64,000 nt of DNA from Olleya sp. YS (GTDB taxonomy: Bacteria > Bacteroidota > Bacteroidia > Flavobacteriales > Flavobacteriaceae), in the NCBI RefSeq assembly GCF_029760915.1, contig NZ_CP121685.1, positions 2,815,001 through 2,879,000 of the forward strand. Direction: 5' to 3'. Shown one piece after another: positions 1 through 64,000 of this stretch; within the stretch, counting starts at the first letter, position 1, and each line of letters starts with the position of its first letter. The notes under the pieces were generated by a model that searched no databases, was not told the origin of the DNA, and saw nothing but the letters and a program-made list of their open reading frames with translations. A program made the translations under genes and the position numbers.

Positions 1-3000
1 ACTGACCTATCTGGTACTACTGCAACTACGGATGATGCGACGGTTATTACCTTATGTCAAGGGGATACCACCATTGCGCTTGTCAAGTCTGGTCTCTTTA
101 ATGATGAAGATCAAGATAACTGTACAGATGTGGGAGAAACCATCTCATACACCTTTACTGTAACTAATACTGGTAATGTGTCTATCGATACTATAGTCCT
201 TACCGATCCTTTATTAGAAGCACCTAACCCTGTCGTTACTATTGCATTCGCCTCTGGGGATACCGATAACGATAACGAATTAGATCCTACCGAAACGTGG
301 ACCTATACCGCTAACTATGCAGTGACGCAATCGGATATTGATGCTGGTCAGGTGACTAACCAAGCAACCGTGACGGGACAAAACGTCTTAACCGATGCGG
401 TGGTGACTGACCTATCTGGTACTACTGCAACTACGGACGATGCGACGGTTATTACCTTATGTCAAGGGGATACCACCATTGCGCTTGTCAAGTCTGGAAT
501 CTTTAATGATGAAGATCAAGATAACTGTACAGATGTGGGAGAAACCATCTCATACACCTTTACTGTAACTAATACTGGTAATGTGTCTATCGATACTATA
601 GTCCTTACCGATCCTTTATTAGAAGCACCTAACCCTGTCGTTACTATTGCATTCGCCTCTGGGGATACCGATAACGATAACGAATTAGATCCTACCGAAA
701 CGTGGACCTATACCGCTAACTATGCAGTGACGCAATCGGATATTGATGCTGGTCAGGTGACTAACCAAGCAACCGTGACGGGACAAAACGTCTTAACCGA
801 TGCGGTGGTGACTGACCTATCTGGTACTACTGCAACTACGGACGATGCGACGGTTATTACCTTATGTCAAGGGGATACCACCATTGCGCTTGTCAAGTCT
901 GGAATCTTTAATGATGAAGATCAAGATAACTGTACAGATGTGGGAGAAACCATCTCATACACCTTTACTGTAACTAATACTGGTAATGTGTCTATCGATA
1001 CTATAGTCCTTACCGATCCTTTATTAGAAGCACCTAACCCTGTCGTTACTATTGCATTCGCCTCTGGGGATACCGATAACGATAACGAATTAGATCCTAC
1101 CGAAACGTGGACCTATACCGCTAACTATGCAGTGACGCAATCGGATATTGATGCTGGTCAGGTGACTAACCAAGCAACCGTGACGGGACAAAACGTCTTA
1201 ACCGATGCGGTGGTGACTGACCTATCTGGTACTACTGCAACTACGGATGATGCGACGGTTATTACCTTATGTCAAGGGGATACCACTATCGCTCTTGTCA
1301 AGTCTGGAATCTTTAATGATGAAGATCAAGATAACTGTACAGATGTGGGAGAAACCATCTCATACACCTTTACTGTAACTAATACTGGTAATGTGTCTAT
1401 CGATACTATAGTCCTTACCGATCCTTTATTAGAAGCACCTAACCCTGTCGTTACTATTGCATTCGCCTCTGGGGATACCGATAACGATAACGAATTAGAT
1501 CCTACCGAAACGTGGACCTATACCGCTAACTATGCAGTGACGCAATCGGATATTGATGCTGGTCAGGTGACTAACCAAGCAACCGTGACGGGACAAAACG
1601 TCTTAACCGATGCGGTGGTGACTGACCTATCTGGTACTACTGCAACTACGGACGATGCGACGGTTATTACCTTATGTCAAGGGGATACCACCATTGCGCT
1701 TGTCAAGTCTGGAATCTTTAATGATGAAGATCAAGATAACTGTACAGATGTGGGAGAAACCATCTCATACACCTTTACTGTAACTAATACTGGTAATGTG
1801 TCTATCGATACTATAGTCCTTACCGATCCTTTATTAGAAGCACCTAACCCTGTCGTTACTATTGCATTCGCCTCTGGGGATACCGATAACGATAACGAAT
1901 TAGATCCTACCGAAACGTGGACCTATACCGCTAACTATGCAGTGACGCAATCGGATATTGATGCTGGTCAGGTGACTAACCAAGCAACCGTGACGGGACA
2001 AAACGTCTTAACCGATGCGGTGGTGACTGACCTATCTGGTACTACTGCAACTACGGATGATGCGACGGTTATTACCTTATGTCAAGGGGATACCACCATT
2101 GCGCTTGTCAAGTCTGGAATCTTTAATGATGAAGATCAAGATAACTGTACAGATGTGGGAGAAACCATCTCATACACCTTTACTGTAACTAATACTGGTA
2201 ATGTGTCTATCGATACTATAGTCCTTACCGATCCTTTATTAGAAGCACCTAACCCTGTCGTTACTATTGCATTCGCCTCTGGGGATACCGATAACGATAA
2301 CGAATTAGATCCTACCGAAACGTGGACCTATACCGCTAACTATGCAGTGACGCAATCGGATATTGATGCTGGTCAGGTGACTAACCAAGCAACCGTGACG
2401 GGACAAAACGTCTTAACCGATGCGGTGGTGACTGACCTATCTGGTACTACTGCAACTACGGATGATGCGACGGTTATTACCTTATGTCAAGGGGATACCA
2501 CCATTGCGCTTGTCAAGTCTGGTCTCTTTAATGATGAAGATCAAGATAACTGTACAGATGTGGGAGAAACCATCTCATACACCTTTACTGTAACTAATAC
2601 TGGTAATGTGTCTATCGATACTATAGTCCTTACCGATCCTTTATTAGAAGCACCTAACCCTGTCGTTACTATTGCATTCGCCTCTGGGGATACCGATAAC
2701 GATAACGAATTAGATCCTACCGAAACGTGGACCTATACCGCTAACTATGCAGTGACGCAATCGGATATTGATGCTGGTCAGGTGACTAACCAAGCAACCG
2801 TGACGGGACAAAACGTCTTAACCGATGCGGTGGTGACTGACCTATCTGGTACTACTGCAACTACGGACGATGCGACGGTTATTACCTTATGTCAAGGGGA
2901 TACCACCATTGCGCTTGTCAAGTCTGGAATCTTTAATGATGAAGATCAAGATAACTGTACAGATGTGGGAGAAACCATCTCATACACCTTTACTGTAACT

Positions 3001-6000
3001 AATACTGGTAATGTGTCTATCGATACTATAGTCCTTACCGATCCTTTATTAGAAGCACCTAACCCTGTCGTTACTATTGCATTCGCCTCTGGGGATACCG
3101 ATAACGATAACGAATTAGATCCTACCGAAACGTGGACCTATACCGCTAACTATGCAGTGACGCAATCGGATATTGATGCTGGTCAGGTGACTAACCAAGC
3201 AACCGTGACGGGACAAAACGTCTTAACCGATGCGGTGGTGACTGACCTATCTGGTACTACTGCAACTACGGACGATGCGACGGTTATTACCTTATGTCAA
3301 GGGGATACCACCATTGCGCTTGTCAAGTCTGGAATCTTTAATGATGAAGATCAAGATAACTGTACAGATGTGGGAGAAACCATCTCATACACCTTTACTG
3401 TAACTAATACTGGTAATGTGTCTATCGATACTATAGTCCTTACCGATCCTTTATTAGAAGCACCTAACCCTGTCGTTACTATTGCATTCGCCTCTGGGGA
3501 TACCGATAACGATAACGAATTAGATCCTACCGAAACGTGGACCTATACCGCTAACTATGCAGTGACGCAATCGGATATTGATGCTGGTCAGGTGACTAAC
3601 CAAGCAACCGTGACGGGACAAAACGTCTTAACCGATGCGGTGGTGACTGACCTATCTGGTACTACTGCAACTACGGATGATGCGACGGTTATTACCTTAT
3701 GTCAAGGGGATACCACTATCGCTCTTGTCAAGTCTGGAATCTTTAATGATGAAGATCAAGATAACTGTACAGATGTGGGAGAAACCATCTCATACACCTT
3801 TACTGTAACTAATACTGGTAATGTGTCTATCGATACTATAGTCCTTACCGATCCTTTATTAGAAGCACCTAACCCTGTCGTTACTATTGCATTCGCCTCT
3901 GGGGATACCGATAACGATAACGAATTAGATCCTACCGAAACGTGGACCTATACCGCTAACTATGCAGTGACGCAATCGGATATTGATGCTGGTCAGGTGA
4001 CTAACCAAGCAACCGTGACGGGACAAAACGTCTTAACCGATGCGGTGGTGACTGACCTATCTGGTACTACTGCAACTACGGACGATGCGACGGTTATTAC
4101 CTTATGTCAAGGGGATACCACCATTGCGCTTGTCAAGTCTGGAATCTTTAATGATGAAGATCAAGATAACTGTACAGATGTGGGAGAAACCATCTCATAC
4201 ACCTTTACTGTAACTAATACTGGTAATGTGTCTATCGATACTATAGTCCTTACCGATCCTTTATTAGAAGCACCTAACCCTGTCGTTACTATTGCATTCG
4301 CCTCTGGGGATACCGATAACGATAACGAATTAGATCCTACCGAAACGTGGACCTATACCGCTAACTATGCAGTGACGCAATCGGATATTGATGCTGGTCA
4401 GGTGACTAACCAAGCAACCGTGACGGGACAAAACGTCTTAACCGATGCGGTGGTGACTGACCTATCTGGTACTACTGCAACTACGGATGATGCGACGGTT
4501 ATTACCTTATGTCAAGGGGATACCACCATTGCGCTTGTCAAGTCTGGAATCTTTAATGATGAAGATCAAGATAACTGTACAGATGTGGGAGAAACCATCT
4601 CATACACCTTTACTGTAACTAATACTGGTAATGTGTCTATCGATACTATAGTCCTTACCGATCCTTTATTAGAAGCACCTAACCCTGTCGTTACTATTGC
4701 ATTCGCCTCTGGGGATACCGATAACGATAACGAATTAGATCCTACCGAAACGTGGACCTATACCGCTAACTATGCAGTGACGCAATCGGATATTGATGCT
4801 GGTCAGGTGACTAACCAAGCAACCGTGACGGGACAAAACGTCTTAACCGATGCGGTGGTGACTGACCTATCTGGTACTACTGCAACTACGGATGATGCGA
4901 CGGTTATTACCTTATGTCAAGGGGATACCACCATTGCGCTTGTCAAGTCTGGAATCTTTAATGATGAAGATCAAGATAACTGTACAGATGTGGGAGAAAC
5001 CATCTCATACACCTTTACTGTAACTAATACTGGTAATGTGTCTATCGATACTATAGTCCTTACCGATCCTTTATTAGAAGCACCTAACCCTGTCGTTACT
5101 ATTGCATTCGCCTCTGGGGATACCGATAACGATAACGAATTAGATCCTACCGAAACGTGGACCTATACCGCTAACTATGCAGTGACGCAATCGGATATTG
5201 ATGCTGGTCAGGTGACTAACCAAGCAACCGTGACGGGACAAAACGTCTTAACCGATGCGGTGGTGACTGACCTATCTGGTACTACTGCAACTACGGACGA
5301 TGCGACGGTTATTACCTTATGTCAAGGGGATACCACCATTGCGCTTGTCAAGTCTGGAATCTTTAATGATGAAGATCAAGATAACTGTACAGATGTGGGA
5401 GAAACCATCTCATACACCTTTACTGTAACTAATACTGGTAATGTGTCTATCGATACTATAGTCCTTACCGATCCTTTATTAGAAGCACCTAACCCTGTCG
5501 TTACTATTGCATTCGCCTCTGGGGATACCGATAACGATAACGAATTAGATCCTACCGAAACGTGGACCTATACCGCTAACTATGCAGTGACGCAATCGGA
5601 TATTGATGCTGGTCAGGTGACTAACCAAGCAACCGTGACGGGACAAAACGTCTTAACCGATGCGGTGGTGACTGACCTATCTGGTACTACTGCAACTACG
5701 GATGATGCGACGGTTATTACCTTATGTCAAGGGGATACCACCATTGCGCTTGTCAAGTCTGGTCTCTTTAATGATGAAGATCAAGATAACTGTACAGATG
5801 TGGGAGAAACCATCTCATACACCTTTACTGTAACTAATACTGGTAATGTGTCTATCGATACTATAGTCCTTACCGATCCTTTATTAGAAGCACCTAACCC
5901 TGTCGTTACTATTGCATTCGCCTCTGGGGATACCGATAACGATAACGAATTAGATCCTACCGAAACGTGGACCTATACCGCTAACTATGCAGTGACGCAA

Positions 6001-6547
6001 TCGGATATTGATGCTGGTCAGGTGACTAACCAAGCAACCGTGACGGGACAAAACGTCTTAACCGATGCGGTGGTGACTGACCTATCTGGTACCACTGCAA
6101 CTACGGATGATGCGACGGTTATTACCTTATGTCAAGGGGATACCACCATTGCGCTTGTCAAGTCTGGTCTCTTTAATGATGAAGATCAAGATAACTGTAC
6201 AGATGTGGGAGAAACCATCTCATACACCTTTACTGTAACTAATACTGGTAATGTGTCTATCGATACTATAGTCCTTACCGATCCTTTATTAGAAGCACCT
6301 AACCCTGTCGTTACTATTGCATTCGCCTCTGGGGATACCGATAACGATAACGAATTAGATCCTACCGAAACGTGGACCTATACCGCTAACTATGCAGTGA
6401 CGCAATCGGATATTGATGCTGGTCAGGTGACTAACCAAGCAACCGTGACGGGACAAAACGTCTTAACCGATGCGGTGGTGACTGACCTATCTGGTACTAC
6501 TGCAACTACGGATGATGCGACGGTTATTACCTTATGTCAAGGGGATA
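1..6547 (+). repeat. Tandem array of 405-bp units (135 aa), 16 full copies plus a partial
   Basis: The phrase actgacctatctggtac recurs at 1, 406, 811 and every 405 bp to 6481. Copies differ at only a few sites: gatgat/gacgat, ccaccattgcg/ccactatcgct, ggaatc/ggtctc (Ile/Leu) and one tactac/taccac. The array continues past the left edge, so the true copy number is unknown. Confidence 0.98.
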
Positions 6548-9500
6548 GTTCTTTAGAAATTGTAAAATCTGCTACTATTGCTAATGGTGATCCGTGTATT
6601 GTCCTTGGTAGTGAAGTAACATATACATTTACTGTAACTAATACTGGTACAGTTTCTATCAATAATATTACAATTACTGATGATTTATTAGGTGGTGATA
6701 TTACTGCTTCATTAACTCTTACTGGTGATACCAATGCTAATGGTGTGCTTGAACCTACTGAAACTTGGATCTTTACTGCTCCTAATTATACAGTAACTCA
6801 AGCGGATGTTGATGCTGGTAGCATTACTAATACTGTGACTGTAGATGGATCAGACACTAATTCAATTTCTGTTTCTAATACAGATACTTACATCATTGAT
6901 CAGAATAATCCTGATGTGACTTTCTGTGATCCTACAACTGGTATAAACATTGTTAAAGCTGCAACTATTGCTAATGGTGATCCGTGTATTGTCCTTGGTA
7001 GTGAAGTAACATATACATTTACTGTAACTAATACTGGTACAGTTTCTATCAATAATATTACAATTACTGATGATTTATTAGGTGGTGATATTACTGCTTC
7101 ATTAACTCTTACTGGTGATACCAATGCTAATGGTGTGCTTGAACCTACTGAAACTTGGATCTTTACTGCTCCTAATTATACAGTAACTCAAGCGGATGTT
7201 GATGCTGGTAGCATTACCAATACAGTTGTTGCGGATGGTATTGAAATTCTTGGTGGTACTGATGTGTCTGATACAGATACTTACATCATTGATCAGAATA
7301 ATCCTGATGTGACTTTCTGTGATCCAACTACTGGTATAAACATTGTTAAAGCTGCAACTATTGCTAATGGCGATCCGTGTATTGTCCTTGGTAGTGAAGT
7401 AACATATACATTTACTGTAACTAATACTGGTACAGTTTCTATCAATAATATTACAATTACTGATGATTTATTAGGTGGTGATATTACTGCTTCATTAACT
7501 CTTACTGGTGATACCAATGCTAATGGTGTGCTTGAACCTACTGAAACTTGGATCTTTACTGCTCCTAATTATACAGTAACTCAAGCGGATGTTGATGCTG
7601 GTAGCATTACTAATACTGTGACTGTAGATGGATCAGACACTAATTCAATTTCTGTTTCTAATACAGATACTTACATCATTGATCAGAATAATCCTGATGT
7701 GACTTTCTGTGATCCTACAACTGGTATAAACATTGTTAAAGCTGCAACTATTGCTAATGGTGATCCGTGTATTGTCCTTGGTAGTGAAGTAACATATACA
7801 TTTACTGTAACTAATACTGGTACAGTTTCTATCAATAATATTACAATTACTGATGATTTATTAGGTGGTGATATTACTGCTTCATTAACTCTTACTGGTG
7901 ATACCAATGCTAATGGTGTGCTTGAACCTACTGAAACTTGGATCTTTACTGCTCCTAATTATACAGTAACTCAAGCGGATGTTGATGCTGGTAGCATTAC
8001 CAATACAGTTGTTGCGGATGGTATTGAAATTCTTGGTGGTACTGATGTGTCTGATACAGATACTTACATCATTGATCAGAATAATCCTGATGTGACTTTC
8101 TGTGATCCAACTACTGGTATAAACATTGTTAAAGCTGCAACTATTGCTAATGGCGATCCGTGTATTGTCCTTGGTAGTGAAGTAACATATACATTTACTG
8201 TAACTAATACTGGTACAGTTTCTATCAATAATATTACAATTACTGATGATTTATTAGGTGGTGATATTACTGCTTCATTAACTCTTACTGGTGATACCAA
8301 TGCTAATGGTGTGCTTGAACCTACTGAAACTTGGATCTTTACTGCTCCTAATTATACAGTAACTCAAGCGGATGTTGATGCTGGTAGCATTACCAATACA
8401 GTTGTTGCGGATGGTATTGAAATTCTTGGTGGTACTGATGTGTCTGATACAGATACTTACATCATTGATCAGAATAATCCTGATGTGACTTTCTGTGATC
8501 CAACTACTGGTATAAACATTGTTAAAGCTGCAACTATTGCTAATGGCGATCCGTGTATTGTCCTTGGTAGTGAAGTAACATATACATTTACTGTAACTAA
8601 TACTGGTACAGTTTCTATCAATAATATTACAATTACTGATGATTTATTAGGTGGTGATATTACTGCTTCATTAACTCTTACTGGTGATACCAATGCTAAT
8701 GGTGTGCTTGAACCTACTGAAACTTGGATCTTTACTGCTCCTAATTATACAGTAACTCAAGCGGATGTTGATGCTGGTAGCATTACCAATACAGTTGTTG
8801 CGGATGGTATTGAAATTCTTGGTGGTACCGATGTGTCTGATACAGATACTTACATCATTGATCAGAATAATCCTGATGTGACTTTCTGTGATCCGATAGG
8901 AGAAATAAATCTAGTTAAAACAGGAATTTTTAATAATGATAACGGAAATAATTGTACAGAAGTTGATGAGACTATTACTTATACTTTCGTCGTAACAAAT
9001 ACAGGAACTGTTTCATTAGGAAATGTAGTTATAACAGATCCTCTTCTTAACAATGCTACTCCTCCTGTATCTATTGATTATGTATCTGGTGATACAGATG
9101 GAGACAACCAATTAGATTTAAATGAAACCTGGACGTTTACTGCAACTTACTTAGTTACTCAAGGAGATATTGATGCTACAGAAGTGGTTAATACTGCCAC
9201 AGTAACTGCAGAAATGGTAGTTAATGGAAATATTGTTTCAGATACTTCTCAAACAACAACAGATTTAATTGAAGATATCACTCCTCCAGATACTTCTAAT
9301 TGTCAAGTGCTGGATGAAACTATTGAATGTGATGGTACAAACAATGAAACTTTAGCAGATGCATGGAATGCTGCTAATATCTTAGCATTAGAAAATTGTG
9401 CAACTGATGAGTGTGATAATAACTTTGTTGTTACTTCTGACTATGATTTTGCAAACTTAATTTCAGGATGTGGAGCTACTGGTTCAATAACAGTAACTTA

Positions 9501-12360
9501 CACATTAACAGATGCTACAGGTAATTCAAGTACTTTTACAGCTACATTAACTATTGAAGATACATCAAGTCCTAGTTTTACAGTTCCTGATGATATAACT
9601 ATTAACTGTGATCAAGATCCAAACGATTTAATGCTTACAGGAGATGTAACTACTGAAACTGATAGCTGTAGTGGTCCTCTTGAAGCAACCTATTTAGATG
9701 CTATTACAGCTGGATCTTGTGCTAACGAATCTGTAATTACTAGAACATGGACATTAACAGATGAGTGTAACAACACGACTACTTTAGTGCAAACTATTAC
9801 TGTGGTAGACACTACTGCTCCAACGTTTACAGTGCCTGCAGATGTGACTATCGAGTGTAGTGATGACGAAACTGATTTATCACTTACAGGTGATGTAACA
9901 GATGAAAACGATAACTGCTCGACTGGTTTAGAAGCAACCTATTCAGATGCTGTTGCTACTGGTTCTTGTGCTAACGAATCTGTAATTACTAGAACGTGGA
10001 CATTAACAGACGAGTGTAACAATACGACTACTTTAGTTCAAACTATTACTGTGGTAGACACTACTGCTCCAACGTTTACAGTGCCTGCAGATGTAACTAT
10101 CGAGTGTAGTGATGACGAAACGGATTTATCACTTACTGGTGATGTAACTGATGAAACTGATAACTGTTCAACTGGTTTAGAAGCAACCTATTCAGATGCT
10201 GTTGCTACTGGTTCTTGTGCTAACGAATCTGTAATTACTAGAACGTGGACATTAACAGACGAATGTAACAATACGACTACTTTAGTTCAAACTATTACTG
10301 TTGTAGATACTACTGCGCCTACGTTTACAGTGCCTGCAGATGTGACTATCGAGTGTAGTGATGACGAAACGGATTTATCACTTACAGGTGATGTAACAGA
10401 TGAAAACGATAACTGCTCGACTGGTTTAGAAGCAACCTATTCAGATGCTGTTGCTACTGGTTCTTGTGCTAACGAATCTGTAATTACTAGAACGTGGACA
10501 TTAACAGACGAGTGTAACAATACGACTACTTTAGTTCAAACTATTACTGTTGTAGACACTACTGCTCCAACGTTTACAGTGCCTGCAGATGTGACTATCG
10601 AGTGTAGTGATGACGAAACGGATTTATCACTTACTGGTGATGTAACTGATGAAACTGATAACTGTTCAACTGGTTTAGAAGCAACCTATTCAGATGCTGT
10701 TGCTACTGGTTCTTGTGCTAACGAATCTGTAATTACTAGAACGTGGACATTAACAGACGAATGTAACAATACGACTACTTTAGTTCAAACTATTACTGTT
10801 GTAGATACTACTGCGCCTACGTTTACAGTGCCTGCAGATGTGACTATCGAGTGTAGTGATGACGAAACGGATTTATCACTTACAGGTGATGTAACAGATG
10901 AAAACGATAACTGCTCGACTGGTTTAGAAGCAACCTATTCAGATGCTGTTGCTACTGGTTCTTGTGCTAACGAATCTGTAATTACTAGAACGTGGACATT
11001 AACAGACGAGTGTAACAATACGACTACTTTAGTTCAAACTATTACTGTTGTAGACACTACTGCTCCAACGTTTACAGTGCCTGCAGATGTGACTATCGAG
11101 TGTAGTGATGACGAAACTGATTTATCACTTACAGGTGATGTAACAGATGAAAACGATAACTGCTCGACTGGTTTAGAAGCAACCTATTCAGATGCTGTTG
11201 CTACTGGTTCTTGTGCTAACGAATCTGTAATTACTAGAACGTGGACATTAACAGACGAGTGTAACAACACGACTACTTTAGTGCAAACTATTACTGTGGT
11301 AGACACTACTGCGCCTACGTTTACAGTGCCTGCAGATGTAACTATCGAGTGTAGTGATGACGAAACGGATTTATCACTTACTGGTGATGTAACAGACGAA
11401 AACGATAACTGTTCAACTGGTTTAGAAGCAACCTATTCAGATGCTATTGCTGCTGGATCTTGTGCTAACGAATCTGTGATTACTAGAACATGGACATTAA
11501 CAGACGAGTGTAACAATACAACAACACTTGTTCAAACTATATCAGTTGTAGATACAGCAGGTCCTACATTAATTACTCCTTTAGATTTACCAAGTAGTGT
11601 GATTTGTTCTAATGTACCAGAAGTTCCAGAGTTATCATTTGAAGATGATTGTTCAACAAATAACATTAATGTAGTATTTGAAGAAACATCAACTTTCACT
11701 GGAACTGAAGAAATCTACGATTTGATATGGACTTGGACTGCTACAGATGACTGTGGTAATGACACAGTAATTACGCATACAATTAACGTTGTAACTGAGA
11801 ACTTTACTGAAGAAATTGAAGCAGATAGATGTACCGAAGATGGATTAATTGATCTTTATGAATTCCTACCTGATGGAGCAGATACATTTATAGAATGGGT
11901 TGTAGTCACCGATGGAATAACAATAATTGATGGTATCTTTGATCCACTAGAGGTTGAAATCGGAGATTATGTATTTACCTATACGGTTTCTAATAACGGG
12001 TGTTTAAATACTTATGAAGTAACTATTCATGTTAATGAAGATTGTATAGTATTACCTTGTGGTGAAGACGATTTAAAAATTTCTAAAGCAGTAACGCCAA
12101 ATGGAGATAGTTATAACGAATTCTTCACAGTTGGTGGTGTTGAAGAATGTGGATTTATTGTAGATATTAAAATATTTAACCGTTTTGGTGATATTGTTTT
12201 CGAATCTAGAGACTATCAAAATGATTGGAATGGACAAAGTCCAAGTGGATCTGTAGGTTCCGCTGGAAGATTACCAAACGGTACATACTATTATGTTATA
12301 GATATAAAGGATAGTGGTATCAAACCATTAGCTGGCCCTATTTACTTAGGAACTAAATAA
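1..12360 (+). CDS. Giant T9SS-secreted repeat adhesin (SprB-like), 5' end outside window
   Basis: The frame is open from base 1, so the gene is cut by the left edge; 4119 residues are visible. Order of modules (residues counted from base 1): about 16 copies of a 135-residue DUF11-type repeat (1-2182), six 130/131-residue repeats (about 2190-2965), one related module (to about 3090), a spacer, eight 83-residue HYR-like repeats with four Cys each (about 3192-3855), an Ig/PKD-like stretch, and a C-terminal gliding-motility-associated domain (about 4020-4119, TPNGDSYNEFF, FNRFGDIVFES, NGTYYYVID). Such C-terminal domains direct T9SS export in Bacteroidota and usually need a SprF/PorP-type partner, which is the next gene (9 bp gap). 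DUF11-type repeats carry an acidic loop of form DxDxDxxxD, suggesting calcium-stiffened rods. The likely role is a filamentous surface adhesin for gliding or attachment; cargo specificity is inferred. An internal GTG at 130 is not the true start. Confidence 0.9.
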   Translation, partial: TDLSGTTATTDDATVITLCQGDTTIALVKSGLFNDEDQDNCTDVGETISYTFTVTNTGNVSIDTIVLTDPLLEAPNPVVTIAFASGDTDNDNELDPTETWTYTANYAVTQSDIDAGQVTNQATVTGQNVLTDAVVTDLSGTTATTDDATVITLCQGDTTIALVKSGIFNDEDQDNCTDVGETISYTFTVTNTGNVSIDTIVLTDPLLEAPNPVVTIAFASGDTDNDNELDPTETWTYTANYAVTQSDIDAGQVTNQATVTGQNVLTDAVVTDLSGTTATTDDATVITLCQGDTTIALVKSGIFNDEDQDNCTDVGETISYTFTVTNTGNVSIDTIVLTDPLLEAPNPVVTIAFASGDTDNDNELDPTETWTYTANYAVTQSDIDAGQVTNQATVTGQNVLTDAVVTDLSGTTATTDDATVITLCQGDTTIALVKSGIFNDEDQDNCTDVGETISYTFTVTNTGNVSIDTIVLTDPLLEAPNPVVTIAFASGDTDNDNELDPTETWTYTANYAVTQSDIDAGQVTNQATVTGQNVLTDAVVTDLSGTTATTDDATVITLCQGDTTIALVKSGIFNDEDQDNCTDVGETISYTFTVTNTGNVSIDTIVLTDPLLEAPNPVVTIAFASGDTDNDNELDPTETWTYTANYAVTQSDIDAGQVTNQATVTGQNVLTDAVVTDLSGTTATTDDATVITLCQGDTTIALVKSGIFNDEDQDNCTDVGETISYTFTVTNTGNVSIDTIVLTDPLLEAPNPVVTIAFASGDTDNDNELDPTETWTYTANYAVTQSDIDAGQVTNQATVTGQNVLTDAVVTDLSGTTATTDDATVITLCQGDTTIALVKSGLFNDEDQDNCTDVGETISYTFTVTNTGNVSIDTIVLTDPLLEAPNPVVTIAFASGDTDNDNELDPTETWTYTANYAVTQSDIDAGQVTNQATVTGQNVLTDAVVTDLSGTTATTDDATVITLCQGDTTIALVKSGIFNDEDQDNCTDVGETISYTFTVTNTGNVSIDTIVLTDPLLEAPNPVVTIAFASGDTDNDNELDPTETWTYTANYAVTQSDIDAGQVTNQATVTGQNVLTDAVVTDLSGTTATTDDATVITLCQGDTTIALVKSGIFNDEDQDNCTDVGETISYTFTVTNTGNVSIDTIVLTDPLLEAPNPVVTIAFASGDTDNDNELDPTETWTYTANYAVTQSDIDAGQVTNQATVTGQNVLTDAVVTDLSGTTATTDDATVITLCQGDTTIALVKSGIFNDEDQDNCTDVGETISYTFTVTNTGNVSIDTIVLTDPLLEAPNPVVTIAFASGDTDNDNELDPTETWTYTANYAVTQSDIDAGQVTNQATVTGQNVLTDAVVTDLSGTTATTDDATVITLCQGDTTIALVKSGIFNDEDQDNCTDVGETISYTFTVTNTGNVSIDTIVLTDPLLEAPNPVVTIAFASGDTDNDNELDPTETWTYTANYAVTQSDIDAGQVTNQATVTGQNVLTDAVVTDLSGTTATTDDATVITLCQGDTTIALVKSGIFNDEDQDNCTDVGETISYTFTVTNTGNVSIDTIVLTDPLLEAPNPVVTIAFASGDTDNDNELDPTETWTYTANYAVTQSDIDAGQVTNQATVTGQNVLTDAVVTDLSGTTATTDDATVITLCQGDTTIALVKSGIFNDEDQDNCTDVGETISYTFTVTNTGNVSIDTIVLTDPLLEAPNPVVTIAFASGDTDNDNELDPTETWTYTANYAVTQSDIDAGQVTNQATVTGQNVLTDAVVTDLSGTTATTDDATVITLCQGDTTIALVKSGIFNDEDQDNCTDVGETISYTFTVTNTGNVSIDTIVLTDPLLEAPNPVVTIAFASGDTDNDNELDPTETWTYTANYAVTQSDIDAGQVTNQATVTGQNVLTDAVVTDLSGTTATTDDATVITLCQGDTTIALVKSGLFNDEDQDNCTDVGETISYTFTVTNTGNVSIDTIVLTDPLLEAPNPVVTIAFASGDTDNDNELDPTETWTYTANYAVTQSDIDAGQVTNQATVTGQNVLTDAVVTDLSGTTATTDDATVITLCQGDTTIALVKSGLFNDEDQDNCTDVGETISYTFTVTNTGNVSIDTIVLTDPLLEAPNPVVTIAFASGDTDNDNELDPTETWTYTANYAVTQSDIDAGQVTNQATVTGQNVLTDAVVTDLSGTTATTDDATVITLCQGDSSLEIVKSATIANGDPCIVLGSEVTYTFTVTNTGTVSINNITITDDLLGGDITASLTLTGDTNANGVLEPTETWIFTAPNYTVTQADVDAGSITNTVTVDGSDTNSISVSNTDTYIIDQNNPDVTFCDPTTGINIVKAATIANGDPCIVLGSEVTYTFTVTNTGTVSINNITITDDLLGGDITASLTLTGDTNANGVLEPTETWIFTAPNYTVTQADVDAGSITNTVVADGIEILGGTDVSDTDTYIIDQNNPDVTFCDPTTGINIVKAATIANGDPCIVLGSEVTYTFTVTNTGTVSINNITITDDLLGGDITASLTLTGDTNANGVLEPTETWIFTAPNYTVTQADVDAGSITNTVTVDGSDTNSISVSNTDTYIIDQNNPDVTFCDPTTGINIVKAATIANGDPCIVLGSEVTYTFTVTNTGTVSINNITITDDLLGGDITASLTLTGDTNANGVLEPTETWIFTAPNYTVTQADVDAGSITNTVVADGIEILGGTDVSDTDTYIIDQNNPDVTFCDPTTGINIVKAATIANGDPCIVLGSEVTYTFTVTNTGTVSINNITITDDLLGGDITASLTLTGDTNANGVLEPTETWIFTAPNYTVTQADVDAGSITNTVVADGIEILGGTDVSDTDTYIIDQNNPDVTFCDPTTGINIVKAATIANGDPCIVLGSEVTYTFTVTNTGTVSINNITITDDLLGGDITASLTLTGDTNANGVLEPTETWIFTAPNYTVTQADVDAGSITNTVVADGIEILGGTDVSDTDTYIIDQNNPDVTFCDPIGEINLVKTGIFNNDNGNNCTEVDETITYTFVVTNTGTVSLGNVVITDPLLNNATPPVSIDYVSGDTDGDNQLDLNETWTFTATYLVTQGDIDATEVVNTATVTAEMVVNGNIVSDTSQTTTDLIEDITPPDTSNCQVLDETIECDGTNNETLADAWNAANILALENCATDECDNNFVVTSDYDFANLISGCGATGSITVTYTLTDATGNSSTFTATLTIEDTSSPSFTVPDDITINCDQDPNDLMLTGDVTTETDSCSGPLEATYLDAITAGSCANESVITRTWTLTDECNNTTTLVQTITVVDTTAPTFTVPADVTIECSDDETDLSLTGDVTDENDNCSTGLEATYSDAVATGSCANESVITRTWTLTDECNNTTTLVQTITVVDTTAPTFTVPADVTIECSDDETDLSLTGDVTDETDNCSTGLEATYSDAVATGSCANESVITRTWTLTDECNNTTTLVQTITVVDTTAPTFTVPADVTIECSDDETDLSLTGDVTDENDNCSTGLEATYSDAVATGSCANESVITRTWTLTDECNNTTTLVQTITVVDTTAPTFTVPADVTIECSDDETDLSLTGDVTDETDNCSTGLEATYSDAVATGSCANESVITRTWTLTDECNNTTTLVQTITVVDTTAPTFTVPADVTIECSDDETDLSLTGDVTDENDNCSTGLEATYSDAVATGSCANESVITRTWTLTDECNNTTTLVQTITVVDTTAPTFTVPADVTIECSDDETDLSLTGDVTDENDNCSTGLEATYSDAVATGSCANESVITRTWTLTDECNNTTTLVQTITVVDTTAPTFTVPADVTIECSDDETDLSLTGDVTDENDNCSTGLEATYSDAIAAGSCANESVITRTWTLTDECNNTTTLVQTISVVDTAGPTLITPLDLPSSVICSNVPEVPELSFEDDCSTNNINVVFEETSTFTGTEEIYDLIWTWTATDDCGNDTVITHTINVVTENFTEEIEADRCTEDGLIDLYEFLPDGADTFIEWVVVTDGITIIDGIFDPLEVEIGDYVFTYTVSNNGCLNTYEVTIHVNEDCIVLPCGEDDLKISKAVTPNGDSYNEFFTVGGVEECGFIVDIKIFNRFGDIVFESRDYQNDWNGQSPSGSVGSAGRLPNGTYYYVIDIKDSGIKPLAGPIYLGTK
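6574..8895 (+). repeat. Tandem array of six 390/393-bp units
   Basis: Six copies start with actattgctaatgg, spaced 390, 393, 390, 393, 393 bp. Two unit types differ near their ends: A encodes VTVDGSDTNSISVSNT and B encodes VVADGIEILGGTDVSDT. The order is A-B-A-B-B-B. Within types, copies are nearly identical. Confidence 0.95.
9574..11564 (+). repeat. Tandem array of 249-bp HYR-like units (83 aa), eight copies
   Basis: The phrase gtttacagtgcctgcagatg recurs every 249 bp from about 9825. Seven copies are near-identical and are preceded by one diverged copy from 9574. Each unit has four Cys (TIEC, DNC, GSC, DEC). A DEN/DET difference runs DEN, DET, DEN, DET, DEN, DEN, DEN along the seven close copies. 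Confidence 0.95.
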
Positions 12361-12369
12361 GAATTATAG

Positions 12370-13317
12370 ATGAAAAAAATAAAAATATATAGTATTGGAA
12401 TTTTATTGATGTTTAGTTGTGTACAAATATTTGCTCAGCAATTGCCACAATTTTCACAATATATGTTTAATACTATTTCTATAAACCCAGCCTATGCTGG
12501 TAGTAGAGAAACTATTAGCGTAGTTGGCTTGCATAGAAGTCAATGGGTTGGTTTAGCAGGATCACCAACCACTTCCACAGTATCTATTCATTCTCCATTA
12601 AAAGATGAGAAAATAGGACTAGGATTATCTGTAATAAACGATGAACTTGGATATGAAAATTTTGTATTTGTTTACGGTGATTTTTCATATACAATAGAAG
12701 TCTCAGAAAAAACAAAACTTGCATTTGGTTTAAAAGCTGGATTTACCCATTACAATTTAGATCAAGAAGGTTTCTTAGATGATCCATCTGTTGAAATAGA
12801 TCCTTTCTTTAGTAACTTTACTAATCGATGGAATCCTAATATTGGTGTTGGTGCATATTTACATCAAAACAGATGGTATGTTGGCCTTTCTGCTCCAAGA
12901 ATATTAAATACAGATTATAATGAAAGTGCTTTGGATCCTGAAGTAGATTACATAGCATTAGAACGTGTTGGGTATTATTTGACAGGTGGTTATGTTTTTG
13001 ATTTAAATGAAAGCACAAAACTTAAACCTTCTGCTTTAGTTAAAGTAACAAATGGTGCTCCAATTTCCTTCGATATTAGTACACATATTTTATTTAATGA
13101 AAAGTTTTGGTTGGGTGGAAGCTACAGATATAATAGAGACACCTCTACTATTGGAGCTTTAGCAGATTTTCAAGTCTCTCCTCAAATGAGAATTGGTTAT
13201 GCTTATGAACATTACATTACAGATTTAAGACCATTTACTGGTGGAACCCATGAGATATTATTAATGTTTGAGGTATTCAAACCTACTAAACGTGTCAAAT
13301 CTCCTAGATATTTTTAA
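12370..13317 (+). CDS. PorP/SprF-family T9SS outer-membrane protein
   Basis: A 315-residue protein with a signal peptide (residues 1-22, ending IFAQ) followed by QLPQFSQYMFNTISINPAYAGSR, the characteristic start of PorP/SprF proteins (here split as QLPQFSQYMFN and INPAYAGSR). The rest is alternating beta-strand sequence of an outer-membrane barrel. SprF-like proteins are needed for secretion of adhesins carrying the gliding-motility C-terminal domain, and genes for the two are typically adjacent. The start is 9 bp after the adhesin stop, so the genes are probably co-transcribed. The family is certain; pairing with the upstream adhesin is inferred from position. Confidence 0.93.
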   Translation: MKKIKIYSIGILLMFSCVQIFAQQLPQFSQYMFNTISINPAYAGSRETISVVGLHRSQWVGLAGSPTTSTVSIHSPLKDEKIGLGLSVINDELGYENFVFVYGDFSYTIEVSEKTKLAFGLKAGFTHYNLDQEGFLDDPSVEIDPFFSNFTNRWNPNIGVGAYLHQNRWYVGLSAPRILNTDYNESALDPEVDYIALERVGYYLTGGYVFDLNESTKLKPSALVKVTNGAPISFDISTHILFNEKFWLGGSYRYNRDTSTIGALADFQVSPQMRIGYAYEHYITDLRPFTGGTHEILLMFEVFKPTKRVKSPRYF

Positions 13318-13318
13318 A

Positions 13319-15265
13319 ATGAAGTTAAAAATAATTACATATTTTATTCTTTTTTTATTTGTACAACAGGCGTTGTCACAAACAAAAGTTGCAGATAATT
13401 TTTTTAGAGATTTTTCTTATGAAAAAGCAGCTGAACTATATAAAGAAGCATTGAAAAAGGAAGATAGTACAGAATATATTTTAACAAGAATTGGTGATTG
13501 TTACTTCAATACTAGAAAAGTTGAAAAAGCAGAATTTTGGTATAGTAAAGCTATTAAAAAGTATCCGTTAATTGATTCAGAATATATATACAAATACGTA
13601 CAAACTTTGAGAAGTCAAAAAAAATACGAGCTTGCTAATGACTATTTAAGAACCTTTAACGAAAAAAATAAAAGGGACAAACGTATAAAAGACATAGAAA
13701 ACTTTAATTTAGAAAGTTACAACCAACTAACTAATACAGAAAAGGTGTATGTGGATGTTGAAAATCTTCCATTAAACACTGTGTATTCTGACTTTGGTGG
13801 GTATGAAAAAGATAATACTTTATACTTTTACTCCACTTGGGTAAAAGATACCATAACAGATGAAAAGCAATTATATGATTGGAATAATGAACCTTTTTTA
13901 AATATTTTTCAATCTGAAACTAAAATTGCTAATGCAGCTAAAAATTTTTCAGAACCTAAAAAATTAAATTCAAGTATTAATACGTCTAACGATCATGAAG
14001 GATTAGTCACTATAACTAATGATGGTCAAACAATGTATTTTACCAGGAATAACGTTAATAAAAAAGAAAAAAGAAAATATTCTAAAGAAGGTACTTCTAA
14101 TTTAAAAATTTATAAAGCAACAAAAACAGGTAACAACTGGAGTAATGTTATAGAATTACCTTTTAATAATGATGCCTATTCTTGTGGTGCACCAGCTTTA
14201 AGTCCAGATAATAAAACATTATATTTTGTTTCAGATATGGAAGGTGGCTTTGGACAAACAGATTTGTATCGAGTAACAATCAAAGCTGATGGTACATATG
14301 GAACACCTGTTAATTTAGGTCCAGATATTAATACTGAAGGGAATGAAAAATTTCCGTTTGTTGCCAAAGACTCTACATTATATTTCTCAACAGATGCTTA
14401 TTTAAATCTTGGGTTACTTGATATTTTTGAAACTAATCTACTAAAACTAAAAAGAAACGATACCACACAAGTATATGTCAAAAATCTTGGTGCACCATTT
14501 AATAGTCCCTTTGATGATTTTTGTTTTTTTATTGACTCTGACACTCAAACTGGATACTTCTCTTCAAATAGAGAAGGCGGTAAAGGTGGAGATGACATCT
14601 ACGCTTTTGGAAAATACCAATGTAAACAAATAGTTTCTGGAGTTGCGTATGACGAATTATCTGGAGAACCTTTAGATAAAGTAAATGTATCTTTATTAGA
14701 CATTAATGGTCAGGTTGTAGAAACTTTTTACACAGATAAAGATGGTAAATATGAATTCAAAGATATTGGTTGTGATAAAACATATACTGTTCTTGCAGAG
14801 CGTGTTATTTACAGACCAGACAAAAAAGGCTTTGTAACCTCACCAATTAACGGAGAAACTACAACTATAGATTTATTTCTAACTCCATTAATAGTTGATA
14901 ACGAAATTGTTATCAATCCTATTTACTTTGATTACAATAAATCAGATATAAGACCAGATGCAGCGTATGAGCTAGAAAATATTGTTGCAGTTATGCGAGA
15001 ACATCCAAAAATGATTATTAAAATTGAAGCACATACAGATAGTCGTGGTAGAGATGCCTACAACTTAAAATTATCTGATAGGCGTGCAAAATCTACAAGA
15101 GACTATTTATACTCTAGAGGAATTGCAGTAGATAGAATTTTAAGTGCTATTGGTTATGGTGAGTCACAAATACTTAACCATTGTACAAATGGAGTAAAAT
15201 GTAGCGATAAAGAACACGAATATAATAGACGATCTAAATTTATAATAACTAACCAATACAAATAA
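13319..15265 (+). CDS. OmpA-family protein with TPR, PD40 propeller and carboxypeptidase-like domains (PorE-like)
   Basis: I chose the ATG at 13319, one base after the preceding stop, because it begins a clean signal peptide (MKLKIITYF...ALSQ); a longer start at 13268 would overlap the previous gene and bury this leader. In the 648-residue product: TPR-like helices (about 25-110), WD40/PD40-type strands (about 140-420, with LSPDNKTLYFVSD), a carboxypeptidase regulatory-like beta sandwich (about 435-515) and a C-terminal OmpA peptidoglycan-binding domain (about 530-645, IYFDYNKSDIRPDA, HTDSRG, LSDRRAKS). This architecture matches T9SS accessory proteins that tether the secretion apparatus to peptidoglycan. 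It probably forms an operon with the adhesin and sprF-like genes and ends at a strong terminator. Confidence 0.9.
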   Translation: MKLKIITYFILFLFVQQALSQTKVADNFFRDFSYEKAAELYKEALKKEDSTEYILTRIGDCYFNTRKVEKAEFWYSKAIKKYPLIDSEYIYKYVQTLRSQKKYELANDYLRTFNEKNKRDKRIKDIENFNLESYNQLTNTEKVYVDVENLPLNTVYSDFGGYEKDNTLYFYSTWVKDTITDEKQLYDWNNEPFLNIFQSETKIANAAKNFSEPKKLNSSINTSNDHEGLVTITNDGQTMYFTRNNVNKKEKRKYSKEGTSNLKIYKATKTGNNWSNVIELPFNNDAYSCGAPALSPDNKTLYFVSDMEGGFGQTDLYRVTIKADGTYGTPVNLGPDINTEGNEKFPFVAKDSTLYFSTDAYLNLGLLDIFETNLLKLKRNDTTQVYVKNLGAPFNSPFDDFCFFIDSDTQTGYFSSNREGGKGGDDIYAFGKYQCKQIVSGVAYDELSGEPLDKVNVSLLDINGQVVETFYTDKDGKYEFKDIGCDKTYTVLAERVIYRPDKKGFVTSPINGETTTIDLFLTPLIVDNEIVINPIYFDYNKSDIRPDAAYELENIVAVMREHPKMIIKIEAHTDSRGRDAYNLKLSDRRAKSTRDYLYSRGIAVDRILSAIGYGESQILNHCTNGVKCSDKEHEYNRRSKFIITNQYK

Positions 15266-15270
15266 AATAA

Positions 15271-15302
15271 AAAAGCCTTTCAAAAATTTGAAAGGCTTTT
15301 TT
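15271..15302 (+). terminator. Rho-independent terminator of the adhesin operon
   Basis: aaaagcctttcaaa pairs with the following tttgaaaggctttt around a short AT loop, then a T run. It starts 6 bases after the OmpA gene stop. The symmetric A/T flanks mean it could also stop leftward transcription. Confidence 0.9.
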
Positions 15303-15318
15303 AATAACGGTTGTAAAT

Positions 15319-15810
15319 TTATTTTTTAATAAAGATATTTGTAAAATACCATTTATTATTTTCTCCTAATTCTGCTGAGATTTCAAAATCTGTAAAATCT
15401 CCTTCAATATTACTTTTATGTCCTTCGCTGTTTAACCAAGCATTAACTACAGATGAAGCACTAGAAAATCCATAAGCTACATTTTCTGATACTTTTACAG
15501 CATTAGCATTATTAACTAAGTACGATTTTCTGCTAAAAAAATTATCGTGATTAACTTCATTGATATCAACCATGTAATCAGTATGAGCGTAAGCTTGACC
15601 TTTAATTAACTTATGACTTTCTAAAGCATTAAGTCCAATACTAATTCTGTGTTGATTGATTAACTCTAAAATTTCAATTTCTATTGGTTTTGCTTCAGGA
15701 ATAACTAAAGCACTAACATCGTCAATGTGATCTTCGATATTATCTGTTGAGCAAGAAACAAAAAGTAATGCAAAACAAATAACCATAAGTAGGCTAGTAA
15801 TTTTTCTCAT
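15319..15810 (-). CDS. CAP (SCP/PR1-like) domain lipoprotein
   Basis: A 163-residue product with a lipoprotein signal (lipobox LFVSC, Cys20) and then a CAP domain. Recognisable motifs are ELINQHR, NHDNF, SENVAYG, AWLNSEGHKSNI and WYFTNIFIKK at the C-terminus. The His in NHDNF and in GHKSN and the Glu in SEN match the CAP cavity residues. Bacterial CAP proteins are secreted or surface-anchored; their biochemical function is mostly unknown, so none is assigned. It is transcribed leftward alone, converging on the adhesin operon. Confidence 0.88.
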   Translation of the reverse strand: MRKITSLLMVICFALLFVSCSTDNIEDHIDDVSALVIPEAKPIEIEILELINQHRISIGLNALESHKLIKGQAYAHTDYMVDINEVNHDNFFSRKSYLVNNANAVKVSENVAYGFSSASSVVNAWLNSEGHKSNIEGDFTDFEISAELGENNKWYFTNIFIKK

Positions 15811-15881
15811 TTTAAGAGTTGTATTGATTTGGGACTCCTAAAATATAATACTACTAACTAATAAAGTGTTAAATAAATGTT

Positions 15882-15970
15882 AAAATCGATTAAAAATATA
15901 CTATTTAACTTATTAACATGCATTTCATCGATTAAAATTAGATTTTATATGTATTTCATCGATTATTTTA
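15882..15970. promoter_or_regulatory. Cluster of three ATCGAT-centred near-palindromes
   Basis: AAAATCGATTAAAA at 15882-15895, CATTTCATCGATTAAAA at 15921-15937 and GTATTTCATCGATTATTTTA at 15951-15970 lie in the gap upstream of the CAP gene and run to the pdxH stop. An ideal form would be TTTTAATCGATTAAAA. Two more copies lie near 21592-21628. They could be operators or a small interspersed repeat; the function is unknown. Confidence 0.45.
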
Positions 15971-16615
15971 TGGATATAATCGGTTTTTAATCCAATTGTA
16001 ATCTGAAGTCAATGTGTATAAAATTCTGTCGTGTAAACGATTGGGTCTTCCTTGCCAAAACTCAATAGAAATAGGTCTAACAATAAAACCACCCCAAAAA
16101 GATGGTCTTACTATTTCTTTACCCTTATACTCTTCTTCTAGTTGTTTAAGCCTATCTTCCAATTGCTCTCTGTTGTCTACCACGCTACTTTGTTTTGACA
16201 CAATTGCACCCAATTGACTACCTCTAGGTCTGGACTCAAAATATCCATCACTTAAGTTTTCTGAAATTTTTTCTGCTTTACCTTTAATTATAATCTGTCG
16301 TTCTGCTCCATGCCAAAAAAAAGACAAACAAACGTTAGGATTCTGACTAATAGCTTTGCCCTTTTCGCTTTCATAATTAGTATAAAAAATAAAACCTTCA
16401 TAAGTAAATTTTTTAAGTAGCACTACTCTACTTTTAGGAAATCCATCAATACCAATAGTAGATAATGTCATCGCATTAGTCTCATCTTGAGGGAAATGGC
16501 TATCCACTTCGTTAAACCAAGTCCTAAAGAGTTCTAATGGATTTTCTGGTGTATCTTTTAACCGTAGTTCTCCTTTTTCGTAAGATTTCCTGTAATTACT
16601 TAAGTCTTTATTCAT
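15968..16615 (-). CDS. pdxH: Pyridoxamine 5'-phosphate oxidase
   Basis: The 215-residue product has the usual length of this FMN enzyme, which oxidises pyridoxamine/pyridoxine 5'-phosphate to pyridoxal 5'-phosphate in the cytoplasm. Recognisable segments include the N-terminal YRKSYEKGEL, the FMN-binding SRVVLLK and FYTNYESEKGKAI, the central SRPRGSQLGAIVS, and the C-terminal EFWQGRPNRLHDR followed by W and RL(Y)P. It lies 24 bp downstream of rnz on the same strand and may share its transcript. The enzyme supplies cofactor to PLP enzymes such as the gamma-lyase-like protein of this window. Confidence 0.96.
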   Translation of the reverse strand: MNKDLSNYRKSYEKGELRLKDTPENPLELFRTWFNEVDSHFPQDETNAMTLSTIGIDGFPKSRVVLLKKFTYEGFIFYTNYESEKGKAISQNPNVCLSFFWHGAERQIIIKGKAEKISENLSDGYFESRPRGSQLGAIVSKQSSVVDNREQLEDRLKQLEEEYKGKEIVRPSFWGGFIVRPISIEFWQGRPNRLHDRILYTLTSDYNWIKNRLYP

Positions 16616-16639
16616 GTTGCAATTTACAAGATTTATAAA

Positions 16640-17545
16640 TTAAAACTCAAACACTTTACCATCATCTGCTAACTGGACGTTTTGGAAGATAGTTTGAGCT
16701 TCTTCTTTAAACAAGTTTAAATCATCATATCTAGTAGAATAATGTCCTAAAATTAATTGTCCAACTTGTGCTTGCTTTGCAATATTAGCTGCTTGTTTTG
16801 CTGTACTGTGTTTAGTTGGTGCTGCTAATTTCTCATGCTGATCTAAAAAAGTAGATTCGTGATACAACACATCTACATGCTTAATAATTGGGATTATAGC
16901 TTCATTATAAGCAGTATCGCTACAAAACGCATAGCTTTTTGAAGGATTTGGAGGTAATGTTACTGTTTTGTTTTTTATAAGCTTACCATTTTCATTTTGG
17001 ACGTCAAAGCCTTGCTTTAATTTTCTGTAATATGATACATCAATATTGGCATTTAAAACTCCATTCATATCCAACTTACGTTCGCCTTCTTTTTCTTTGA
17101 ATAAAAAACCATTTGTGTATACACGATGATCTAACGGTATGGTATGGACTTCTACTTTTTTATCTTCAAAAATAAGCTCTGAAAGCTTACTGGTTAACTC
17201 ATGGAAAACAAGGTTATAATTTGTCCAAGAACTGGCTAGCTTCATCTGTAATGTAATGACGTCTTTTAAACCTTTTGGTGCATAAATATGCAAATCTGTT
17301 TCACGACCCAACAATCTAAAAGTAGATATTAAACCTACTAAACCAAAAAAATGATCGCCATGTAAATGAGAAATAAAAATATGCTTTATACGACTAAACT
17401 TAATTTTGTTTTTTCTAAGCTGTACTTGGGTACCTTCTCCACAATCTATTAAAAAAATATGATTATTAATTTCTAATACTTGAGCGGTTGGATTAGTAAA
17501 TGTACGTGGAGTTGCGCTATAACAGCCTAGAATGTTTAGTTTCAT
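16640..17545 (-). CDS. rnz: Ribonuclease Z (tRNA 3' endonuclease)
   Basis: A 301-residue metallo-beta-lactamase fold protein. The zinc motif is HLHGDH (His60, His62, Asp64, His65), with further ligands in CSDTAYNE and LILGHYSTRY, and the family-typical STFLDQHEKLA loop. Length fits the short RNase Z form, which cuts the 3' trailer from tRNA precursors. It starts one base after the stop of the 110-residue gene upstream, so the two are almost certainly translated from one message with pyrR and pyrB ahead of them. Confidence 0.96.
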   Translation of the reverse strand: MKLNILGCYSATPRTFTNPTAQVLEINNHIFLIDCGEGTQVQLRKNKIKFSRIKHIFISHLHGDHFFGLVGLISTFRLLGRETDLHIYAPKGLKDVITLQMKLASSWTNYNLVFHELTSKLSELIFEDKKVEVHTIPLDHRVYTNGFLFKEKEGERKLDMNGVLNANIDVSYYRKLKQGFDVQNENGKLIKNKTVTLPPNPSKSYAFCSDTAYNEAIIPIIKHVDVLYHESTFLDQHEKLAAPTKHSTAKQAANIAKQAQVGQLILGHYSTRYDDLNLFKEEAQTIFQNVQLADDGKVFEF

Positions 17546-17546
17546 T

Positions 17547-17879
17547 TTAAAATCCTAAATCACGTTCCATGTCTTCCATTTCAATAATGTCATGTGCTTC
17601 TTGAAGTGTTGGTACAATGACAATTTCATCTGGAGTGTTATCTGTATTAATCCCTTCGTTAACTATAACAAAAGAATGTTTAGCAGCTCTATGCTGATTG
17701 GACACTCTTAAAAACTCAATAATTTCTTGTAACGAGATGGGTTTAATTGTATTTAAATTAACAATAACATTATTATTTTTAAATTTTGGGTACAATGTTT
17801 CTATTTTTTTTACTAATTCTATAACCGAAGCATTTTCTTGGGTTATTATGGTTATGTTTTCATTTTGATCTATAATCAT
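17547..17879 (-). CDS. Conserved small protein, possibly STAS-like, coupled to rnz
   Basis: A 110-residue soluble protein without signal peptide. Alternating strands and helices (NVIVNLNTIKPISLQEIIEFL, shown here as NVIVNLNTIKP then SLQEIIEFL; SFVIVNEGI; DEIVIVPTLQEAHDIIEMED) resemble a STAS/anti-anti-sigma type fold, but no diagnostic phosphorylatable Ser motif is visible. It sits 2 bp downstream of pyrB and 1 bp upstream of rnz, which points to a role tied to that operon. The function is not assigned; the fold is an inference from the strand/helix pattern. Confidence 0.7.
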   Translation of the reverse strand: MIIDQNENITIITQENASVIELVKKIETLYPKFKNNNVIVNLNTIKPISLQEIIEFLRVSNQHRAAKHSFVIVNEGINTDNTPDEIVIVPTLQEAHDIIEMEDMERDLGF

Positions 17880-17881
17880 AA

Positions 17882-18811
17882 CTATTGTTTTATTTTAGAT
17901 GCTAACAAGTATATTACCGCCATTCTAACAGCTACACCATTTTGAACTTGGTCTAAAATTATGGCTTGCTTAGAATCTGCTACATCACTAGTAATCTCTA
18001 CTCCTCTATTTATTGGTCCTGGATGCATAATTGTAATGTCTTTATCCAAGCTATCTAATAACGCTTTATTAACTCCAAACTGTTGCGTATATTCTCTTGT
18101 AGACGGAAAATAACTAATATCCATACGTTCATTTTGTACTCGGAGCATATTAGCAACATCACACCAATTTAGAGCTTTACGCAGATTGGTTTCTACTTTT
18201 ACACCAAGTTTTTCTATATGTTTAGGTAATAATGTTTTAGGTCCGCAAACCATAACATTAGCACCTTGTAATTTTAATGCATAAATATTGGATAAGGCCA
18301 CACGACTATGTAAAATATCTCCAACAATTACGACATTTTTTCCTTTTACACTGCCTAAACGTTCTCTAATAGAATAGCTATCTAATAAAGCTTGTGTTGG
18401 ATGCTCATGTGCTCCATCTCCTGCGTTTATAATGCTAGCATCAACGTGCTTAGATAAAAATACTCCTGCACCAGGATTAGGATGACGCATCACAACCATA
18501 TCTACTTTCATAGATAAAATATTGTTAACTGTATCTATTAGTGTTTCTCCTTTTTTTACTGAAGATTGAGATGCTGAAAAGTTAATGACATCTGCAGATA
18601 ATCGTTTTTCTGCTAATTCAAAAGATAGTTTGGTACGTGTAGAGTTTTCGAAAAATAAGTTAGCAATAGTAATATCACGAAGCGAAGGAACCTTTTTTAT
18701 TGGACGATTAATCACCTCTTTAAAGTGATCTGCTGTTTTAAAAATAAGCTCTATATCTTGTTTGTTAAGATATTTAATTCCTAATAAGTGATTGACACTT
18801 AATTCGCTCAT
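17882..18811 (-). CDS. pyrB: Aspartate carbamoyltransferase catalytic subunit
   Basis: The 309-residue product carries the carbamoyl-phosphate binding motif STRTK (57-61, in FFENSTRTKLSFE), the HPTQALLD motif and the C-terminal MHPGPINRGVEI segment. It makes N-carbamoyl-aspartate, the committed step of pyrimidine synthesis. No pyrI regulatory-subunit gene follows, as is usual outside enterobacteria. It is downstream of pyrR by 26 bp, the standard pairing of regulator and enzyme. Confidence 0.97.
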   Translation of the reverse strand: MSELSVNHLLGIKYLNKQDIELIFKTADHFKEVINRPIKKVPSLRDITIANLFFENSTRTKLSFELAEKRLSADVINFSASQSSVKKGETLIDTVNNILSMKVDMVVMRHPNPGAGVFLSKHVDASIINAGDGAHEHPTQALLDSYSIRERLGSVKGKNVVIVGDILHSRVALSNIYALKLQGANVMVCGPKTLLPKHIEKLGVKVETNLRKALNWCDVANMLRVQNERMDISYFPSTREYTQQFGVNKALLDSLDKDITIMHPGPINRGVEITSDVADSKQAIILDQVQNGVAVRMAVIYLLASKIKQ

Positions 18812-18837
18812 AGTTTTTAATTATTAATTTTTCAGTA

Positions 18838-19377
18838 TTAATTTTTTACTACATAAACCGCATCTTCTCCATCATTTTCAACCCAGTTTACTTTTACTTT
18901 TTCGTTATTTATAGCATCTACTTGTCGTCCTCTATAATCGGGTTGGATGGGTAAATGTCTACTAAAACGTCTATCTATTAAAGTTAACAATTCAATTTCG
19001 TTAGGACGTCCAAAAGACTGTATAGCTGTTAATGCAGCACGTATACTACGTCCTGTATACAATACATCGTCAATAAATACCACTTTTTTATCTTCTACTT
19101 GCACGTTCATTTCTGTAGTATTAGCTTCTAATGGCTTATCGCTTCTCCTAAAATCATCTCTATAAAAGGTAATGTCTAAATATCCTAATTGTAGGTTTTT
19201 AATCTTGTAATCTGATTGTAATATAGATGCTAAACGTTTAGCCAGATATTTTCCTCTTGGTTGAATACCAATTAAAACCGTATTAGAAAAATCGTTGTGT
19301 TTTTCAATGAGTTGACAAGCCAATCTGTGTAAGATGATATTGACTTCTGTTGCATTAAGTAGCACTTTTTGACTCAT
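18838..19377 (-). CDS. pyrR: PyrR: pyrimidine operon regulator / uracil phosphoribosyltransferase
   Basis: I place the start at 19377 (MSQKVLLN, 179 residues); an upstream ATG at 19404 would only add nine poorly conserved residues. The PRPP loop VVFIDDVLYTGRS lies at about 99-111, and GIQPRG and the YRDDF segment match PyrR. In Firmicutes PyrR binds pyr mRNA to attenuate transcription; the RNA-binding role in Bacteroidota is less established, though uracil phosphoribosyltransferase activity is plausible. It is the first gene of the pyrR-pyrB-110aa-rnz(-pdxH) group. No PyrR-type attenuator was recognised upstream. Confidence 0.93.
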   Translation of the reverse strand: MSQKVLLNATEVNIILHRLACQLIEKHNDFSNTVLIGIQPRGKYLAKRLASILQSDYKIKNLQLGYLDITFYRDDFRRSDKPLEANTTEMNVQVEDKKVVFIDDVLYTGRSIRAALTAIQSFGRPNEIELLTLIDRRFSRHLPIQPDYRGRQVDAINNEKVKVNWVENDGEDAVYVVKN

Positions 19378-19450
19378 GGTGTTCCAAACGTGTTTGGTAA
19401 ACAAAGGTAATTTAAATTATTATAAGTTAAAAGTTGTTTTATATGAAATA

Positions 19451-19481
19451 AAAAAGCCTCTCAAAAATGAGAGGCTTTTAC
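19451..19481 (-). terminator. Terminator of rpsA
   Basis: aaaagcctctca pairs with tgagaggctttt around an AAA loop, with A/T tracts both sides. It lies 22 bases beyond the rpsA stop and upstream of pyrR, so it isolates the pyr group from rpsA read-through. Confidence 0.88.
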
Positions 19482-19502
19482 TTTTATTAATAAATGGTTG
19501 GA

Positions 19503-21341
19503 TTATTTTTTTCCGTCCATTTTATCTTTTAACGCTTGTAACGCTTCGTTAGCATCACCTAAAGTTGGTTTTGCTTCTTCAGCTTGTGCAGCAGCTTTTT
19601 TAGCAGCAGCTTTTACATTTGCCATTTCTTCTGCTTTGAATATAGCAGTGTGAGAGGCAACTACACGTTTGAATTCTTTATTAAATTCGATAATTTTGAA
19701 TTCTGCAGAATCTCCTTTCTTTAACATCTTTCCGTCTTCTTTTTCAAGGTGACGAGATGGTACGAAAGCAACGATATCTTCATTAAATTCAATAGTAGCT
19801 CCTTTATCTACAACTTCAGCAATTTCTGCTGTATGCGTTGTATCTAAAGCAAACTCTTTTTCGTATTTATCCCAAGGATTCTCAGTGGTTTGTTTGTGAC
19901 CTAAAGATAATTTACGTCCTTCAACATCTAACTCTAATACTACTACATCTAATTTATCACCAACGTTACAAAATTCTGATGGATGCTTAATTTTCTTAGT
20001 CCAAGATAAATCTGAAATATAAATTAATCCATCAATACCTTCTTCTAATTCAACAAAAACACCAAAGTTTGTAAAGTTACGCACAATACCTGTGTGTTTA
20101 GAACCTACAGGATATTTAGTAGTAATATCTGTCCATGGGTCTGGAGTTAATTGCTTGATACCAAGAGACATCTTACGATCTTCTCTATCTAAGGTTAAAA
20201 TAACTGCATCAATTTCGTCTCCAACGTTAACAAAATCGTTAGCAGAACGTAAGTGCGTAGACCATGACATTTCTGACACGTGTACTAAACCTTCTACACC
20301 TTCTGCAACTTCAATAAATGCTCCGTAATCTGCGATTACAACAACTTTACCTTTAACTTTATCACCTACAGCAACATTTTCTCCTAAAGCATCCCAAGGA
20401 TGTTTAGATAATTGCTTAAGACCTAATTGGATTCTTGACTTATCTTCGTCAAAATCAAGGATTACCACATTTAATTTTTGGTCTAACTCAACAATCTCAT
20501 TTGGATGGTTTATACGTGACCAAGATAAATCTGTTATGTGTACTAATCCGTCAACACCTCCAAGATCAATAAATACTCCGTAAGATGTAATGTTTTTAAC
20601 TACACCTTCTAATACTTGACCTTTTTCTAATTGACCGATGATTTCTTTCTTTTGTTCCTCAATATCAGCTTCAATAAGTGCTTTATGAGATACAACTACG
20701 TTTTTGAATTCGTGGTTGATTTTCACAACTTTAAATTCCATAGTTTTATTTACGTACTGATCGTAATCTCTAATTGGTTTAACATCAATTTGAGATCCTG
20801 GTAAGAATGCTTCGATACCAAAAACATCTACAATCATACCACCTTTAGTACGACACTTTACAAAACCGTTTACGATTTCGCCAGTTTCGTTAGCTTTTAT
20901 TACTCTATCCCAAGCCTTAATTACACGAGCCTTTCTGTGAGATAATACTAATTGTCCTGTTGCGTCTTCACGCACGTCAATTAATACCTCAACTTTGTCT
21001 CCTACTTTTAAGTCTGGATTGTATCTAAATTCGTTTAAAGAAATTACACCTTCAGACTTCGCATTAATGTCAATAATTGCGTCACGATCTGTAATATGAA
21101 TTACTTCACCTTCTACAACCTCGTCATCTAAAGTGTCTACGAAATTTTCTGATACTAATTTTTCAAATTCTTTTAATTGAGAATCTTCAACCTCATCAAT
21201 ACCTTCTTGGTAGTTGTGCCAGTTGAATTCTTTTAAGAATTTTTCTGGGTTTGCTTGTGCTTCAGATACTACTGGAGCTTCTTTAGTTGCTGTTGCTACT
21301 TCTTTAGCTTCAACTTCTGCTTGTTTTGCTTTATCAGCCAT
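19503..21341 (-). CDS. rpsA: 30S ribosomal protein S1
   Basis: A 612-residue protein with six S1 RNA-binding repeats: VVEGEVIHITDRDAIIDI, NGFVKCRTKGGMIVDVFG, EGVVKNITSYGVFIDLGG, KGKVVVIADYGAFIEVAE, TGIVRNFTNFGVFVELEE and TAEIAEVVDKGATIEFNE mark their first strands. Repeats 3-5 end in DLSW/EMSW/DLSW as in canonical S1. The N-terminal 45 residues are Ala/Glu-rich and the C-terminus is Ala/Lys-rich, both typical of Bacteroidota S1. It recruits mRNA to the ribosome; Bacteroidota mRNAs generally lack Shine-Dalgarno sequences, which makes S1 important. Its long leader may carry autoregulation. Confidence 0.98.
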   Translation of the reverse strand: MADKAKQAEVEAKEVATATKEAPVVSEAQANPEKFLKEFNWHNYQEGIDEVEDSQLKEFEKLVSENFVDTLDDEVVEGEVIHITDRDAIIDINAKSEGVISLNEFRYNPDLKVGDKVEVLIDVREDATGQLVLSHRKARVIKAWDRVIKANETGEIVNGFVKCRTKGGMIVDVFGIEAFLPGSQIDVKPIRDYDQYVNKTMEFKVVKINHEFKNVVVSHKALIEADIEEQKKEIIGQLEKGQVLEGVVKNITSYGVFIDLGGVDGLVHITDLSWSRINHPNEIVELDQKLNVVILDFDEDKSRIQLGLKQLSKHPWDALGENVAVGDKVKGKVVVIADYGAFIEVAEGVEGLVHVSEMSWSTHLRSANDFVNVGDEIDAVILTLDREDRKMSLGIKQLTPDPWTDITTKYPVGSKHTGIVRNFTNFGVFVELEEGIDGLIYISDLSWTKKIKHPSEFCNVGDKLDVVVLELDVEGRKLSLGHKQTTENPWDKYEKEFALDTTHTAEIAEVVDKGATIEFNEDIVAFVPSRHLEKEDGKMLKKGDSAEFKIIEFNKEFKRVVASHTAIFKAEEMANVKAAAKKAAAQAEEAKPTLGDANEALQALKDKMDGKK

Positions 21342-21433
21342 TTAAATAAATTATGTAATATAGTTTTTCGCTTTCGCTAAAACAGAACCATATTACGGTT
21401 TGTATTCTGTTGTGTTTAGAAAAATTAAGCGCT

Positions 21434-21451
21434 AACACACAGAAGTGTTAT
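21434..21451 (-). promoter_or_regulatory. Hairpin in the rpsA leader
   Basis: taacac and gtgtta form a perfect 6-bp stem with a 6-base loop, about 93-110 bases upstream of the rpsA start. It could take part in S1 autogenous control; this is inference only. Confidence 0.35.
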
Positions 21452-21507
21452 AAATTAAATTGTTTAAATCCCTTTTTTATCTTTCTTACTTGCGCTAAAA
21501 AGGAGTG

Positions 21508-21515
21508 CAAAAATA
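21508..21515 (-). promoter_or_regulatory. rpsA: Possible rpsA -7 box
   Basis: On the minus strand TATTTTTG matches the Bacteroidota -7 consensus TAnnTTTG, giving a leader of about 160 nt. No good -33 element was found at ideal spacing. Confidence 0.45.
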
Positions 21516-21591
21516 GTACTTTTTAACAATATTGCCTAATACAAATTAAAAATTATTAACTAACTGAATATCAATTACCTAATAATATACT

Positions 21592-21628
21592 AAAATCGAT
21601 GTTAAAACCCGCGTTTTATCGATTAAAA
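21592..21628. promoter_or_regulatory. Pair of ATCGAT palindromes upstream of the LysM gene
   Basis: AAAATCGATGTTAAAA and TTTTATCGATTAAAA lie 6 bases apart. They resemble the three sites at 15882-15970. Confidence 0.4.
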
Positions 21629-21692
21629 CATACATTTTGTCTAAGTTTTAGCAAAACGCAAATGTTGTTGATAAATCTGCAATTATAATTAC

Positions 21693-21700
21693 TATCTTTA
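21693..21700 (+). promoter_or_regulatory. Possible promoter of the LysM gene
   Basis: TATCTTTA fits TAnnTTTG with the last base changed; gttgttg about 24 bases upstream could serve as the -33 element. The start codon is 31 bases downstream. Confidence 0.45.
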
Positions 21701-21730
21701 AAGAAGATTAACATTAAAAACAAATTATTT

Positions 21731-22111
21731 ATGGCTGTAAAAGCAAAATATCAAGGTGTACTTGATTTAGGAGAAAAATTAAACATTCAAAACGGAAACG
21801 TTACTGAAGAAAATGGTGTATTAAAAGTTAAAGGTACTGCTGCTACACAATATGAAAAAAACCTAATGTGGGACGCAATTAAAGAAGTTGGTGGAGATAA
21901 TCCATCAGATATTATGGCTAACATAGAGGTAGCTGACACTAGTGTATATGCTAGACATACAGTTAAAAGTGGAGACACTTTAGGTAAAATTGCTAAACAT
22001 TATTATGGTAACGCAGCAAAATACACTGCTATTTTTGAAGCTAATAAAGACATCTTAAAAAATCCAGATGTAATTCACCCAGATCAAGAATTAAAAATTC
22101 CAAATTTGTAG
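21731..22111 (+). CDS. Kbp/YgaU-like protein with LysM domain
   Basis: A 126-residue cytoplasmic protein with no signal peptide. Residues 1-70 resemble a reduced BON-type module (VLDLGEKLNIQNGNVTEENG), and residues 74-126 are a LysM domain (HTVKSGDTLGKIAKHYYGN, HPDQELKIPNL). This order matches E. coli Kbp (YgaU), a potassium-sensing BON-LysM protein of about 149 residues. It may therefore sense ions rather than bind peptidoglycan, since it lacks an export signal. It is monocistronic with its own promoter and terminator. Confidence 0.85.
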   Translation: MAVKAKYQGVLDLGEKLNIQNGNVTEENGVLKVKGTAATQYEKNLMWDAIKEVGGDNPSDIMANIEVADTSVYARHTVKSGDTLGKIAKHYYGNAAKYTAIFEANKDILKNPDVIHPDQELKIPNL

Positions 22112-22132
22112 GAGTTTAATAGCAAACTATGT

Positions 22133-22174
22133 AAAGCGGATTATCGAGCGAAAGCTGATAATTCGCTTTTTTTT
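22133..22174 (+). terminator. Terminator of the LysM gene
   Basis: aaagcggattatc pairs with gataattcgcttt (one G-T pair) around a gagcgaaagct loop, followed by eight T. It overlaps the last bases of the convergent cmk gene. Confidence 0.88.
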
Positions 22175-22868
22175 ATTCCAAATCCTCTAGTGTCATTTGT
22201 ACCAGACTAAGTACCTTTGAGAATTGCTCTTCTAAGGTTAAATCCGAATTATCTATTTCTATAGCGTCCTCTGCTTTTACTAAAGGAGAGTCTTCACGAT
22301 GAGAGTCTATATAATCTCGCTCTTGTACATTACGTAAAACATCTTCATATTTTACGTCATCACCTCTTTCAATTAATTCGTCGTAACGTCTAGTTGCTCG
22401 TTTTTCAGCAGAAGCAGTCATAAAGAGTTTTAATTCAGCATAAGGAAATACCACAGTACCAATATCGCGTCCATCCATAACAACGCCTTTATCTTTTCCC
22501 ATTTGTTGTTGTTGTTTTACCAATTGGTAACGTACTTCTGGGATAGCTGCCACTTTGCTAACAAAACTGGAAACTTCAAGTGTACGGATTTGTTTTTCGA
22601 CATTTTTACCATTTAAATAAACTTCTGCAAAGCCTAATGTAGGATTAAATGTAAAACTGATAGCTGCTTTATCTAAATTAGATACTAATGCCATCACATC
22701 AAACTGGCTGTTATCTATCCAACCATTTTGCATTGTAAATAATGTAACAGCTCTGTACATTGCACCAGTATCTACATAAATATAGCCTAGGTGTTTAGCT
22801 AATTGCTTAGCAATTGTACTTTTACCTGTAGATGAAAATCCGTCTATTGCGATGGTGATGTTTTGCAC
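22173..22868 (-). CDS. cmk: Cytidylate kinase
   Basis: The 231-residue product begins with the nucleotide-binding loop GFSSTGKST (10-18), then DTGAMYRAVTL, GRDIGTVVFP, the lid segment with RATRRYDEL, and YIDSHREDSPL, all diagnostic of Cmk. It phosphorylates CMP and dCMP. In bacteria it often sits near rpsA, as here (about 800 bp away), though the LysM gene separates them. Confidence 0.97.
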   Translation of the reverse strand: MQNITIAIDGFSSTGKSTIAKQLAKHLGYIYVDTGAMYRAVTLFTMQNGWIDNSQFDVMALVSNLDKAAISFTFNPTLGFAEVYLNGKNVEKQIRTLEVSSFVSKVAAIPEVRYQLVKQQQQMGKDKGVVMDGRDIGTVVFPYAELKLFMTASAEKRATRRYDELIERGDDVKYEDVLRNVQERDYIDSHREDSPLVKAEDAIEIDNSDLTLEEQFSKVLSLVQMTLEDLE

Positions 22869-22962
22869 GTCATTTAATTTGTTGCAAAAGTAGGGATTAT
22901 AATTTGTAGCTAAAAGTCCGTAATTGATAGATTGAGATTACTAATAACTCTTTTATTAACTT

Positions 22963-23277
22963 TTAACTTGTTTTCTGTAATGTTTTATTCTTTTCTTTTA
23001 AAATAGCAAGCTGCTTTTCTAAAAACGTAATAGCTTGTTCTGTTTTGTAACTAGTTTTGGACGCTAAATCTTTAATTTCTTCTTTTAATTTTTCTTTACC
23101 AGAGGTTGTTGCTTTTGATAAGTCTTCCTTCACTTCGTTAAAGTCATTAGATAATTGATCTTTAATGTCTTTACCCTCTTTTTTAAGTTTATCTCTAGTA
23201 ACACTTCCTTTTTCTGGAGCAAATAATACGCCAGCTACAGCACCAATAACAACTCCTAATACTAATCTTTGAATCAT
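22963..23277 (-). CDS. YtxH-domain protein
   Basis: A 104-residue protein with a short N-terminal hydrophobic helix (LVLGVVIGAVAGVLFAPEKG), the hallmark of YtxH/GvpP-like proteins, followed by a highly charged Lys/Glu-rich coiled coil to the C-terminus. Members are often stress-induced membrane-associated proteins; no enzymatic role is known. It lies between cmk and a hypothetical membrane protein on the same strand. Confidence 0.85.
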   Translation of the reverse strand: MIQRLVLGVVIGAVAGVLFAPEKGSVTRDKLKKEGKDIKDQLSNDFNEVKEDLSKATTSGKEKLKEEIKDLASKTSYKTEQAITFLEKQLAILKEKNKTLQKTS

Positions 23278-23361
23278 AATTTTTCTTTTTTATTAAACTT
23301 GATTTACTTATAAGTCTCATAATGAGGAGCTTTGTTACAACTAAGTGTAATAAAAACAACA

Positions 23362-23793
23362 TTAAAAAGGAGGTATACCTCCACTATAGTAATATTCAAA
23401 TTCAATGGTTTCTCCTGTATCTAATGTGTCTCTTCCAATTAAATAGTAAGTCGTACCAACATGCAAACTTGTATAGGATTTAGCTTCAAAAAAAGTAATA
23501 GTTTCGCCAGGTTGATAGACTTTGACTGACTTAACCTCATCTGTGTCATAATCTGAGGCTTCATTTAACACTAAACTGTAGTTAGAAAATCTAAGATTAG
23601 TATCATACCAACGTATAGTTGCAACGTCTTTAAGTTTAATTGGAGTATTAAGACATTTGGAATAGGGATCTAGATTAGAAACATCCTCTCTAGATTCATA
23701 AATAATAGAAATAAAAATAGCTGCACATAATAAAATTAAGGTGGCCAAAACAACTCTTAAAAGCTTCCTGACTGTTTTAGGCTTAATCGTCAT
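23362..23793 (-). CDS. Hypothetical single-pass membrane protein
   Basis: A 143-residue protein with a basic N-terminus (MTIKPKTVRKLLR) and one transmembrane helix (about 12-31), then a mostly beta extracytoplasmic domain with one Cys and a C-terminal YYYSGGIPPF. No family was recognised. It starts 9 bp after the flavin oxidoreductase gene on the same strand, so the two are probably co-transcribed. The close spacing and ordinary codon use support a real gene. Confidence 0.7.
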   Translation of the reverse strand: MTIKPKTVRKLLRVVLATLILLCAAIFISIIYESREDVSNLDPYSKCLNTPIKLKDVATIRWYDTNLRFSNYSLVLNEASDYDTDEVKSVKVYQPGETITFFEAKSYTSLHVGTTYYLIGRDTLDTGETIEFEYYYSGGIPPF

Positions 23794-23802
23794 TGTTTCA
23801 AC

Positions 23803-24750
23803 TTAGTTTGTTAAGTTGGATACAATATCTTTAACTGGTAATATCGCTTTGGTATGTTCTATGCTTGGTCCTGCAACCCAAACGGTTTTATAGGTAGCTT
23901 TTTTCGCTGCATTTTCGGTCGCCTTCATACCAATAGAAAAACGAATCATTTTAACCCACTTTTTAAGTTTTCTATTTTTGTTTAATACACGTTCTATCCA
24001 AGTTTGTTTAGTCCCTATTTTTTGAACATATGGTGTGTTTATAACTGTACATGGTGTACCAGAAATACGTTCTGTCATAACTATATCCTTTTCGCCATAA
24101 TCAACACAAGCTTGTTTATATTCGTCTGTAACTCCTGCTTCAACCGAAGCTATAAAAGGACTACCAACAGAAACACCTTCTGCACCATAACTTAACATTT
24201 TATCTATATCTGCTTTACAACCTACGCCTCCAGCAGAAATTACTGGAATGGTCAATTTTTGACTTAGCAAATTAGTCAATTCTTGAGGTGATAAATTACC
24301 TCTATGTCCACCTGCTTCATTATTTACTGCTATTGCAGCATCTGCACCTAACTGTTGTACTTTTTCAGCAAAACGTAAATCGGTAACGTCACAAAACACT
24401 TTGATACCTGCTTGATGAGCTTGTCTAATGGTTTCTTCTGGACTTCCTAAAGACGTAATAATAAAATCGCAACCTTCTTCACATAATACTTCTAATTGAC
24501 TTTTATATTTGATATTAGATTTATTAACTATTAAATTAAATCCAAACGAACCACCTTCTACTTTATTAGCTTTTAGTTCTTTTATAGCTGTTCTTAACTC
24601 ATCTAAAGTTCTATAATTAAGTGCAGGAATGCATCCAGCAATCCCAGCTTTCATAGCTTCTGTTACCATTGCTACATTAGATACCAAAAACATTGGTGCT
24701 TGAATAATTGGATATTTAATATTAAGAAGTTGTGTAAGTTTGGTCGTCAT
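23803..24750 (-). CDS. Nitronate monooxygenase / 2-nitropropane dioxygenase-like flavoprotein
   Basis: A 315-residue TIM-barrel FMN enzyme. Seen are the N-terminal YPIIQAPMF, AAIAVNNEAGGHRG (flavin and active-site loop containing the family His), PVISAGGVG and GAEGVSVGSPFIAS phosphate-binding segments. The family oxidises alkyl nitronates, or in related branches acts as enoyl reductase (FabK-like). The C-terminus (ATYKTVWVAGPS) is typical of the Bacteroidota branch. The substrate cannot be set from sequence. Confidence 0.88.
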   Translation of the reverse strand: MTTKLTQLLNIKYPIIQAPMFLVSNVAMVTEAMKAGIAGCIPALNYRTLDELRTAIKELKANKVEGGSFGFNLIVNKSNIKYKSQLEVLCEEGCDFIITSLGSPEETIRQAHQAGIKVFCDVTDLRFAEKVQQLGADAAIAVNNEAGGHRGNLSPQELTNLLSQKLTIPVISAGGVGCKADIDKMLSYGAEGVSVGSPFIASVEAGVTDEYKQACVDYGEKDIVMTERISGTPCTVINTPYVQKIGTKQTWIERVLNKNRKLKKWVKMIRFSIGMKATENAAKKATYKTVWVAGPSIEHTKAILPVKDIVSNLTN

Positions 24751-24810
24751 TTTATATTGAAATTAGTCTTACAAATATAAGTATTAATTTATTATGCATG
24801 CATAATATTT

Positions 24811-26040
24811 TTAATCTATAAATCTATAGTAACCACATTTTAAGTAAGCACCTTCTGGAAAGCTTATGGGATGATCTACATCGTGCTCCGTTTTTAATTC
24901 AACTTTAAACTTTCTATTAGAGTTTGACAACACCTGACTATTGATATCATAAAAGGCTTGACTTAACACTCTAGAGGAACAAGATGCTAATACCAAAAGT
25001 CCATTTTTACCAGTTAATTGTAGTCCTAATTGAGCTAATTGAGCATATTTTTTCTTTGCTAATTCAATGTCTGATTGCTGCTTAGCAAAACTTGGAGGAT
25101 CTATAACGACAATATCAAAGGTTTGTTTTTTAGACACCAACTGTTCAAGAATTTTAAAAGCATCTCCTGCTAAAGTATGATGCACTCCAGAATAGTTGTT
25201 TAGAAGTCCATTTTGCTTAGCAATCTCTAATGCTTGCTGACTAATATCTAAACTAGTCACTTCTTTAGCTTCATTAGCTAAGGCGTGAACGGAAAATCCA
25301 CCAGCATAAGAAAACACATCTAAAACGGTCTTGTTTTTACTCAGCAATCCTACTTGCCTTCTATTTTCTCTGTGATCTAGAAAATAACCTGTTTTATGTC
25401 CTTTAATAACATTGGCTGAAAAATTAACATCGTGCTCAACAAAAGTAACGACCTCATTTTCTAAAGTACCGTAAACAACTTCTCCATTTTTAAGATGATG
25501 TAATTTAGAGTTTTCTAAACTTCGACTTAATCTAATCACTACAGTTTCAGAGTTTGATATTTCTTGTAAACTCGGGATGATAGTTTCCAAATAAGGCAAC
25601 CAGATTTCAGAATATATTTTAACTACCAAAACAGATGCATACACATCTGCAATTAAACCAGGAAACCCATCATTCTCGCCAAATAACAAACGGTAACTAT
25701 TAGTATTGGTTTGTAATAATGATTTACGTTTTACAAATGCTTCTTTTATTTTTTGATGAAAAAACGCTGCATTTATTTCTGCTTTTTCATTCGCGCTATG
25801 CAACATTTTAATTCTAATTGGTGAATTAGCATCATACAAACCTAAACCAACTACTTTATTTTTGTTTTTACCAAAAATAATAGCTAAATCTCCAGACTGA
25901 GCCTCCTCATTAATTTTCGTAATATTATCAGAAAATACCCAAGGATGACCTTTTACCACAAACTGCTCGCCTTTTGCATTAAGCTTTACTGCTAAGCGTT
26001 TTGGCTGGTATTTAAATTTTAATTTAGGTGAAAAAGACAT
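24811..26040 (-). CDS. RlmI-like class I SAM-dependent 23S rRNA methyltransferase
   Basis: A 409-residue protein with an N-terminal PUA domain (about 12-90, KGHPWVFSDNI), a central linker (LLFGENDGFPGLIAD) and a Rossmann methyltransferase domain (VLDVFSYAGGFSVHAL, VVIDPPSFAKQ, LVLASCSSRV). This layout matches RlmI, which forms m5C1962 in 23S rRNA; the catalytic Cys would be the one in ASCSS. It follows the proteorhodopsin gene on the same strand but is separated from it by a terminator. Confidence 0.9.
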   Translation of the reverse strand: MSFSPKLKFKYQPKRLAVKLNAKGEQFVVKGHPWVFSDNITKINEEAQSGDLAIIFGKNKNKVVGLGLYDANSPIRIKMLHSANEKAEINAAFFHQKIKEAFVKRKSLLQTNTNSYRLLFGENDGFPGLIADVYASVLVVKIYSEIWLPYLETIIPSLQEISNSETVVIRLSRSLENSKLHHLKNGEVVYGTLENEVVTFVEHDVNFSANVIKGHKTGYFLDHRENRRQVGLLSKNKTVLDVFSYAGGFSVHALANEAKEVTSLDISQQALEIAKQNGLLNNYSGVHHTLAGDAFKILEQLVSKKQTFDIVVIDPPSFAKQQSDIELAKKKYAQLAQLGLQLTGKNGLLVLASCSSRVLSQAFYDINSQVLSNSNRKFKVELKTEHDVDHPISFPEGAYLKCGYYRFID

Positions 26041-26092
26041 TTTTTACTTTTTTGGTGTAAAAGTAATGCATTTGAATTTGAAGATAAAAAAA

Positions 26093-26114
26093 GCGTAGCC
26101 ATTACTGACTACGC
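26093..26114 (-). terminator. Terminator of the proteorhodopsin gene
   Basis: On the minus strand GCGTAG and CTACGC flank a ten-base loop and are followed by seven T. It lies 27 bases past the rhodopsin stop. Confidence 0.8.
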
Positions 26115-26140
26115 CTAAAAGAATGATTTTTACTAACTAA

Positions 26141-26878
26141 CTAATTATGAACTTCATTCTTTTTCACAGCTAATGCATATATAACTAGACCAAATCCAAT
26201 TTTATTAATTGCATCTGCAATATTATAAACAACATCTATACCTCCTTGTGGTAATATTGAATTATACCAACCTTCAGTTCCCATCATGTAACCTAAAGGA
26301 TATATTGCCCATCCTACTAATACAAACCAGCATAATATTTTGTGTGCTTGTAATACATCACCACCTGCCTCTACTGCTAATTTCTTAGCGCTACCAAGCC
26401 ATATTTCATATACAATGTAAAAGTAAGCTGCTCCAGAAATTGCACCCCAGACTGCTGGTCCACTTCCTGTGTTGTATACTGCTTCACCAAAGTATCCTGT
26501 TACTAGCATAATTACTGAGAAAAATATCATTTTCCACATTAAAGATTTTTTAGCACCAGCTACTTTGAGTATTAAGTAAAACTCAACACACATTAATGGA
26601 ACTGTTAAAATCCAGTCTACATATCTAAAGAAAGTAGGTGATTCCATGTTTACTGCCCAATAATCTCTCATGTAAAAATAATGTACTGCTGCAATAAAAG
26701 TAATTAGTCCAGAGACTAATACCGATGTTCTCCATTTTTTATCAAATTGATTTAATGATAAAAAGAAAAAGGCTGATGCTGCCATCATGGCCATACAACC
26801 TACAAAGAATGTAAATCCTACATAATCGGTAGGATCTAGTTTAGACGTGACGTCTACTAAAGATAAAAAAGTTTTCAT
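26141..26878 (-). CDS. Proteorhodopsin, green-tuned light-driven proton pump
   Basis: A 245-residue, seven-helix protein. Helix C reads RYVDWILTVPLMCVEF: Arg85, proton acceptor Asp88, Thr92 and donor Glu99 form the DTE pattern of proton pumps, not the NDQ of sodium pumps or NTQ of chloride pumps. Met96 occupies the spectral tuning site (105 in the reference SAR86 protein); Met there is usual in flavobacterial green-absorbing forms. His66 matches the His that pairs with the acceptor. Helix G has Asp222 and the Schiff-base Lys226 in DAINKIGFG. Retinal would come from the divergent blh gene. The protein moves protons out of the cell in light. Confidence 0.98.
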   Translation of the reverse strand: MKTFLSLVDVTSKLDPTDYVGFTFFVGCMAMMAASAFFFLSLNQFDKKWRTSVLVSGLITFIAAVHYFYMRDYWAVNMESPTFFRYVDWILTVPLMCVEFYLILKVAGAKKSLMWKMIFFSVIMLVTGYFGEAVYNTGSGPAVWGAISGAAYFYIVYEIWLGSAKKLAVEAGGDVLQAHKILCWFVLVGWAIYPLGYMMGTEGWYNSILPQGGIDVVYNIADAINKIGFGLVIYALAVKKNEVHN

Positions 26879-26905
26879 AGCAATTTTTGTTTAGTTTTTA
26901 TTAAT

Positions 26906-26919
26906 TTTGTTTAAACAAA
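26906..26919. promoter_or_regulatory. 14-bp perfect palindrome in the rhodopsin/blh promoter region
   Basis: TTTGTTTAAACAAA is a perfect inverted repeat; further half-sites TTTTGTTTA at 26885-26893 and TTAAACAAAA at 26931-26940 flank it at 20-bp spacing. It overlaps the proposed -7 box of the rhodopsin gene. It is a candidate operator for an unknown, perhaps light- or nutrient-responsive, regulator. Confidence 0.55.
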
Positions 26920-26923
26920 GTTA
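26916..26923 (-). promoter_or_regulatory. -7 box of the proteorhodopsin gene
   Basis: On the minus strand TAACTTTG is an exact match to TAnnTTTG, 38 bases upstream of the start codon. No -33 element at good spacing was found. Confidence 0.6.
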
Positions 26924-26994
26924 AGAATGATTAAACAAAATAAATTCGACTTTAACAAAATATTTGGTTTATTTTTAAGAATTCGATAAATATT

Positions 26995-27894
26995 ATGGAG
27001 AAAATTTATAATTTATCAATTGTGTTGAGTTTTATTGGATTATGGATTACTTCTATAGTTCCAAGCCAACTTGAAATTATTTTTGGATTCATATTAATAT
27101 TTTCATTTGGTATTTTACATGGATCAAATGACATTTTACTAATAGAAAATTTTTCAAAAAAGAAATCGAACCATCCATTTATTAAGGTGTTATTTGTTTA
27201 TTTATTAACAATTACTATAGCTATTGTAATATTCTATTTTGTTCCAATACTTGCACTACTACTCTTTATAGTATTTAGCGCATTTCATTTTGGAGAACAA
27301 CATTGGGAGAGCAAGATGACAAGTGAAGTAAGAGTAATGACAACAACTTTTTATTTGTTTTATGGTTTTTTTGTTTTATTTCTCTTATTCATTTTCAATG
27401 CACAGGAAGTTGTTGAAGTAATTACTTCTATTACTAGTTACACTATTGACCAAAGCCTGGTAAGTTATGGGTTAATAACGTCTACTTTAATAATGATTTT
27501 TTTTGGATCACTTTTAAATTCATATATAATAAACTTCAAATCCATCATTTTTAAAGAGTTATTCTACTTGTTAGTTTTCGCTATTGTCTTTAAAGTCTCA
27601 ACTTTAATTTGGGGATTTGCGCTGTACTTTATTTTATGGCATAGTATTCCATCTTTGTTTGAACAAGTAAACTTTATCTATGGTCACTTCACAAAAACAT
27701 CAATTATTGCTTATTTAAAAGGTGCGTTTCCTTATTGGTTAGTATCTATTATTGGATTAGTTACTGTTATATATCTTTTAAAAGATGAAAAGCTACTATA
27801 CGCTATCTTATTTTCTTTTATTGCAGCTATCACCTTTCCGCATGCATTGGTAATAAACAAAATGTTTAAACACAAAAAAACACAATCAAATTAA
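26995..27894 (+). CDS. blh: Brp/Blh-family beta-carotene 15,15'-dioxygenase
   Basis: A 299-residue polytopic membrane protein with the conserved histidines of the family: His42 in GILHGSNDILL, His98 and His103 in FHFGEQHW, His216 in WHSIPS and His283 in FPHALV, which bind the catalytic iron. It cleaves beta-carotene into two retinals, the chromophore of the rhodopsin encoded on the other side of a 116-bp promoter region. The pairing is a standard arrangement in flavobacteria. Beta-carotene synthesis genes are not in this window. Confidence 0.95.
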   Translation: MEKIYNLSIVLSFIGLWITSIVPSQLEIIFGFILIFSFGILHGSNDILLIENFSKKKSNHPFIKVLFVYLLTITIAIVIFYFVPILALLLFIVFSAFHFGEQHWESKMTSEVRVMTTTFYLFYGFFVLFLLFIFNAQEVVEVITSITSYTIDQSLVSYGLITSTLIMIFFGSLLNSYIINFKSIIFKELFYLLVFAIVFKVSTLIWGFALYFILWHSIPSLFEQVNFIYGHFTKTSIIAYLKGAFPYWLVSIIGLVTVIYLLKDEKLLYAILFSFIAAITFPHALVINKMFKHKKTQSN

Positions 27895-27928
27895 AGACTG
27901 CGTTTTTATTTTTTTATTAAAACCTAGT

Positions 27929-28993
27929 TTAATTTAAATCTGCTCTAAAACTGATAGAAAAGGTATTGATATCTTGAGGATTGTTTTTAAACACTGGATT
28001 TAAGTCATATTTAAAATAAAGACTATAGTCTTTGTAACCTATGTAAGCACTTGGACCAAAGTTAATTGTATTAACATTAAAATTACCATCCTCATACAAA
28101 CGAATACGTCTACCTTCGTTATTATTATATCTAATAAATTGTGAAGAGCCAACCCTTATAGCAAAAAAGCCACCTAAACCTAATCTAAACCCTCTTTGAG
28201 AAAGTAGATAAGTTTGATTAGTTTTTTTGTCATACTGTGGTTTAGAAAAATCTAATTCTAAATGAATCGGAATACCAAGATATACATTGTTAAAACGAGA
28301 TCTTTTAATATTATAACCTGCATTTTCCAATGTTGTTAGACCTTGATTGGTCACCACAATATCATCATTTGATTTAGGTCTTAATTCGTAAGCCATAGCT
28401 GATAATCCGAACTTAAGATTCCAAAGGTTTGATTTTTCTTGCAAACGGTATTTGAATGAAAAACCTAACTCTCCGTAACCCAAAGGATTATTTTTAAAAC
28501 CATTGCCATAAAAACCTTTATCATCATTCAAAACTATATTTAAACCTAAAGCTATTACAAATTGTGTCGTAAAGCGTTTTTCAACTTTTAATCCTGTAGC
28601 AGAATCTTTATAATAATTTTCATCCTCAAACGGAGTAAAAAATCGATTGCTTTTTTTATTAACGTCTTCTTCTAAATTTAATTTACCACTTACTCTGTTT
28701 TTAATCAACGCTTGTAATTTCTGCTCCTCTACAAAAACAGCATCATTAATTTGCTTTGCGTGGTACTCAGCAATAGTATTTTTTTGCTTGTTAGCATCAT
28801 CAAAATTAATCTCATTCTTTTCCAGCTTTTCATCAATCTTTTTTAATTCTTCTTTAAGTTTACTTTTTTCAGTAGAAGTTATTGAATCTATTTTAGAGGT
28901 AATCTGAGCTGCTTTTTCTTCAAAACTGTTACTTTGAGCTAGTATATTTTGAGTATAAAAAAACAGTATAGCTAATAAAATTTTAAGTTTCAT
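27929..28993 (-). CDS. Outer-membrane beta-barrel protein with N-terminal coiled coil
   Basis: A 354-residue exported protein: signal peptide (1-19, ending ILAQ), a charged coiled coil (about 22-95, KSKLKEELKKIDEKLEKNE), then alternating beta strands ending in FSISFRADLN, an outer-membrane barrel signature. It is the last gene of an ECF sigma/anti-sigma/barrel operon. The function is unknown; the coiled coil before the barrel might reach into the periplasm and report envelope state. Confidence 0.8.
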   Translation of the reverse strand: MKLKILLAILFFYTQNILAQSNSFEEKAAQITSKIDSITSTEKSKLKEELKKIDEKLEKNEINFDDANKQKNTIAEYHAKQINDAVFVEEQKLQALIKNRVSGKLNLEEDVNKKSNRFFTPFEDENYYKDSATGLKVEKRFTTQFVIALGLNIVLNDDKGFYGNGFKNNPLGYGELGFSFKYRLQEKSNLWNLKFGLSAMAYELRPKSNDDIVVTNQGLTTLENAGYNIKRSRFNNVYLGIPIHLELDFSKPQYDKKTNQTYLLSQRGFRLGLGGFFAIRVGSSQFIRYNNNEGRRIRLYEDGNFNVNTINFGPSAYIGYKDYSLYFKYDLNPVFKNNPQDINTFSISFRADLN

Positions 28994-29012
28994 AATACGA
29001 TTGTTTTAATAA

Positions 29013-29780
29013 TTAATATTTATGATTTCTGCTAACCACAGCGTCTTTAAATTTTTTAATTTTTCTGCCAGCTTTTGTTAAAAAACTTTTATTCCGCTCT
29101 TCAAATAATTGTCTTTCAGCATCTATTAGCAGTTGATTGGCATTGGTATACGTTTTAGTTGTTTTTGCATTAATATTAATTAATTCTGGTCTAGTTAATG
29201 TATCAGCTTCAGTTAATAAATCTTTAGGTGAAATGTATCTGTATTGATTGTCTACAATATCCTGTTTTGTTTTTTCTTTAACTGCGGAAATATTAGTAAC
29301 AACAATTTTATTTTTAGATATCTCTTTGTTTTTTATGACTTGAGATGGATTTATTTTTTGTGAGTATTCTATACTTTTATTAATATCTTTTTTATCAGCA
29401 ACACTCTTGTTTATCGTGACTTTAGTTTTTACCGTATTAGCTTTAATATCTCTTGAATTTTTGTTTAATATTTTATCTGAAACCACAAGATTATTATGAG
29501 GAGCAGATTTATTGTTTTGGTGTGATTCTAATGGTTTTTTTTGGTTTGTAATCTGCTTTAATTGATTATCCTTATTATTTTTCATTACCAGTTTAGCAGC
29601 TGTAAAAAACAGAACAAATACTACAGATGCTGCTACCAAATATCTTATCCAATAACTGCTTTTCTTTTTAGACCTCGTGTTTAAAGCACTAATCAAACGT
29701 GTTTTTGCTTCAGGTGTTGGAGTAATACTGCGTCCTCTAATTCTTTTTTTTATTAAATCTTCTATATTATTCTGTTCCAT
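29013..29780 (-). CDS. Probable anti-sigma factor-like single-pass membrane protein
   Basis: A 255-residue protein with a cytoplasmic N-terminus (1-42), one transmembrane helix (about 44-64) and a long Lys/Asn-rich periplasmic region. It overlaps the upstream ECF sigma gene by 14 bases, the usual coupling of sigma and anti-sigma. The N-terminus lacks a clear zinc (ZAS) motif, so the anti-sigma role rests on context and topology. The C-terminal segment (AGRKIKKFKDAVVSRNHKY) is basic. Confidence 0.65.
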   Translation of the reverse strand: MEQNNIEDLIKKRIRGRSITPTPEAKTRLISALNTRSKKKSSYWIRYLVAASVVFVLFFTAAKLVMKNNKDNQLKQITNQKKPLESHQNNKSAPHNNLVVSDKILNKNSRDIKANTVKTKVTINKSVADKKDINKSIEYSQKINPSQVIKNKEISKNKIVVTNISAVKEKTKQDIVDNQYRYISPKDLLTEADTLTRPELININAKTTKTYTNANQLLIDAERQLFEERNKSFLTKAGRKIKKFKDAVVSRNHKY

Positions 29781-30333
29781 TATTTTTAGACTTTAAATTA
29801 GCCAAGCTATTTTTTAATAGCCTTTTAGCATGCGATAATTGTGACTTTGAAGTGCCTATACTTATCTTTAATAATCTTGCAATTTCTTGGTGCTTATAGC
29901 CATCTATGACAAATAAGTTAAAAACAGTTTTGCAGCCTATTGGCAAACTATCTATTGCGTTTTGTATTTGATCTGTATCATTACTTAAACTATCAAAAGG
30001 CTTTTGCACAAAATAATGATCATCAATTTCTACTACTCCAAATTTATTTTTATGTACACGTAAATAAGAAATACATTCTCTAATCATTATTTGTCTTAAC
30101 CAACCTTCAAAACTTCCAAAAGGTTGATACTTGTTAATATTTAAAAATGCTTTAGTAAATGCAGTAATCATAGTGTCTTCAGCAAACTGTAAATCCTTAA
30201 TATATTGTCTACAAACACTAAGCATTTGTCCTGAATACCTATCATAAAGTGCTAACTGTGCTTTTTGATTAGAAGATTGTGCCAATCTAACCAGCTCATT
30301 AACATTTTGATTTATAGGTACTAGTTTCGCCAT
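29767..30333 (-). CDS. ECF-type sigma-70 family RNA polymerase sigma factor
   Basis: A 188-residue protein with region 2 (about 25-95: LALYDRYSGQMLSVCRQY, DLQFAEDTMITAF, GSFEGWLRQIMIRECISYLR) and region 4 (about 125-180: LPIGCKTVFNLFVIDGYKHQEIA, split here as LPIGCKTVFNLF and DGYKHQEIA). It heads an operon with a membrane protein and an outer-membrane barrel. It probably responds to an envelope signal through that partner. No self-promoter motif was defined. Confidence 0.92.
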   Translation of the reverse strand: MAKLVPINQNVNELVRLAQSSNQKAQLALYDRYSGQMLSVCRQYIKDLQFAEDTMITAFTKAFLNINKYQPFGSFEGWLRQIMIRECISYLRVHKNKFGVVEIDDHYFVQKPFDSLSNDTDQIQNAIDSLPIGCKTVFNLFVIDGYKHQEIARLLKISIGTSKSQLSHAKRLLKNSLANLKSKNNGTE

Positions 30334-30407
30334 AAGGATGTGTTCTATTTATTAAAACGCAATTAAAAGATAAAAGGTTGGATACAATTGAAAAAATTAT
30401 AAAAAAA

Positions 30408-30433
30408 AACGCAATCAAATTAATGATTGCGTT
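30408..30433 (-). terminator. Terminator of dnaK
   Basis: aacgcaatca and tgattgcgtt form a perfect 10-bp stem with a 6-base loop; on the minus strand it is followed by nine T. It lies about 140 bases past the dnaK stop. Confidence 0.85.
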
Positions 30434-30463
30434 TATTAATATTTGTGTTCAATCTTGAAAGAC

Positions 30464-30487
30464 CCTTCGACTAGGTTAAGGATAAGC
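30464..30487. repeat. REP-like element, copy 1
   Basis: A 24-base segment beginning ccttcgactagg and ending ggataagc matches copy 2 (30551-30574) at 17 of 24 positions, including the same AAGC end. Confidence 0.5.
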
Positions 30488-30527
30488 GATTCAATTAATT
30501 TTTACTATTAAAAATTGTTCCAATGCT

Positions 30528-30596
30528 TACTTAACTTCTTCGAAGTCTATACTTCGACTTCGCTCAGTACAAGCTACTTAACTTCTTCGAAGTCTA
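30528..30596. repeat. 22-bp direct repeat flanking REP-like copy 2 at the dnaK 3' end
   Basis: Identical 22-bp copies at 30528-30549 and 30575-30596 (tacttaacttcttcg...agtcta) bracket 25 bases containing acttcgacttcgctcag. The right copy encodes the DnaK C-terminus; the left copy is non-coding and would encode the same end with a TAA stop. This looks like insertion with target duplication. Confidence 0.8.
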
Positions 30597-32493
30597 CGTC
30601 TTCAACATCGCTACCATCAGCAGCTTGTCCCTTAGCACCTGCTCCTGCATCTGTTGGTCCACCTTCGTTAGTTGGTCCTCCTTGTGCCTCTTGCTGTGCT
30701 TTGTACATTTCTTCACTAGCTACTTTCCAAGCGTCGTTAATTTTTTCTAACGCTGGCTCAATAACTGCTAAGTCTTTAGTCTCATAAGCTTTCTTTAATT
30801 CTTCTAAAGCGTCTTCGATTGGTTTTTTCTTATCCTCTGATAATTTATCTCCAAATTCTTTTAACTGATTTTCTGTTTGGAAAATCATAGAATCCGCTTC
30901 ATTTAATTTTTTAGCAGTTTCTGCTGCTTTAGCATCTGCTTCTGCATTTGCTTCTGCATCAGCTTTCATTTTTTGAATTTCTTCTTCAGTTAAACCAGAA
31001 GACGCTTCAATACGAATATCTTGAGATTTTCCTGTTGCTTTATCTGTTGCAGATACTTTAATAATTCCGTTTGCATCAATATCAAAAGTCACCTCAATTT
31101 GTGGTACACCTCTTTGTGCTGGTGGAATTCCATCTAAATGAAAACGTCCAATTGTTTTATTATCTGCAGCCATAGCACGTTCACCTTGTAATACGTGAAT
31201 TTCTACTGAAGGCTGGTTATCTGCAGCTGTAGAGAATACTTGTGACTTTTTTGTTGGAATAGTTGTATTTGCTTCAATTAACTTAGTAAATACATTACCC
31301 ATAGTTTCAATTCCAAGAGATAAAGGTGTTACGTCTAATAGTAATACATCTTTAACGTCTCCTGTTAAAACTCCACCTTGGATTCCTGCTCCAAGAGAAA
31401 CAACTTCATCAGGATTTACACCTTTACTTGGTGCTTTTCCGAAGAATTTTTCTACTGCTGCTTGTACTGCTGGAATACGTGTTGATCCACCTACTAATAT
31501 CACTTCATCAATATCAGATTTTGATAAACCTGCAGCTTTTAATGCTGTTTGACAAGGCTCAATAGTACGTTTTACTAAGTCGTCTATTAACTGCTCAAAT
31601 TTAGAACGCGTTAACGTACGCACTAAGTGTTTTGGTCCACTTGCAGTTGCAGTAATATATGGTAAATTGATTTCTGTTTGCTCAGATGAAGATAATTCAA
31701 TCTTTGCTTTTTCTGCAGCTTCTTTAACACGTTGTAAAGACATCGGATCTTCTCTTAAATCCAAACCTTCTTCGTTTTTAAACTCGTCTGCTAACCAATC
31801 TATAATTTTTTGATCGACATCATCACCACCTAAGTGTGTATCTCCATCTGTAGATAATACTTCAAAGACACCATCTCCTAATTCTAGGATAGATACATCA
31901 TGCGTACCTCCACCAAAGTCAAATACTACTATTTTTTGATCTTTACCTTTTTTATCTAATCCATAAGCTAAAGCTGCTGCTGTAGGCTCGTTGATAATAC
32001 GACGCACTTTTAAACCTGCAATTTCTCCTGCTTCTTTAGTGGCTTGACGTTGACTATCGTTAAAATAAGCTGGTACTGTAATTACTGCTTCACTAACATC
32101 TTGACCTAAATAGTCTTCTGCGGTTTTCTTCATTTTTTGAAGCACCATTGCAGATAATTCTTGTGGTGTATATAAACGACCATCAATGTCCACACGTGGC
32201 GTATCATTATCTCCTTTAACTACTTTATATGGTACACGTTCTGCTTCTTTTTTAGATTCAGAATACTTATTACCCATAAAACGTTTAATAGAATAAACCG
32301 TTTTTGTTGGGTTAGTTACTGCTTGTCTTTTTGCTGGATCACCAACTTTAATTTCGCCTCCTTCTACAAAAGCGATAACCGAAGGTGTTGTACGTTTACC
32401 TTCTGCGTTTGGGATTACAACTGGCTCATTACCTTCCATTACAGAAACGCAAGAGTTAGTTGTTCCTAAATCGATTCCAATAATCTTACTCAT
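30574..32493 (-). CDS. dnaK: Chaperone DnaK (Hsp70)
   Basis: A 639-residue canonical Hsp70: N-terminal [13 protein letters not shown], phosphate loop [15 protein letters not shown], connect motif [27 protein letters not shown] linker, substrate-binding domain and a Gly/Ala-rich tail ending [11 protein letters not shown]. It folds and disaggregates proteins with DnaJ and GrpE, neither of which is encoded here. Its stop is TAG, whereas the duplicated non-coding copy downstream carries TAA, so the insertion of the REP-like element may have altered the stop codon. A perfect inverted repeat lies 76 bases upstream. Confidence 0.99.
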
Positions 32494-32568
32494 AATTTTA
32501 TATAATTTTATTTTGTGTTGTTATTATTACGCTTACAATTAGTCAATCATTATGCCAAGCAAAAAATG

Positions 32569-32583
32569 CTGACACGATGTCAG
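32569..32583. promoter_or_regulatory. Inverted repeat CTGACA-N3-TGTCAG upstream of dnaK
   Basis: A perfect 6-bp inverted repeat with a 3-base spacer lies between dnaK and the divergent lipoprotein gene. It may be a heat-shock operator; it does not match CIRCE. Confidence 0.45.
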
Positions 32584-32671
32584 ATACTATTCTAAAAATT
32601 AAATTTTACTAATCCTACTTTGGTATTAGTTTTGATACAGAATTGTAGAAACAATCTAAAATGTATTAATT

Positions 32672-33169
32672 ATGAAACGTATAGCATCAGTAGTGTCAGT
32701 TCTAGTTCTTTTATTAACATCTTGTACAGGTCCTGAAGGCCCTCCAGGTTTTGATGGTGTAGATGGTGGATTAATAGTATCTAGTGCTTTTGAAATTGAA
32801 TTAGATTTTAATGCCAATACTAATTATGAGTTTATTGAACCTTATGGTTTTTATATCTACCCTTCTGATGTTACTTTAGTATACATTCTGTGGGAAACAG
32901 CAGATGGTCAAGACATCTGGAGATTACTCCCTCAAAATGTGTTTTTTGATGATAATACCGTGTTAACTTATAACTTCGATTTTACTCAAGACGATGTTAG
33001 GTTCTTTTTAGATGGCTCAACTAATCTAGATACTCTGGGTTCTGAGTGGACCCAAAACCAAGTATTTAGAGTGGTCGTAGTTCCTGCCGATAATGTCGGT
33101 AGAATTGATTACTCAGACATCAACAATGTCATGCAACAATTAAATATTACAACTTTTGAAAAGCGTTAA
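32672..33169 (+). CDS. Hypothetical lipoprotein with short collagen-like segment
   Basis: A 165-residue lipoprotein (lipobox LLTSC, Cys18) followed directly by GPEGPPGFDGVDGG, three to four Gly-X-Y triplets, and then a predominantly beta domain. Related small lipoproteins with a brief collagen-like stretch occur across flavobacteria; function unknown. It is transcribed alone, divergently from dnaK. Confidence 0.8.
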   Translation: MKRIASVVSVLVLLLTSCTGPEGPPGFDGVDGGLIVSSAFEIELDFNANTNYEFIEPYGFYIYPSDVTLVYILWETADGQDIWRLLPQNVFFDDNTVLTYNFDFTQDDVRFFLDGSTNLDTLGSEWTQNQVFRVVVVPADNVGRIDYSDINNVMQQLNITTFEKR

Positions 33170-33224
33170 TACTATTTGTGATTTAAATTTTTAGATAATC
33201 CATTTTAACACAAATAACAAAATG

Positions 33225-33232
33225 TATATTTG
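33225..33232 (+). promoter_or_regulatory. sdaA: -7 box of sdaA
   Basis: TATATTTG is an exact TAnnTTTG match, 29 bases upstream of the start codon. Confidence 0.6.
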
Positions 33233-33260
33233 CTGAGATAACTTAAATGTTTTCGTTGGT

Positions 33261-34682
33261 ATGGAATGTATTTCGGTATTTGATATGCTTAAAATTGGTG
33301 TTGGTCCTTCTAGCTCACATACTTTGGGTCCTTGGCGTGCAGCAGAACGTTGGATGTTTGAGCTTAAAGAGGCTAATGTTTTTGATCAAATTCAAAGAGT
33401 TAAAGTTGACCTTTATGGATCCTTATCTTTAACTGGAAAAGGACACGCTACGGACTTAGCTGTAATGCTAGGATTAAGTGGTGCAGATCCAGAAATTATC
33501 CCAACAGATACTATAGATATTATTATTGCTTCAGTAAATAATACTGAAAAATTAGTATTAAATAATGAACGTATTATTCCGTTTCAACCTAAACAGGATA
33601 TTACTTTTAACAGAGAGTTTTTACCATTTCATGCTAACGGAATTAGGTTTACCGCTTTCGCTAAAAACGAATTGCATACTTCCACATTCTACTCTATTGG
33701 TGGTGGTTTTGTAGTTAAGGAAGAACGTACAGTAGATGCAGAAAATAAAGCCTTGAAAAAGGAATTTCCATTTCCTGTAGATAGAGCTTCAGAGTTATTA
33801 ACGTTTTGCCATTCTGAAAACAAATCTATATCAGAGATTGTTTTAGAAAACGAGCGTGCTTTAAGAACTGATGAAGAGATAGACTTCCAACTTAACAGAA
33901 TATGGCAAACCATGTTAGACTGCATGTTTACAGGTTGTCATACCGAAGGAAACTTACCTGGAGGATTAAATGTACGTCGTCGTGCGTTTGATATGCATAA
34001 AGGTTTAAATGTTGAAATACCTTATATTACACCTCGAGACTGGTTAGAAAGCATTAGACAGAGTGAAGTCAAATTTAGACAAATCCTAAAATGGGTGAGT
34101 TGTTTTGCTTTGAGTGTTAATGAAGTGAATGCCTCACTTGGTCGTGTGGTTACCGCTCCAACCAATGGTAGTGCTGGTGTAATCCCGTCGGTTTTAATGT
34201 ATTATATGGTCATTGAAAATCATGATGCAGATTTTAAACATATCAAACAATTTTTATTAGTTGCTTCAGAGATTGGTAGTCTATTTAAAAAAGGAGCAAC
34301 CATTAGTGCTGCAATGGGTGGTTGTCAAGCTGAAATTGGAGTCTCTTCTGCTATGGCTGCAGCAGCGCTATGTGAATTATTAGGAGGTACACCAGAACAA
34401 GTGATGATTGCTGCAGAGATTGCTATGGAGCATCACTTAGGTTTAACCTGTGACCCAATTGGTGGATTAGTACAAATACCCTGTATAGAACGCAATTCTA
34501 TGGGTGCCATAAAAGCGATTAATGCTGCCGAATTAGCTTTAGAAACCAATCCTGAAAATGTTAAAGTTCCTTTAGATAAAGTCATTGATACCATGTGGGA
34601 AACCGCAAAAGACATGAATACTAAGTACAAAGAAACTTCAGAAGGTGGATTGGCTGTTCGTGTTAATATGGCGGATTGCTAA
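33261..34682 (+). CDS. sdaA: L-serine ammonia-lyase (iron-sulfur, single chain)
   Basis: A 473-residue protein with the diagnostic [12 protein letters not shown] near the N-terminus, the beta domain, and the catalytic domain with [19 protein letters not shown] and [18 protein letters not shown]. Cys residues in these segments ligate the oxygen-sensitive 4Fe-4S cluster. It deaminates serine to pyruvate and ammonia. Length matches the fused (mono) form rather than the two-chain form. It has its own promoter and is not in an operon. Confidence 0.97.
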
Positions 34683-34730
34683 CTTGACTACGCTTAACTA
34701 CAGAAAACACTTCTTATTTTACATTTAAGT

Positions 34731-35183
34731 CTATTGCTCACACTTTCGTCTAGTGTCAACTAAATAGATAATTTTCCAGACGTCATTGTCCTTTATCAGT
34801 TGGAAAGAATTGACACCACAATGACTTTTTTGGTCATTAAACCAAAACTCGTAAGGCGTCCACACATTAGCCATATTACCATCAATTTGGACACTATAAC
34901 TCATTAAGTTTTCAAGAAAACTATTATCTTCAGGAATAGATACAATTTGCTTCAAAAAATCAGAAAAGCCACTAGAGTGTAATTGGGTCTCACCATCTTT
35001 ATTTTTGCCAATAGACTGCATAATAACGTCCTTAAACACAACACTTTTCATTAACGTGCTATCTTGAGTATGGAATCCAGCAAAAAAAATATTTATAGAT
35101 TCAATCACTTGTTCTTGTTCTTCTTTTTGAGAAAAACTTACTGTAGAAAATAACAGCAAAATAAGAGTTATTAAAGGTTTCAT
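34731..35183 (-). CDS. Exported NTF2-like (SnoaL/lumazine-binding type) protein
   Basis: A 150-residue protein with a signal peptide (MKPLITLILLLFSTVSFSQ) and a cone-shaped NTF2-like domain: the N-terminal helix INIFFAGFHTQDSTLM, central AMVWTP-like segment (ANVWTPYEFWF) and C-terminal SFQLIKDNDVWKIIYLVDTRR. Such proteins are common in Bacteroidota; ligand unknown. It is monocistronic, converging on sdaA. Confidence 0.8.
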   Translation of the reverse strand: MKPLITLILLLFSTVSFSQKEEQEQVIESINIFFAGFHTQDSTLMKSVVFKDVIMQSIGKNKDGETQLHSSGFSDFLKQIVSIPEDNSFLENLMSYSVQIDGNMANVWTPYEFWFNDQKSHCGVNSFQLIKDNDVWKIIYLVDTRRKCEQ

Positions 35184-35265
35184 AATATAATTTTAATACG
35201 TATTAAAGTGTAAATATAAGTGTTTCAGTAAGAAAGAAAAATTTATGTATAAACCTTTATTTTAG

Positions 35266-35273
35266 TACATTTA
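35266..35273 (+). promoter_or_regulatory. panB: Possible -7 box of panB
   Basis: TACATTTA differs from TAnnTTTG only at the last base, 24 bases before the start codon. Confidence 0.4.
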
Positions 35274-35296
35274 CAATCTATTTAAACTAATAAAAC

Positions 35297-36115
35297 ATGT
35301 CTGTAGCAAAAAAAGAATATAAAAGAGTCACAGTAAAATCGTTAGTCGATATGAAAAAGAATGGAGAAAAAATCTCTATGCTTACAGCATACGATTACAC
35401 TATGGCTAAGATAGTTGATGGAGCTGGTACAGACGTGATTTTAGTTGGTGATTCTGCAAGTAATGTGATGGCTGGACATGAAACAACTTTACCTATTACT
35501 CTAGATCAAATGATTTACCATGCATCTTCTGTTGTACGTGCAATAGATAGAGCTCTAGTTGTGGTTGACATCCCTTTTGGAAGTTATCAAAGTGACCCAA
35601 AAGAAGCTTTACGAAGTGCTATTAGAATCATGAAAGAATCTGGTGGACATGCTGTGAAAATGGAAGGTGGAAGTGAAATAAAAGAATCTATTAAACGTAT
35701 TTTAAATGCAGGAATCCCAGTTATGGGACATTTAGGCTTAACACCTCAATCTATTTATAAATTTGGAACCTACACAGTAAGAGCCAAAGAAGAAGAGGAG
35801 GCTGAGCAATTAAAATCGGATGCACTAATGCTTGAACGTATTGGTTGTTTTGCAATAGTTTTAGAGAAAATTCCAGCAAAATTAGCCCAAGAGGTTGCAA
35901 AAAGTGTTTCTATTCCCGTTATTGGGATTGGAGCTGGTTCTGGTGTTGATGGTCAAGTATTGGTGACGCACGATATGGTTGGTATGACACACGAATTTAA
36001 TCCAAGATTTTTACGTCGTTATATGAATTTATACGAAGACATGACAAAAGCCTTCACCCAATATGGCAAAGATGTTAAAAGTGGTGATTTTCCTAATGAT
36101 TCTGAGCAATATTAA
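35297..36115 (+). CDS. panB: 3-methyl-2-oxobutanoate hydroxymethyltransferase
   Basis: A 272-residue protein with the hallmark motifs of Pan[35 protein letters not shown] (split as [10 protein letters not shown] and GHETTLPI), MPFGSYQ-like [22 protein letters not shown] and [14 protein letters not shown]. It makes ketopantoate for pantothenate and CoA, using methylene-tetrahydrofolate. No panC or panD is nearby. An RluA-type synthase gene follows on the same strand. Confidence 0.97.
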
Positions 36116-36158
36116 TTTCACTTATAGCATTTAGCTATTGGTTCTTAGCCTAAATTTA

Positions 36159-36854
36159 GTGTTTAAAATTCTTTCAAATAAAGACAACCTTCAAGTAATT
36201 TATGAAGACAACCACATTATTCTTGTCAATAAACGTGCAGGAGACATTGTCCAAGGAGATAAAACTGGTGACAAACCCTTAAGTGATGTTGTTAAAGACT
36301 ATATAGCAAAAAAATACAATAAGCCAGGGAACGTCTATTTAGGTACTGTACACCGATTAGATAGACCAACAACAGGATTAGTAATCTTTTCTAAAACAAG
36401 TAAAGCACTTCCTAGACTTAATAAACTATTTGTATCAAAAGACATTTCTAAAACGTATTGGGCTTTGGTTAAAAACAAACCTAAAAAAGAGGCAGACACA
36501 TTAATACATTGGTTAAAAAAGAATCCTAAAAATAACAAATCTACAGCCTATCCAAAAGAAGTCGCTGAGAGTAAAAAAGCCATACTTCATTATAGAACAT
36601 TAAAGAAACTGGATAATTATTACTTATTAGAAATTAATTTGGAAACTGGTCGTCATCATCAAATCAGAACTCAATTAGCAAGTATTGGCTGCCCAATTAA
36701 AGGCGATTTAAAATACGGATTTGATAGAAGTAATAAAGATGCTAGTATTAGTTTACATGCTAGAAACATTCAGTTTACACATCCTGTTTCTAAAGAAGAC
36801 CTCAATATTACTGCGCCTTTACCAAAAGATGCCATTTGGGATGCTTGCTTATAA
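36159..36854 (+). CDS. RluA-family pseudouridine synthase
   Basis: Catalytic core HRLDRPTTGLVIFSKTS (Asp in HRLD is the nucleophile), with GRHHQIRTQLASIGCPIKGD and LHARNIQFTHP as in RluA/RluC/TruC enzymes. I chose the GTG at 36159 (reads FKILSNKDN after the start) because the family normally begins just there; a TTG at 36138 is also possible and no ATG exists before the conserved domain. About 231 residues. It isomerises uridine in rRNA or tRNA; the target site is not determined. It is 43 bp downstream of panB. Confidence 0.9.
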   Translation: MFKILSNKDNLQVIYEDNHIILVNKRAGDIVQGDKTGDKPLSDVVKDYIAKKYNKPGNVYLGTVHRLDRPTTGLVIFSKTSKALPRLNKLFVSKDISKTYWALVKNKPKKEADTLIHWLKKNPKNNKSTAYPKEVAESKKAILHYRTLKKLDNYYLLEINLETGRHHQIRTQLASIGCPIKGDLKYGFDRSNKDASISLHARNIQFTHPVSKEDLNITAPLPKDAIWDACL

Positions 36855-36883
36855 ATTGATTACTTTTATATAAAATTTTATAG

Positions 36884-38254
36884 ATGATTCCACAATTAGT
36901 TCAAGATCAAAAAGACTTTTTTAAGACCAGACAAACCTTAAATGTTACTTATAGGAAGAACCTTTTAAAAAAATTGCTAGCAGAATTAATTACACGAGAA
37001 CATCAAATTACCGAAGCCTTATACCAAGATTTTAAAAAACCAGAGTTTGAATCGATTTTAACCGAAACTGCTATTGTTATACAAGATTTAAAGTTAACCA
37101 TCAAAAAACTAAAACAATGGGCTAAACCAAAACGAGTGTTTCCTAGTTTATTAAATTTTCCATCATCAGATTATTTGTACTCAGAACCTTACGGAACCGT
37201 TTTAGTAATTGCACCATGGAACTATCCTTATCAATTAGCTATAGCACCTTTAGTAGGTGCAATTGCTGCAGGAAATACGGTTATATTAAAACCAAGTGAA
37301 TTAACTCCTAATACTTCTAATCTGATTAATGATATAATCAAAACAGTTTTTAAACCACAGCATGTCACTGTAGTTCAAGGAGGTGTTGAGGTGTCTACTA
37401 AATTATTGGAGCAACAATGGGACTATATATTCTTTACAGGAAGTGTTAACGTAGGTAAAATTGTAGCAAAAGCAGCTGCACCTAACTTAACACCAGTTAC
37501 TTTAGAGTTAGGAGGTAAAAACCCTTGTATTATTGATGAAACTGCCAATATAAAATTAACAGCAAAGCGAATTGTTTGGGGTAAATTTGTTAATGCTGGA
37601 CAGACGTGTATAGCACCAGATTATATATTAATTGATGAGTCTAGAAAAGGAGCATTTTATAAAGCTATGCAAGCAGAAATGGATGAAGCCTACTCTACTA
37701 CTCCACAAAATTCAAAAGACTTTGCACGTGTCATAAACAAAAAGAATTTTGAGCGATTATCTAAAATGCTAATGGATGAAAATTGTGTAATTGGTGGACA
37801 AACAGATGCAGATAATCTATACATTGCGCCAACTTTAATTGACGAACCTAAATTGGATAGTGAGGTTATGAAAGATGAAATTTTTGGACCTATTCTACCT
37901 GTAATTTCTTATAAAAACGAAACTGATTTAGAGCGTATCATTTTATCTTATAACAAACCTTTAAGCTTGTATGTGTTTAGCACAAATTCCGCTAAAGCGA
38001 AACAATTAATGCAACAATTTTCTTTTGGTGGTGGCTGTGTAAACGACACAATAATACACTTTGCTAACCACAGATTACCCTTTGGAGGTGTTGGAAATAG
38101 TGGAATTGGAGCTTATCATGGTAAACACACTTTTGATACCTTTTCTCATAAAAAGGCTGTCGTAAAAAAAGGAAATTGGTTGGATTTACCAATGCGTTAC
38201 GCACCTTATAAAGGAAAAGTTGAATTGATTAGAAAAGTATTGAAGTGGCTATAA
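36884..38254 (+). CDS. Aldehyde dehydrogenase (class 3 type)
   Basis: A 456-residue NAD(P)-dependent dehydrogenase. Seen are IAPWNYPYQLAIAPLVGAIAAGN (split: IAPWNYP, PLVGAIAAGN), FTGSVNVGK, the catalytic Glu in VTLELGGKNP and the catalytic Cys in NAGQTCIAPDY, plus the C-terminal LPFGGVGNSGIGAYHGKHTF (split: LPFGGVGNSG, GAYHGKHTF). Length and motifs fit class 3 aldehyde dehydrogenases that oxidise fatty or aromatic aldehydes. Physiological substrate unknown. It follows the RluA gene by 29 bp. Confidence 0.94.
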   Translation: MIPQLVQDQKDFFKTRQTLNVTYRKNLLKKLLAELITREHQITEALYQDFKKPEFESILTETAIVIQDLKLTIKKLKQWAKPKRVFPSLLNFPSSDYLYSEPYGTVLVIAPWNYPYQLAIAPLVGAIAAGNTVILKPSELTPNTSNLINDIIKTVFKPQHVTVVQGGVEVSTKLLEQQWDYIFFTGSVNVGKIVAKAAAPNLTPVTLELGGKNPCIIDETANIKLTAKRIVWGKFVNAGQTCIAPDYILIDESRKGAFYKAMQAEMDEAYSTTPQNSKDFARVINKKNFERLSKMLMDENCVIGGQTDADNLYIAPTLIDEPKLDSEVMKDEIFGPILPVISYKNETDLERIILSYNKPLSLYVFSTNSAKAKQLMQQFSFGGGCVNDTIIHFANHRLPFGGVGNSGIGAYHGKHTFDTFSHKKAVVKKGNWLDLPMRYAPYKGKVELIRKVLKWL

Positions 38255-38256
38255 AT

Positions 38257-39084
38257 TTATTCTAAATTTCTATAAGGGTAAGTCAAGGTTAATTGCACTC
38301 CATTACCTTGTGTTGAACTCAAATTTAAGTCTGCATTTATTAACGCTGCACGACTTTTCATATTGATTAGTCCAGAACCTTGATCAATGGTTTTTTCGTC
38401 AAATCCTACACCATTGTCTTTTAACGATAGTAGTAGTTTATTTTCTGAAAAATTTAGATTAATTTTTAAAGTTTCTGCATCAGCATATTTTACTGTATTT
38501 GAAATAAATTCCTGAACTATTCTAAATAATATAATACTGTCTTTAGGTTGATTAAAAAACTCTGGGTTACCTTCAATAATAACCGAAGCTTCTAATAATT
38601 TAAGCTTATTTAAACGTTCTACTTCACTTTTTACAGAATCTATAAAACCTCTATTAGCAATGACATCACTATTTAATGTTTTAGAGAGTAAACGTAACTC
38701 ACTTAAACCTTCTTTTACAGCATTTTTAGTTTCTGTAAACGATGCCTTAATGGTTTCTGGGACTTGAGTATTTAGTATACTCATATTCATATTTGCAACA
38801 GATAGGATTTGTCCAACATTATCATGCAATTCTTGTCCTATGTTTTTTAACGTTTGTTCTTGTATTTCTATTTGCGTATTTGTTAGCTCCTCCTCAAATG
38901 CTTTTTGCTGCTTAACTTTATCTAAAATAAGTTTGTTTTTTCTTTTTTGAAAAACCACAAAAAACAAAATAATAAGTGTACAAACTATTAGTAATATACC
39001 AATCATGTATGCCAATAAATACCGCTCTGAACTGGACGACATTGGACTGTCTAAATTTTGAAATTGTAAGTATAAACTAATCAT
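38257..39084 (-). CDS. Sensor histidine kinase, HisKA_3/LiaS-NarX type
   Basis: I take the ATG at 39084, whose bases overlap the TAG stop of the upstream gene (ATGATTAG), giving 275 residues; an ATG at 39102 is the alternative. One transmembrane helix (about residues 22-43) is followed by a coiled linker, the phosphoacceptor box IGQELHDNVGQILS, and a HATPase domain (FRIVQEFISNTVKYADA, DNGVGF, GSGLINMKSRA). The periplasmic part is very short, so sensing probably involves the coupled seven-helix protein. No response-regulator gene is adjacent, so the partner is elsewhere. Confidence 0.92.
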   Translation of the reverse strand: MISLYLQFQNLDSPMSSSSERYLLAYMIGILLIVCTLIILFFVVFQKRKNKLILDKVKQQKAFEEELTNTQIEIQEQTLKNIGQELHDNVGQILSVANMNMSILNTQVPETIKASFTETKNAVKEGLSELRLLSKTLNSDVIANRGFIDSVKSEVERLNKLKLLEASVIIEGNPEFFNQPKDSIILFRIVQEFISNTVKYADAETLKINLNFSENKLLLSLKDNGVGFDEKTIDQGSGLINMKSRAALINADLNLSSTQGNGVQLTLTYPYRNLE

Positions 39085-39793
39085 GCTCTGGTTTTGATAC
39101 AATAAAGCCTATGGTAAACGCTAGATACATAAATACAATTGAAAATAAATAAATGTAATTTTTTAAAGCCATAAAATGTACGTCTTCACCATTAAAATAT
39201 TGCTCGTAAAACATTAATGGCGTAGTCACAATCCAAAATACTAATACACCTATTGCAATATAAAAACTTAAAGATTTATAAAAATTTAAGATTTTTTCCG
39301 AATTAAGCAACTCAAAAAAATAACTAAATGTAACTAACAATATTAAAAATAAACTTAATATTTCAATAGATAATAAGAAATTGTTGTGATACGCTTTATA
39401 ATTAAAAAATATAAATACTACAGATGCTATCAAAAAAAATATTGTTGCGATTTTGATTGTTTTTTTTGTAGCAATAATATTAGAAACTTTATAAAAGTAA
39501 TATGAAATAATTAATGAACCTACTATTGTCCAAAAAAGAGCATAAAACCAATAGTTTTTTTCAAATATTGTATCTGAAATTATATTTTGAAACCATCTTA
39601 GAGTTTCTGAATTTTTGGCAACTCTTGGATAAGCACCTAATGTTTCAATAAGCTGAATATAAACTAAAAACCAAATAAAAATTCTTGCAGCTTTAGATTT
39701 AAATTTTTTATAAAAAAACAAACCGGTTATAGCTGCAAGAATTTCTGCTCCTCTGTAGATTACAACATAATTATCTATTAAAAAGGAGCTCAT
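39077..39793 (-). CDS. Seven-helix membrane protein coupled to the histidine kinase
   Basis: A 238-residue protein with about seven hydrophobic helices and few loops; aromatic-rich (Tyr/Phe). No family was recognised. It overlaps the kinase gene by 8 bases, so translation is coupled and a sensor or receptor role for the kinase is plausible. Topology is inferred from hydrophobicity. Confidence 0.75.
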   Translation of the reverse strand: MSSFLIDNYVVIYRGAEILAAITGLFFYKKFKSKAARIFIWFLVYIQLIETLGAYPRVAKNSETLRWFQNIISDTIFEKNYWFYALFWTIVGSLIISYYFYKVSNIIATKKTIKIATIFFLIASVVFIFFNYKAYHNNFLLSIEILSLFLILLVTFSYFFELLNSEKILNFYKSLSFYIAIGVLVFWIVTTPLMFYEQYFNGEDVHFMALKNYIYLFSIVFMYLAFTIGFIVSKPEHD

Positions 39794-39814
39794 ATATTAT
39801 GTAATAATTTTAGT

Positions 39815-40279
39815 TTATTGTGGATAAGCTGCTGTAGGTGGATATCCATTTAATCCTCTATCTAAACCATTTGCATCAGTGATATCATCATGTCCATCTC
39901 CTCTTTCATTTGGTTGAGTAGGAACCATGAAAATAGTAGTATATCCACCTTCTCCAACAGATTTGTCAACGCCTAAATAAAACCGTAAACCGTCTGCGTT
40001 AGGATAATTTTCAGTTACCATGCTTATAAAAGAATTTAAATCGCTTATAGAGTACCATGAAGAACGATTGTCGCCTTCATTATATGCTACTTGATCATTA
40101 ACGGTTTTTCTTAAATCTGTCCAGTTGTCGCTTAATTCTTTAGCTTCTGCTGATGTAATAATTCCACTAGGTGTAGAAATTGGTGGTGTCATAGGTGTTT
40201 GGTTAAATGAGTTAAAATAAAAATACGTGGCTAATGCGCCTAAAATTAATCCTAAGACTAGGATTCCTAAGTTTTTCAT
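39815..40279 (-). CDS. Hypothetical membrane-anchored protein
   Basis: A 154-residue protein with an N-terminal Gly/Leu-rich anchor (LGILVLGLILGALATYFYF) and a Pro-rich linker (TPMTPPISTPSG), then a soluble domain with SSWYSISDLNSFI, LRFYLGVDK and a C-terminal RGDGHDDITDANGLDRG segment. The latter is rich in Asp and Gly and could bind metal. No known family was recognised. It is 22 bp upstream of the seven-helix protein gene, same strand. Confidence 0.7.
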   Translation of the reverse strand: MKNLGILVLGLILGALATYFYFNSFNQTPMTPPISTPSGIITSAEAKELSDNWTDLRKTVNDQVAYNEGDNRSSWYSISDLNSFISMVTENYPNADGLRFYLGVDKSVGEGGYTTIFMVPTQPNERGDGHDDITDANGLDRGLNGYPPTAAYPQ

Positions 40280-40353
40280 AAAATTTGGTTATTGATTAAT
40301 AGTTAAAGGTAAAGTAACAAAAAGAAATCATTTCCTACAAATCTAATACCAGA

Positions 40354-41889
40354 TTATCCTAACCAACCATCTCTATCCAAACTTCTATATTGAATGGCTT
40401 CGCTAATATGATTGCCTTTAATATCTGGACTTTGCTCTAAATCTGCAATAGTTCTAGCTACTTTTAAAATTCTATCATAAGCTCTTGCAGATAGATTTAA
40501 ACGTTCCATAGCAGTTTTTAAAAGTTGTTTTGAGGTGTCTTCTAGCTTACAATAGACTCGGATTTGTTTGGTAGACATTTGTGCATTATAATGTACATTA
40601 TCATAAGCCTCAAATCTTTTAGTCTGAAGTTGCCTAGCTTCTGTAACGCGTTTTCGTATCTCTACAGAAGATTCTCCTTTACGCTCTTCTGATAATTTTT
40701 CAAAAGGTACAGGAGTGACTTCAATGTGTATGTCTATTCTATCTAACAATGGACCAGAAATTTTACTTAAATAGCGTTGCATTTCTGCTGGACTACTAGT
40801 TACAGGAGCATCAGGATCGTTAAAATAGCCACTAGGACTAGGATTCATACTAGCCACCAACATAAAAGAGGATGGATAGGTCACGGTAAACTTAGCTCTG
40901 GATATGGTGACTTCTCTATCTTCTAATGGTTGACGCATGACCTCTAAAACACCACGTTTAAACTCTGGAAGTTCGTCTAAAAATAAAACTCCATTATGAG
41001 ATAAGGAGATTTCTCCAGGTTGTGGATAGGCACCACCACCAACTAGTGCGACATCACTAATGGTGTGATGTGGACTTCTAAATGGTCTTTGCGCCATTAA
41101 ACCTGAATCTTTAACACGTCCAACCACACTGTGTATTTTAGTTGTTTCTAAAGCTTCATGTAAAGTCATTGGTGGCAAAATACTAGGTAAACGTTTTGCC
41201 AACATTGTTTTTCCTGCTCCTGGAGGACCAATTAAAATAATATTGTGTCCTCCTGCTGCCGCAATTTCCATGCAACGTTTTATAGATTCTTGACCTTTGA
41301 CATCGCTAAAATCAAATTCAGGAAACTCTAAGTTTTTTTCAAATTCTTTTCTAGTATCAATTATGGTTTGTTCTAAAGCCTCTCCTTTATCAAAATAATT
41401 AATGACTTGCTTAATGTTTTCAACTCCGTATACTTCTAAACCATCAACAATTGCTGCCTCCTTTACATTTTGTATTGGTAAAATAAACCCTTTATACCCT
41501 TCTTCCCTAGCTTTAATAGCTATTGGTAAAGCACCTTTAATGGGTTGTAAACTACCATCTAAAGATAATTCTCCCATGATTAAAAAGTCCTCTAAATTTT
41601 CTGCTGCTATTTGTTTAGAAGCAGACAAAATACCCATTGCCAAAGTTAAATCGTAAGCAGACCCTTCCTTTCTTAGGTCTGCAGGTGACATATTAATGAT
41701 GATTTTTTTACCAGGAATTTTATAACCGTTATTTTGAAGCGCAGCAGCAATCCTAAAATTACTTTCTTTAATGGCATTATCCGGAAGTCCAACAAGATGG
41801 TAACCAATTCCGCTATCAACATTAACTTCTACTGTTACCGTTGTTGCTTCAACACCAAAGACAGCGCTTCCAAAAACTTTTTTGAGCAT
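40354..41889 (-). CDS. YifB/ComM-family Mg-chelatase-like AAA+ ATPase
   Basis: A 511-residue protein: N-terminal ComM domain (FGVEATTVTVEVNVDSG, VGLPDNAIKES, NMSPADLRKEGSAYDL), Walker A GPPGAGKT, Walker B LFLDELPEF, sensor region SMNPSPSGY and C-terminal Mg-chelatase domain (SARAYDRILKVARTIADL). ComM is a branch-migration helicase that aids integration of donor DNA in natural transformation. Presence does not by itself show competence. Transcribed alone. Confidence 0.94.
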   Translation of the reverse strand: MLKKVFGSAVFGVEATTVTVEVNVDSGIGYHLVGLPDNAIKESNFRIAAALQNNGYKIPGKKIIINMSPADLRKEGSAYDLTLAMGILSASKQIAAENLEDFLIMGELSLDGSLQPIKGALPIAIKAREEGYKGFILPIQNVKEAAIVDGLEVYGVENIKQVINYFDKGEALEQTIIDTRKEFEKNLEFPEFDFSDVKGQESIKRCMEIAAAGGHNIILIGPPGAGKTMLAKRLPSILPPMTLHEALETTKIHSVVGRVKDSGLMAQRPFRSPHHTISDVALVGGGAYPQPGEISLSHNGVLFLDELPEFKRGVLEVMRQPLEDREVTISRAKFTVTYPSSFMLVASMNPSPSGYFNDPDAPVTSSPAEMQRYLSKISGPLLDRIDIHIEVTPVPFEKLSEERKGESSVEIRKRVTEARQLQTKRFEAYDNVHYNAQMSTKQIRVYCKLEDTSKQLLKTAMERLNLSARAYDRILKVARTIADLEQSPDIKGNHISEAIQYRSLDRDGWLG

Positions 41890-41958
41890 AGATAGGTTAG
41901 TTTAGAAAATAAAAGTAGGAAATTTATGTTGTTCTAGAAAATAGAAAACAATTTGTAT

Positions 41959-43587
41959 CTAATTAATTTCTAAAGAAGTAAACTCAAACTTTCCACCATC
42001 AAACAAGCCTTTATCACTTAATTTTAGGGATGGAATAACTAACAAAGCCATAAAAGATAAGGTCATGTAAGGTGCATGCAACGTAGCACCTAATTGCTTA
42101 GCCATTTTATCTAAAGCTGCATAGGAGTGTCCAATCGTTTCGGCATTTTGGTCGCTCATGATACCTGCAACTGGAAGTGGTACAATACGTTCTTCGGAAT
42201 TTGATACAGCACAGATTCCGCCTTTATTTTCAATAATTAGATTTACTGCTTTACAAATAGCATTATCGCTAACGCCTACTGCAATAATATTATGTGAATC
42301 ATGGCCTACAGAACTGGCTATAGCTCCTTCTTTTAATCCAAAATTTTTAATAAATGCTAGTGCTGGAGCATCATTCTTATAACGATTAACAACTGACATT
42401 TTTAGAATATCAGTAGCTGTATTGGATACTAGATTTCCGTTTTGGATCGTAGCTTCTTCTTTAAGTTGATTGGTTACTAATTGACCATCCAAAGCTTGAA
42501 TCACACGTATGTGTTTAGCTGAGTTTTCGACTTTAAAATCATCAACAGTTTTCTTTTTTGTATTGAAATTATTAAGGTTTTTAAATACTACATGTTTTAC
42601 TAATGAAGTCCCATTATCATAAACCAACTCACCATTGATATAAGTTTTAAGCGTTTTAAAATCTGTTAAATTATCAACAATTATAAAATCTGCAGCATCA
42701 CCTTCCTGGAGTAAACCAACGTCCAAATTATAATGTTTGACAGGATTGACACAAGCTACTTGCAATACTTTAAATACATTAATATTCTTGTCTACAGCAC
42801 GTTTACATAGTTCGTTAATATGATTTAATAATAAATCGTCTGGATGTTTATCGTCACTACAAAACATCATGTTTTGGTAATGCTCTGGAAGCAAATCGAT
42901 TAAAGCGTCAAAATTTTTAGCTGCACTACCTTCTCTAATCAATATTTTCATTCCTTTTTGAAGCTTTTCCAACGCTTCATCATAGGTAAAACACTCGTGA
43001 TCTGTACTTATTCCAGCATTGATGTATTTGGTAACGTCATCACCTTTTAAACCTGGAGCGTGACCATCTACTGGTTTATTATAGTGTTTTGCCCAAGCAA
43101 TTTTTTTAAGCACTTCTTCATCATTAAATAAAACGCCAGGATAGTTCATCATTTCGGCTAAATATTTTATATCTGGATTAGCCATTAAGGTTTTAATATC
43201 CTCAGAATCTATAACTGCTCCAGCCGATTCAAACGTCGTTGCTGGTACGCAACTTGGTGCACCAAAATTAAATTTAAAAGGAGTTTGTTTACCATTATTA
43301 ATCATAAACTGGACACCTTCTACACCTAAAACATTTGCAATTTCATGAGGATCACTAACAGTTGCTACGGTTCCATGTTTAACTGTTATTTTAGCAAATT
43401 CTGATGGTACTAGCATAGAACTTTCTATATGGATGTGTGCATCGACAAAACCAGGTAATATGTAATGATTTATGTTATGCTCTTTTTCGGTAATAGATTC
43501 AATTTTACCAGAATTGATAGTGATTTCTCCACTAAAAATACGTTGGTTTTGGATATCTACAATTTGTCCTTGGATGGTTTTCATCAT
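41959..43587 (-). CDS. ade: Adenine deaminase
   Basis: A 542-residue amidohydrolase: metal-binding [10 protein letters not shown] (His51, His53), [42 protein letters not shown] and [14 protein letters not shown] are all characteristic of Ade. It converts adenine to hypoxanthine and ammonia in purine salvage. Transcribed leftward after the dsbD terminator, with 69 bp to the ComM gene. Confidence 0.96.
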
Positions 43588-43602
43588 AACATTACAGTAA
43601 AA

Positions 43603-43625
43603 AAATCCTGCATAAAGCAGGATTT
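43603..43625 (-). terminator. Terminator of the pabB-tilS-dsbD operon
   Basis: aaatcctgc and gcaggattt form a perfect 9-bp stem with a 5-base loop; on the minus strand seven T follow. It starts 6 bases past the dsbD stop. Confidence 0.88.
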
Positions 43626-43630
43626 AAAAT

Positions 43631-46009
43631 TTATTTCTTAAAATTTTCTAAGCCTTTTTTAAGCCATTCTAAATACTCATCTGCATCTGGTGTGTATGCT
43701 GTAGTATGGTTTAACAACTCCATGTTTTCATTTAGTAACACATAATAGGGTTGCGAGTTATTTTGAAAATTAAGAGTTTGTAAAGTTGCCCATTTGTCGC
43801 CTATGGTTTTAATGTTTTTAAGATTTCCGTTAGCTTTTACAAACTTAAATTGCTCGTTTTCTGGAAGTTTCTTTCTATCATCTACATATAAAGACACAAT
43901 AATATATTCCTCTTTTAAAATTTCGTAAATCTTATCTTGACTCCATACCTGCTCTTCCATTTTTCTACAGTTCACACAAGCCCAACCTGTAAAATCTAAC
44001 ATGATGGGTTTGTTAGCTTCTTTGGCAGCAACAATCCCTTCATCAATATCTTTATAACAATTTAAACCTAAAGGACACTCACTATCCTTCTCGTAAATAC
44101 TGTAAGGCAAAGGTGGTGGAAAACCACTTAGCAGTTTTAAATTAGCGTATTTAGTATTGGTTAAACCAGGAATTAAATAGATTACAAAAGCACCAACTAA
44201 TACTGCAAAAGATATACGACTAAAACTTAATTTTTTAATAGGACTGTCATGCGGAAACTTGATTTTTCCTAATAAGTATAGTAGTAATCCAATACCTATG
44301 ATAATCCAAATCCCAATAAAAATCTCACGCTTTAAAAGTCCCCAATGTTTGACTAAATCTGCATTGGATAAAAACTTAAAGGCCATACCCAACTCTAAAA
44401 ACCCTAACACGACTTTAACTGTATTTAGCCAACCACCAGATTTTGGTAACGAGTTTAACCATTTTGGAAACATGGCAAATAAAGTAAATGGTAAGGCTAA
44501 TGCTAGTCCAAACCCACTCATACCTGCAGTTAATTGCATCGCTCCACCATCACTAGTTAACGATCCTGCTAATAGCGACCCTAAAATAGGTCCTGTACAT
44601 GAAAAGGATACTATAGCTAAAGTTAACGCCATAAAAAAGATACCAATGATTCCTCCAACTCTAGAAGAGGTTTCATCCATTTTATTTCCCCAAGAGGATG
44701 GTAGTGTGATTTCGTAATATCCAAAAAATGAAAAGGCGAAAAACGCTAAAATCAAAAAGAAAATAATATTTAGCCACACGTTAGTAGAAATGGTATTTAA
44801 AATCTCTGGATTTAACGAGTCTAAAAAGTGGAATGGTAAGCTTAATAACACATAAATAATTAGAATAAAAACACCATAGATAATGGCATTTGCCAATCCT
44901 TTTTGCGTGTTTTCTGCACTTTTAGTGAAAAATGAAACGGTTAACGGAATCATTGGAAAGACACATGGTGTTAATAAAGCAATTAATCCACCAATAAAAC
45001 CAAGTATAAAAATACCAAAGTTGGTTTTTTCTTTAACTTCTTCTTTTTTATAATTGTCCCAACCAGTAACACCTAAATTAAGTGCTTTAGATTTTTTTAA
45101 ATCTTCAGGGTCTATATTTAAAGTTTTAATTAATGTTTCACTACCATCAAGATTGGTAGCAAATTCAAAGGTAGTTGGTGCCAGACATTTTTCGTCATCA
45201 CAAGCTTGATAGTAGACTTCTGCTTCAATTTTTGTGATAGCAGGATTTAGTACTTTAATTTTCTGAGTAAATACTGCTTTGTCTTCAAAATAGGTGACAT
45301 CCATTTTAAAAGCATTTTCATATTTAGTCACTGTTTCCGACTCTTGTAATGGACCTAAAATTTGGTAATCGTTATTGTCGTTATCTTTAAAGGTAAACTC
45401 TGTAGCAATTGGACCCATTGGGTCTGAATTATCCTGCGAATAAATGTGCCATTTTGGATCTAGCTTTGCAGTGTATTGAATCTGGTAATGAGTGTCATTT
45501 AACTGTTTGACTGATGTTGACCATTTTACAGGATCAAAAATAGCAGGAACTTGGTTAGTTGTTAATTGAAAGTTTACAATTTCGCTTTCAAAAATACATT
45601 TTGCGTCATCGCAGGCTTGAAAACTAATTTCGGCTTCAATTGCTGTTACTTGTGGGTTTTTAAGCTTTATTTTTTGAGTAAATGTGGCTTCATTATCAAA
45701 ATACGTTAAGTCCATTTGAAAGACTTTATCAAACTTGGTAATGCTCTTACTCTCATTAGCTTTACCTACTAATTCAAAATTAGTATCTAAAGCTTTTTCA
45801 TCATAAATAAACTCGGTTGGTATAGCACCACCTTCTGGTAAGGTTTGGGAGTATAGATGCCAATGGTCTTCTATTGCTGCTTTATAGATTAAGTTATATT
45901 CTGTGTCGGAAATTTTCTCTACTTCTGTAGTCCATTTTACAGGTTCGATTTGTGCATTAACACTTAAAAAAGCGAAACATCCGAATAGAAAAGCTAGTAT
46001 TTGCTTCAT
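43631..46009 (-). CDS. dsbD: Protein-disulfide reductase, DsbD family, with duplicated N-terminal domain
   Basis: A 792-residue protein with a signal peptide (ending SVNAQ), two tandem copies of an nDsbD-like domain (about 20-155 and 158-285; compare EPVKWTTEVEKISDTEYNL with DPVKWSTSVKQLNDTHYQI), each with a CDDxKC pair, then eight or so membrane helices with TPCVFPMIPL and SFSCTGPILGS carrying the redox Cys pair, and a C-terminal thioredoxin domain with WACVNCRKM. It moves electrons from cytoplasmic thioredoxin to periplasmic substrates. E. coli DsbD has one N-domain; two here is unusual. It overlaps tilS by 4 bases. Confidence 0.94.
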   Translation of the reverse strand: MKQILAFLFGCFAFLSVNAQIEPVKWTTEVEKISDTEYNLIYKAAIEDHWHLYSQTLPEGGAIPTEFIYDEKALDTNFELVGKANESKSITKFDKVFQMDLTYFDNEATFTQKIKLKNPQVTAIEAEISFQACDDAKCIFESEIVNFQLTTNQVPAIFDPVKWSTSVKQLNDTHYQIQYTAKLDPKWHIYSQDNSDPMGPIATEFTFKDNDNNDYQILGPLQESETVTKYENAFKMDVTYFEDKAVFTQKIKVLNPAITKIEAEVYYQACDDEKCLAPTTFEFATNLDGSETLIKTLNIDPEDLKKSKALNLGVTGWDNYKKEEVKEKTNFGIFILGFIGGLIALLTPCVFPMIPLTVSFFTKSAENTQKGLANAIIYGVFILIIYVLLSLPFHFLDSLNPEILNTISTNVWLNIIFFLILAFFAFSFFGYYEITLPSSWGNKMDETSSRVGGIIGIFFMALTLAIVSFSCTGPILGSLLAGSLTSDGGAMQLTAGMSGFGLALALPFTLFAMFPKWLNSLPKSGGWLNTVKVVLGFLELGMAFKFLSNADLVKHWGLLKREIFIGIWIIIGIGLLLYLLGKIKFPHDSPIKKLSFSRISFAVLVGAFVIYLIPGLTNTKYANLKLLSGFPPPLPYSIYEKDSECPLGLNCYKDIDEGIVAAKEANKPIMLDFTGWACVNCRKMEEQVWSQDKIYEILKEEYIIVSLYVDDRKKLPENEQFKFVKANGNLKNIKTIGDKWATLQTLNFQNNSQPYYVLLNENMELLNHTTAYTPDADEYLEWLKKGLENFKK

Positions 46010-47328
46010 TTTGTTAGTTTAATTTTTAATATAGATTTGGTAGTATCTGTTACCTTAAATCTGTTGTCTGAACGATAATTTATAACCCAAACCACTTGGT
46101 TTTGGCTACATAAAAGCAAGACTTTATTTTTGTCTAGCAAAGATAGTTTTTCATCTTTAAAATACTTGCTTAGTTTCTTTTTTCCTTTCATCCCAAAAGG
46201 GTAAAAATAGTCGCCTTCTTCCCAATGCCTTACAACTAAAGGGAATTTTAACAAATCTTTGTCAACATAGATTATGGATTGGTTTGATTTTGAAATGTCT
46301 TGAACAGGTTCTACAATTAAAGATCCTAAAGGTGTTTCAACAGAATTATCTTCTAGATTAATTTTAGTTTCAAAAGTTGTTTCTTCAACATTAATTTCAC
46401 TTAAAATCAGACAATCTCTATCCTTTAATAAGCTATGTGTTGCAGAAGATACTTGCTTTCCGCTTTGCGCTTCTAAAAGATTAACAATGTCTGTCCATTG
46501 CGTAAATCCATAATCTTTAAAAATTTCAAACAGATATGCTTTTGGATTATTTAGTTTTTTAAATTCTGAAATCTTATAGCTAACCTGAGAATTATCAATA
46601 TTTAGTATAGCTCGTTTTAAAACTGCTTGCACACTTTCTTCAACAATATCTGCAGTATCGTTTAAATTACTAACGGTATTTTGAAAATTAGATAATAGTT
46701 CTGGATTAACCTCTTTTAAAACCGGAATCACATCATGTCGTAACTTATTACGTAAATACTTGGTTGACGCATTGCTGCTATCTTCTCGCCATTTTAAATC
46801 ATTTTCTTTAGCGTAATCTTCTATTTGCTGTCTTGTAAACTTTAATATAGGTCTAACAATATTTTCATTAATTTCTGGGATACCTGTTAAACCGTCTAAA
46901 CCAGTTCCTCTGGTTAGATTAATTAAAAAGGTCTCTAGGTTATCATCTACATGATGTGCAGTTAAAATGTAATCAAATTGTAGTTGCTCTGCAAGATCCT
47001 GAAACCAGTTGTAGCGCAACATTCTTGCTGCCATCTGGATAGAAAGTTTGTGTTCTTTAGCATATTCTTCAGTGTCAAAACTTTCAATAAAAACCTCAAG
47101 ATCAAGTTGTTCTGATAAGTCTAAAACAAAGTTTTCATCTGCATCACTTTCTTCTGCTCTTAAATTAAAATTACAGTGTGCTAATGAGATTTTTAAATTA
47201 GATTGCTTACTTAAATGAGTTAACACGACACTATCTAATCCTCCAGATATAGCAATGAGAAGCTTGCGTTTTTGAAGGTAAGGGAAGTTAGATTTTATGT
47301 TATTCTGAAAACTTTTTAGCATCTTCAA
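46006..47328 (-). CDS. tilS: tRNA(Ile)-lysidine synthase
   Basis: A 440-residue PP-loop ATPase with SGGLDS (28-33), HCNFNLRAEESDAD, TAHHVDDNLETFLINLTRGTGLDGL (split: TAHHVDDNLET, LTRGTGLDGL) and the C-terminal TilS domain (RHWEEGDYFYPFGMKGKKKLSKYF, split: EEGDYFYPFGMKGKKKLS). It lysidinylates C34 of the tRNA reading AUA codons. The gene sits 17 bases after pabB and overlaps dsbD (ATGA). Confidence 0.97.
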   Translation of the reverse strand: MKMLKSFQNNIKSNFPYLQKRKLLIAISGGLDSVVLTHLSKQSNLKISLAHCNFNLRAEESDADENFVLDLSEQLDLEVFIESFDTEEYAKEHKLSIQMAARMLRYNWFQDLAEQLQFDYILTAHHVDDNLETFLINLTRGTGLDGLTGIPEINENIVRPILKFTRQQIEDYAKENDLKWREDSSNASTKYLRNKLRHDVIPVLKEVNPELLSNFQNTVSNLNDTADIVEESVQAVLKRAILNIDNSQVSYKISEFKKLNNPKAYLFEIFKDYGFTQWTDIVNLLEAQSGKQVSSATHSLLKDRDCLILSEINVEETTFETKINLEDNSVETPLGSLIVEPVQDISKSNQSIIYVDKDLLKFPLVVRHWEEGDYFYPFGMKGKKKLSKYFKDEKLSLLDKNKVLLLCSQNQVVWVINYRSDNRFKVTDTTKSILKIKLTK

Positions 47329-47345
47329 ATGTAACCATTTTCAGC

Positions 47346-48638
47346 TTAATTTTCCAACACCGTACGCATAGCTTTTGCCTTAACTAAACACTCTTCATAT
47401 TCCATTAAAGGATCACTTTTTGCAGTAATTGCTCCACCAACCGAGTACGATACATACTTATTAGTTTTATTATATAAAATACTACGTATTACCACATTAA
47501 AATCGAAATTACCTTCTGGAGAAATGTATCCTACTGCTCCAGAGTATAATCCACGTTTGGTTTCTTCGAGGTCTTCAATAATTGTCATTGCAGAAATTTT
47601 TGGAGCTCCTGTCATACTTCCCATTGGAAACGTAGTTTTTATAATATCAATAGGATTAGTGTCTGCTTCTACTTCTGAGGTTACTGTAGATATCATTTGA
47701 TGAACTTGATTAAAAGTATAAATCTGACACAACTCCTCTACTTTTACACTTCCTTTTTTAGCTGTAAGTGATAAGTCATTACGAACTAAATCTACAATCA
47801 TCACATTTTCGCTACGTTCTTTTTGGTCTGCAATTAAATCGTGTTTTAAAATAGAATCCATTATAAAATCCTGATCTCGTTTTGCTGTCCCTTTAATAGG
47901 TTGCGAGATTATTTTAGTCCCTTCTTTTTTTATGTAACGTTCAGGAGAAGCTGATAACAAGTACTTATCATTACATTTTAAAAATGTCGCAAAAGGTGGT
48001 CTTGAAATGGCATTTAGTTTTTTATAAGTGTCTAAAGGATTAATGGTCGTGTCTTCTGCATAAAACTCTTGACAAAAATTGGCTTCGTAGATATCACCTC
48101 TACGAATGTGTTGAAGCATGGTTTCAATTTTATTAAAATACTCGTCTTTATGGATACGAAGATGGATTTTTATGTCATTTGGCAGATTACTTCGTCCTTC
48201 GTCCTCGCAATGACATATTGCATTTAAATCAGAATCAAATTCATCATCTACCATCTTTAAATACTGTATAGTAACAGTATCATCTTTAAATAAAAATAGT
48301 TTTTTAGGCTGAAAAAAGTACAAATCAGGAAAACCTAAACCATCAAAATTATTAGATTGAAGCTGTTCGACATCATTTTTTAAATCGTAAGACAAATAGC
48401 CAAAAATCCAATCGTTAGTTAGGGATTGGTATTCTTTTAGCTGTTCAAACGCGTTATGATAATCAGTTTGAAGTCCAGTAAACGCATCAACCGCTAAAAC
48501 TGCATCAAAGTTAGAATATTGTTGTTGGTATTGGTTAGAATCTAACCAAACCACATCATCAAACTGTTGGCTCCAAGACAAGATATTTTGCTTGAATTGC
48601 TCAGGATTAGTTAGTTTATGTTTTTTAGTTGTTCTCAA
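47346..48638 (-). CDS. pabB: Aminodeoxychorismate synthase component I (anthranilate synthase-like), with in-frame REP insertion
   Basis: A 430-residue chorismate-utilising enzyme. The C-terminal two thirds show the family motifs IRRGDIYEANFCQEF, FLKCNDKYLLSASPERY (split: LLSASPERY), SQPIKGTAKR, SENVMIVDLVRNDL, TFPMGSMTGAPKI and YSGAVGYISPEG, and Cys-less VGGAIT near the end. Lack of a strong tryptophan-binding motif favours PabB over TrpE. Residues about 141-152 (ICHCEDEGRSNL) are encoded by a REP-type sequence at 48184-48215 and look foreign; they fall in the linker between N- and C-terminal halves, where an insertion could be tolerated. First gene of the pabB-tilS-dsbD operon. Confidence 0.9.
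   Translation of the reverse strand: MRTTKKHKLTNPEQFKQNILSWSQQFDDVVWLDSNQYQQQYSNFDAVLAVDAFTGLQTDYHNAFEQLKEYQSLTNDWIFGYLSYDLKNDVEQLQSNNFDGLGFPDLYFFQPKKLFLFKDDTVTIQYLKMVDDEFDSDLNAICHCEDEGRSNLPNDIKIHLRIHKDEYFNKIETMLQHIRRGDIYEANFCQEFYAEDTTINPLDTYKKLNAISRPPFATFLKCNDKYLLSASPERYIKKEGTKIISQPIKGTAKRDQDFIMDSILKHDLIADQKERSENVMIVDLVRNDLSLTAKKGSVKVEELCQIYTFNQVHQMISTVTSEVEADTNPIDIIKTTFPMGSMTGAPKISAMTIIEDLEETKRGLYSGAVGYISPEGNFDFNVVIRSILYNKTNKYVSYSVGGAITAKSDPLMEYEECLVKAKAMRTVLEN
48184..48215. repeat. REP-type sequence inside pabB
   Basis: Read leftward, the sequence is tgtcattgcgaggacgaagg followed by acgaagtaatct, which has the form of a dispersed palindromic repeat familiar from intergenic DNA of many bacteria. 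Here it is in frame and encodes CHCEDEGRSN. Confidence 0.75.
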
Positions 48639-48714
48639 TGCGAAAAATGAATGGTAAAGTTAAATAGATTTGGCAAAAAATCTACTATTTTAGGTGTGAC
48701 TTTAAACTTTAAGT

Positions 48715-49605
48715 ATGTATCAACTTTCAAATAATTATTTAAATATTGGTGTACTACCAAAAGGCGCAGAACTTTGTCAAATTAATGCGGTTAACAATAA
48801 CAACCAATTTATGTGGCATGCAGACCCAAACATTTGGGGAAGTTTTGCACCAAACCTATTCCCTATTATTGGTTGTTTAAAAGAAGATCAATATATGTTT
48901 AACAATACAAAATATACGATGCCAAAACATGGTTTTGTTAGACATAATACAGATATCAAGCTGGTTTCTCAAACGGAAAATAGTTTGGTGTTTAGTTTAT
49001 TATATAATGAGGATTTATTAAAACTATTTCCTTTTAAATTTGAATTCATTATAACTTATACCTTAAAAGACAACACTTTAGAAGTTAACCACACAGTTAA
49101 AAATTTAGATAATCAAACTATATATTTTTCGGTTGGTGGACATCCTGCTTTTAAATGTCCCTTGTATAAAGATGAAGATTATACAGACTATAGTCTAGTT
49201 TTTGAAACCAATGAGACTGCAGAAACTTACTTATTAAATACCCAAAATGGTTTGTTAACCGACAAAACAAAACCAGTATTTACAACTAAAAATAGTATAC
49301 AATTAAGACCAGATATATTTAATGAAGATGCACTAATTTTTAAAGATTTAATCTCCAAAAAAGTGGCATTAGTAAGCAAAACACATGGCGAAATTTTAAG
49401 CGTATCGCTTAAAGATTTTGATTATTTGGGGATTTGGGCAAAACCAAATGCGCCATACGTTTGTATAGAACCTTGGTTAGGTATAGCAGATCATGAGCAG
49501 ACCACACAACAACTCACCAAAAAAGAAGGAATTATTACTTTACCAGCAAACAAAACTTTTAGTGCCAGTTACAACATTCAAATACACGAGCGTCATTTAG
49601 GGTAA
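48715..49605 (+). CDS. Aldose 1-epimerase family protein (LacX/YeaD type)
   Basis: A 296-residue beta-sandwich protein. Motifs include KGAELCQINA, FMWHADPNIWGSFAPNLFPIIG (split: WHADPNIWGSFAPNLFP), KHGFVRH, VGGHPAFKCPL (with the family His) and CIEPWLGIADHE at the C-terminus. The family interconverts sugar anomers, but the LacX subgroup has no assigned substrate. Monocistronic, divergent from pabB. Confidence 0.88.
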   Translation: MYQLSNNYLNIGVLPKGAELCQINAVNNNNQFMWHADPNIWGSFAPNLFPIIGCLKEDQYMFNNTKYTMPKHGFVRHNTDIKLVSQTENSLVFSLLYNEDLLKLFPFKFEFIITYTLKDNTLEVNHTVKNLDNQTIYFSVGGHPAFKCPLYKDEDYTDYSLVFETNETAETYLLNTQNGLLTDKTKPVFTTKNSIQLRPDIFNEDALIFKDLISKKVALVSKTHGEILSVSLKDFDYLGIWAKPNAPYVCIEPWLGIADHEQTTQQLTKKEGIITLPANKTFSASYNIQIHERHLG

Positions 49606-49649
49606 ACAAAATAATAGTAGTAGTTTTGTAGCTTAAATTATGACAGATT

Positions 49650-51005
49650 TTGACCTTTAGAGATTTAAATTTAAACACACCTTTATATAACGCTATAGAC
49701 GACTTAGGCTTTACTACACCTACGCCTATTCAGGCAGAAGCTTTTAATGTGGTTGCTAGCGGTAAAGATATGGTAGGTATTGCACAAACTGGTACTGGTA
49801 AAACCTTTGCCTATATGCTACCTATACTTAAAAATCTTAAATTTTCTAAGCAAGATAATCCTCGTATTTTAATATTAGTACCTACAAGAGAATTAGTCGT
49901 TCAAGTGGTTGACGAGATAGAAAAATTAGCCAAATACATAAATGTAAGAGTATTAGGTGTCTATGGAGGAACCAATATCAATACCCAAAAACAAGCAGTT
50001 GCACAAGGTCAAGATATTATTGTAGCTACTCCTGGACGTTTATACGATTTGGCTGTTAGTAGAGTACTTCAACTTAAATCCTTACAACGTTTAGTGATTG
50101 ACGAAGTAGATGTCATGCTAGATTTAGGATTTAGACATCAGTTAATTAATATTTTTGATATTCTTCCAGAACGTCGACAAAACATTATGTTTTCTGCAAC
50201 TATGACGGAAGATGTGGACCATTTAATTACCGACTTTTTTACAGCTCCAGAAAAGGTATCTATTGCAATTTCGGGTACACCTTTAGAAAATATAGCACAA
50301 ACCAAATACAGTGTCCCAAATTATTATACAAAACTAAATTTGTTAGTACACCTATTTCAAGATGCTGAAACTTTTAATAAAGTTTTAGTTTTTGTTTCTA
50401 ACAAACGTATGGCTGACCGTTTATTTGAAGCTTTAGACGAGTTTTTTAAAGAAGAATTATGTGTTATTCACTCCAATAAAACACAGAACTACAGATTACG
50501 AAGTATCGAGCAATTTAGAGAAGGTGTTAACCGTATTTTGGTGGCAACAGATGTTATGGCTCGTGGTTTAGATATTGACAATGTATCACACGTAATTAAC
50601 TTTGACACACCAGATTATCCAGAAAACTATATGCACCGAATTGGTCGAACAGGTCGTGCTGAGCGCGAAGGTCAAGCCATTATTTTTTCTACTGAAAAAG
50701 AGCAAGATTCATTAGAGAAAATTGAAACATTGATGCAAATGGAGATTCCAAAATTGGAGATTCCTGAAGGTGTAAAAATCTCAGAAGAGTTAATTGAAGA
50801 AGAACGTACAGTAATTAAAGAACGTAACAATCCAACAAAACGCAAAAAAGACGACGATGCTCCTGGTCCTGCATTTCACGAAAAATCTGCCAAGAACAGT
50901 AAAGAAAATTTAGGTGGTAGCTATAAATTTAAAATTGCTGCTAAGTATAAAAAGCCTAAGACTAGAGGTGATAAAAATTATAATAAGCGAAATAAAAAGA
51001 AGTGA
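49650..51005 (+). CDS. DEAD-box ATP-dependent RNA helicase
   Basis: A 451-residue helicase with Q motif (GFTTPTPIQAEAF), motif I AQTGTGKT, PTRELV, TPGR, motif II written DEVD rather than DEAD, SAT (motif III), and the C-terminal motifs HSNKTQ, ATDVMARGLDI and HRIGRTGR; a Lys/Arg-rich tail follows. The only in-frame start ahead of the Q motif is a TTG at 49650, because a TGA lies three codons upstream; an out-of-frame ATG sits at 49640. This may be a rare TTG start or the scar of a small frameshift. Role in rRNA maturation or RNA decay is inferred. Confidence 0.92.
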   Translation: MTFRDLNLNTPLYNAIDDLGFTTPTPIQAEAFNVVASGKDMVGIAQTGTGKTFAYMLPILKNLKFSKQDNPRILILVPTRELVVQVVDEIEKLAKYINVRVLGVYGGTNINTQKQAVAQGQDIIVATPGRLYDLAVSRVLQLKSLQRLVIDEVDVMLDLGFRHQLINIFDILPERRQNIMFSATMTEDVDHLITDFFTAPEKVSIAISGTPLENIAQTKYSVPNYYTKLNLLVHLFQDAETFNKVLVFVSNKRMADRLFEALDEFFKEELCVIHSNKTQNYRLRSIEQFREGVNRILVATDVMARGLDIDNVSHVINFDTPDYPENYMHRIGRTGRAEREGQAIIFSTEKEQDSLEKIETLMQMEIPKLEIPEGVKISEELIEEERTVIKERNNPTKRKKDDDAPGPAFHEKSAKNSKENLGGSYKFKIAAKYKKPKTRGDKNYNKRNKKK

Positions 51006-51010
51006 TTTTT

Positions 51011-51042
51011 AGTTTTCAGTTGTCAGTCGCAGTTTGTAGTTG
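51011..51042 (+). repeat. Degenerate AGTnnnC heptamer repeat downstream of the helicase gene
   Basis: agttttc, agttgtc, agtcgc, agtttgt and agttg follow each other with a 6-7 base period. Short repeats of this form recur in Bacteroidota intergenic DNA as I recall; no function is evident. Confidence 0.4.
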
Positions 51043-51127
51043 ATTACTCATTTTAATTATAAAATTATCATTCCCGAAACTTCAAGACAAGAAAATTGAA
51101 AAGAAGTTTAGTATTACCTATTAAGTT

Positions 51128-51541
51128 TTATTTTTTTGTATTATTTAATTTAGTTTCAATATCGCTTAGATGATGATTTAAAGCATCTACAGAAATTTGT
51201 ATTTCTTTTATTAAATAAGCTAAAGAAATGATTAGTAAGACTAGTGCTAAACCAAACACCCAAACTGCTATAATTTGCTGTTCTACATAAATTAAAAACA
51301 TAGTTAAAACGCAAAGCAATAAACTTGTAATACCATAAATCTGCATGGATCTGGTTAAAAATAAGCGCTTTTTTAAGTTAATAATCTGCTCTAATAAGGT
51401 ATCGTCTTTTTCTTTTAAATAGCGTTCTTTTAAGCTACGTACAACATTTGCATACGCTAAAAACCGATTAGTGTAAGCTAACATGATTAAAGAGATTGCT
51501 GAAAATAATAAAGCTGGTGTGGATAAGGTTAATTCATTCAT
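51128..51541 (-). CDS. DUF2721 family membrane protein
   Basis: About 137 residues from the ATG at 51541 (MNELTLSTPALLFSAISLIML...), with an alternative ATG three codons upstream. It has an N-terminal membrane helix, a charged central segment (AYTNRFLAYANVVRSLKERY), two further helices and a coiled-coil tail (SVDALNHHLSDIETKL). These are typical of DUF2721. The function is unknown. It lies downstream of the lpdA terminator. Confidence 0.85.
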   Translation of the reverse strand: MNELTLSTPALLFSAISLIMLAYTNRFLAYANVVRSLKERYLKEKDDTLLEQIINLKKRLFLTRSMQIYGITSLLLCVLTMFLIYVEQQIIAVWVFGLALVLLIISLAYLIKEIQISVDALNHHLSDIETKLNNTKK

Positions 51542-51561
51542 GTGAATCAAATTTAAAAAAT

Positions 51562-51589
51562 AAAAGCGAGCTTAATAGCTCGCTTTTTT
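51562..51589 (-). terminator. Terminator of lpdA
   Basis: aaaagcgagc and gctcgctttt form a 10-bp stem with a 6-base loop, with A/T tracts on both sides. It lies 35 bases past the lpdA stop. Confidence 0.88.
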
Positions 51590-51623
51590 ATATTATGAAA
51601 TTCTTTTTTACAAAGACATTAGA

Positions 51624-53024
51624 TTAAACATGCAAAGCACGATATTCCGTTGCTGCTAAAGCTGCTTCTTTTATAGCTTCTGCATATGTTGGATGTGCAT
51701 GAGACATACGCGAGATATCTTCAGCAGACGCTCTAAATTCCATAGCTGTAACTGCTTCTGCAATTAAATCGGCACAACGTGCACCAATCATGTGTATTCC
51801 TAAGACTTCGTCTGTTTTTTTATCGGCAAGGATTTTTACAAATCCATCTAAATCTCCTCCTGCTCTAGCACGACCTAACGCTCTAAATGGGAATTGACCA
51901 ACTTTATATTCTGCTCCAGCTTCTTTTAATTCTTCCTCTGTTTTACCAACAGCAGCAACTTCTGGCCATGTGTACACGACACCAGGAATTAAGTTATAAT
52001 CTATATGTGGTTTTTGACCAGCAATTGTTTCGGCTACAAAAACACCTTCTTCTTCAGCTTTATGTGCTAACATCGCGCCTTTTACAACATCACCAATTGC
52101 GTAGATGTTAGAAACGTTAGTTTGTAAATGCTCATTAACTTCAACTTGTCCTCTGTCTGTTAATTTTACACCTGCAGCTTCAGCATTTAAACCATCTGTA
52201 TATGGTTTACGTCCAACTGACACTAAACAATAGTCGCCTTTAAACTCGACAACCTCACCTTTTTTGTTTTCAGCTTTTACAATTACCTCATCACCTTTAC
52301 GCTCTACAGACTGTACTTTGTGAGACATCATCATTTTAAACTTCGCCTTTTTAAAGACTTTATTTAACTCTTTAGATAATGCTGCGTCCATGGTTGGTAA
52401 AATTCTGTCCATGTACTCGATCACAGTAACCTCAGAGCCTAATCGTCTGTATACTTGACCTAGCTCTAAACCTATAACACCTCCACCAATCACTATCATG
52501 TGTTTAGGGATTTCTTTAAGTTTTAAGGCTTCAGTAGATGTTATAACACGTTCTTTATCTAATTTAATAAATGGTAAGTTTGATGGTTTACTACCTGTTG
52601 CAATAATGATGTTTTTAGCTTCAATATCTCCTGCATCTTTCCCTTCAATCTTAATGTGAGTCGCATCTTTAAAACTACCAACACCTTCAAAAACATCAAT
52701 ATTGTTTTTTTTCATTAAAAAGTCAATGCCACCAGTAGTTTGGTCTACAACAGCTTGCTTACGACCAATCATTTTTTCTAAATTCACTTTAATATCTCCC
52801 GGAATTTCAATTCCGTGTTCTTCAAAATGCTTGGTTGCTTCTTCATAATGGTGCGAAGATGCTAATAAGGCTTTACTTGGGATACATCCAACATTTAAAC
52901 AAGTTCCACCTAGTGTAGAATATTTCTCGATAATTGCAGTTTTCATTCCTAATTGTGCGCAACGTATTGCTGCTACATATCCACCAGGACCTGAACCTAT
53001 TATTGCTACATCGTATTGACTCAT
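51624..53024 (-). CDS. lpdA: Dihydrolipoyl dehydrogenase
   Basis: A 466-residue FAD disulfide reductase: FAD-binding IGSGPGGYVAAIRCAQ, redox pair GGTCLNVGCIPSKALL (Cys42, Cys47), NAD-binding VIGGGVIGLELGQV, second FAD motif NIYAIGDVVKGAMLAHKAEEEG (split: NIYAIGDV, LAHKAEEEG), and the C-terminal catalytic His in HAHPTYAEAI. It regenerates lipoamide in 2-oxoacid dehydrogenase and glycine cleavage complexes. No E1/E2 genes are adjacent. Its promoter has an exact -7 box and the leader contains a GCGAAAGCG motif. Confidence 0.97.
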   Translation of the reverse strand: MSQYDVAIIGSGPGGYVAAIRCAQLGMKTAIIEKYSTLGGTCLNVGCIPSKALLASSHHYEEATKHFEEHGIEIPGDIKVNLEKMIGRKQAVVDQTTGGIDFLMKKNNIDVFEGVGSFKDATHIKIEGKDAGDIEAKNIIIATGSKPSNLPFIKLDKERVITSTEALKLKEIPKHMIVIGGGVIGLELGQVYRRLGSEVTVIEYMDRILPTMDAALSKELNKVFKKAKFKMMMSHKVQSVERKGDEVIVKAENKKGEVVEFKGDYCLVSVGRKPYTDGLNAEAAGVKLTDRGQVEVNEHLQTNVSNIYAIGDVVKGAMLAHKAEEEGVFVAETIAGQKPHIDYNLIPGVVYTWPEVAAVGKTEEELKEAGAEYKVGQFPFRALGRARAGGDLDGFVKILADKKTDEVLGIHMIGARCADLIAEAVTAMEFRASAEDISRMSHAHPTYAEAIKEAALAATEYRALHV

Positions 53025-53035
53025 ATATAGTTATT

Positions 53036-53050
53036 TTTTTTCGCTTTCGC
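53036..53050 (-). promoter_or_regulatory. GCGAAAGCGAAAAA leader motif of lpdA
   Basis: The minus strand reads GCGAAAGCGAAAAAA just upstream of the lpdA start. The same 14 bases occur in the rpsA leader (complement of 21364-21377). It is a short repeated or regulatory motif of unknown role. Confidence 0.45.
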
Positions 53051-53076
53051 GGAAATTGATATTAATAAAATGAGTA

Positions 53077-53084
53077 CAAAAGTA
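53077..53084 (-). promoter_or_regulatory. lpdA: -7 box of lpdA
   Basis: On the minus strand TACTTTTG exactly fits TAnnTTTG, 53 bases upstream of the start codon. Confidence 0.6.
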
Positions 53085-53144
53085 CAATTTTGTGTGATTA
53101 ATTACGCATGAGAATTAACGAATTTTTCAATCTCTTATAAACAC

Positions 53145-53603
53145 TTATACAGGAATTGCAGTTGTATTTTTAACCTCGCTAATCACAAACATACTATGCG
53201 TACTACCAATATGGTTAATATTGGTTAATTTTTCTACCATAAACTCTCTAAACGCTTCCATGTCTTTGACCATAACTTTTAGTAGATAATCATAGTCACC
53301 ACTTATATGATGACACTCTAATACTTCTGTTAGCTTAGCGACTTCTTTTTCAAATTGCACCACATATTCTTGAATGTGTTGTGAGAGTTTAATATGGCAA
53401 AAAGCCACAAAACTTTTATCAATTTTTTCCTTTTTAACTAAAGCGACGTATTTATTAATAACACCATTATTTTCAAGTTTTTTTATGCGCTCAAAAACTG
53501 CAGTTACAGACAAATTTAGTTTGTTGGATAACTCTTTATTGGTTTGTTTACTGTCGTTTTGCAATAGTTGTAAAAGCTTTCTGTCAGTTGCGTCAAATCT
53601 CAT
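53145..53603 (-). CDS. Lrp/AsnC-family transcriptional regulator
   Basis: A 152-residue regulator: winged helix-turn-helix (1-60, DRKLLQLLQNDSKQTNKELS, NLSVTAVFERIKKLENNGVI) and an RAM ligand-binding domain (VLECHHISGDYDYLLKVMVKD, split: VLECHHISGDYDYLL). Such regulators sense amino acids. It is divergent from a PLP enzyme of sulfur amino-acid metabolism, so it probably controls that gene (inference). Confidence 0.94.
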   Translation of the reverse strand: MRFDATDRKLLQLLQNDSKQTNKELSNKLNLSVTAVFERIKKLENNGVINKYVALVKKEKIDKSFVAFCHIKLSQHIQEYVVQFEKEVAKLTEVLECHHISGDYDYLLKVMVKDMEAFREFMVEKLTNINHIGSTHSMFVISEVKNTTAIPV

Positions 53604-53637
53604 TTTGGAAAATTTTTCAGTTAAATTGAAATAATTT

Positions 53638-53645
53638 CAAATATA
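53638..53645 (-). promoter_or_regulatory. -7 box of the Lrp-type gene
   Basis: On the minus strand TATATTTG exactly fits TAnnTTTG, 34 bases from the start codon. Confidence 0.55.
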
Positions 53646-53759
53646 ATTAATTAAAATCTATTAATTAAACCTATTATAGTTTTATGTTCCTAATATTAGT
53701 ATATCTATTGATTATTATTCTAATAAAGTTGATATTTGATGTAAACAAAATAATTGATT

Positions 53760-54959
53760 ATGACATTTAAGCCAGCTAATAATATTCAAGATTTACAATA
53801 TTTTGGAGAATTTGGAGGTGTAAATCCTTCAATATCTGACTCGTCTACCTACACCTTCTTATCAGCAAAAACCATGTTTGACACCTTTGAAGGTAACGCA
53901 GATGGATGTTATTTGTACTCTAGACACTCTACACCTTCTAACCTATATTTAGGTGAAGCTTTAGCAGCTATGGAAGGTACAGAAACTGCAAACGTTACAG
54001 CATCAGGAATGGGAGCCATTACTCCTGTTTTAATGCAATTATGTGGTGCTGGAGAACACATAGTATCTAGCAGAACTATTTATGGTGGTACCTATGCGTT
54101 TTTGAAAAATTTTACACCTAGATTTGGTATAGACACCACTTTTGTAGACATCACTAAATTAGAGCTTGTAGAGGCTGCAATAACTCCAAAAACCAAAGTA
54201 TTGTACTGCGAGTCTGTTAGTAATCCGTTATTGGAAGTTGCAGATATTGCTGGATTAGCTAAACTAGCCAAAAAGCATCATTTAACATTGGTTGTTGATA
54301 ATACGTTTTCACCTTTATCCATCTCACCAGCAGAATTAGGTGCAGATGTCGTGATACACAGTTTAACTAAATTTATAAATGGATCTAGTGACACGGTTGG
54401 TGGAGTTATTTGTGGTACGCAAGAATTTATAAATGACCTCAGAAACGTTAACGATGGTGCTTGTATGTTACTAGGAAGCACTATGGATAGTTTACGTGCT
54501 GCTTCAGTTTTAAAAAACTTAAGAACATTGCATATTAGAATGCAACAACACAGCAAAAACGGACAGTTTTTAGCAGAAAAATTTGAAGCTTTGGGATTAA
54601 AAACAGTCTATCCAGGTTTAGCATCGCATACATCTCATAATTTATTTAAAAGCATGATGAATAAGCAATATGGTTTTGGTGGTATGCTAACTATTGACCT
54701 TGGGTCTTTAGATAAAGCTAATGCGTTAATGGAATTGATGCAAGAAAAAAACTTGGGTTATTTAGCAGTAAGTTTAGGGTTTTATAAAACCTTATTCTCT
54801 GCTCCAGGAAGCTCCACATCTTCAGAAATCCCAGAAGATGAACAAGCAGCAATGGGATTAAGCGATGGATTGATTAGATTTTCTATTGGTTTAGATGCAG
54901 ATATCGAGCGTACCTACCAAATGATGAAAGCGTGTATGGAAGAACTGAATGTGATTTAG
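53760..54959 (+). CDS. Trans-sulfuration PLP enzyme, methionine gamma-lyase-like
   Basis: I use the ATG at 53760 (399 residues), not a TTG two codons earlier. The fold-type I signature is clear: YSRHSTPSNLYLGEALAAMEGTE (split: RHSTPSNLYLGEALAAMEG), ASGMGAI, the YGGTYAFL segment, VDNTFSPL and the PLP Lys in HSLTKFINGSSDTVGG. The C-terminal SLGFYKTLFSAPGSSTSSE and LSDGLIRFSIGLD complete the family. Candidate activities are methionine gamma-lyase, cystathionine lyase or O-acetylhomoserine sulfhydrylase; the divergent Lrp regulator fits an amino-acid catabolic role. Confidence 0.9.
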   Translation: MTFKPANNIQDLQYFGEFGGVNPSISDSSTYTFLSAKTMFDTFEGNADGCYLYSRHSTPSNLYLGEALAAMEGTETANVTASGMGAITPVLMQLCGAGEHIVSSRTIYGGTYAFLKNFTPRFGIDTTFVDITKLELVEAAITPKTKVLYCESVSNPLLEVADIAGLAKLAKKHHLTLVVDNTFSPLSISPAELGADVVIHSLTKFINGSSDTVGGVICGTQEFINDLRNVNDGACMLLGSTMDSLRAASVLKNLRTLHIRMQQHSKNGQFLAEKFEALGLKTVYPGLASHTSHNLFKSMMNKQYGFGGMLTIDLGSLDKANALMELMQEKNLGYLAVSLGFYKTLFSAPGSSTSSEIPEDEQAAMGLSDGLIRFSIGLDADIERTYQMMKACMEELNVI

Positions 54960-54982
54960 TTTTTTCATTGTCAATAAAATAC

Positions 54983-55009
54983 AAAGTCCAGCTAATACTG
55001 GGCTTTTTT
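54983..55009 (+). terminator. Terminator of the gamma-lyase-like gene
   Basis: aaagtccag pairs with ctgggcttt (one G-T pair) around ctaata, followed by six T. It touches the end of the convergent gene. Confidence 0.8.
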
Positions 55010-56030
55010 ATTCGCCTTTAATTCTGTTAAAAAACAAACTCCAAGATGTTTCATCTGGAAAATCTGGTGCAAAAGGTTTGATATTCCATCGTGGACCATC
55101 CATATACAATTGAAACTTAAACACAGACGTCTTTGCATCATTTGGATCTAAAAAAGGATAACGTAAATCTGTATATTCAATGTCATCAGTGTTTTCGATA
55201 GGTTTTAAGTTAAAATAATCATTACTAAACCATCGCAATAGTCTAATATCTCTGTTTTCAATATTTATTAGGTCATGCTGTTTTTCTATGACATTCCAAT
55301 TAGAAAACTCTGGATTTGTATCTAAAATCGAATAAAATCCAGCATAATACGCGTCTTCCCCTTCTGCAATTCCGTACCACAATACATTATTAAAAATCGT
55401 TGGTTGCGACTGAAACCGAGTATAGTTAAATCCCTTTTCAGCTATCGATTGCTTAAAAATGGTATTAACATACAGTTTATTAATACAGGTTAATAACAAA
55501 TACAAGCTACTTATGTAAATGCCGATTTTGGTCCATGTGAGGCGTTTGGGATTCTGCCTTTTAAAAAACATAACCACAATTAAACAAATCAAAAATGGTA
55601 ATGTGTATAAAGGATCTACTACAGATATGGTATTAAAACCGACACGATAATCACTAAAAGGTGTGAATAATTGTGTCCCATAAGGTGTAAAACTATCTAA
55701 AATAGGATGTGTGAAAATGGATAGAAAAAACAGCAGCATCCAATCTTTTGGAGTGGTTGTAAATTCTCGTTTTCCACGATTATACAACCAGTGGACAACG
55801 TAACCTATTAGAGGCGCGACTACAATCGCAAATACAAACGAATGCATAAACCCTCTGTGGAAAGCATTGATATCAATTTCGTTATTAAAAATTAGACGTC
55901 CAATAAAGACATCTAAGTCTGGAATGGTACCTCCAATTGCTCCAAAAAGCAAGGCTTTATTACCAATTTTTTTGCCAAGTACAACTTCTCCGCAAGCTGC
56001 TCCTAAAACGATTTGAGTTAATGAATCCAT
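55008..56030 (-). CDS. YdjM-type membrane-associated metal-dependent hydrolase
   Basis: A 340-residue inner-membrane protein. N-terminal MDSLTQIVLGAACGEVVLG, GTIPDLDVF, HRGFMHSFVF and THPILDSFTPYGTQL are the His/Asp motifs of the LexA-regulated YdjM family, a relative of the zinc-dependent phospholipase C fold. About four membrane helices are followed by a soluble C-terminal domain with many aromatic residues. The substrate is unknown. Transcribed alone, converging on the gamma-lyase-like gene. Confidence 0.87.
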   Translation of the reverse strand: MDSLTQIVLGAACGEVVLGKKIGNKALLFGAIGGTIPDLDVFIGRLIFNNEIDINAFHRGFMHSFVFAIVVAPLIGYVVHWLYNRGKREFTTTPKDWMLLFFLSIFTHPILDSFTPYGTQLFTPFSDYRVGFNTISVVDPLYTLPFLICLIVVMFFKRQNPKRLTWTKIGIYISSLYLLLTCINKLYVNTIFKQSIAEKGFNYTRFQSQPTIFNNVLWYGIAEGEDAYYAGFYSILDTNPEFSNWNVIEKQHDLINIENRDIRLLRWFSNDYFNLKPIENTDDIEYTDLRYPFLDPNDAKTSVFKFQLYMDGPRWNIKPFAPDFPDETSWSLFFNRIKGE

Positions 56031-56116
56031 ATAAAACGCTAAAGTACAGTAATGAAATCAATTTGCATAACATCTAGTAAAATCGTAACATTACATCTCT
56101 TAAAAAACTAACTTAG

Positions 56117-57583
56117 ATGCAAGACGATAATCTTTCCGAATTTAAAGCAAAAGACCAAAACATAGTTGAAAACAAAGCACTAAACATTTGGGAAGCCTTA
56201 ATTCCTGTTATCTGTTTAATGGGTTTATTAGCTTATAACATCTTTTTTGTTGAAGGACAGGAGTGGTTAGGAGGTTACACCAATCAGATTATTTTATTAA
56301 TGGGAGGAGCTATTGCAGCAGGTGTTGGATTTTTTAATAAAGTGTCCTTATCAGTAATGATTAAGGAGATTTGGGAAAATCTAAGAAGCGTCTTTGTCCC
56401 TATTGTGATATTATTTTTAGTGGGTGCATTAGCTGGAACTTGGTTGGTAAGCGGTATTATTCCTGCAATGGTTTATTATGGGTTACAAGTTTTAAGTCCA
56501 GAGATATTTTTACCAGCTTCAGTTATTATTGCTGCTATTATTTCTATAGCTACAGGAAGTAGTTGGACTACATCTGCTACGGTTGGTATCGCATTAATTG
56601 GTATTGGTAGTGCATTAGGCATCAATCCAGGAATGATTGCTGGTGCTGTAATCTCTGGTGCTTATTTTGGAGATAAAATGTCGCCTTTAAGTGATACTAC
56701 AAACTTGGCTCCTGCTATGGCTGGAACAGATTTATTTACGCATATTCGTTATATGACCTTTACTACTGTACCTACAATAATTATTACACTAATTGTTTTT
56801 ACTATTATAAGTATGAATATTGATACTACAGGTAGTGCAGACATTAGCGGATTGTTAGCCAGTATAAAAAATACCTTTAATATTACTCCGTTGTTGTTTA
56901 TTGTTCCAGGAGTAGTTATTGGATTAATTCTTTTAAAAACAAAACCATTACTAGCTTTATTAACTGGAGTGGTATTAGCAGCGATTTTTGCCTTTATTTT
57001 TCAACCAGAGGTTTTAGAAAGTTTAAACGCATCAAAATTTGGAGCTGTAACAAATGCTGTTTTAACAGATACCAACATAGCTACCGATAATGAGAAACTA
57101 AACAAATTATTCAGTTCTGGAGGTATGAACGGAATGCTTTGGACCATTTATTTAATTTGTTGTGCTATGGTCTTTGGCGGTATTATGGATGCAATTGGTG
57201 CCTTATCCAGAATTACAAATGCTTTACTATCTGTTGCAACCACTGTTTTTGGTTTATTTGCAAGTACAGTTATAAGCTGTTTGGGCTTAAACGCTATAGC
57301 GTCAGACCAATACTTAGCATTGGTTATTCCTGGGAAGATGTTTAAAAAAGCGTATGAAGATAAAGGTTTAGCACCAGAAAACTTAAGTCGTACGTTAGAG
57401 GACTCTGGTACTGTAACCTCTGTTTTAATTCCTTGGAACACTTGTGGTGCTTACCAAAGTGGTGTTTTAGGTGTTGGTGTTGCCGAGTATTTTGTCTATG
57501 CCATTTTTAATTGGCTAAGTCCATTTACTACCTTGTTATTTGCAGCTTTAAATATTAAAATCAGACAGATTACTTCAAAATAA
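56117..57583 (+). CDS. nhaC: Na+/H+ antiporter of the NhaC family
   Basis: A 488-residue protein with about 12 membrane helices. Diagnostic are FVPIVILFLVGALAGTWL (before the funnel), IATGSSWTTSATVGIALIG, ISGAYFGDKMSPLSDTTNLA and LIPWNTCGAYQSGVLG. The family exchanges sodium for protons, useful in a marine setting and able to use the proton gradient made by the respiratory chain and proteorhodopsin. Monocistronic. Confidence 0.95.
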   Translation: MQDDNLSEFKAKDQNIVENKALNIWEALIPVICLMGLLAYNIFFVEGQEWLGGYTNQIILLMGGAIAAGVGFFNKVSLSVMIKEIWENLRSVFVPIVILFLVGALAGTWLVSGIIPAMVYYGLQVLSPEIFLPASVIIAAIISIATGSSWTTSATVGIALIGIGSALGINPGMIAGAVISGAYFGDKMSPLSDTTNLAPAMAGTDLFTHIRYMTFTTVPTIIITLIVFTIISMNIDTTGSADISGLLASIKNTFNITPLLFIVPGVVIGLILLKTKPLLALLTGVVLAAIFAFIFQPEVLESLNASKFGAVTNAVLTDTNIATDNEKLNKLFSSGGMNGMLWTIYLICCAMVFGGIMDAIGALSRITNALLSVATTVFGLFASTVISCLGLNAIASDQYLALVIPGKMFKKAYEDKGLAPENLSRTLEDSGTVTSVLIPWNTCGAYQSGVLGVGVAEYFVYAIFNWLSPFTTLLFAALNIKIRQITSK

Positions 57584-57677
57584 TAGGTAACGCACTCATT
57601 GTCAATAGCTATCATTTTTATTGATTTTACGATAAAGATTTCACATTTTTTTAATGTTCAAAATCGGGATACTACAC

Positions 57678-57685
57678 TATCTTTG
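57678..57685 (+). promoter_or_regulatory. -7 box of the peroxiredoxin gene
   Basis: TATCTTTG exactly fits TAnnTTTG; the start codon is 44 bases downstream. Confidence 0.6.
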
Positions 57686-57728
57686 TGCCTTGAAAAAATA
57701 AATCTTTAATTATAAAATTTACAATACA

Positions 57729-58373
57729 ATGACATTAGTAGGAAAAAAATTCCCTAACCTAAACGTTACTGCAACTGACAAAACTGGTCAAAATCAAACG
57801 ATTAACATTTTAGAAGAAGCACAAAAAAACAATAAAAAAGTGATCTTATTCTGGTACCCAAAAGACTTTACTTTTGTTTGCCCAACAGAATTATATGCTT
57901 TTGAAGCTGCTGTAGCAGCATTTGAAAAACGTAATACTATTGTTATTGGTGCGTCTTGTGATACGCCAGAGGTACACTTTGCATGGTTAAACACACCAAA
58001 AAACCAAGGAGGCATCCAAGGTGTTAGCTACAAATTAATTGCAGATAGTAACCGTAATTTAGCCTCTACATTAGGTATTTTAGATATTACTAATGAGACT
58101 TACAACGAAGAAACTGGTGTAGTAACCGTTGAAGGTGATAACGTAACCTACAGAGCGACCTATTTAATTGACGAAGAAGGCACTGTATTTCATGAAGGCG
58201 TAAACCATATGCCTGTTGGAAGAAACGTCTCAGAATTTTTACGTTTAATAGATGCTTATGCACACGTACAAGAAAACGGAGAGGTATGTCCTGCAAACTG
58301 GCAAGAAGGTGATACAGCCATGACAGCAAACAGAGATGGTGTTGCCGAGTATTTAGCTGCACACGTTAACTAA
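57729..58373 (+). CDS. Typical 2-Cys peroxiredoxin (AhpC/TSA)
   Basis: A 214-residue protein with the peroxidatic motif FTFVCPTEL (Cys51) and the resolving Cys187 in GEVCPANW, both present, so it is a functional 2-Cys form. A further Cys77 lies in GASCDTPEVHFAW. It reduces hydrogen peroxide and organic peroxides. Together with katG on the far side of the accessory segment it forms an oxidative-stress neighbourhood. Own promoter and terminator. Confidence 0.95.
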   Translation: MTLVGKKFPNLNVTATDKTGQNQTINILEEAQKNNKKVILFWYPKDFTFVCPTELYAFEAAVAAFEKRNTIVIGASCDTPEVHFAWLNTPKNQGGIQGVSYKLIADSNRNLASTLGILDITNETYNEETGVVTVEGDNVTYRATYLIDEEGTVFHEGVNHMPVGRNVSEFLRLIDAYAHVQENGEVCPANWQEGDTAMTANRDGVAEYLAAHVN

Positions 58374-58395
58374 TACACACACTGTTAATAACTAT

Positions 58396-58429
58396 AAAAA
58401 CCACTTTGCGACAGCAAGGTGGTTTTTTT
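58396..58429 (+). terminator. Terminator of the peroxiredoxin gene
   Basis: aaaccactttgc pairs with gcaaggtggttt (one wobble) around a gaca loop, followed by T's. It lies 22 bases past the stop and marks the left border of the accessory segment. Confidence 0.88.
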
Positions 58430-58526
58430 GTTTGAAAATTTTATCTTTACGTGATAAGGACAACTAAAAAGATTTTTATCTCGATTTATTTATGGGATAT
58501 AGATAGTAAAAGTTGTTATGTAACTA

Positions 58527-58538
58527 GTTGGCAACAAT
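58527..58538 (+). repeat. Module-boundary repeat, left of gene at 58546
   Basis: GTTGGCAACAAT, 8 bases before the start codon, matches GTTGACAACAAT at 59428-59439 just after the same gene (11 of 12 bases), so the gene is bracketed by a direct repeat. Confidence 0.5.
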
Positions 58539-58545
58539 ATGAAAA

Positions 58546-59400
58546 ATGAACATTGACGAGAAAACTATAATCAAATATTTTGATATTATAATCAAAGAGC
58601 TTGATGATGTATCTTTTTTCAGTGTAAACAACATTCTTATTGACAATAAGCATCTTAAAATCGACACTAAAGAGGAAAGAGAATACCTTTTTGAATTAAC
58701 CAACAAAATTAAAACCTTAGGAATTTCAAGAGGCTATTTCCAAAAAAATGGTGAAAACGGATGGCTGGAATTGACTGTAAAAGGTATAGAATTAAAAGAC
58801 TCTAAAAAAGGATTTCTCAAATTTATAAAAGATTCAAAAACTAAATCGGAATCAACATTCGATAAAATTATTTTCTATTTTAAAAACAACAGAATAATAG
58901 CCGTACTTCTTTTTGTTGTTTTCGTGATATTTATTGGATCTAAAGCCTTCAATGAATTTTCAAAAGCAAAAGAAAACATAGAGAAAATAAATGGTTCTTC
59001 TGACAAATCTAGCGTTGAAAGTGATTATAAAAACGAGACTATAAAAGATACTGTAGAATTATTGAGTCCAAAGATTGTTGATAGCTTAGAATTACCATAT
59101 TTAAAAAACACACCAATTTTAGATAAAGGTATATTTTTTAGTTATTCCTATAATAATTTACTAATTGGCGGTGCAAATATTGACTCTATTAAAATTAATG
59201 CTAGAACATATGACGGACAAAAATTGAAGTTTAGAAAGTACGATGAGAAATTAGAATTTGATATAACGGAACAGCCATACATAGAATTGGAATATAAAGA
59301 AACTATTTATTCTTTTGAAATAATCGGAAAACATTACTCTTTTGATTGTATTATAACAAAAGATATAGTCCCTACACTGAACCTAATTGAAGTTAATTAA
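58546..59400 (+). CDS. Hypothetical membrane protein with small N-terminal domain
   Basis: A 284-residue protein, no known family. Residues 1-100 resemble a small winged-helix-like domain with a KNGENGWLELTVKGIELKD segment, a pattern also seen in other uncharacterised Bacteroidota proteins. One membrane helix lies at about 117-131 (IIAVLLFVVFVIFIG). The C-terminal half is Lys/Glu-rich then beta-rich. An ATG follows a short leader; no good promoter was found. Bracketed by related boundary repeats, it may be a mobile single-gene module. Confidence 0.75.
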   Translation: MNIDEKTIIKYFDIIIKELDDVSFFSVNNILIDNKHLKIDTKEEREYLFELTNKIKTLGISRGYFQKNGENGWLELTVKGIELKDSKKGFLKFIKDSKTKSESTFDKIIFYFKNNRIIAVLLFVVFVIFIGSKAFNEFSKAKENIEKINGSSDKSSVESDYKNETIKDTVELLSPKIVDSLELPYLKNTPILDKGIFFSYSYNNLLIGGANIDSIKINARTYDGQKLKFRKYDEKLEFDITEQPYIELEYKETIYSFEIIGKHYSFDCIITKDIVPTLNLIEVN

Positions 59401-59596
59401 TTGTGTATCTGATTTATTAAAAATACTGTTGACAACAATGTATATAATTCATGCTTTACTTCTACTTCAATTTAAAATCTTATATTTAAACAACTGATTT
59501 GCTACATCTGAAAATCCTACGGATTCTCAGCCGCACAAATCATACACAATCACGTTGGCAGTCATTTAAAACCAATCTAAAGAACAAAAAACAGAT
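59401..59596. other. Spacer with cassette-like boundary modules (after gene 58546)
   Basis: It begins with a 3' module (GTTGACAACAATGTATATAA), contains an AAAATCC-ta-CGGATT inverted repeat (about 59511-59525), and ends with a 5' module (CATACACAATCACGTTGGCA). The spacer at 61045-61212 has the same order of elements. No coding sequence was seen. Confidence 0.55.
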
Positions 59597-60283
59597 ATGA
59601 ACGATTTATTTATTTCGATCGAATACAACAATCGAGAATTTGATGGAATTGAGGATTTTAAATCAAGTTTATCTGAAAACTACCATCATCAAATTAGACC
59701 TAAATGGATTCCTGCTTGTTCTGAAGGTGCAGAATTTTGGATAACCGTTTTTGTGAATACAGGAATTGCGGACTTTATTAAAGGCGCTATTGCTGGTGGA
59801 TTAGTTTGGGATTTAATAAAATTTGGAGGAAAAAAATATGTTTTTACACCACTTTATAAAGCTTTAGAAAAACTGAATAAAGACAATTCAAAAAATTGGG
59901 GCGGACTGAAAGTGTTGAAATATAAACTTCAATTTGATGATTGTGTAATACAAATTGGAGGAGTCAATAAAAACTTCACATCCATTTTCTCTACTGTATT
60001 CAATGAAATAGCGAAGAGAAAACCTGAATTTGAAAATGAAATCGGACAGGAAGTAATTAAAATCGAATTGCCAATAGAATTTATGGAACATTTTGAAAAT
60101 GTGAACGAACAATTTTCGCTTGATATTTATAACGAAGACTATTCTATAAAAGCTTTCAAAAATTTATGGAGAGTAACTTTTTCAACTGAATTTCCGATTA
60201 TGATTTACAGCTTTACCGAAAAGAAATTATTTGAACCAAAAGAAATGTCAGACAAATTAAAAACGCCTACCAATAATGTATAA
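59597..60283 (+). CDS. Hypothetical protein paired with an HNH endonuclease
   Basis: A 228-residue protein with a soluble N-terminus, a hydrophobic or amphipathic helix (about 47-75, FIKGAIAGGLVWDLIKFG) and a mixed alpha/beta C-terminal half. No family was recognised. It ends 5 bases before the HNH gene, so the two form a transcriptional pair. A membrane-touching partner beside a nuclease is an arrangement seen in anti-phage systems, but nothing here proves that role. Confidence 0.7.
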   Translation: MNDLFISIEYNNREFDGIEDFKSSLSENYHHQIRPKWIPACSEGAEFWITVFVNTGIADFIKGAIAGGLVWDLIKFGGKKYVFTPLYKALEKLNKDNSKNWGGLKVLKYKLQFDDCVIQIGGVNKNFTSIFSTVFNEIAKRKPEFENEIGQEVIKIELPIEFMEHFENVNEQFSLDIYNEDYSIKAFKNLWRVTFSTEFPIMIYSFTEKKLFEPKEMSDKLKTPTNNV

Positions 60284-60288
60284 CCGAA

Positions 60289-61044
60289 ATGAATAAAAGA
60301 AATATTTTTGATGCTATTGAAAAATCTAGCAATAAAATTTTTGGCGGAAAAGACGGTCTTATAAAAAGAATAAAGTCAGCTAAAAATTATGTAGCTAATG
60401 ATAATTTTACCGAATGGGCATTTTCGAAATTAGTGGCAACTGAAAATTTTAATATTAATTCTGGCTCATCATCTAAACCCTTTTTCTACACTCATAACTT
60501 TGTAAACGTTTTAGAGATTAATGACAAAAAATTTAAGAATGAAGTTATCGAAAAATTTTTAAAATGGTCTGACAAAGTTGAATATATTGATATTAGAAAA
60601 AAATTTGATACTGACCAAAAAGACAAAAAACGATTTGAACTTTTAGTACATACAGATTTGGTTCCAGAAAAAATCAAAAAGAAACAAAATTTTTCAGCTA
60701 ATAATCAAAATGAATTCTTGGAAGGTTTTAAAAGAGAAATCAAAACTGAGAATAGTTATCGAAGTCAAAAATTAGTCAAGTTGGCAAAAGAAAAATACGG
60801 AACCGAATGTATAGTTTGTGGATTTAGTTTCGAACATAAATATGGTCAACACGGAAAGGATTTTATAGAAATACATCATTTATTACCAATAGAAAACGGT
60901 ATACGAAAATCGACAATCGAAGATGTAGCACCAGTTTGTTCAAATTGTCATCGAATGTTACATAAAGGAAAAATAATGCTTTCAATTGAATACCTGAAAG
61001 AAATTATAGAACGAGAAAAAGCCAGCAGGCAACACCGTATTTAA
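60289..61044 (+). CDS. HNH endonuclease
   Basis: A 251-residue protein. The C-terminal 85 residues form an HNH nuclease: zinc Cys pairs Cys174/Cys177 (ECIVCGF) and Cys217/Cys220 (PVCSNCHRMLH), and the catalytic IEIHHLLP with His196-His197; His221 and His225 follow. The N-terminal 150 residues are Lys/Asn-rich and unrecognised, probably a specificity or sensor domain. The layout resembles McrA-like or other restriction nucleases. It is probably co-transcribed with the preceding gene. Confidence 0.9.
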   Translation: MNKRNIFDAIEKSSNKIFGGKDGLIKRIKSAKNYVANDNFTEWAFSKLVATENFNINSGSSSKPFFYTHNFVNVLEINDKKFKNEVIEKFLKWSDKVEYIDIRKKFDTDQKDKKRFELLVHTDLVPEKIKKKQNFSANNQNEFLEGFKREIKTENSYRSQKLVKLAKEKYGTECIVCGFSFEHKYGQHGKDFIEIHHLLPIENGIRKSTIEDVAPVCSNCHRMLHKGKIMLSIEYLKEIIEREKASRQHRI

Positions 61045-61212
61045 TTTATTGTCATTTCTATACTACTACTAAAATCCTTACGGATTTTCTATTTGGTTTT
61101 TATTTGTTAAGTTAGTTGATTAATCACGCTACAAAACATATACAAACAAATTGCTGAATTAAAGTCTAACAATTTTTTTATAAATTTAAACTGAATTTAA
61201 AACGAATAAATT
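61045..61212. other. Spacer with cassette-like boundary modules (after the HNH gene)
   Basis: Elements in order: CAGGCAACACCGTAT TTAATTTATT at 61026-61050 (overlapping the end of the HNH gene), the inverted repeat AAAATCC-tta-CGGATTTT (about 61072-61090) and CATATACAAACAAATTGCTG (61138-61157). These align with the elements of the spacer at 59401-59596. Confidence 0.55.
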
Positions 61213-61842
61213 ATGATAGAAATCGGGCAAGGAGGAGCTGGGAGAGTTTTTAGAATTAATGAAACAACTGTGGAAAAAACAGTAAAATTAACTAAAACAC
61301 CCACTATTGAAACAAAAGAATTTATAAAAAATAATATCATTAATATTTTCAACAACTCAATTTATAATGTTAAATCCATTCGATTTTTTGAAAAAAACGC
61401 AATAATTAGTTGGGATTATATTTCAGGAATAACTCTTGAGAGTTATATTAATCAAGGGTTTAAATTAAATACTTACCAAATAGATTCAATATATAAAGCT
61501 CTTGAACATCTAACTTCAATAAACGTAAATCACGGAGATATTTCGGCTTCGAATATTTTGATTACAGATAAAAAAGAAATTAAATTAATTGATTTTAGAT
61601 TATTAGACTCTAACAACGAAGACATAACATCATATACAAATATTGATGTTAATACAATCACCAGAGCTAATATTACCCGTAGAAATGTTACGCGTAGGAA
61701 TATTACTCGAGGTGTAAAAGCAGAAAGTTTTATTACAAGAAGGAATATAACTCGTGGACAAGTTACTAGAGCCAATTTTAGTTTCATCAACATTAATGAT
61801 TTAAATTCTTTTGAGAATTTAAAAATTAAACTTGCCATTTAA
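61213..61842 (+). CDS. Miniature protein kinase with five-residue Thr-Arg repeat tail
   Basis: A 209-residue protein. Kinase features: glycine loop GQGGAGRV (5-12), a likely ATP Lys near 22-25, the catalytic loop HGDISASNI (His107, Asp109, Asn114) and a metal Asp127 in IDFR in place of DFG. The N-lobe is short, and the C-lobe stops soon after this Asp, about half the usual length. Residues 150-189 are eight five-residue units with X-N-I/V/F-T-R: TRANI, TRRNV, TRRNI, TRGVK, AESFI, TRRNI, TRGQV, TRANF, resembling pentapeptide repeats but with Arg in the usually small inner position. An adjacent membrane protein starts 5 bases after its stop. Activity, target and function are unknown. Confidence 0.8.
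   Translation: MIEIGQGGAGRVFRINETTVEKTVKLTKTPTIETKEFIKNNIINIFNNSIYNVKSIRFFEKNAIISWDYISGITLESYINQGFKLNTYQIDSIYKALEHLTSINVNHGDISASNILITDKKEIKLIDFRLLDSNNEDITSYTNIDVNTITRANITRRNVTRRNITRGVKAESFITRRNITRGQVTRANFSFININDLNSFENLKIKLAI
61660..61779 (+). repeat. Degenerate 15-bp repeat coding the kinase tail
   Basis: Eight 15-base units encode the five-residue motifs TRxN[IVF]. Codons for Thr and Arg vary between units (cgt, cga, aga, agg), so the repeat is kept at protein level and not by recent DNA duplication. Confidence 0.8.
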
Positions 61843-61847
61843 AAATT

Positions 61848-62528
61848 ATGAGTGATTCTAATGAAGAAAGTATACATATTTCTAAAGATGGAGTTAAACT
61901 TTCTTATTACAGATATGTGTCAGAAAGTACTCCTGGTTTTCTTTTTGTTTTAATCTCAATTGTATATTTGAAATTAGCTCAATTTGGAATAGTCTCTTCT
62001 GAATTAACAAACATCTTTCTTAAAATAAAATTAAGTGAAGATTTTAAAATCGTGTTAATCTTTATTTTATTTATAATAGCAATGCCAATTGGTGGACTTA
62101 TATCAGCAATTAGTTATTATTTTTTCGGCTGGATTGAAGTTTTACTTCTTAAAATTATCGTTAGGTTTAATTTGTTTTTGACAATACTGCCTAAACGAGC
62201 ATATGATTACAATAAAATAAAAAACAATTATGATTTAAATTCAAATAATTTTCTAAATAAAGGCTATAAAATCCAAAGAAAGAATGAGGTTTTAAACAAT
62301 AAAATAAGTAAAATTGGAATAAAAGCCAATAGAACTTTTGCTAGGAATCTGATTTTTGTTTTTGTATACTTTTTTCTTTTACTATCAATTAACCTTTCAG
62401 GACTTAATTTACTATTATCTAGTATCCTAATTTTATTAATAGTTGTTTTTTTAGGCTTAATATGTGCATTAGAATTATTTGTAAGCCATCTGAATATTTT
62501 TTTAGCCGATTATAATTCTAATAAATAA
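61848..62528 (+). CDS. Four-helix membrane protein paired with the miniature kinase
   Basis: A 226-residue protein: two helices (about 30-45 and 66-90, GFLFVLISIVYLKLAQFG, VLIFILFIIAMPIGGLI), a basic cytoplasmic-type loop (about 105-165, Lys/Asn-rich) and two more helices (about 165-215). No family was recognised. The gene begins 5 bases after the kinase gene, suggesting a kinase/membrane module; the loop could be its substrate or regulator (inference). Confidence 0.75.
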   Translation: MSDSNEESIHISKDGVKLSYYRYVSESTPGFLFVLISIVYLKLAQFGIVSSELTNIFLKIKLSEDFKIVLIFILFIIAMPIGGLISAISYYFFGWIEVLLLKIIVRFNLFLTILPKRAYDYNKIKNNYDLNSNNFLNKGYKIQRKNEVLNNKISKIGIKANRTFARNLIFVFVYFFLLLSINLSGLNLLLSSILILLIVVFLGLICALELFVSHLNIFLADYNSNK

Positions 62529-62562
62529 ATACTACACACAAAATCCACATACTACAAATTAA

Positions 62563-62594
62563 AAAGAGACCCTACTTAAAAATAGGGTCTCTTT
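62563..62594 (-). terminator. Terminator of katG
   Basis: aaagagacccta and tagggtctcttt form a perfect 12-bp stem with an 8-base loop. On the minus strand five T follow; it also shields the accessory operon. It marks the right border of the accessory segment. Confidence 0.88.
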
Positions 62595-62615
62595 AGTTAT
62601 ATTATAATGTATTAT

Positions 62616-64000
62616 CTACTTTAAATCAAAGCGGTCTGCATTCATCACTTTGGTCCATGCAGCCACAAAGTCTTTTACAAACTTGTCGTTACCATCATTG
62701 GCACCATAGACTTCTGCTATTGCTCTAAGCTCTGTATTAGATCCAAAAATTAAGTCTGCTCGTGTTCCAGAAAACTTCATAGCATTTGTTCTACGATCGC
62801 GACCAATAAATTCTTTTTCTTCTGGTGTTACAGCTTTCCAAGTAATTGCAAAATCTAACAAATTGGTAAAGAAATCGTTAGTTAAATGCTCAACATTATC
62901 TGTAAATACACCATGTTTAGACCCATCATAATTTGCACCTAACACTCTAAGTCCACCTACTAAAACTGTCATTTCTGGAATGGATAATCCCATTAAATTG
63001 GCTCTATCGACTAGTAAATCTTCAGCTTTAACGTTTAGATTAGATTTAATATAGTTTCTAAACCCATCTGCTAACGGTTCTAAGTATCCAAACGATTCTA
63101 AATCGGTTTGTTCTTGTGTGGCATCACCACGACCTTGAGCAAACGGTACAGAAATGTTGTGACCTGCATTTTTAGCTGCTTCTTCGATTCCTGCATTTCC
63201 TCCTAAAACAATTAAATCTGCAATAGAGACATCTCCACTAAAATCGTTTTGTATAGCTTCGTAAGTCTTTAACACTTTATCTAATTCTGCTGGATTGTTC
63301 ACTTCCCAACTACGTTGTGGCTCTAAACGTAAACGTGCTCCATTAGCACCACCACGTTTATCAGAGTTTCTAAACGTAGAGGCAGATGCCCAAGCAGTAG
63401 TCACTAATTGAGAGATGCTTAACCCTGAAGCTAAAATCATTTTTTTAAGCAACGTAATATCTGCATCACTTAAGGTATAATCTACCGTTGGAATTGGGTC
63501 TTGCCATAATAATTCTTCTTTTGGAACTTCTGGACCTAAATATCTGTGTATTGGTCCCATATCACGATGCGTTAATTTGTACCACGCTCTAGCAAATGCA
63601 TCTTCAAATGCTTTATGGTCTTTATGGAATCGCTCTGAAATCTCTCTATAGGTTGGATCCATTTTTAAAGCCATATCTGCAGTAGACATCATTAGCGCTT
63701 GCATACCCTTTCCTCCTGCTGCAGGAGCTTGAGGCGCATTTGAAGCTGCTGTTGGTGTCCATTGGTGTGCACCAGCTGGACTTTTAGTTAATTCCCATTC
63801 GTTATTTAATAACACATCAAAATACTCGTTATCCCAACGTGTTGGATGTGGTGTCCATGCACCTTCCAATCCACTAGTAATGGTATCATCTAACACACCA
63901 GAGTTAAAGTTGTTTCTCCAACCTGTGCTCATTTCTTCCATAGTAGCACCATGTGGTTCTGGACCAACATGCTTATCTGGATCTGCAGCACCATGTGCTT
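62616..64000 (-). CDS. katG: Catalase-peroxidase, 5' end outside window
   Basis: The frame stays open to the right edge, so the gene is cut; about 461 C-terminal codons are visible. The window starts at [14 protein letters not shown], which follows the proximal haem ligand motif just outside. Other KatG marks are [18 protein letters not shown], the internal ATGGWRN-like C-terminal domain with [21 protein letters not shown] (seen as [16 protein letters not shown]) and [22 protein letters not shown] (split: [14 protein letters not shown]). It breaks down hydrogen peroxide by catalase and peroxidase routes. Converges on the accessory genes and ends at a strong terminator. Confidence 0.96.

Follow-up and report, generated by a model that had tools for sequence, protein, structure and literature searches.

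A half-length protein kinase with a basic pentad tail and a membrane-protein partner: a possible compact kinase switch

The gene pair

The window, by which we mean the whole 64,000-nucleotide stretch of DNA analysed, contains a real open reading frame on its forward strand (61213-61842) that encodes a protein of 209 residues, in which a protein kinase core is followed by a ladder of five-residue units and a C-terminal end (Table 1). The gene that follows encodes a membrane protein with roughly four or five hydrophobic stretches, which matched no family in Pfam, PADLOC, PHROGs or NCBIfam; a profile search of 397 genomes of the bacterial family returned, besides the protein itself, three weak matches (E 0.004-0.009). 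The pair sits in an interval bounded by a peroxiredoxin gene and katG, where three other ORFs precede it; the genome, a single contig of 3.0 Mb, has the kinase ORF as its sole match at E up to 1.

Table 1. Features of the locus (window coordinates) and the observations that define them.
Feature	Coordinates	Strand	Description
Kinase core	61213..61632	+	Residues 1-140: Gly loop 5-10, K22 (beta3), HGDISASN 107-114, D127-F-R
Basic pentad tail	61651..61785	+	Residues 147-191, nine in-phase five-residue units; lag-5 statistics, charge count
C-terminal end	61786..61842	+	Residues 192-209 plus stop codon; the final 15 residues are the same in the ortholog; weak AF2 helix 199-208
Partner gene	61848..62528	+	226-aa multi-pass membrane protein; begins 5 nt past the kinase stop
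Shared block	61138..62541	+	1.4 kb, matches L002:842-2216, 85.7% DNA identity
Repeat element, degenerate copy	61030..61140	+	69.6% over 112 columns, E=1e-12, against the L002 element

A kinase core without most of its C-lobe

The Pfam model Pkinase (PF00069) matches residues 3-132 at E=7.2e-11 and is covered only from position 6 to position 146 of 263, which indicates that most of the C-lobe is missing. The glycine loop reads GQGGAG and the catalytic loop HGDISASN, and D127 provides the metal-binding Asp. The Pfam match and these motifs bear out the first-pass annotation, which had described a kinase that keeps the glycine loop, the HGDxxxxN loop and the metal Asp and ends where most of its C-lobe should follow. 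After D127 only 82 residues are left, 45 of which form the pentad ladder, and the features of a full Hanks-type kinase (activation segment, APE motif, helices F to I) are absent.

The protein-kinase-like superfamily is defined by ten key residues, and the region after the DFG motif diverges among its members, according to the available portion of PMC1821047. The half kinase has equivalents of G52, K72, E91, H164, D166, N171 and D184, namely G7, K22, E33 or E36 (both candidates for E91), H107, D109, N114 and D127; all are conserved in the single ortholog, L002, described below, and H107, D109, N114 and D127 are invariant across 21 aligned kinases. In this 21-row alignment T101 occupies the position of H158, and P104 has no recognisable counterpart; for D220, spacing alone suggests D145. 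A112, within HGDISASN, is replaced by Gly in the ortholog, where the key motif residues are the same.

Structure prediction, one of the checks proposed by the first-pass annotation, succeeded for the core and told little about the tail. From the two-row alignment of window protein and ortholog AF2 reached a pLDDT of 35; once 19 kinases from viral contigs were added, residues 1-140 took the fold of a kinase N-lobe plus catalytic core (block pLDDT 82-95). The added rows span the kinase only, so the alignment of the tail still has two rows and the prediction of the core leans towards ordinary kinases. The nearest solved structure, PknB of S. aureus (4eqm, 144 alignment columns), was retrieved under that same bias; this likeness of fold to PknB/Stk1-type kinases is set against the activation loop, APE motif and helices F-I that the half kinase lacks.

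Two origins for so short a kinase were rejected. That it is a truncated copy of a known kinase, the outcome named in advance as fatal to the claim, was not borne out: profile searches gave generic kinase similarity only, family models matched the generic core, and no longer close relative was found. A frameshift was set aside because no kinase C-lobe could be seen by eye in the other frames of 61600-61845.

The half kinase resembles the Bud32/RIO/KdoK proteins in its short length, its HGD catalytic loop, its missing activation segment and its weak model matches, and is unlike them in scoring under their cut-offs and in carrying a pentad ladder. Bud32 and Rio are themselves small and devoid of an activation segment, which fits the half kinase. 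We regard it as fairly unlikely, and yet worth weighing, that the protein is an ATP-binding or ATPase switch of this kind, a minimal kinase that would change shape on ATP, phosphorylate no protein, and use its Arg-rich tail to bind RNA, DNA or the partner. A Bud32 model ranks second among the NCBIfam matches of the window protein (3.7e-8) and first among those of the ortholog (1.2e-7), and D145, 18 residues past D127, could be the helix-F Asp, a weak AF2 helix being predicted at 147-165; but the best Bud32 scores of the two proteins (30-33 bits; in the window protein, 33.1 bits against a curated cut-off of 188 and 30.7 against 125) fall far short, and the best solved fold is that of an ordinary Ser/Thr kinase, albeit from an alignment biased to such kinases.

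The pentad tail

Residues 147-191 read, in register, NTITR, ANITR, RNVTR, RNITR, GVKAE, SFITR, RNITR, GQVTR and ANFSF. This stretch is rich in Thr, Arg and Asn and holds ten Arg and one Lys against one acidic residue. Residues 142-196 contain 17 identities at a lag of five, against a mean of 5.4 in shuffled sequences, and the period is far above chance, none of 100,000 shuffles having reached 17. The eight units of form xN[IVF]TR counted initially were an overcount, as four tail units follow this pattern strictly and seven the looser xx[IV]TR. Likewise, the claim that each unit offers a basophilic R-x-x-T site was overstated: Arg stands at -3 from Thr for three of the seven TR threonines (T160, T165 and T180). 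The codons do differ between units, as had been noticed, pairs of the seven TR units sharing 6-13 of 15 bases.

According to the available text of PMC7337050, a pentapeptide-repeat protein has at least eight tandem five-residue repeats, in which the residue at i-2 is uncharged or small and the centre is hydrophobic. The window protein has nine in-phase pentads and its ortholog eight, with one off-pattern unit in each (GVKAE in the window, GVNAE in L002). The centre is hydrophobic in eight of the nine pentads of the window protein; the inward i-2 position is occupied by Arg in three of them, contrary to the rule.

The profile search with the tail that had been suggested as a check gave a divided answer. 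In a phmmer search of the PDB, nine matches were obtained up to E=10, eight of them from one series of pentapeptide-repeat designs, named beta1 and variants; the repeat type can be read from four of the alignments. The best match was 5dra, with a whole-sequence E of 0.01 and an E of 8.3 for its best single stretch. The reversed tail, which has the same composition and period, gave no match in the PDB. With the tail of the ortholog the best match was again 5dra (E=0.29), and three of the seven matches came from the design series, the other four being plant lectins. Pfam returned no repeat family for the whole protein (up to E=5) or for the tail (up to E=10), thresholds at which the HMMER filters drop most weak matches. 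The HetL model of NCBIfam reached E=0.016 with the whole protein and 0.027 with the tail, that is 14-15 bits, far under its cut-off of 260, and the ortholog tail had no NCBIfam match. In the AF2 model the tail forms no strands, only the weak helix already mentioned, and residues 155-158 and 160-198 have pLDDT below 50.

These observations bear on the first-pass suggestion of a pentapeptide-repeat coil, for which the weak, forward-only likeness to PDB entries speaks and which the i-2 arginines, the silent Pfam search and the strandless model weaken; on its sequence, the tail is pentapeptide-like and not a proven member of the family. In its strongest form, this alternative holds that the tail folds into a short, right-handed quadrilateral beta-helix of about two and a half coils, which would cap the half kinase and serve as a rigid docking rod for the partner; cyanobacterial proteins that combine kinase and pentapeptide repeats may work in this way as well. 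A kinase with pentapeptide repeats is an already known layout; the hydrophobic centres and the matches to 5dra and HetL point the same way. Set against these are the charged inward positions, the sub-threshold HetL score, and the predicted tail without strands, a prediction that draws on two tail rows only. We judge such a rod unlikely on balance, if still a serious competitor.

A single ortholog and the selection acting on the pair

Six exact 8-residue patterns, run against 84,980 species genomes, yielded 280 matches and one relative, L002, from a Winogradskyella MAG. Its kinase, of 204 residues, is 85% identical to the window protein, its tail is shorter by exactly one pentad (15 nt), and it is followed by the same partner gene, the two partners being 92% identical. 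The two copies probably belong to different genera, since the window genome is absent from the 68 genomes of the genus of L002.

Selection was estimated by the Nei-Gojobori method on this one pair of sequences, and all of the following ratios depend on few sites. The dN/dS is 0.17 for the whole kinase gene, within which the core (residues 1-140) gives 0.13, residues 149-190 give 0.27 and the wider tail (141-195) gives 0.43; the partner gene has 0.08. Differences within residues 147-191 number 2, 2 and 8 at codon positions 1, 2 and 3, and all eight comparable Arg, all five Asn and five of the seven Thr are unchanged in the ortholog. The single comparison thus supports purifying selection on kinase, tail and partner, as well as the earlier proposal that the repeat is selected at the protein level, with the qualification that selection appears weaker in the tail than in the core.

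This bears on whether the gene is a remnant of an ordinary Ser/Thr kinase in decay, its low-complexity tail born of DNA slippage. Its absent C-lobe, its repetitive tail, in which a 15-nt DNA period is partly visible, its rarity, and a tail dN/dS above that of the core are what decay might leave behind. We nevertheless consider decay very unlikely in view of the low ratios for gene, repeats and partner, the third-position bias, the end and the partner, which are identical in kind in both orthologs, and the other reading frames, where no C-lobe is apparent. Slippage alone was also rejected as the origin of the tail, given that codons differ between units and that third positions change most. Judged from one comparison and few sites, the pair appears as non-decaying.

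Rarity of the arrangement

No second relative was found in the genus of the window (10 genomes, its own included), in the 68 genomes of the genus of L002, among 397 genomes of the family, among 395 of the order (exact DNA pattern) or among 395 of the phylum (profile). The family, order and phylum sets are overlapping samples, and exact patterns would miss distant relatives. Weak matches occurred in 12 other genomes of the family (L003-L014), and longer, generic kinases in 7 other genomes of the phylum (eight loci, L044-L051). Across these 20 loci, a protein search over the ORFs found a match in 17 (none for L010, L011 and L014), that in L012 being an unrelated, dehydrogenase-like ORF, and tblastn found one in 16 (none for L014, L044, L046 and L047); not one of the 20 carries three or more successive [IVLF]TR pentads. 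Of 167 loci scanned for at least three such pentads in succession, L052 and copies of the window and L002 regions were the only ones to have them.

Searches of viral contigs gave no relative with the tail (91 pattern matches), the whole protein (79), alignment A3 (218) or the kinase stretch of L005 (5). Two loci retrieved from viral contigs by a DNA pattern of the ladder were set aside: in L052 the listed open frame of a 15-nt repeat reads NEDEY, and in L053 the matching strand is not the one that encodes the (D/N)I(N/D)A repeats but its complement. The latter locus, an IMG/VR contig, holds at 7697-9492 three adjacent related genes made of (D/N)I(N/D)A-x pentads, in unit numbers that differ. 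Phages provided a single weak match (E=0.01), between kinase residues 65-128 and an unannotated record, and the plasmids searched provided no relative. A half kinase with a pentad tail is thus very rare, with two orthologs in all.

A variable genomic site and a probable mobile unit

The peroxiredoxin gene is present in 9 of the 10 genomes of the genus, the window's included. In the 8 others, 9-10 kb of sequence around or following this gene was examined. The kinase pair is absent from this stretch in all eight; katG, the next gene tpx, or both come after the peroxiredoxin gene in G001, G002 and G009 and were not seen there in the other five. The content after the peroxiredoxin gene (57729-63941 in the window; L063-L070) varies among the nine genomes, even if G006 and G007 have most of theirs in common and some of the genes turn up again elsewhere.

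Six proteins from three of the eight related genomes, chosen for their defence-like look, were submitted to family searches. In the near-identical sister G001, an Mrr restriction enzyme (PADLOC mREase_IV, 2.8e-64) stands directly after the peroxiredoxin gene, in the interval that the kinase pair occupies in the window. In G004 a Ppl-like protein (PADLOC, 8.1e-18) is encoded about 3 kb downstream; in G003 the distance is about 5 kb, to an NsnA/PD-T4-2_A-like protein (PADLOC, 7.2e-63) together with a HEPN protein (Pfam, 8.8e-15). Between them, three genomes of the genus have Mrr, GmrSD-like, HEPN and Ppl-like genes after the peroxiredoxin gene. The window itself encodes at 60289-61044 an HNH protein with weak similarity to restriction enzymes; two unknown proteins (59597-60283 and 58546-59400) adjoin it, the former with a very weak match to the Het-E N-terminal domain (E=0.18). 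As judged from these gene contents, the site is variable and holds restriction- or defence-type genes in some relatives, which is context and not proof of function.

The DNA homology between the window and L002 starts at the end of a repeat element of about 140 bp. Copies of the element bound the unit on both sides in L002 (700-840 and 2205-2345); in the window no downstream copy was seen. On this evidence the shared block is probably a mobile unit.

Relation to known kinases

Cyanobacterial Ser/Thr kinases of the SpkB type (e.g., slr1697), with C-terminal pentapeptide repeats, are described in the available parts of three papers (PMC2176072, PMC1262709, PMC2877116), and they share with the half kinase the order of a kinase core followed by C-terminal five-residue repeats (PMC2176072, PMC1262709). 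The survey of cyanobacterial kinases, in its accessible portion, left out 17 proteins without important catalytic parts and, of truncated ones, kept those with slight truncation only (PMC2176072), so the surveyed kinases would be near-complete. Compared by description, the half kinase is unlike SpkB in having no substrate lobe and in repeats that are Thr-Arg rich and match no Pfam family. The first-pass annotation, which knew of no described protein with this layout, is therefore only partly upheld: on the partial texts cited, the layout has a longer counterpart in cyanobacteria, and what is unusual is the missing kinase half. The available portions of the open-licence literature on kinase-pentapeptide proteins and minimal kinases yielded no half kinase with such a tail.

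The antiphage kinases modelled in PADLOC (PD-T4-6, MAD6, PDC-M71A) show generic kinase similarity to the half kinase, which lies at a site with defence-type genes in some relatives; their models measure 292-659 residues against 209, and nothing points to common ancestry outside the kinase core.

A proposed mechanism

The reading that we tentatively prefer, while granting it somewhat less than an even chance, is that of a two-gene unit made of a minimal ATP-dependent protein kinase, with a Thr/Arg tail in place of the substrate lobe as substrate or docking arm in cis, and a membrane partner. The tail would be a flexible, positively charged arm serving for docking and as a site of (auto)phosphorylation. 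In the unmodified state, its ten Arg could hold it on the membrane partner, on acidic lipid or on nucleic acid; phosphorylation of the ladder Thr would then cancel the charge, and the partner would be released or opened. A phage or stress response is the likely setting, in which the membrane protein would act as the effector. The difference of one whole tail unit between the orthologs fits what an array of motifs would allow, and a flexible arm agrees with the low confidence and missing strands of the tail in AF2. The anatomy is well supported; ATP binding and phosphotransfer by the kinase, control of the partner and a part in phage defence are what we infer from the genes, and half kinase and membrane partner may together form a compact kinase switch.

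Several observations count against the preferred reading. The DFG motif reads DFR; R-x-x-T is found at two of the five TR threonines in the ortholog tail, next to three of seven in the window; and the likeness to pentapeptide-repeat proteins, seen in the forward direction only, speaks for a folded tail. The ratio of 0.43 over the wider tail and the existence of only two orthologs weigh in the same direction, as do two neighbour proteins of L002 that match neither Pfam nor PADLOC. Distinctly unlikely, in our estimation, is the fullest version of the proposal, in which the Thr-Arg ladder replaces the substrate lobe and acts as a substrate tethered to its own kinase and as a charge counter, gating a membrane effector within a mobile phage-defence unit.

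Should the kinase prove active, it would show how little of a kinase suffices, without the substrate lobe, when the substrate is tethered in cis, and how a repeat of five residues can take the place of that lobe. Relatives have defence-type genes at this site, and to these the pair would then contribute a small two-gene candidate. An inactive kinase would still be an ATP-binding module that is conserved and bears an unusual basic tail.

Repeat sequences

The element of about 140 bp is imperfectly palindromic and separates small accessory genes in the manner of cassette boundaries, in L002 as well as in the window (61030-61140 and 59409-59530). Matches to it, some of them partial, number 17 in the L002 genome and 11 in that of the window. 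The single-strand DNA folding z is about -2.4 for both L002 copies, and -0.3 and -1.7 for the window copies. The element could represent either an undescribed cassette system or a dispersed repeat. Elsewhere in the window, positions 1-11552 contain very large tandem arrays, with 16 copies of a 405-bp unit at 99% matches, 6 of a 393-bp unit and 7.5 of a 249-bp unit.
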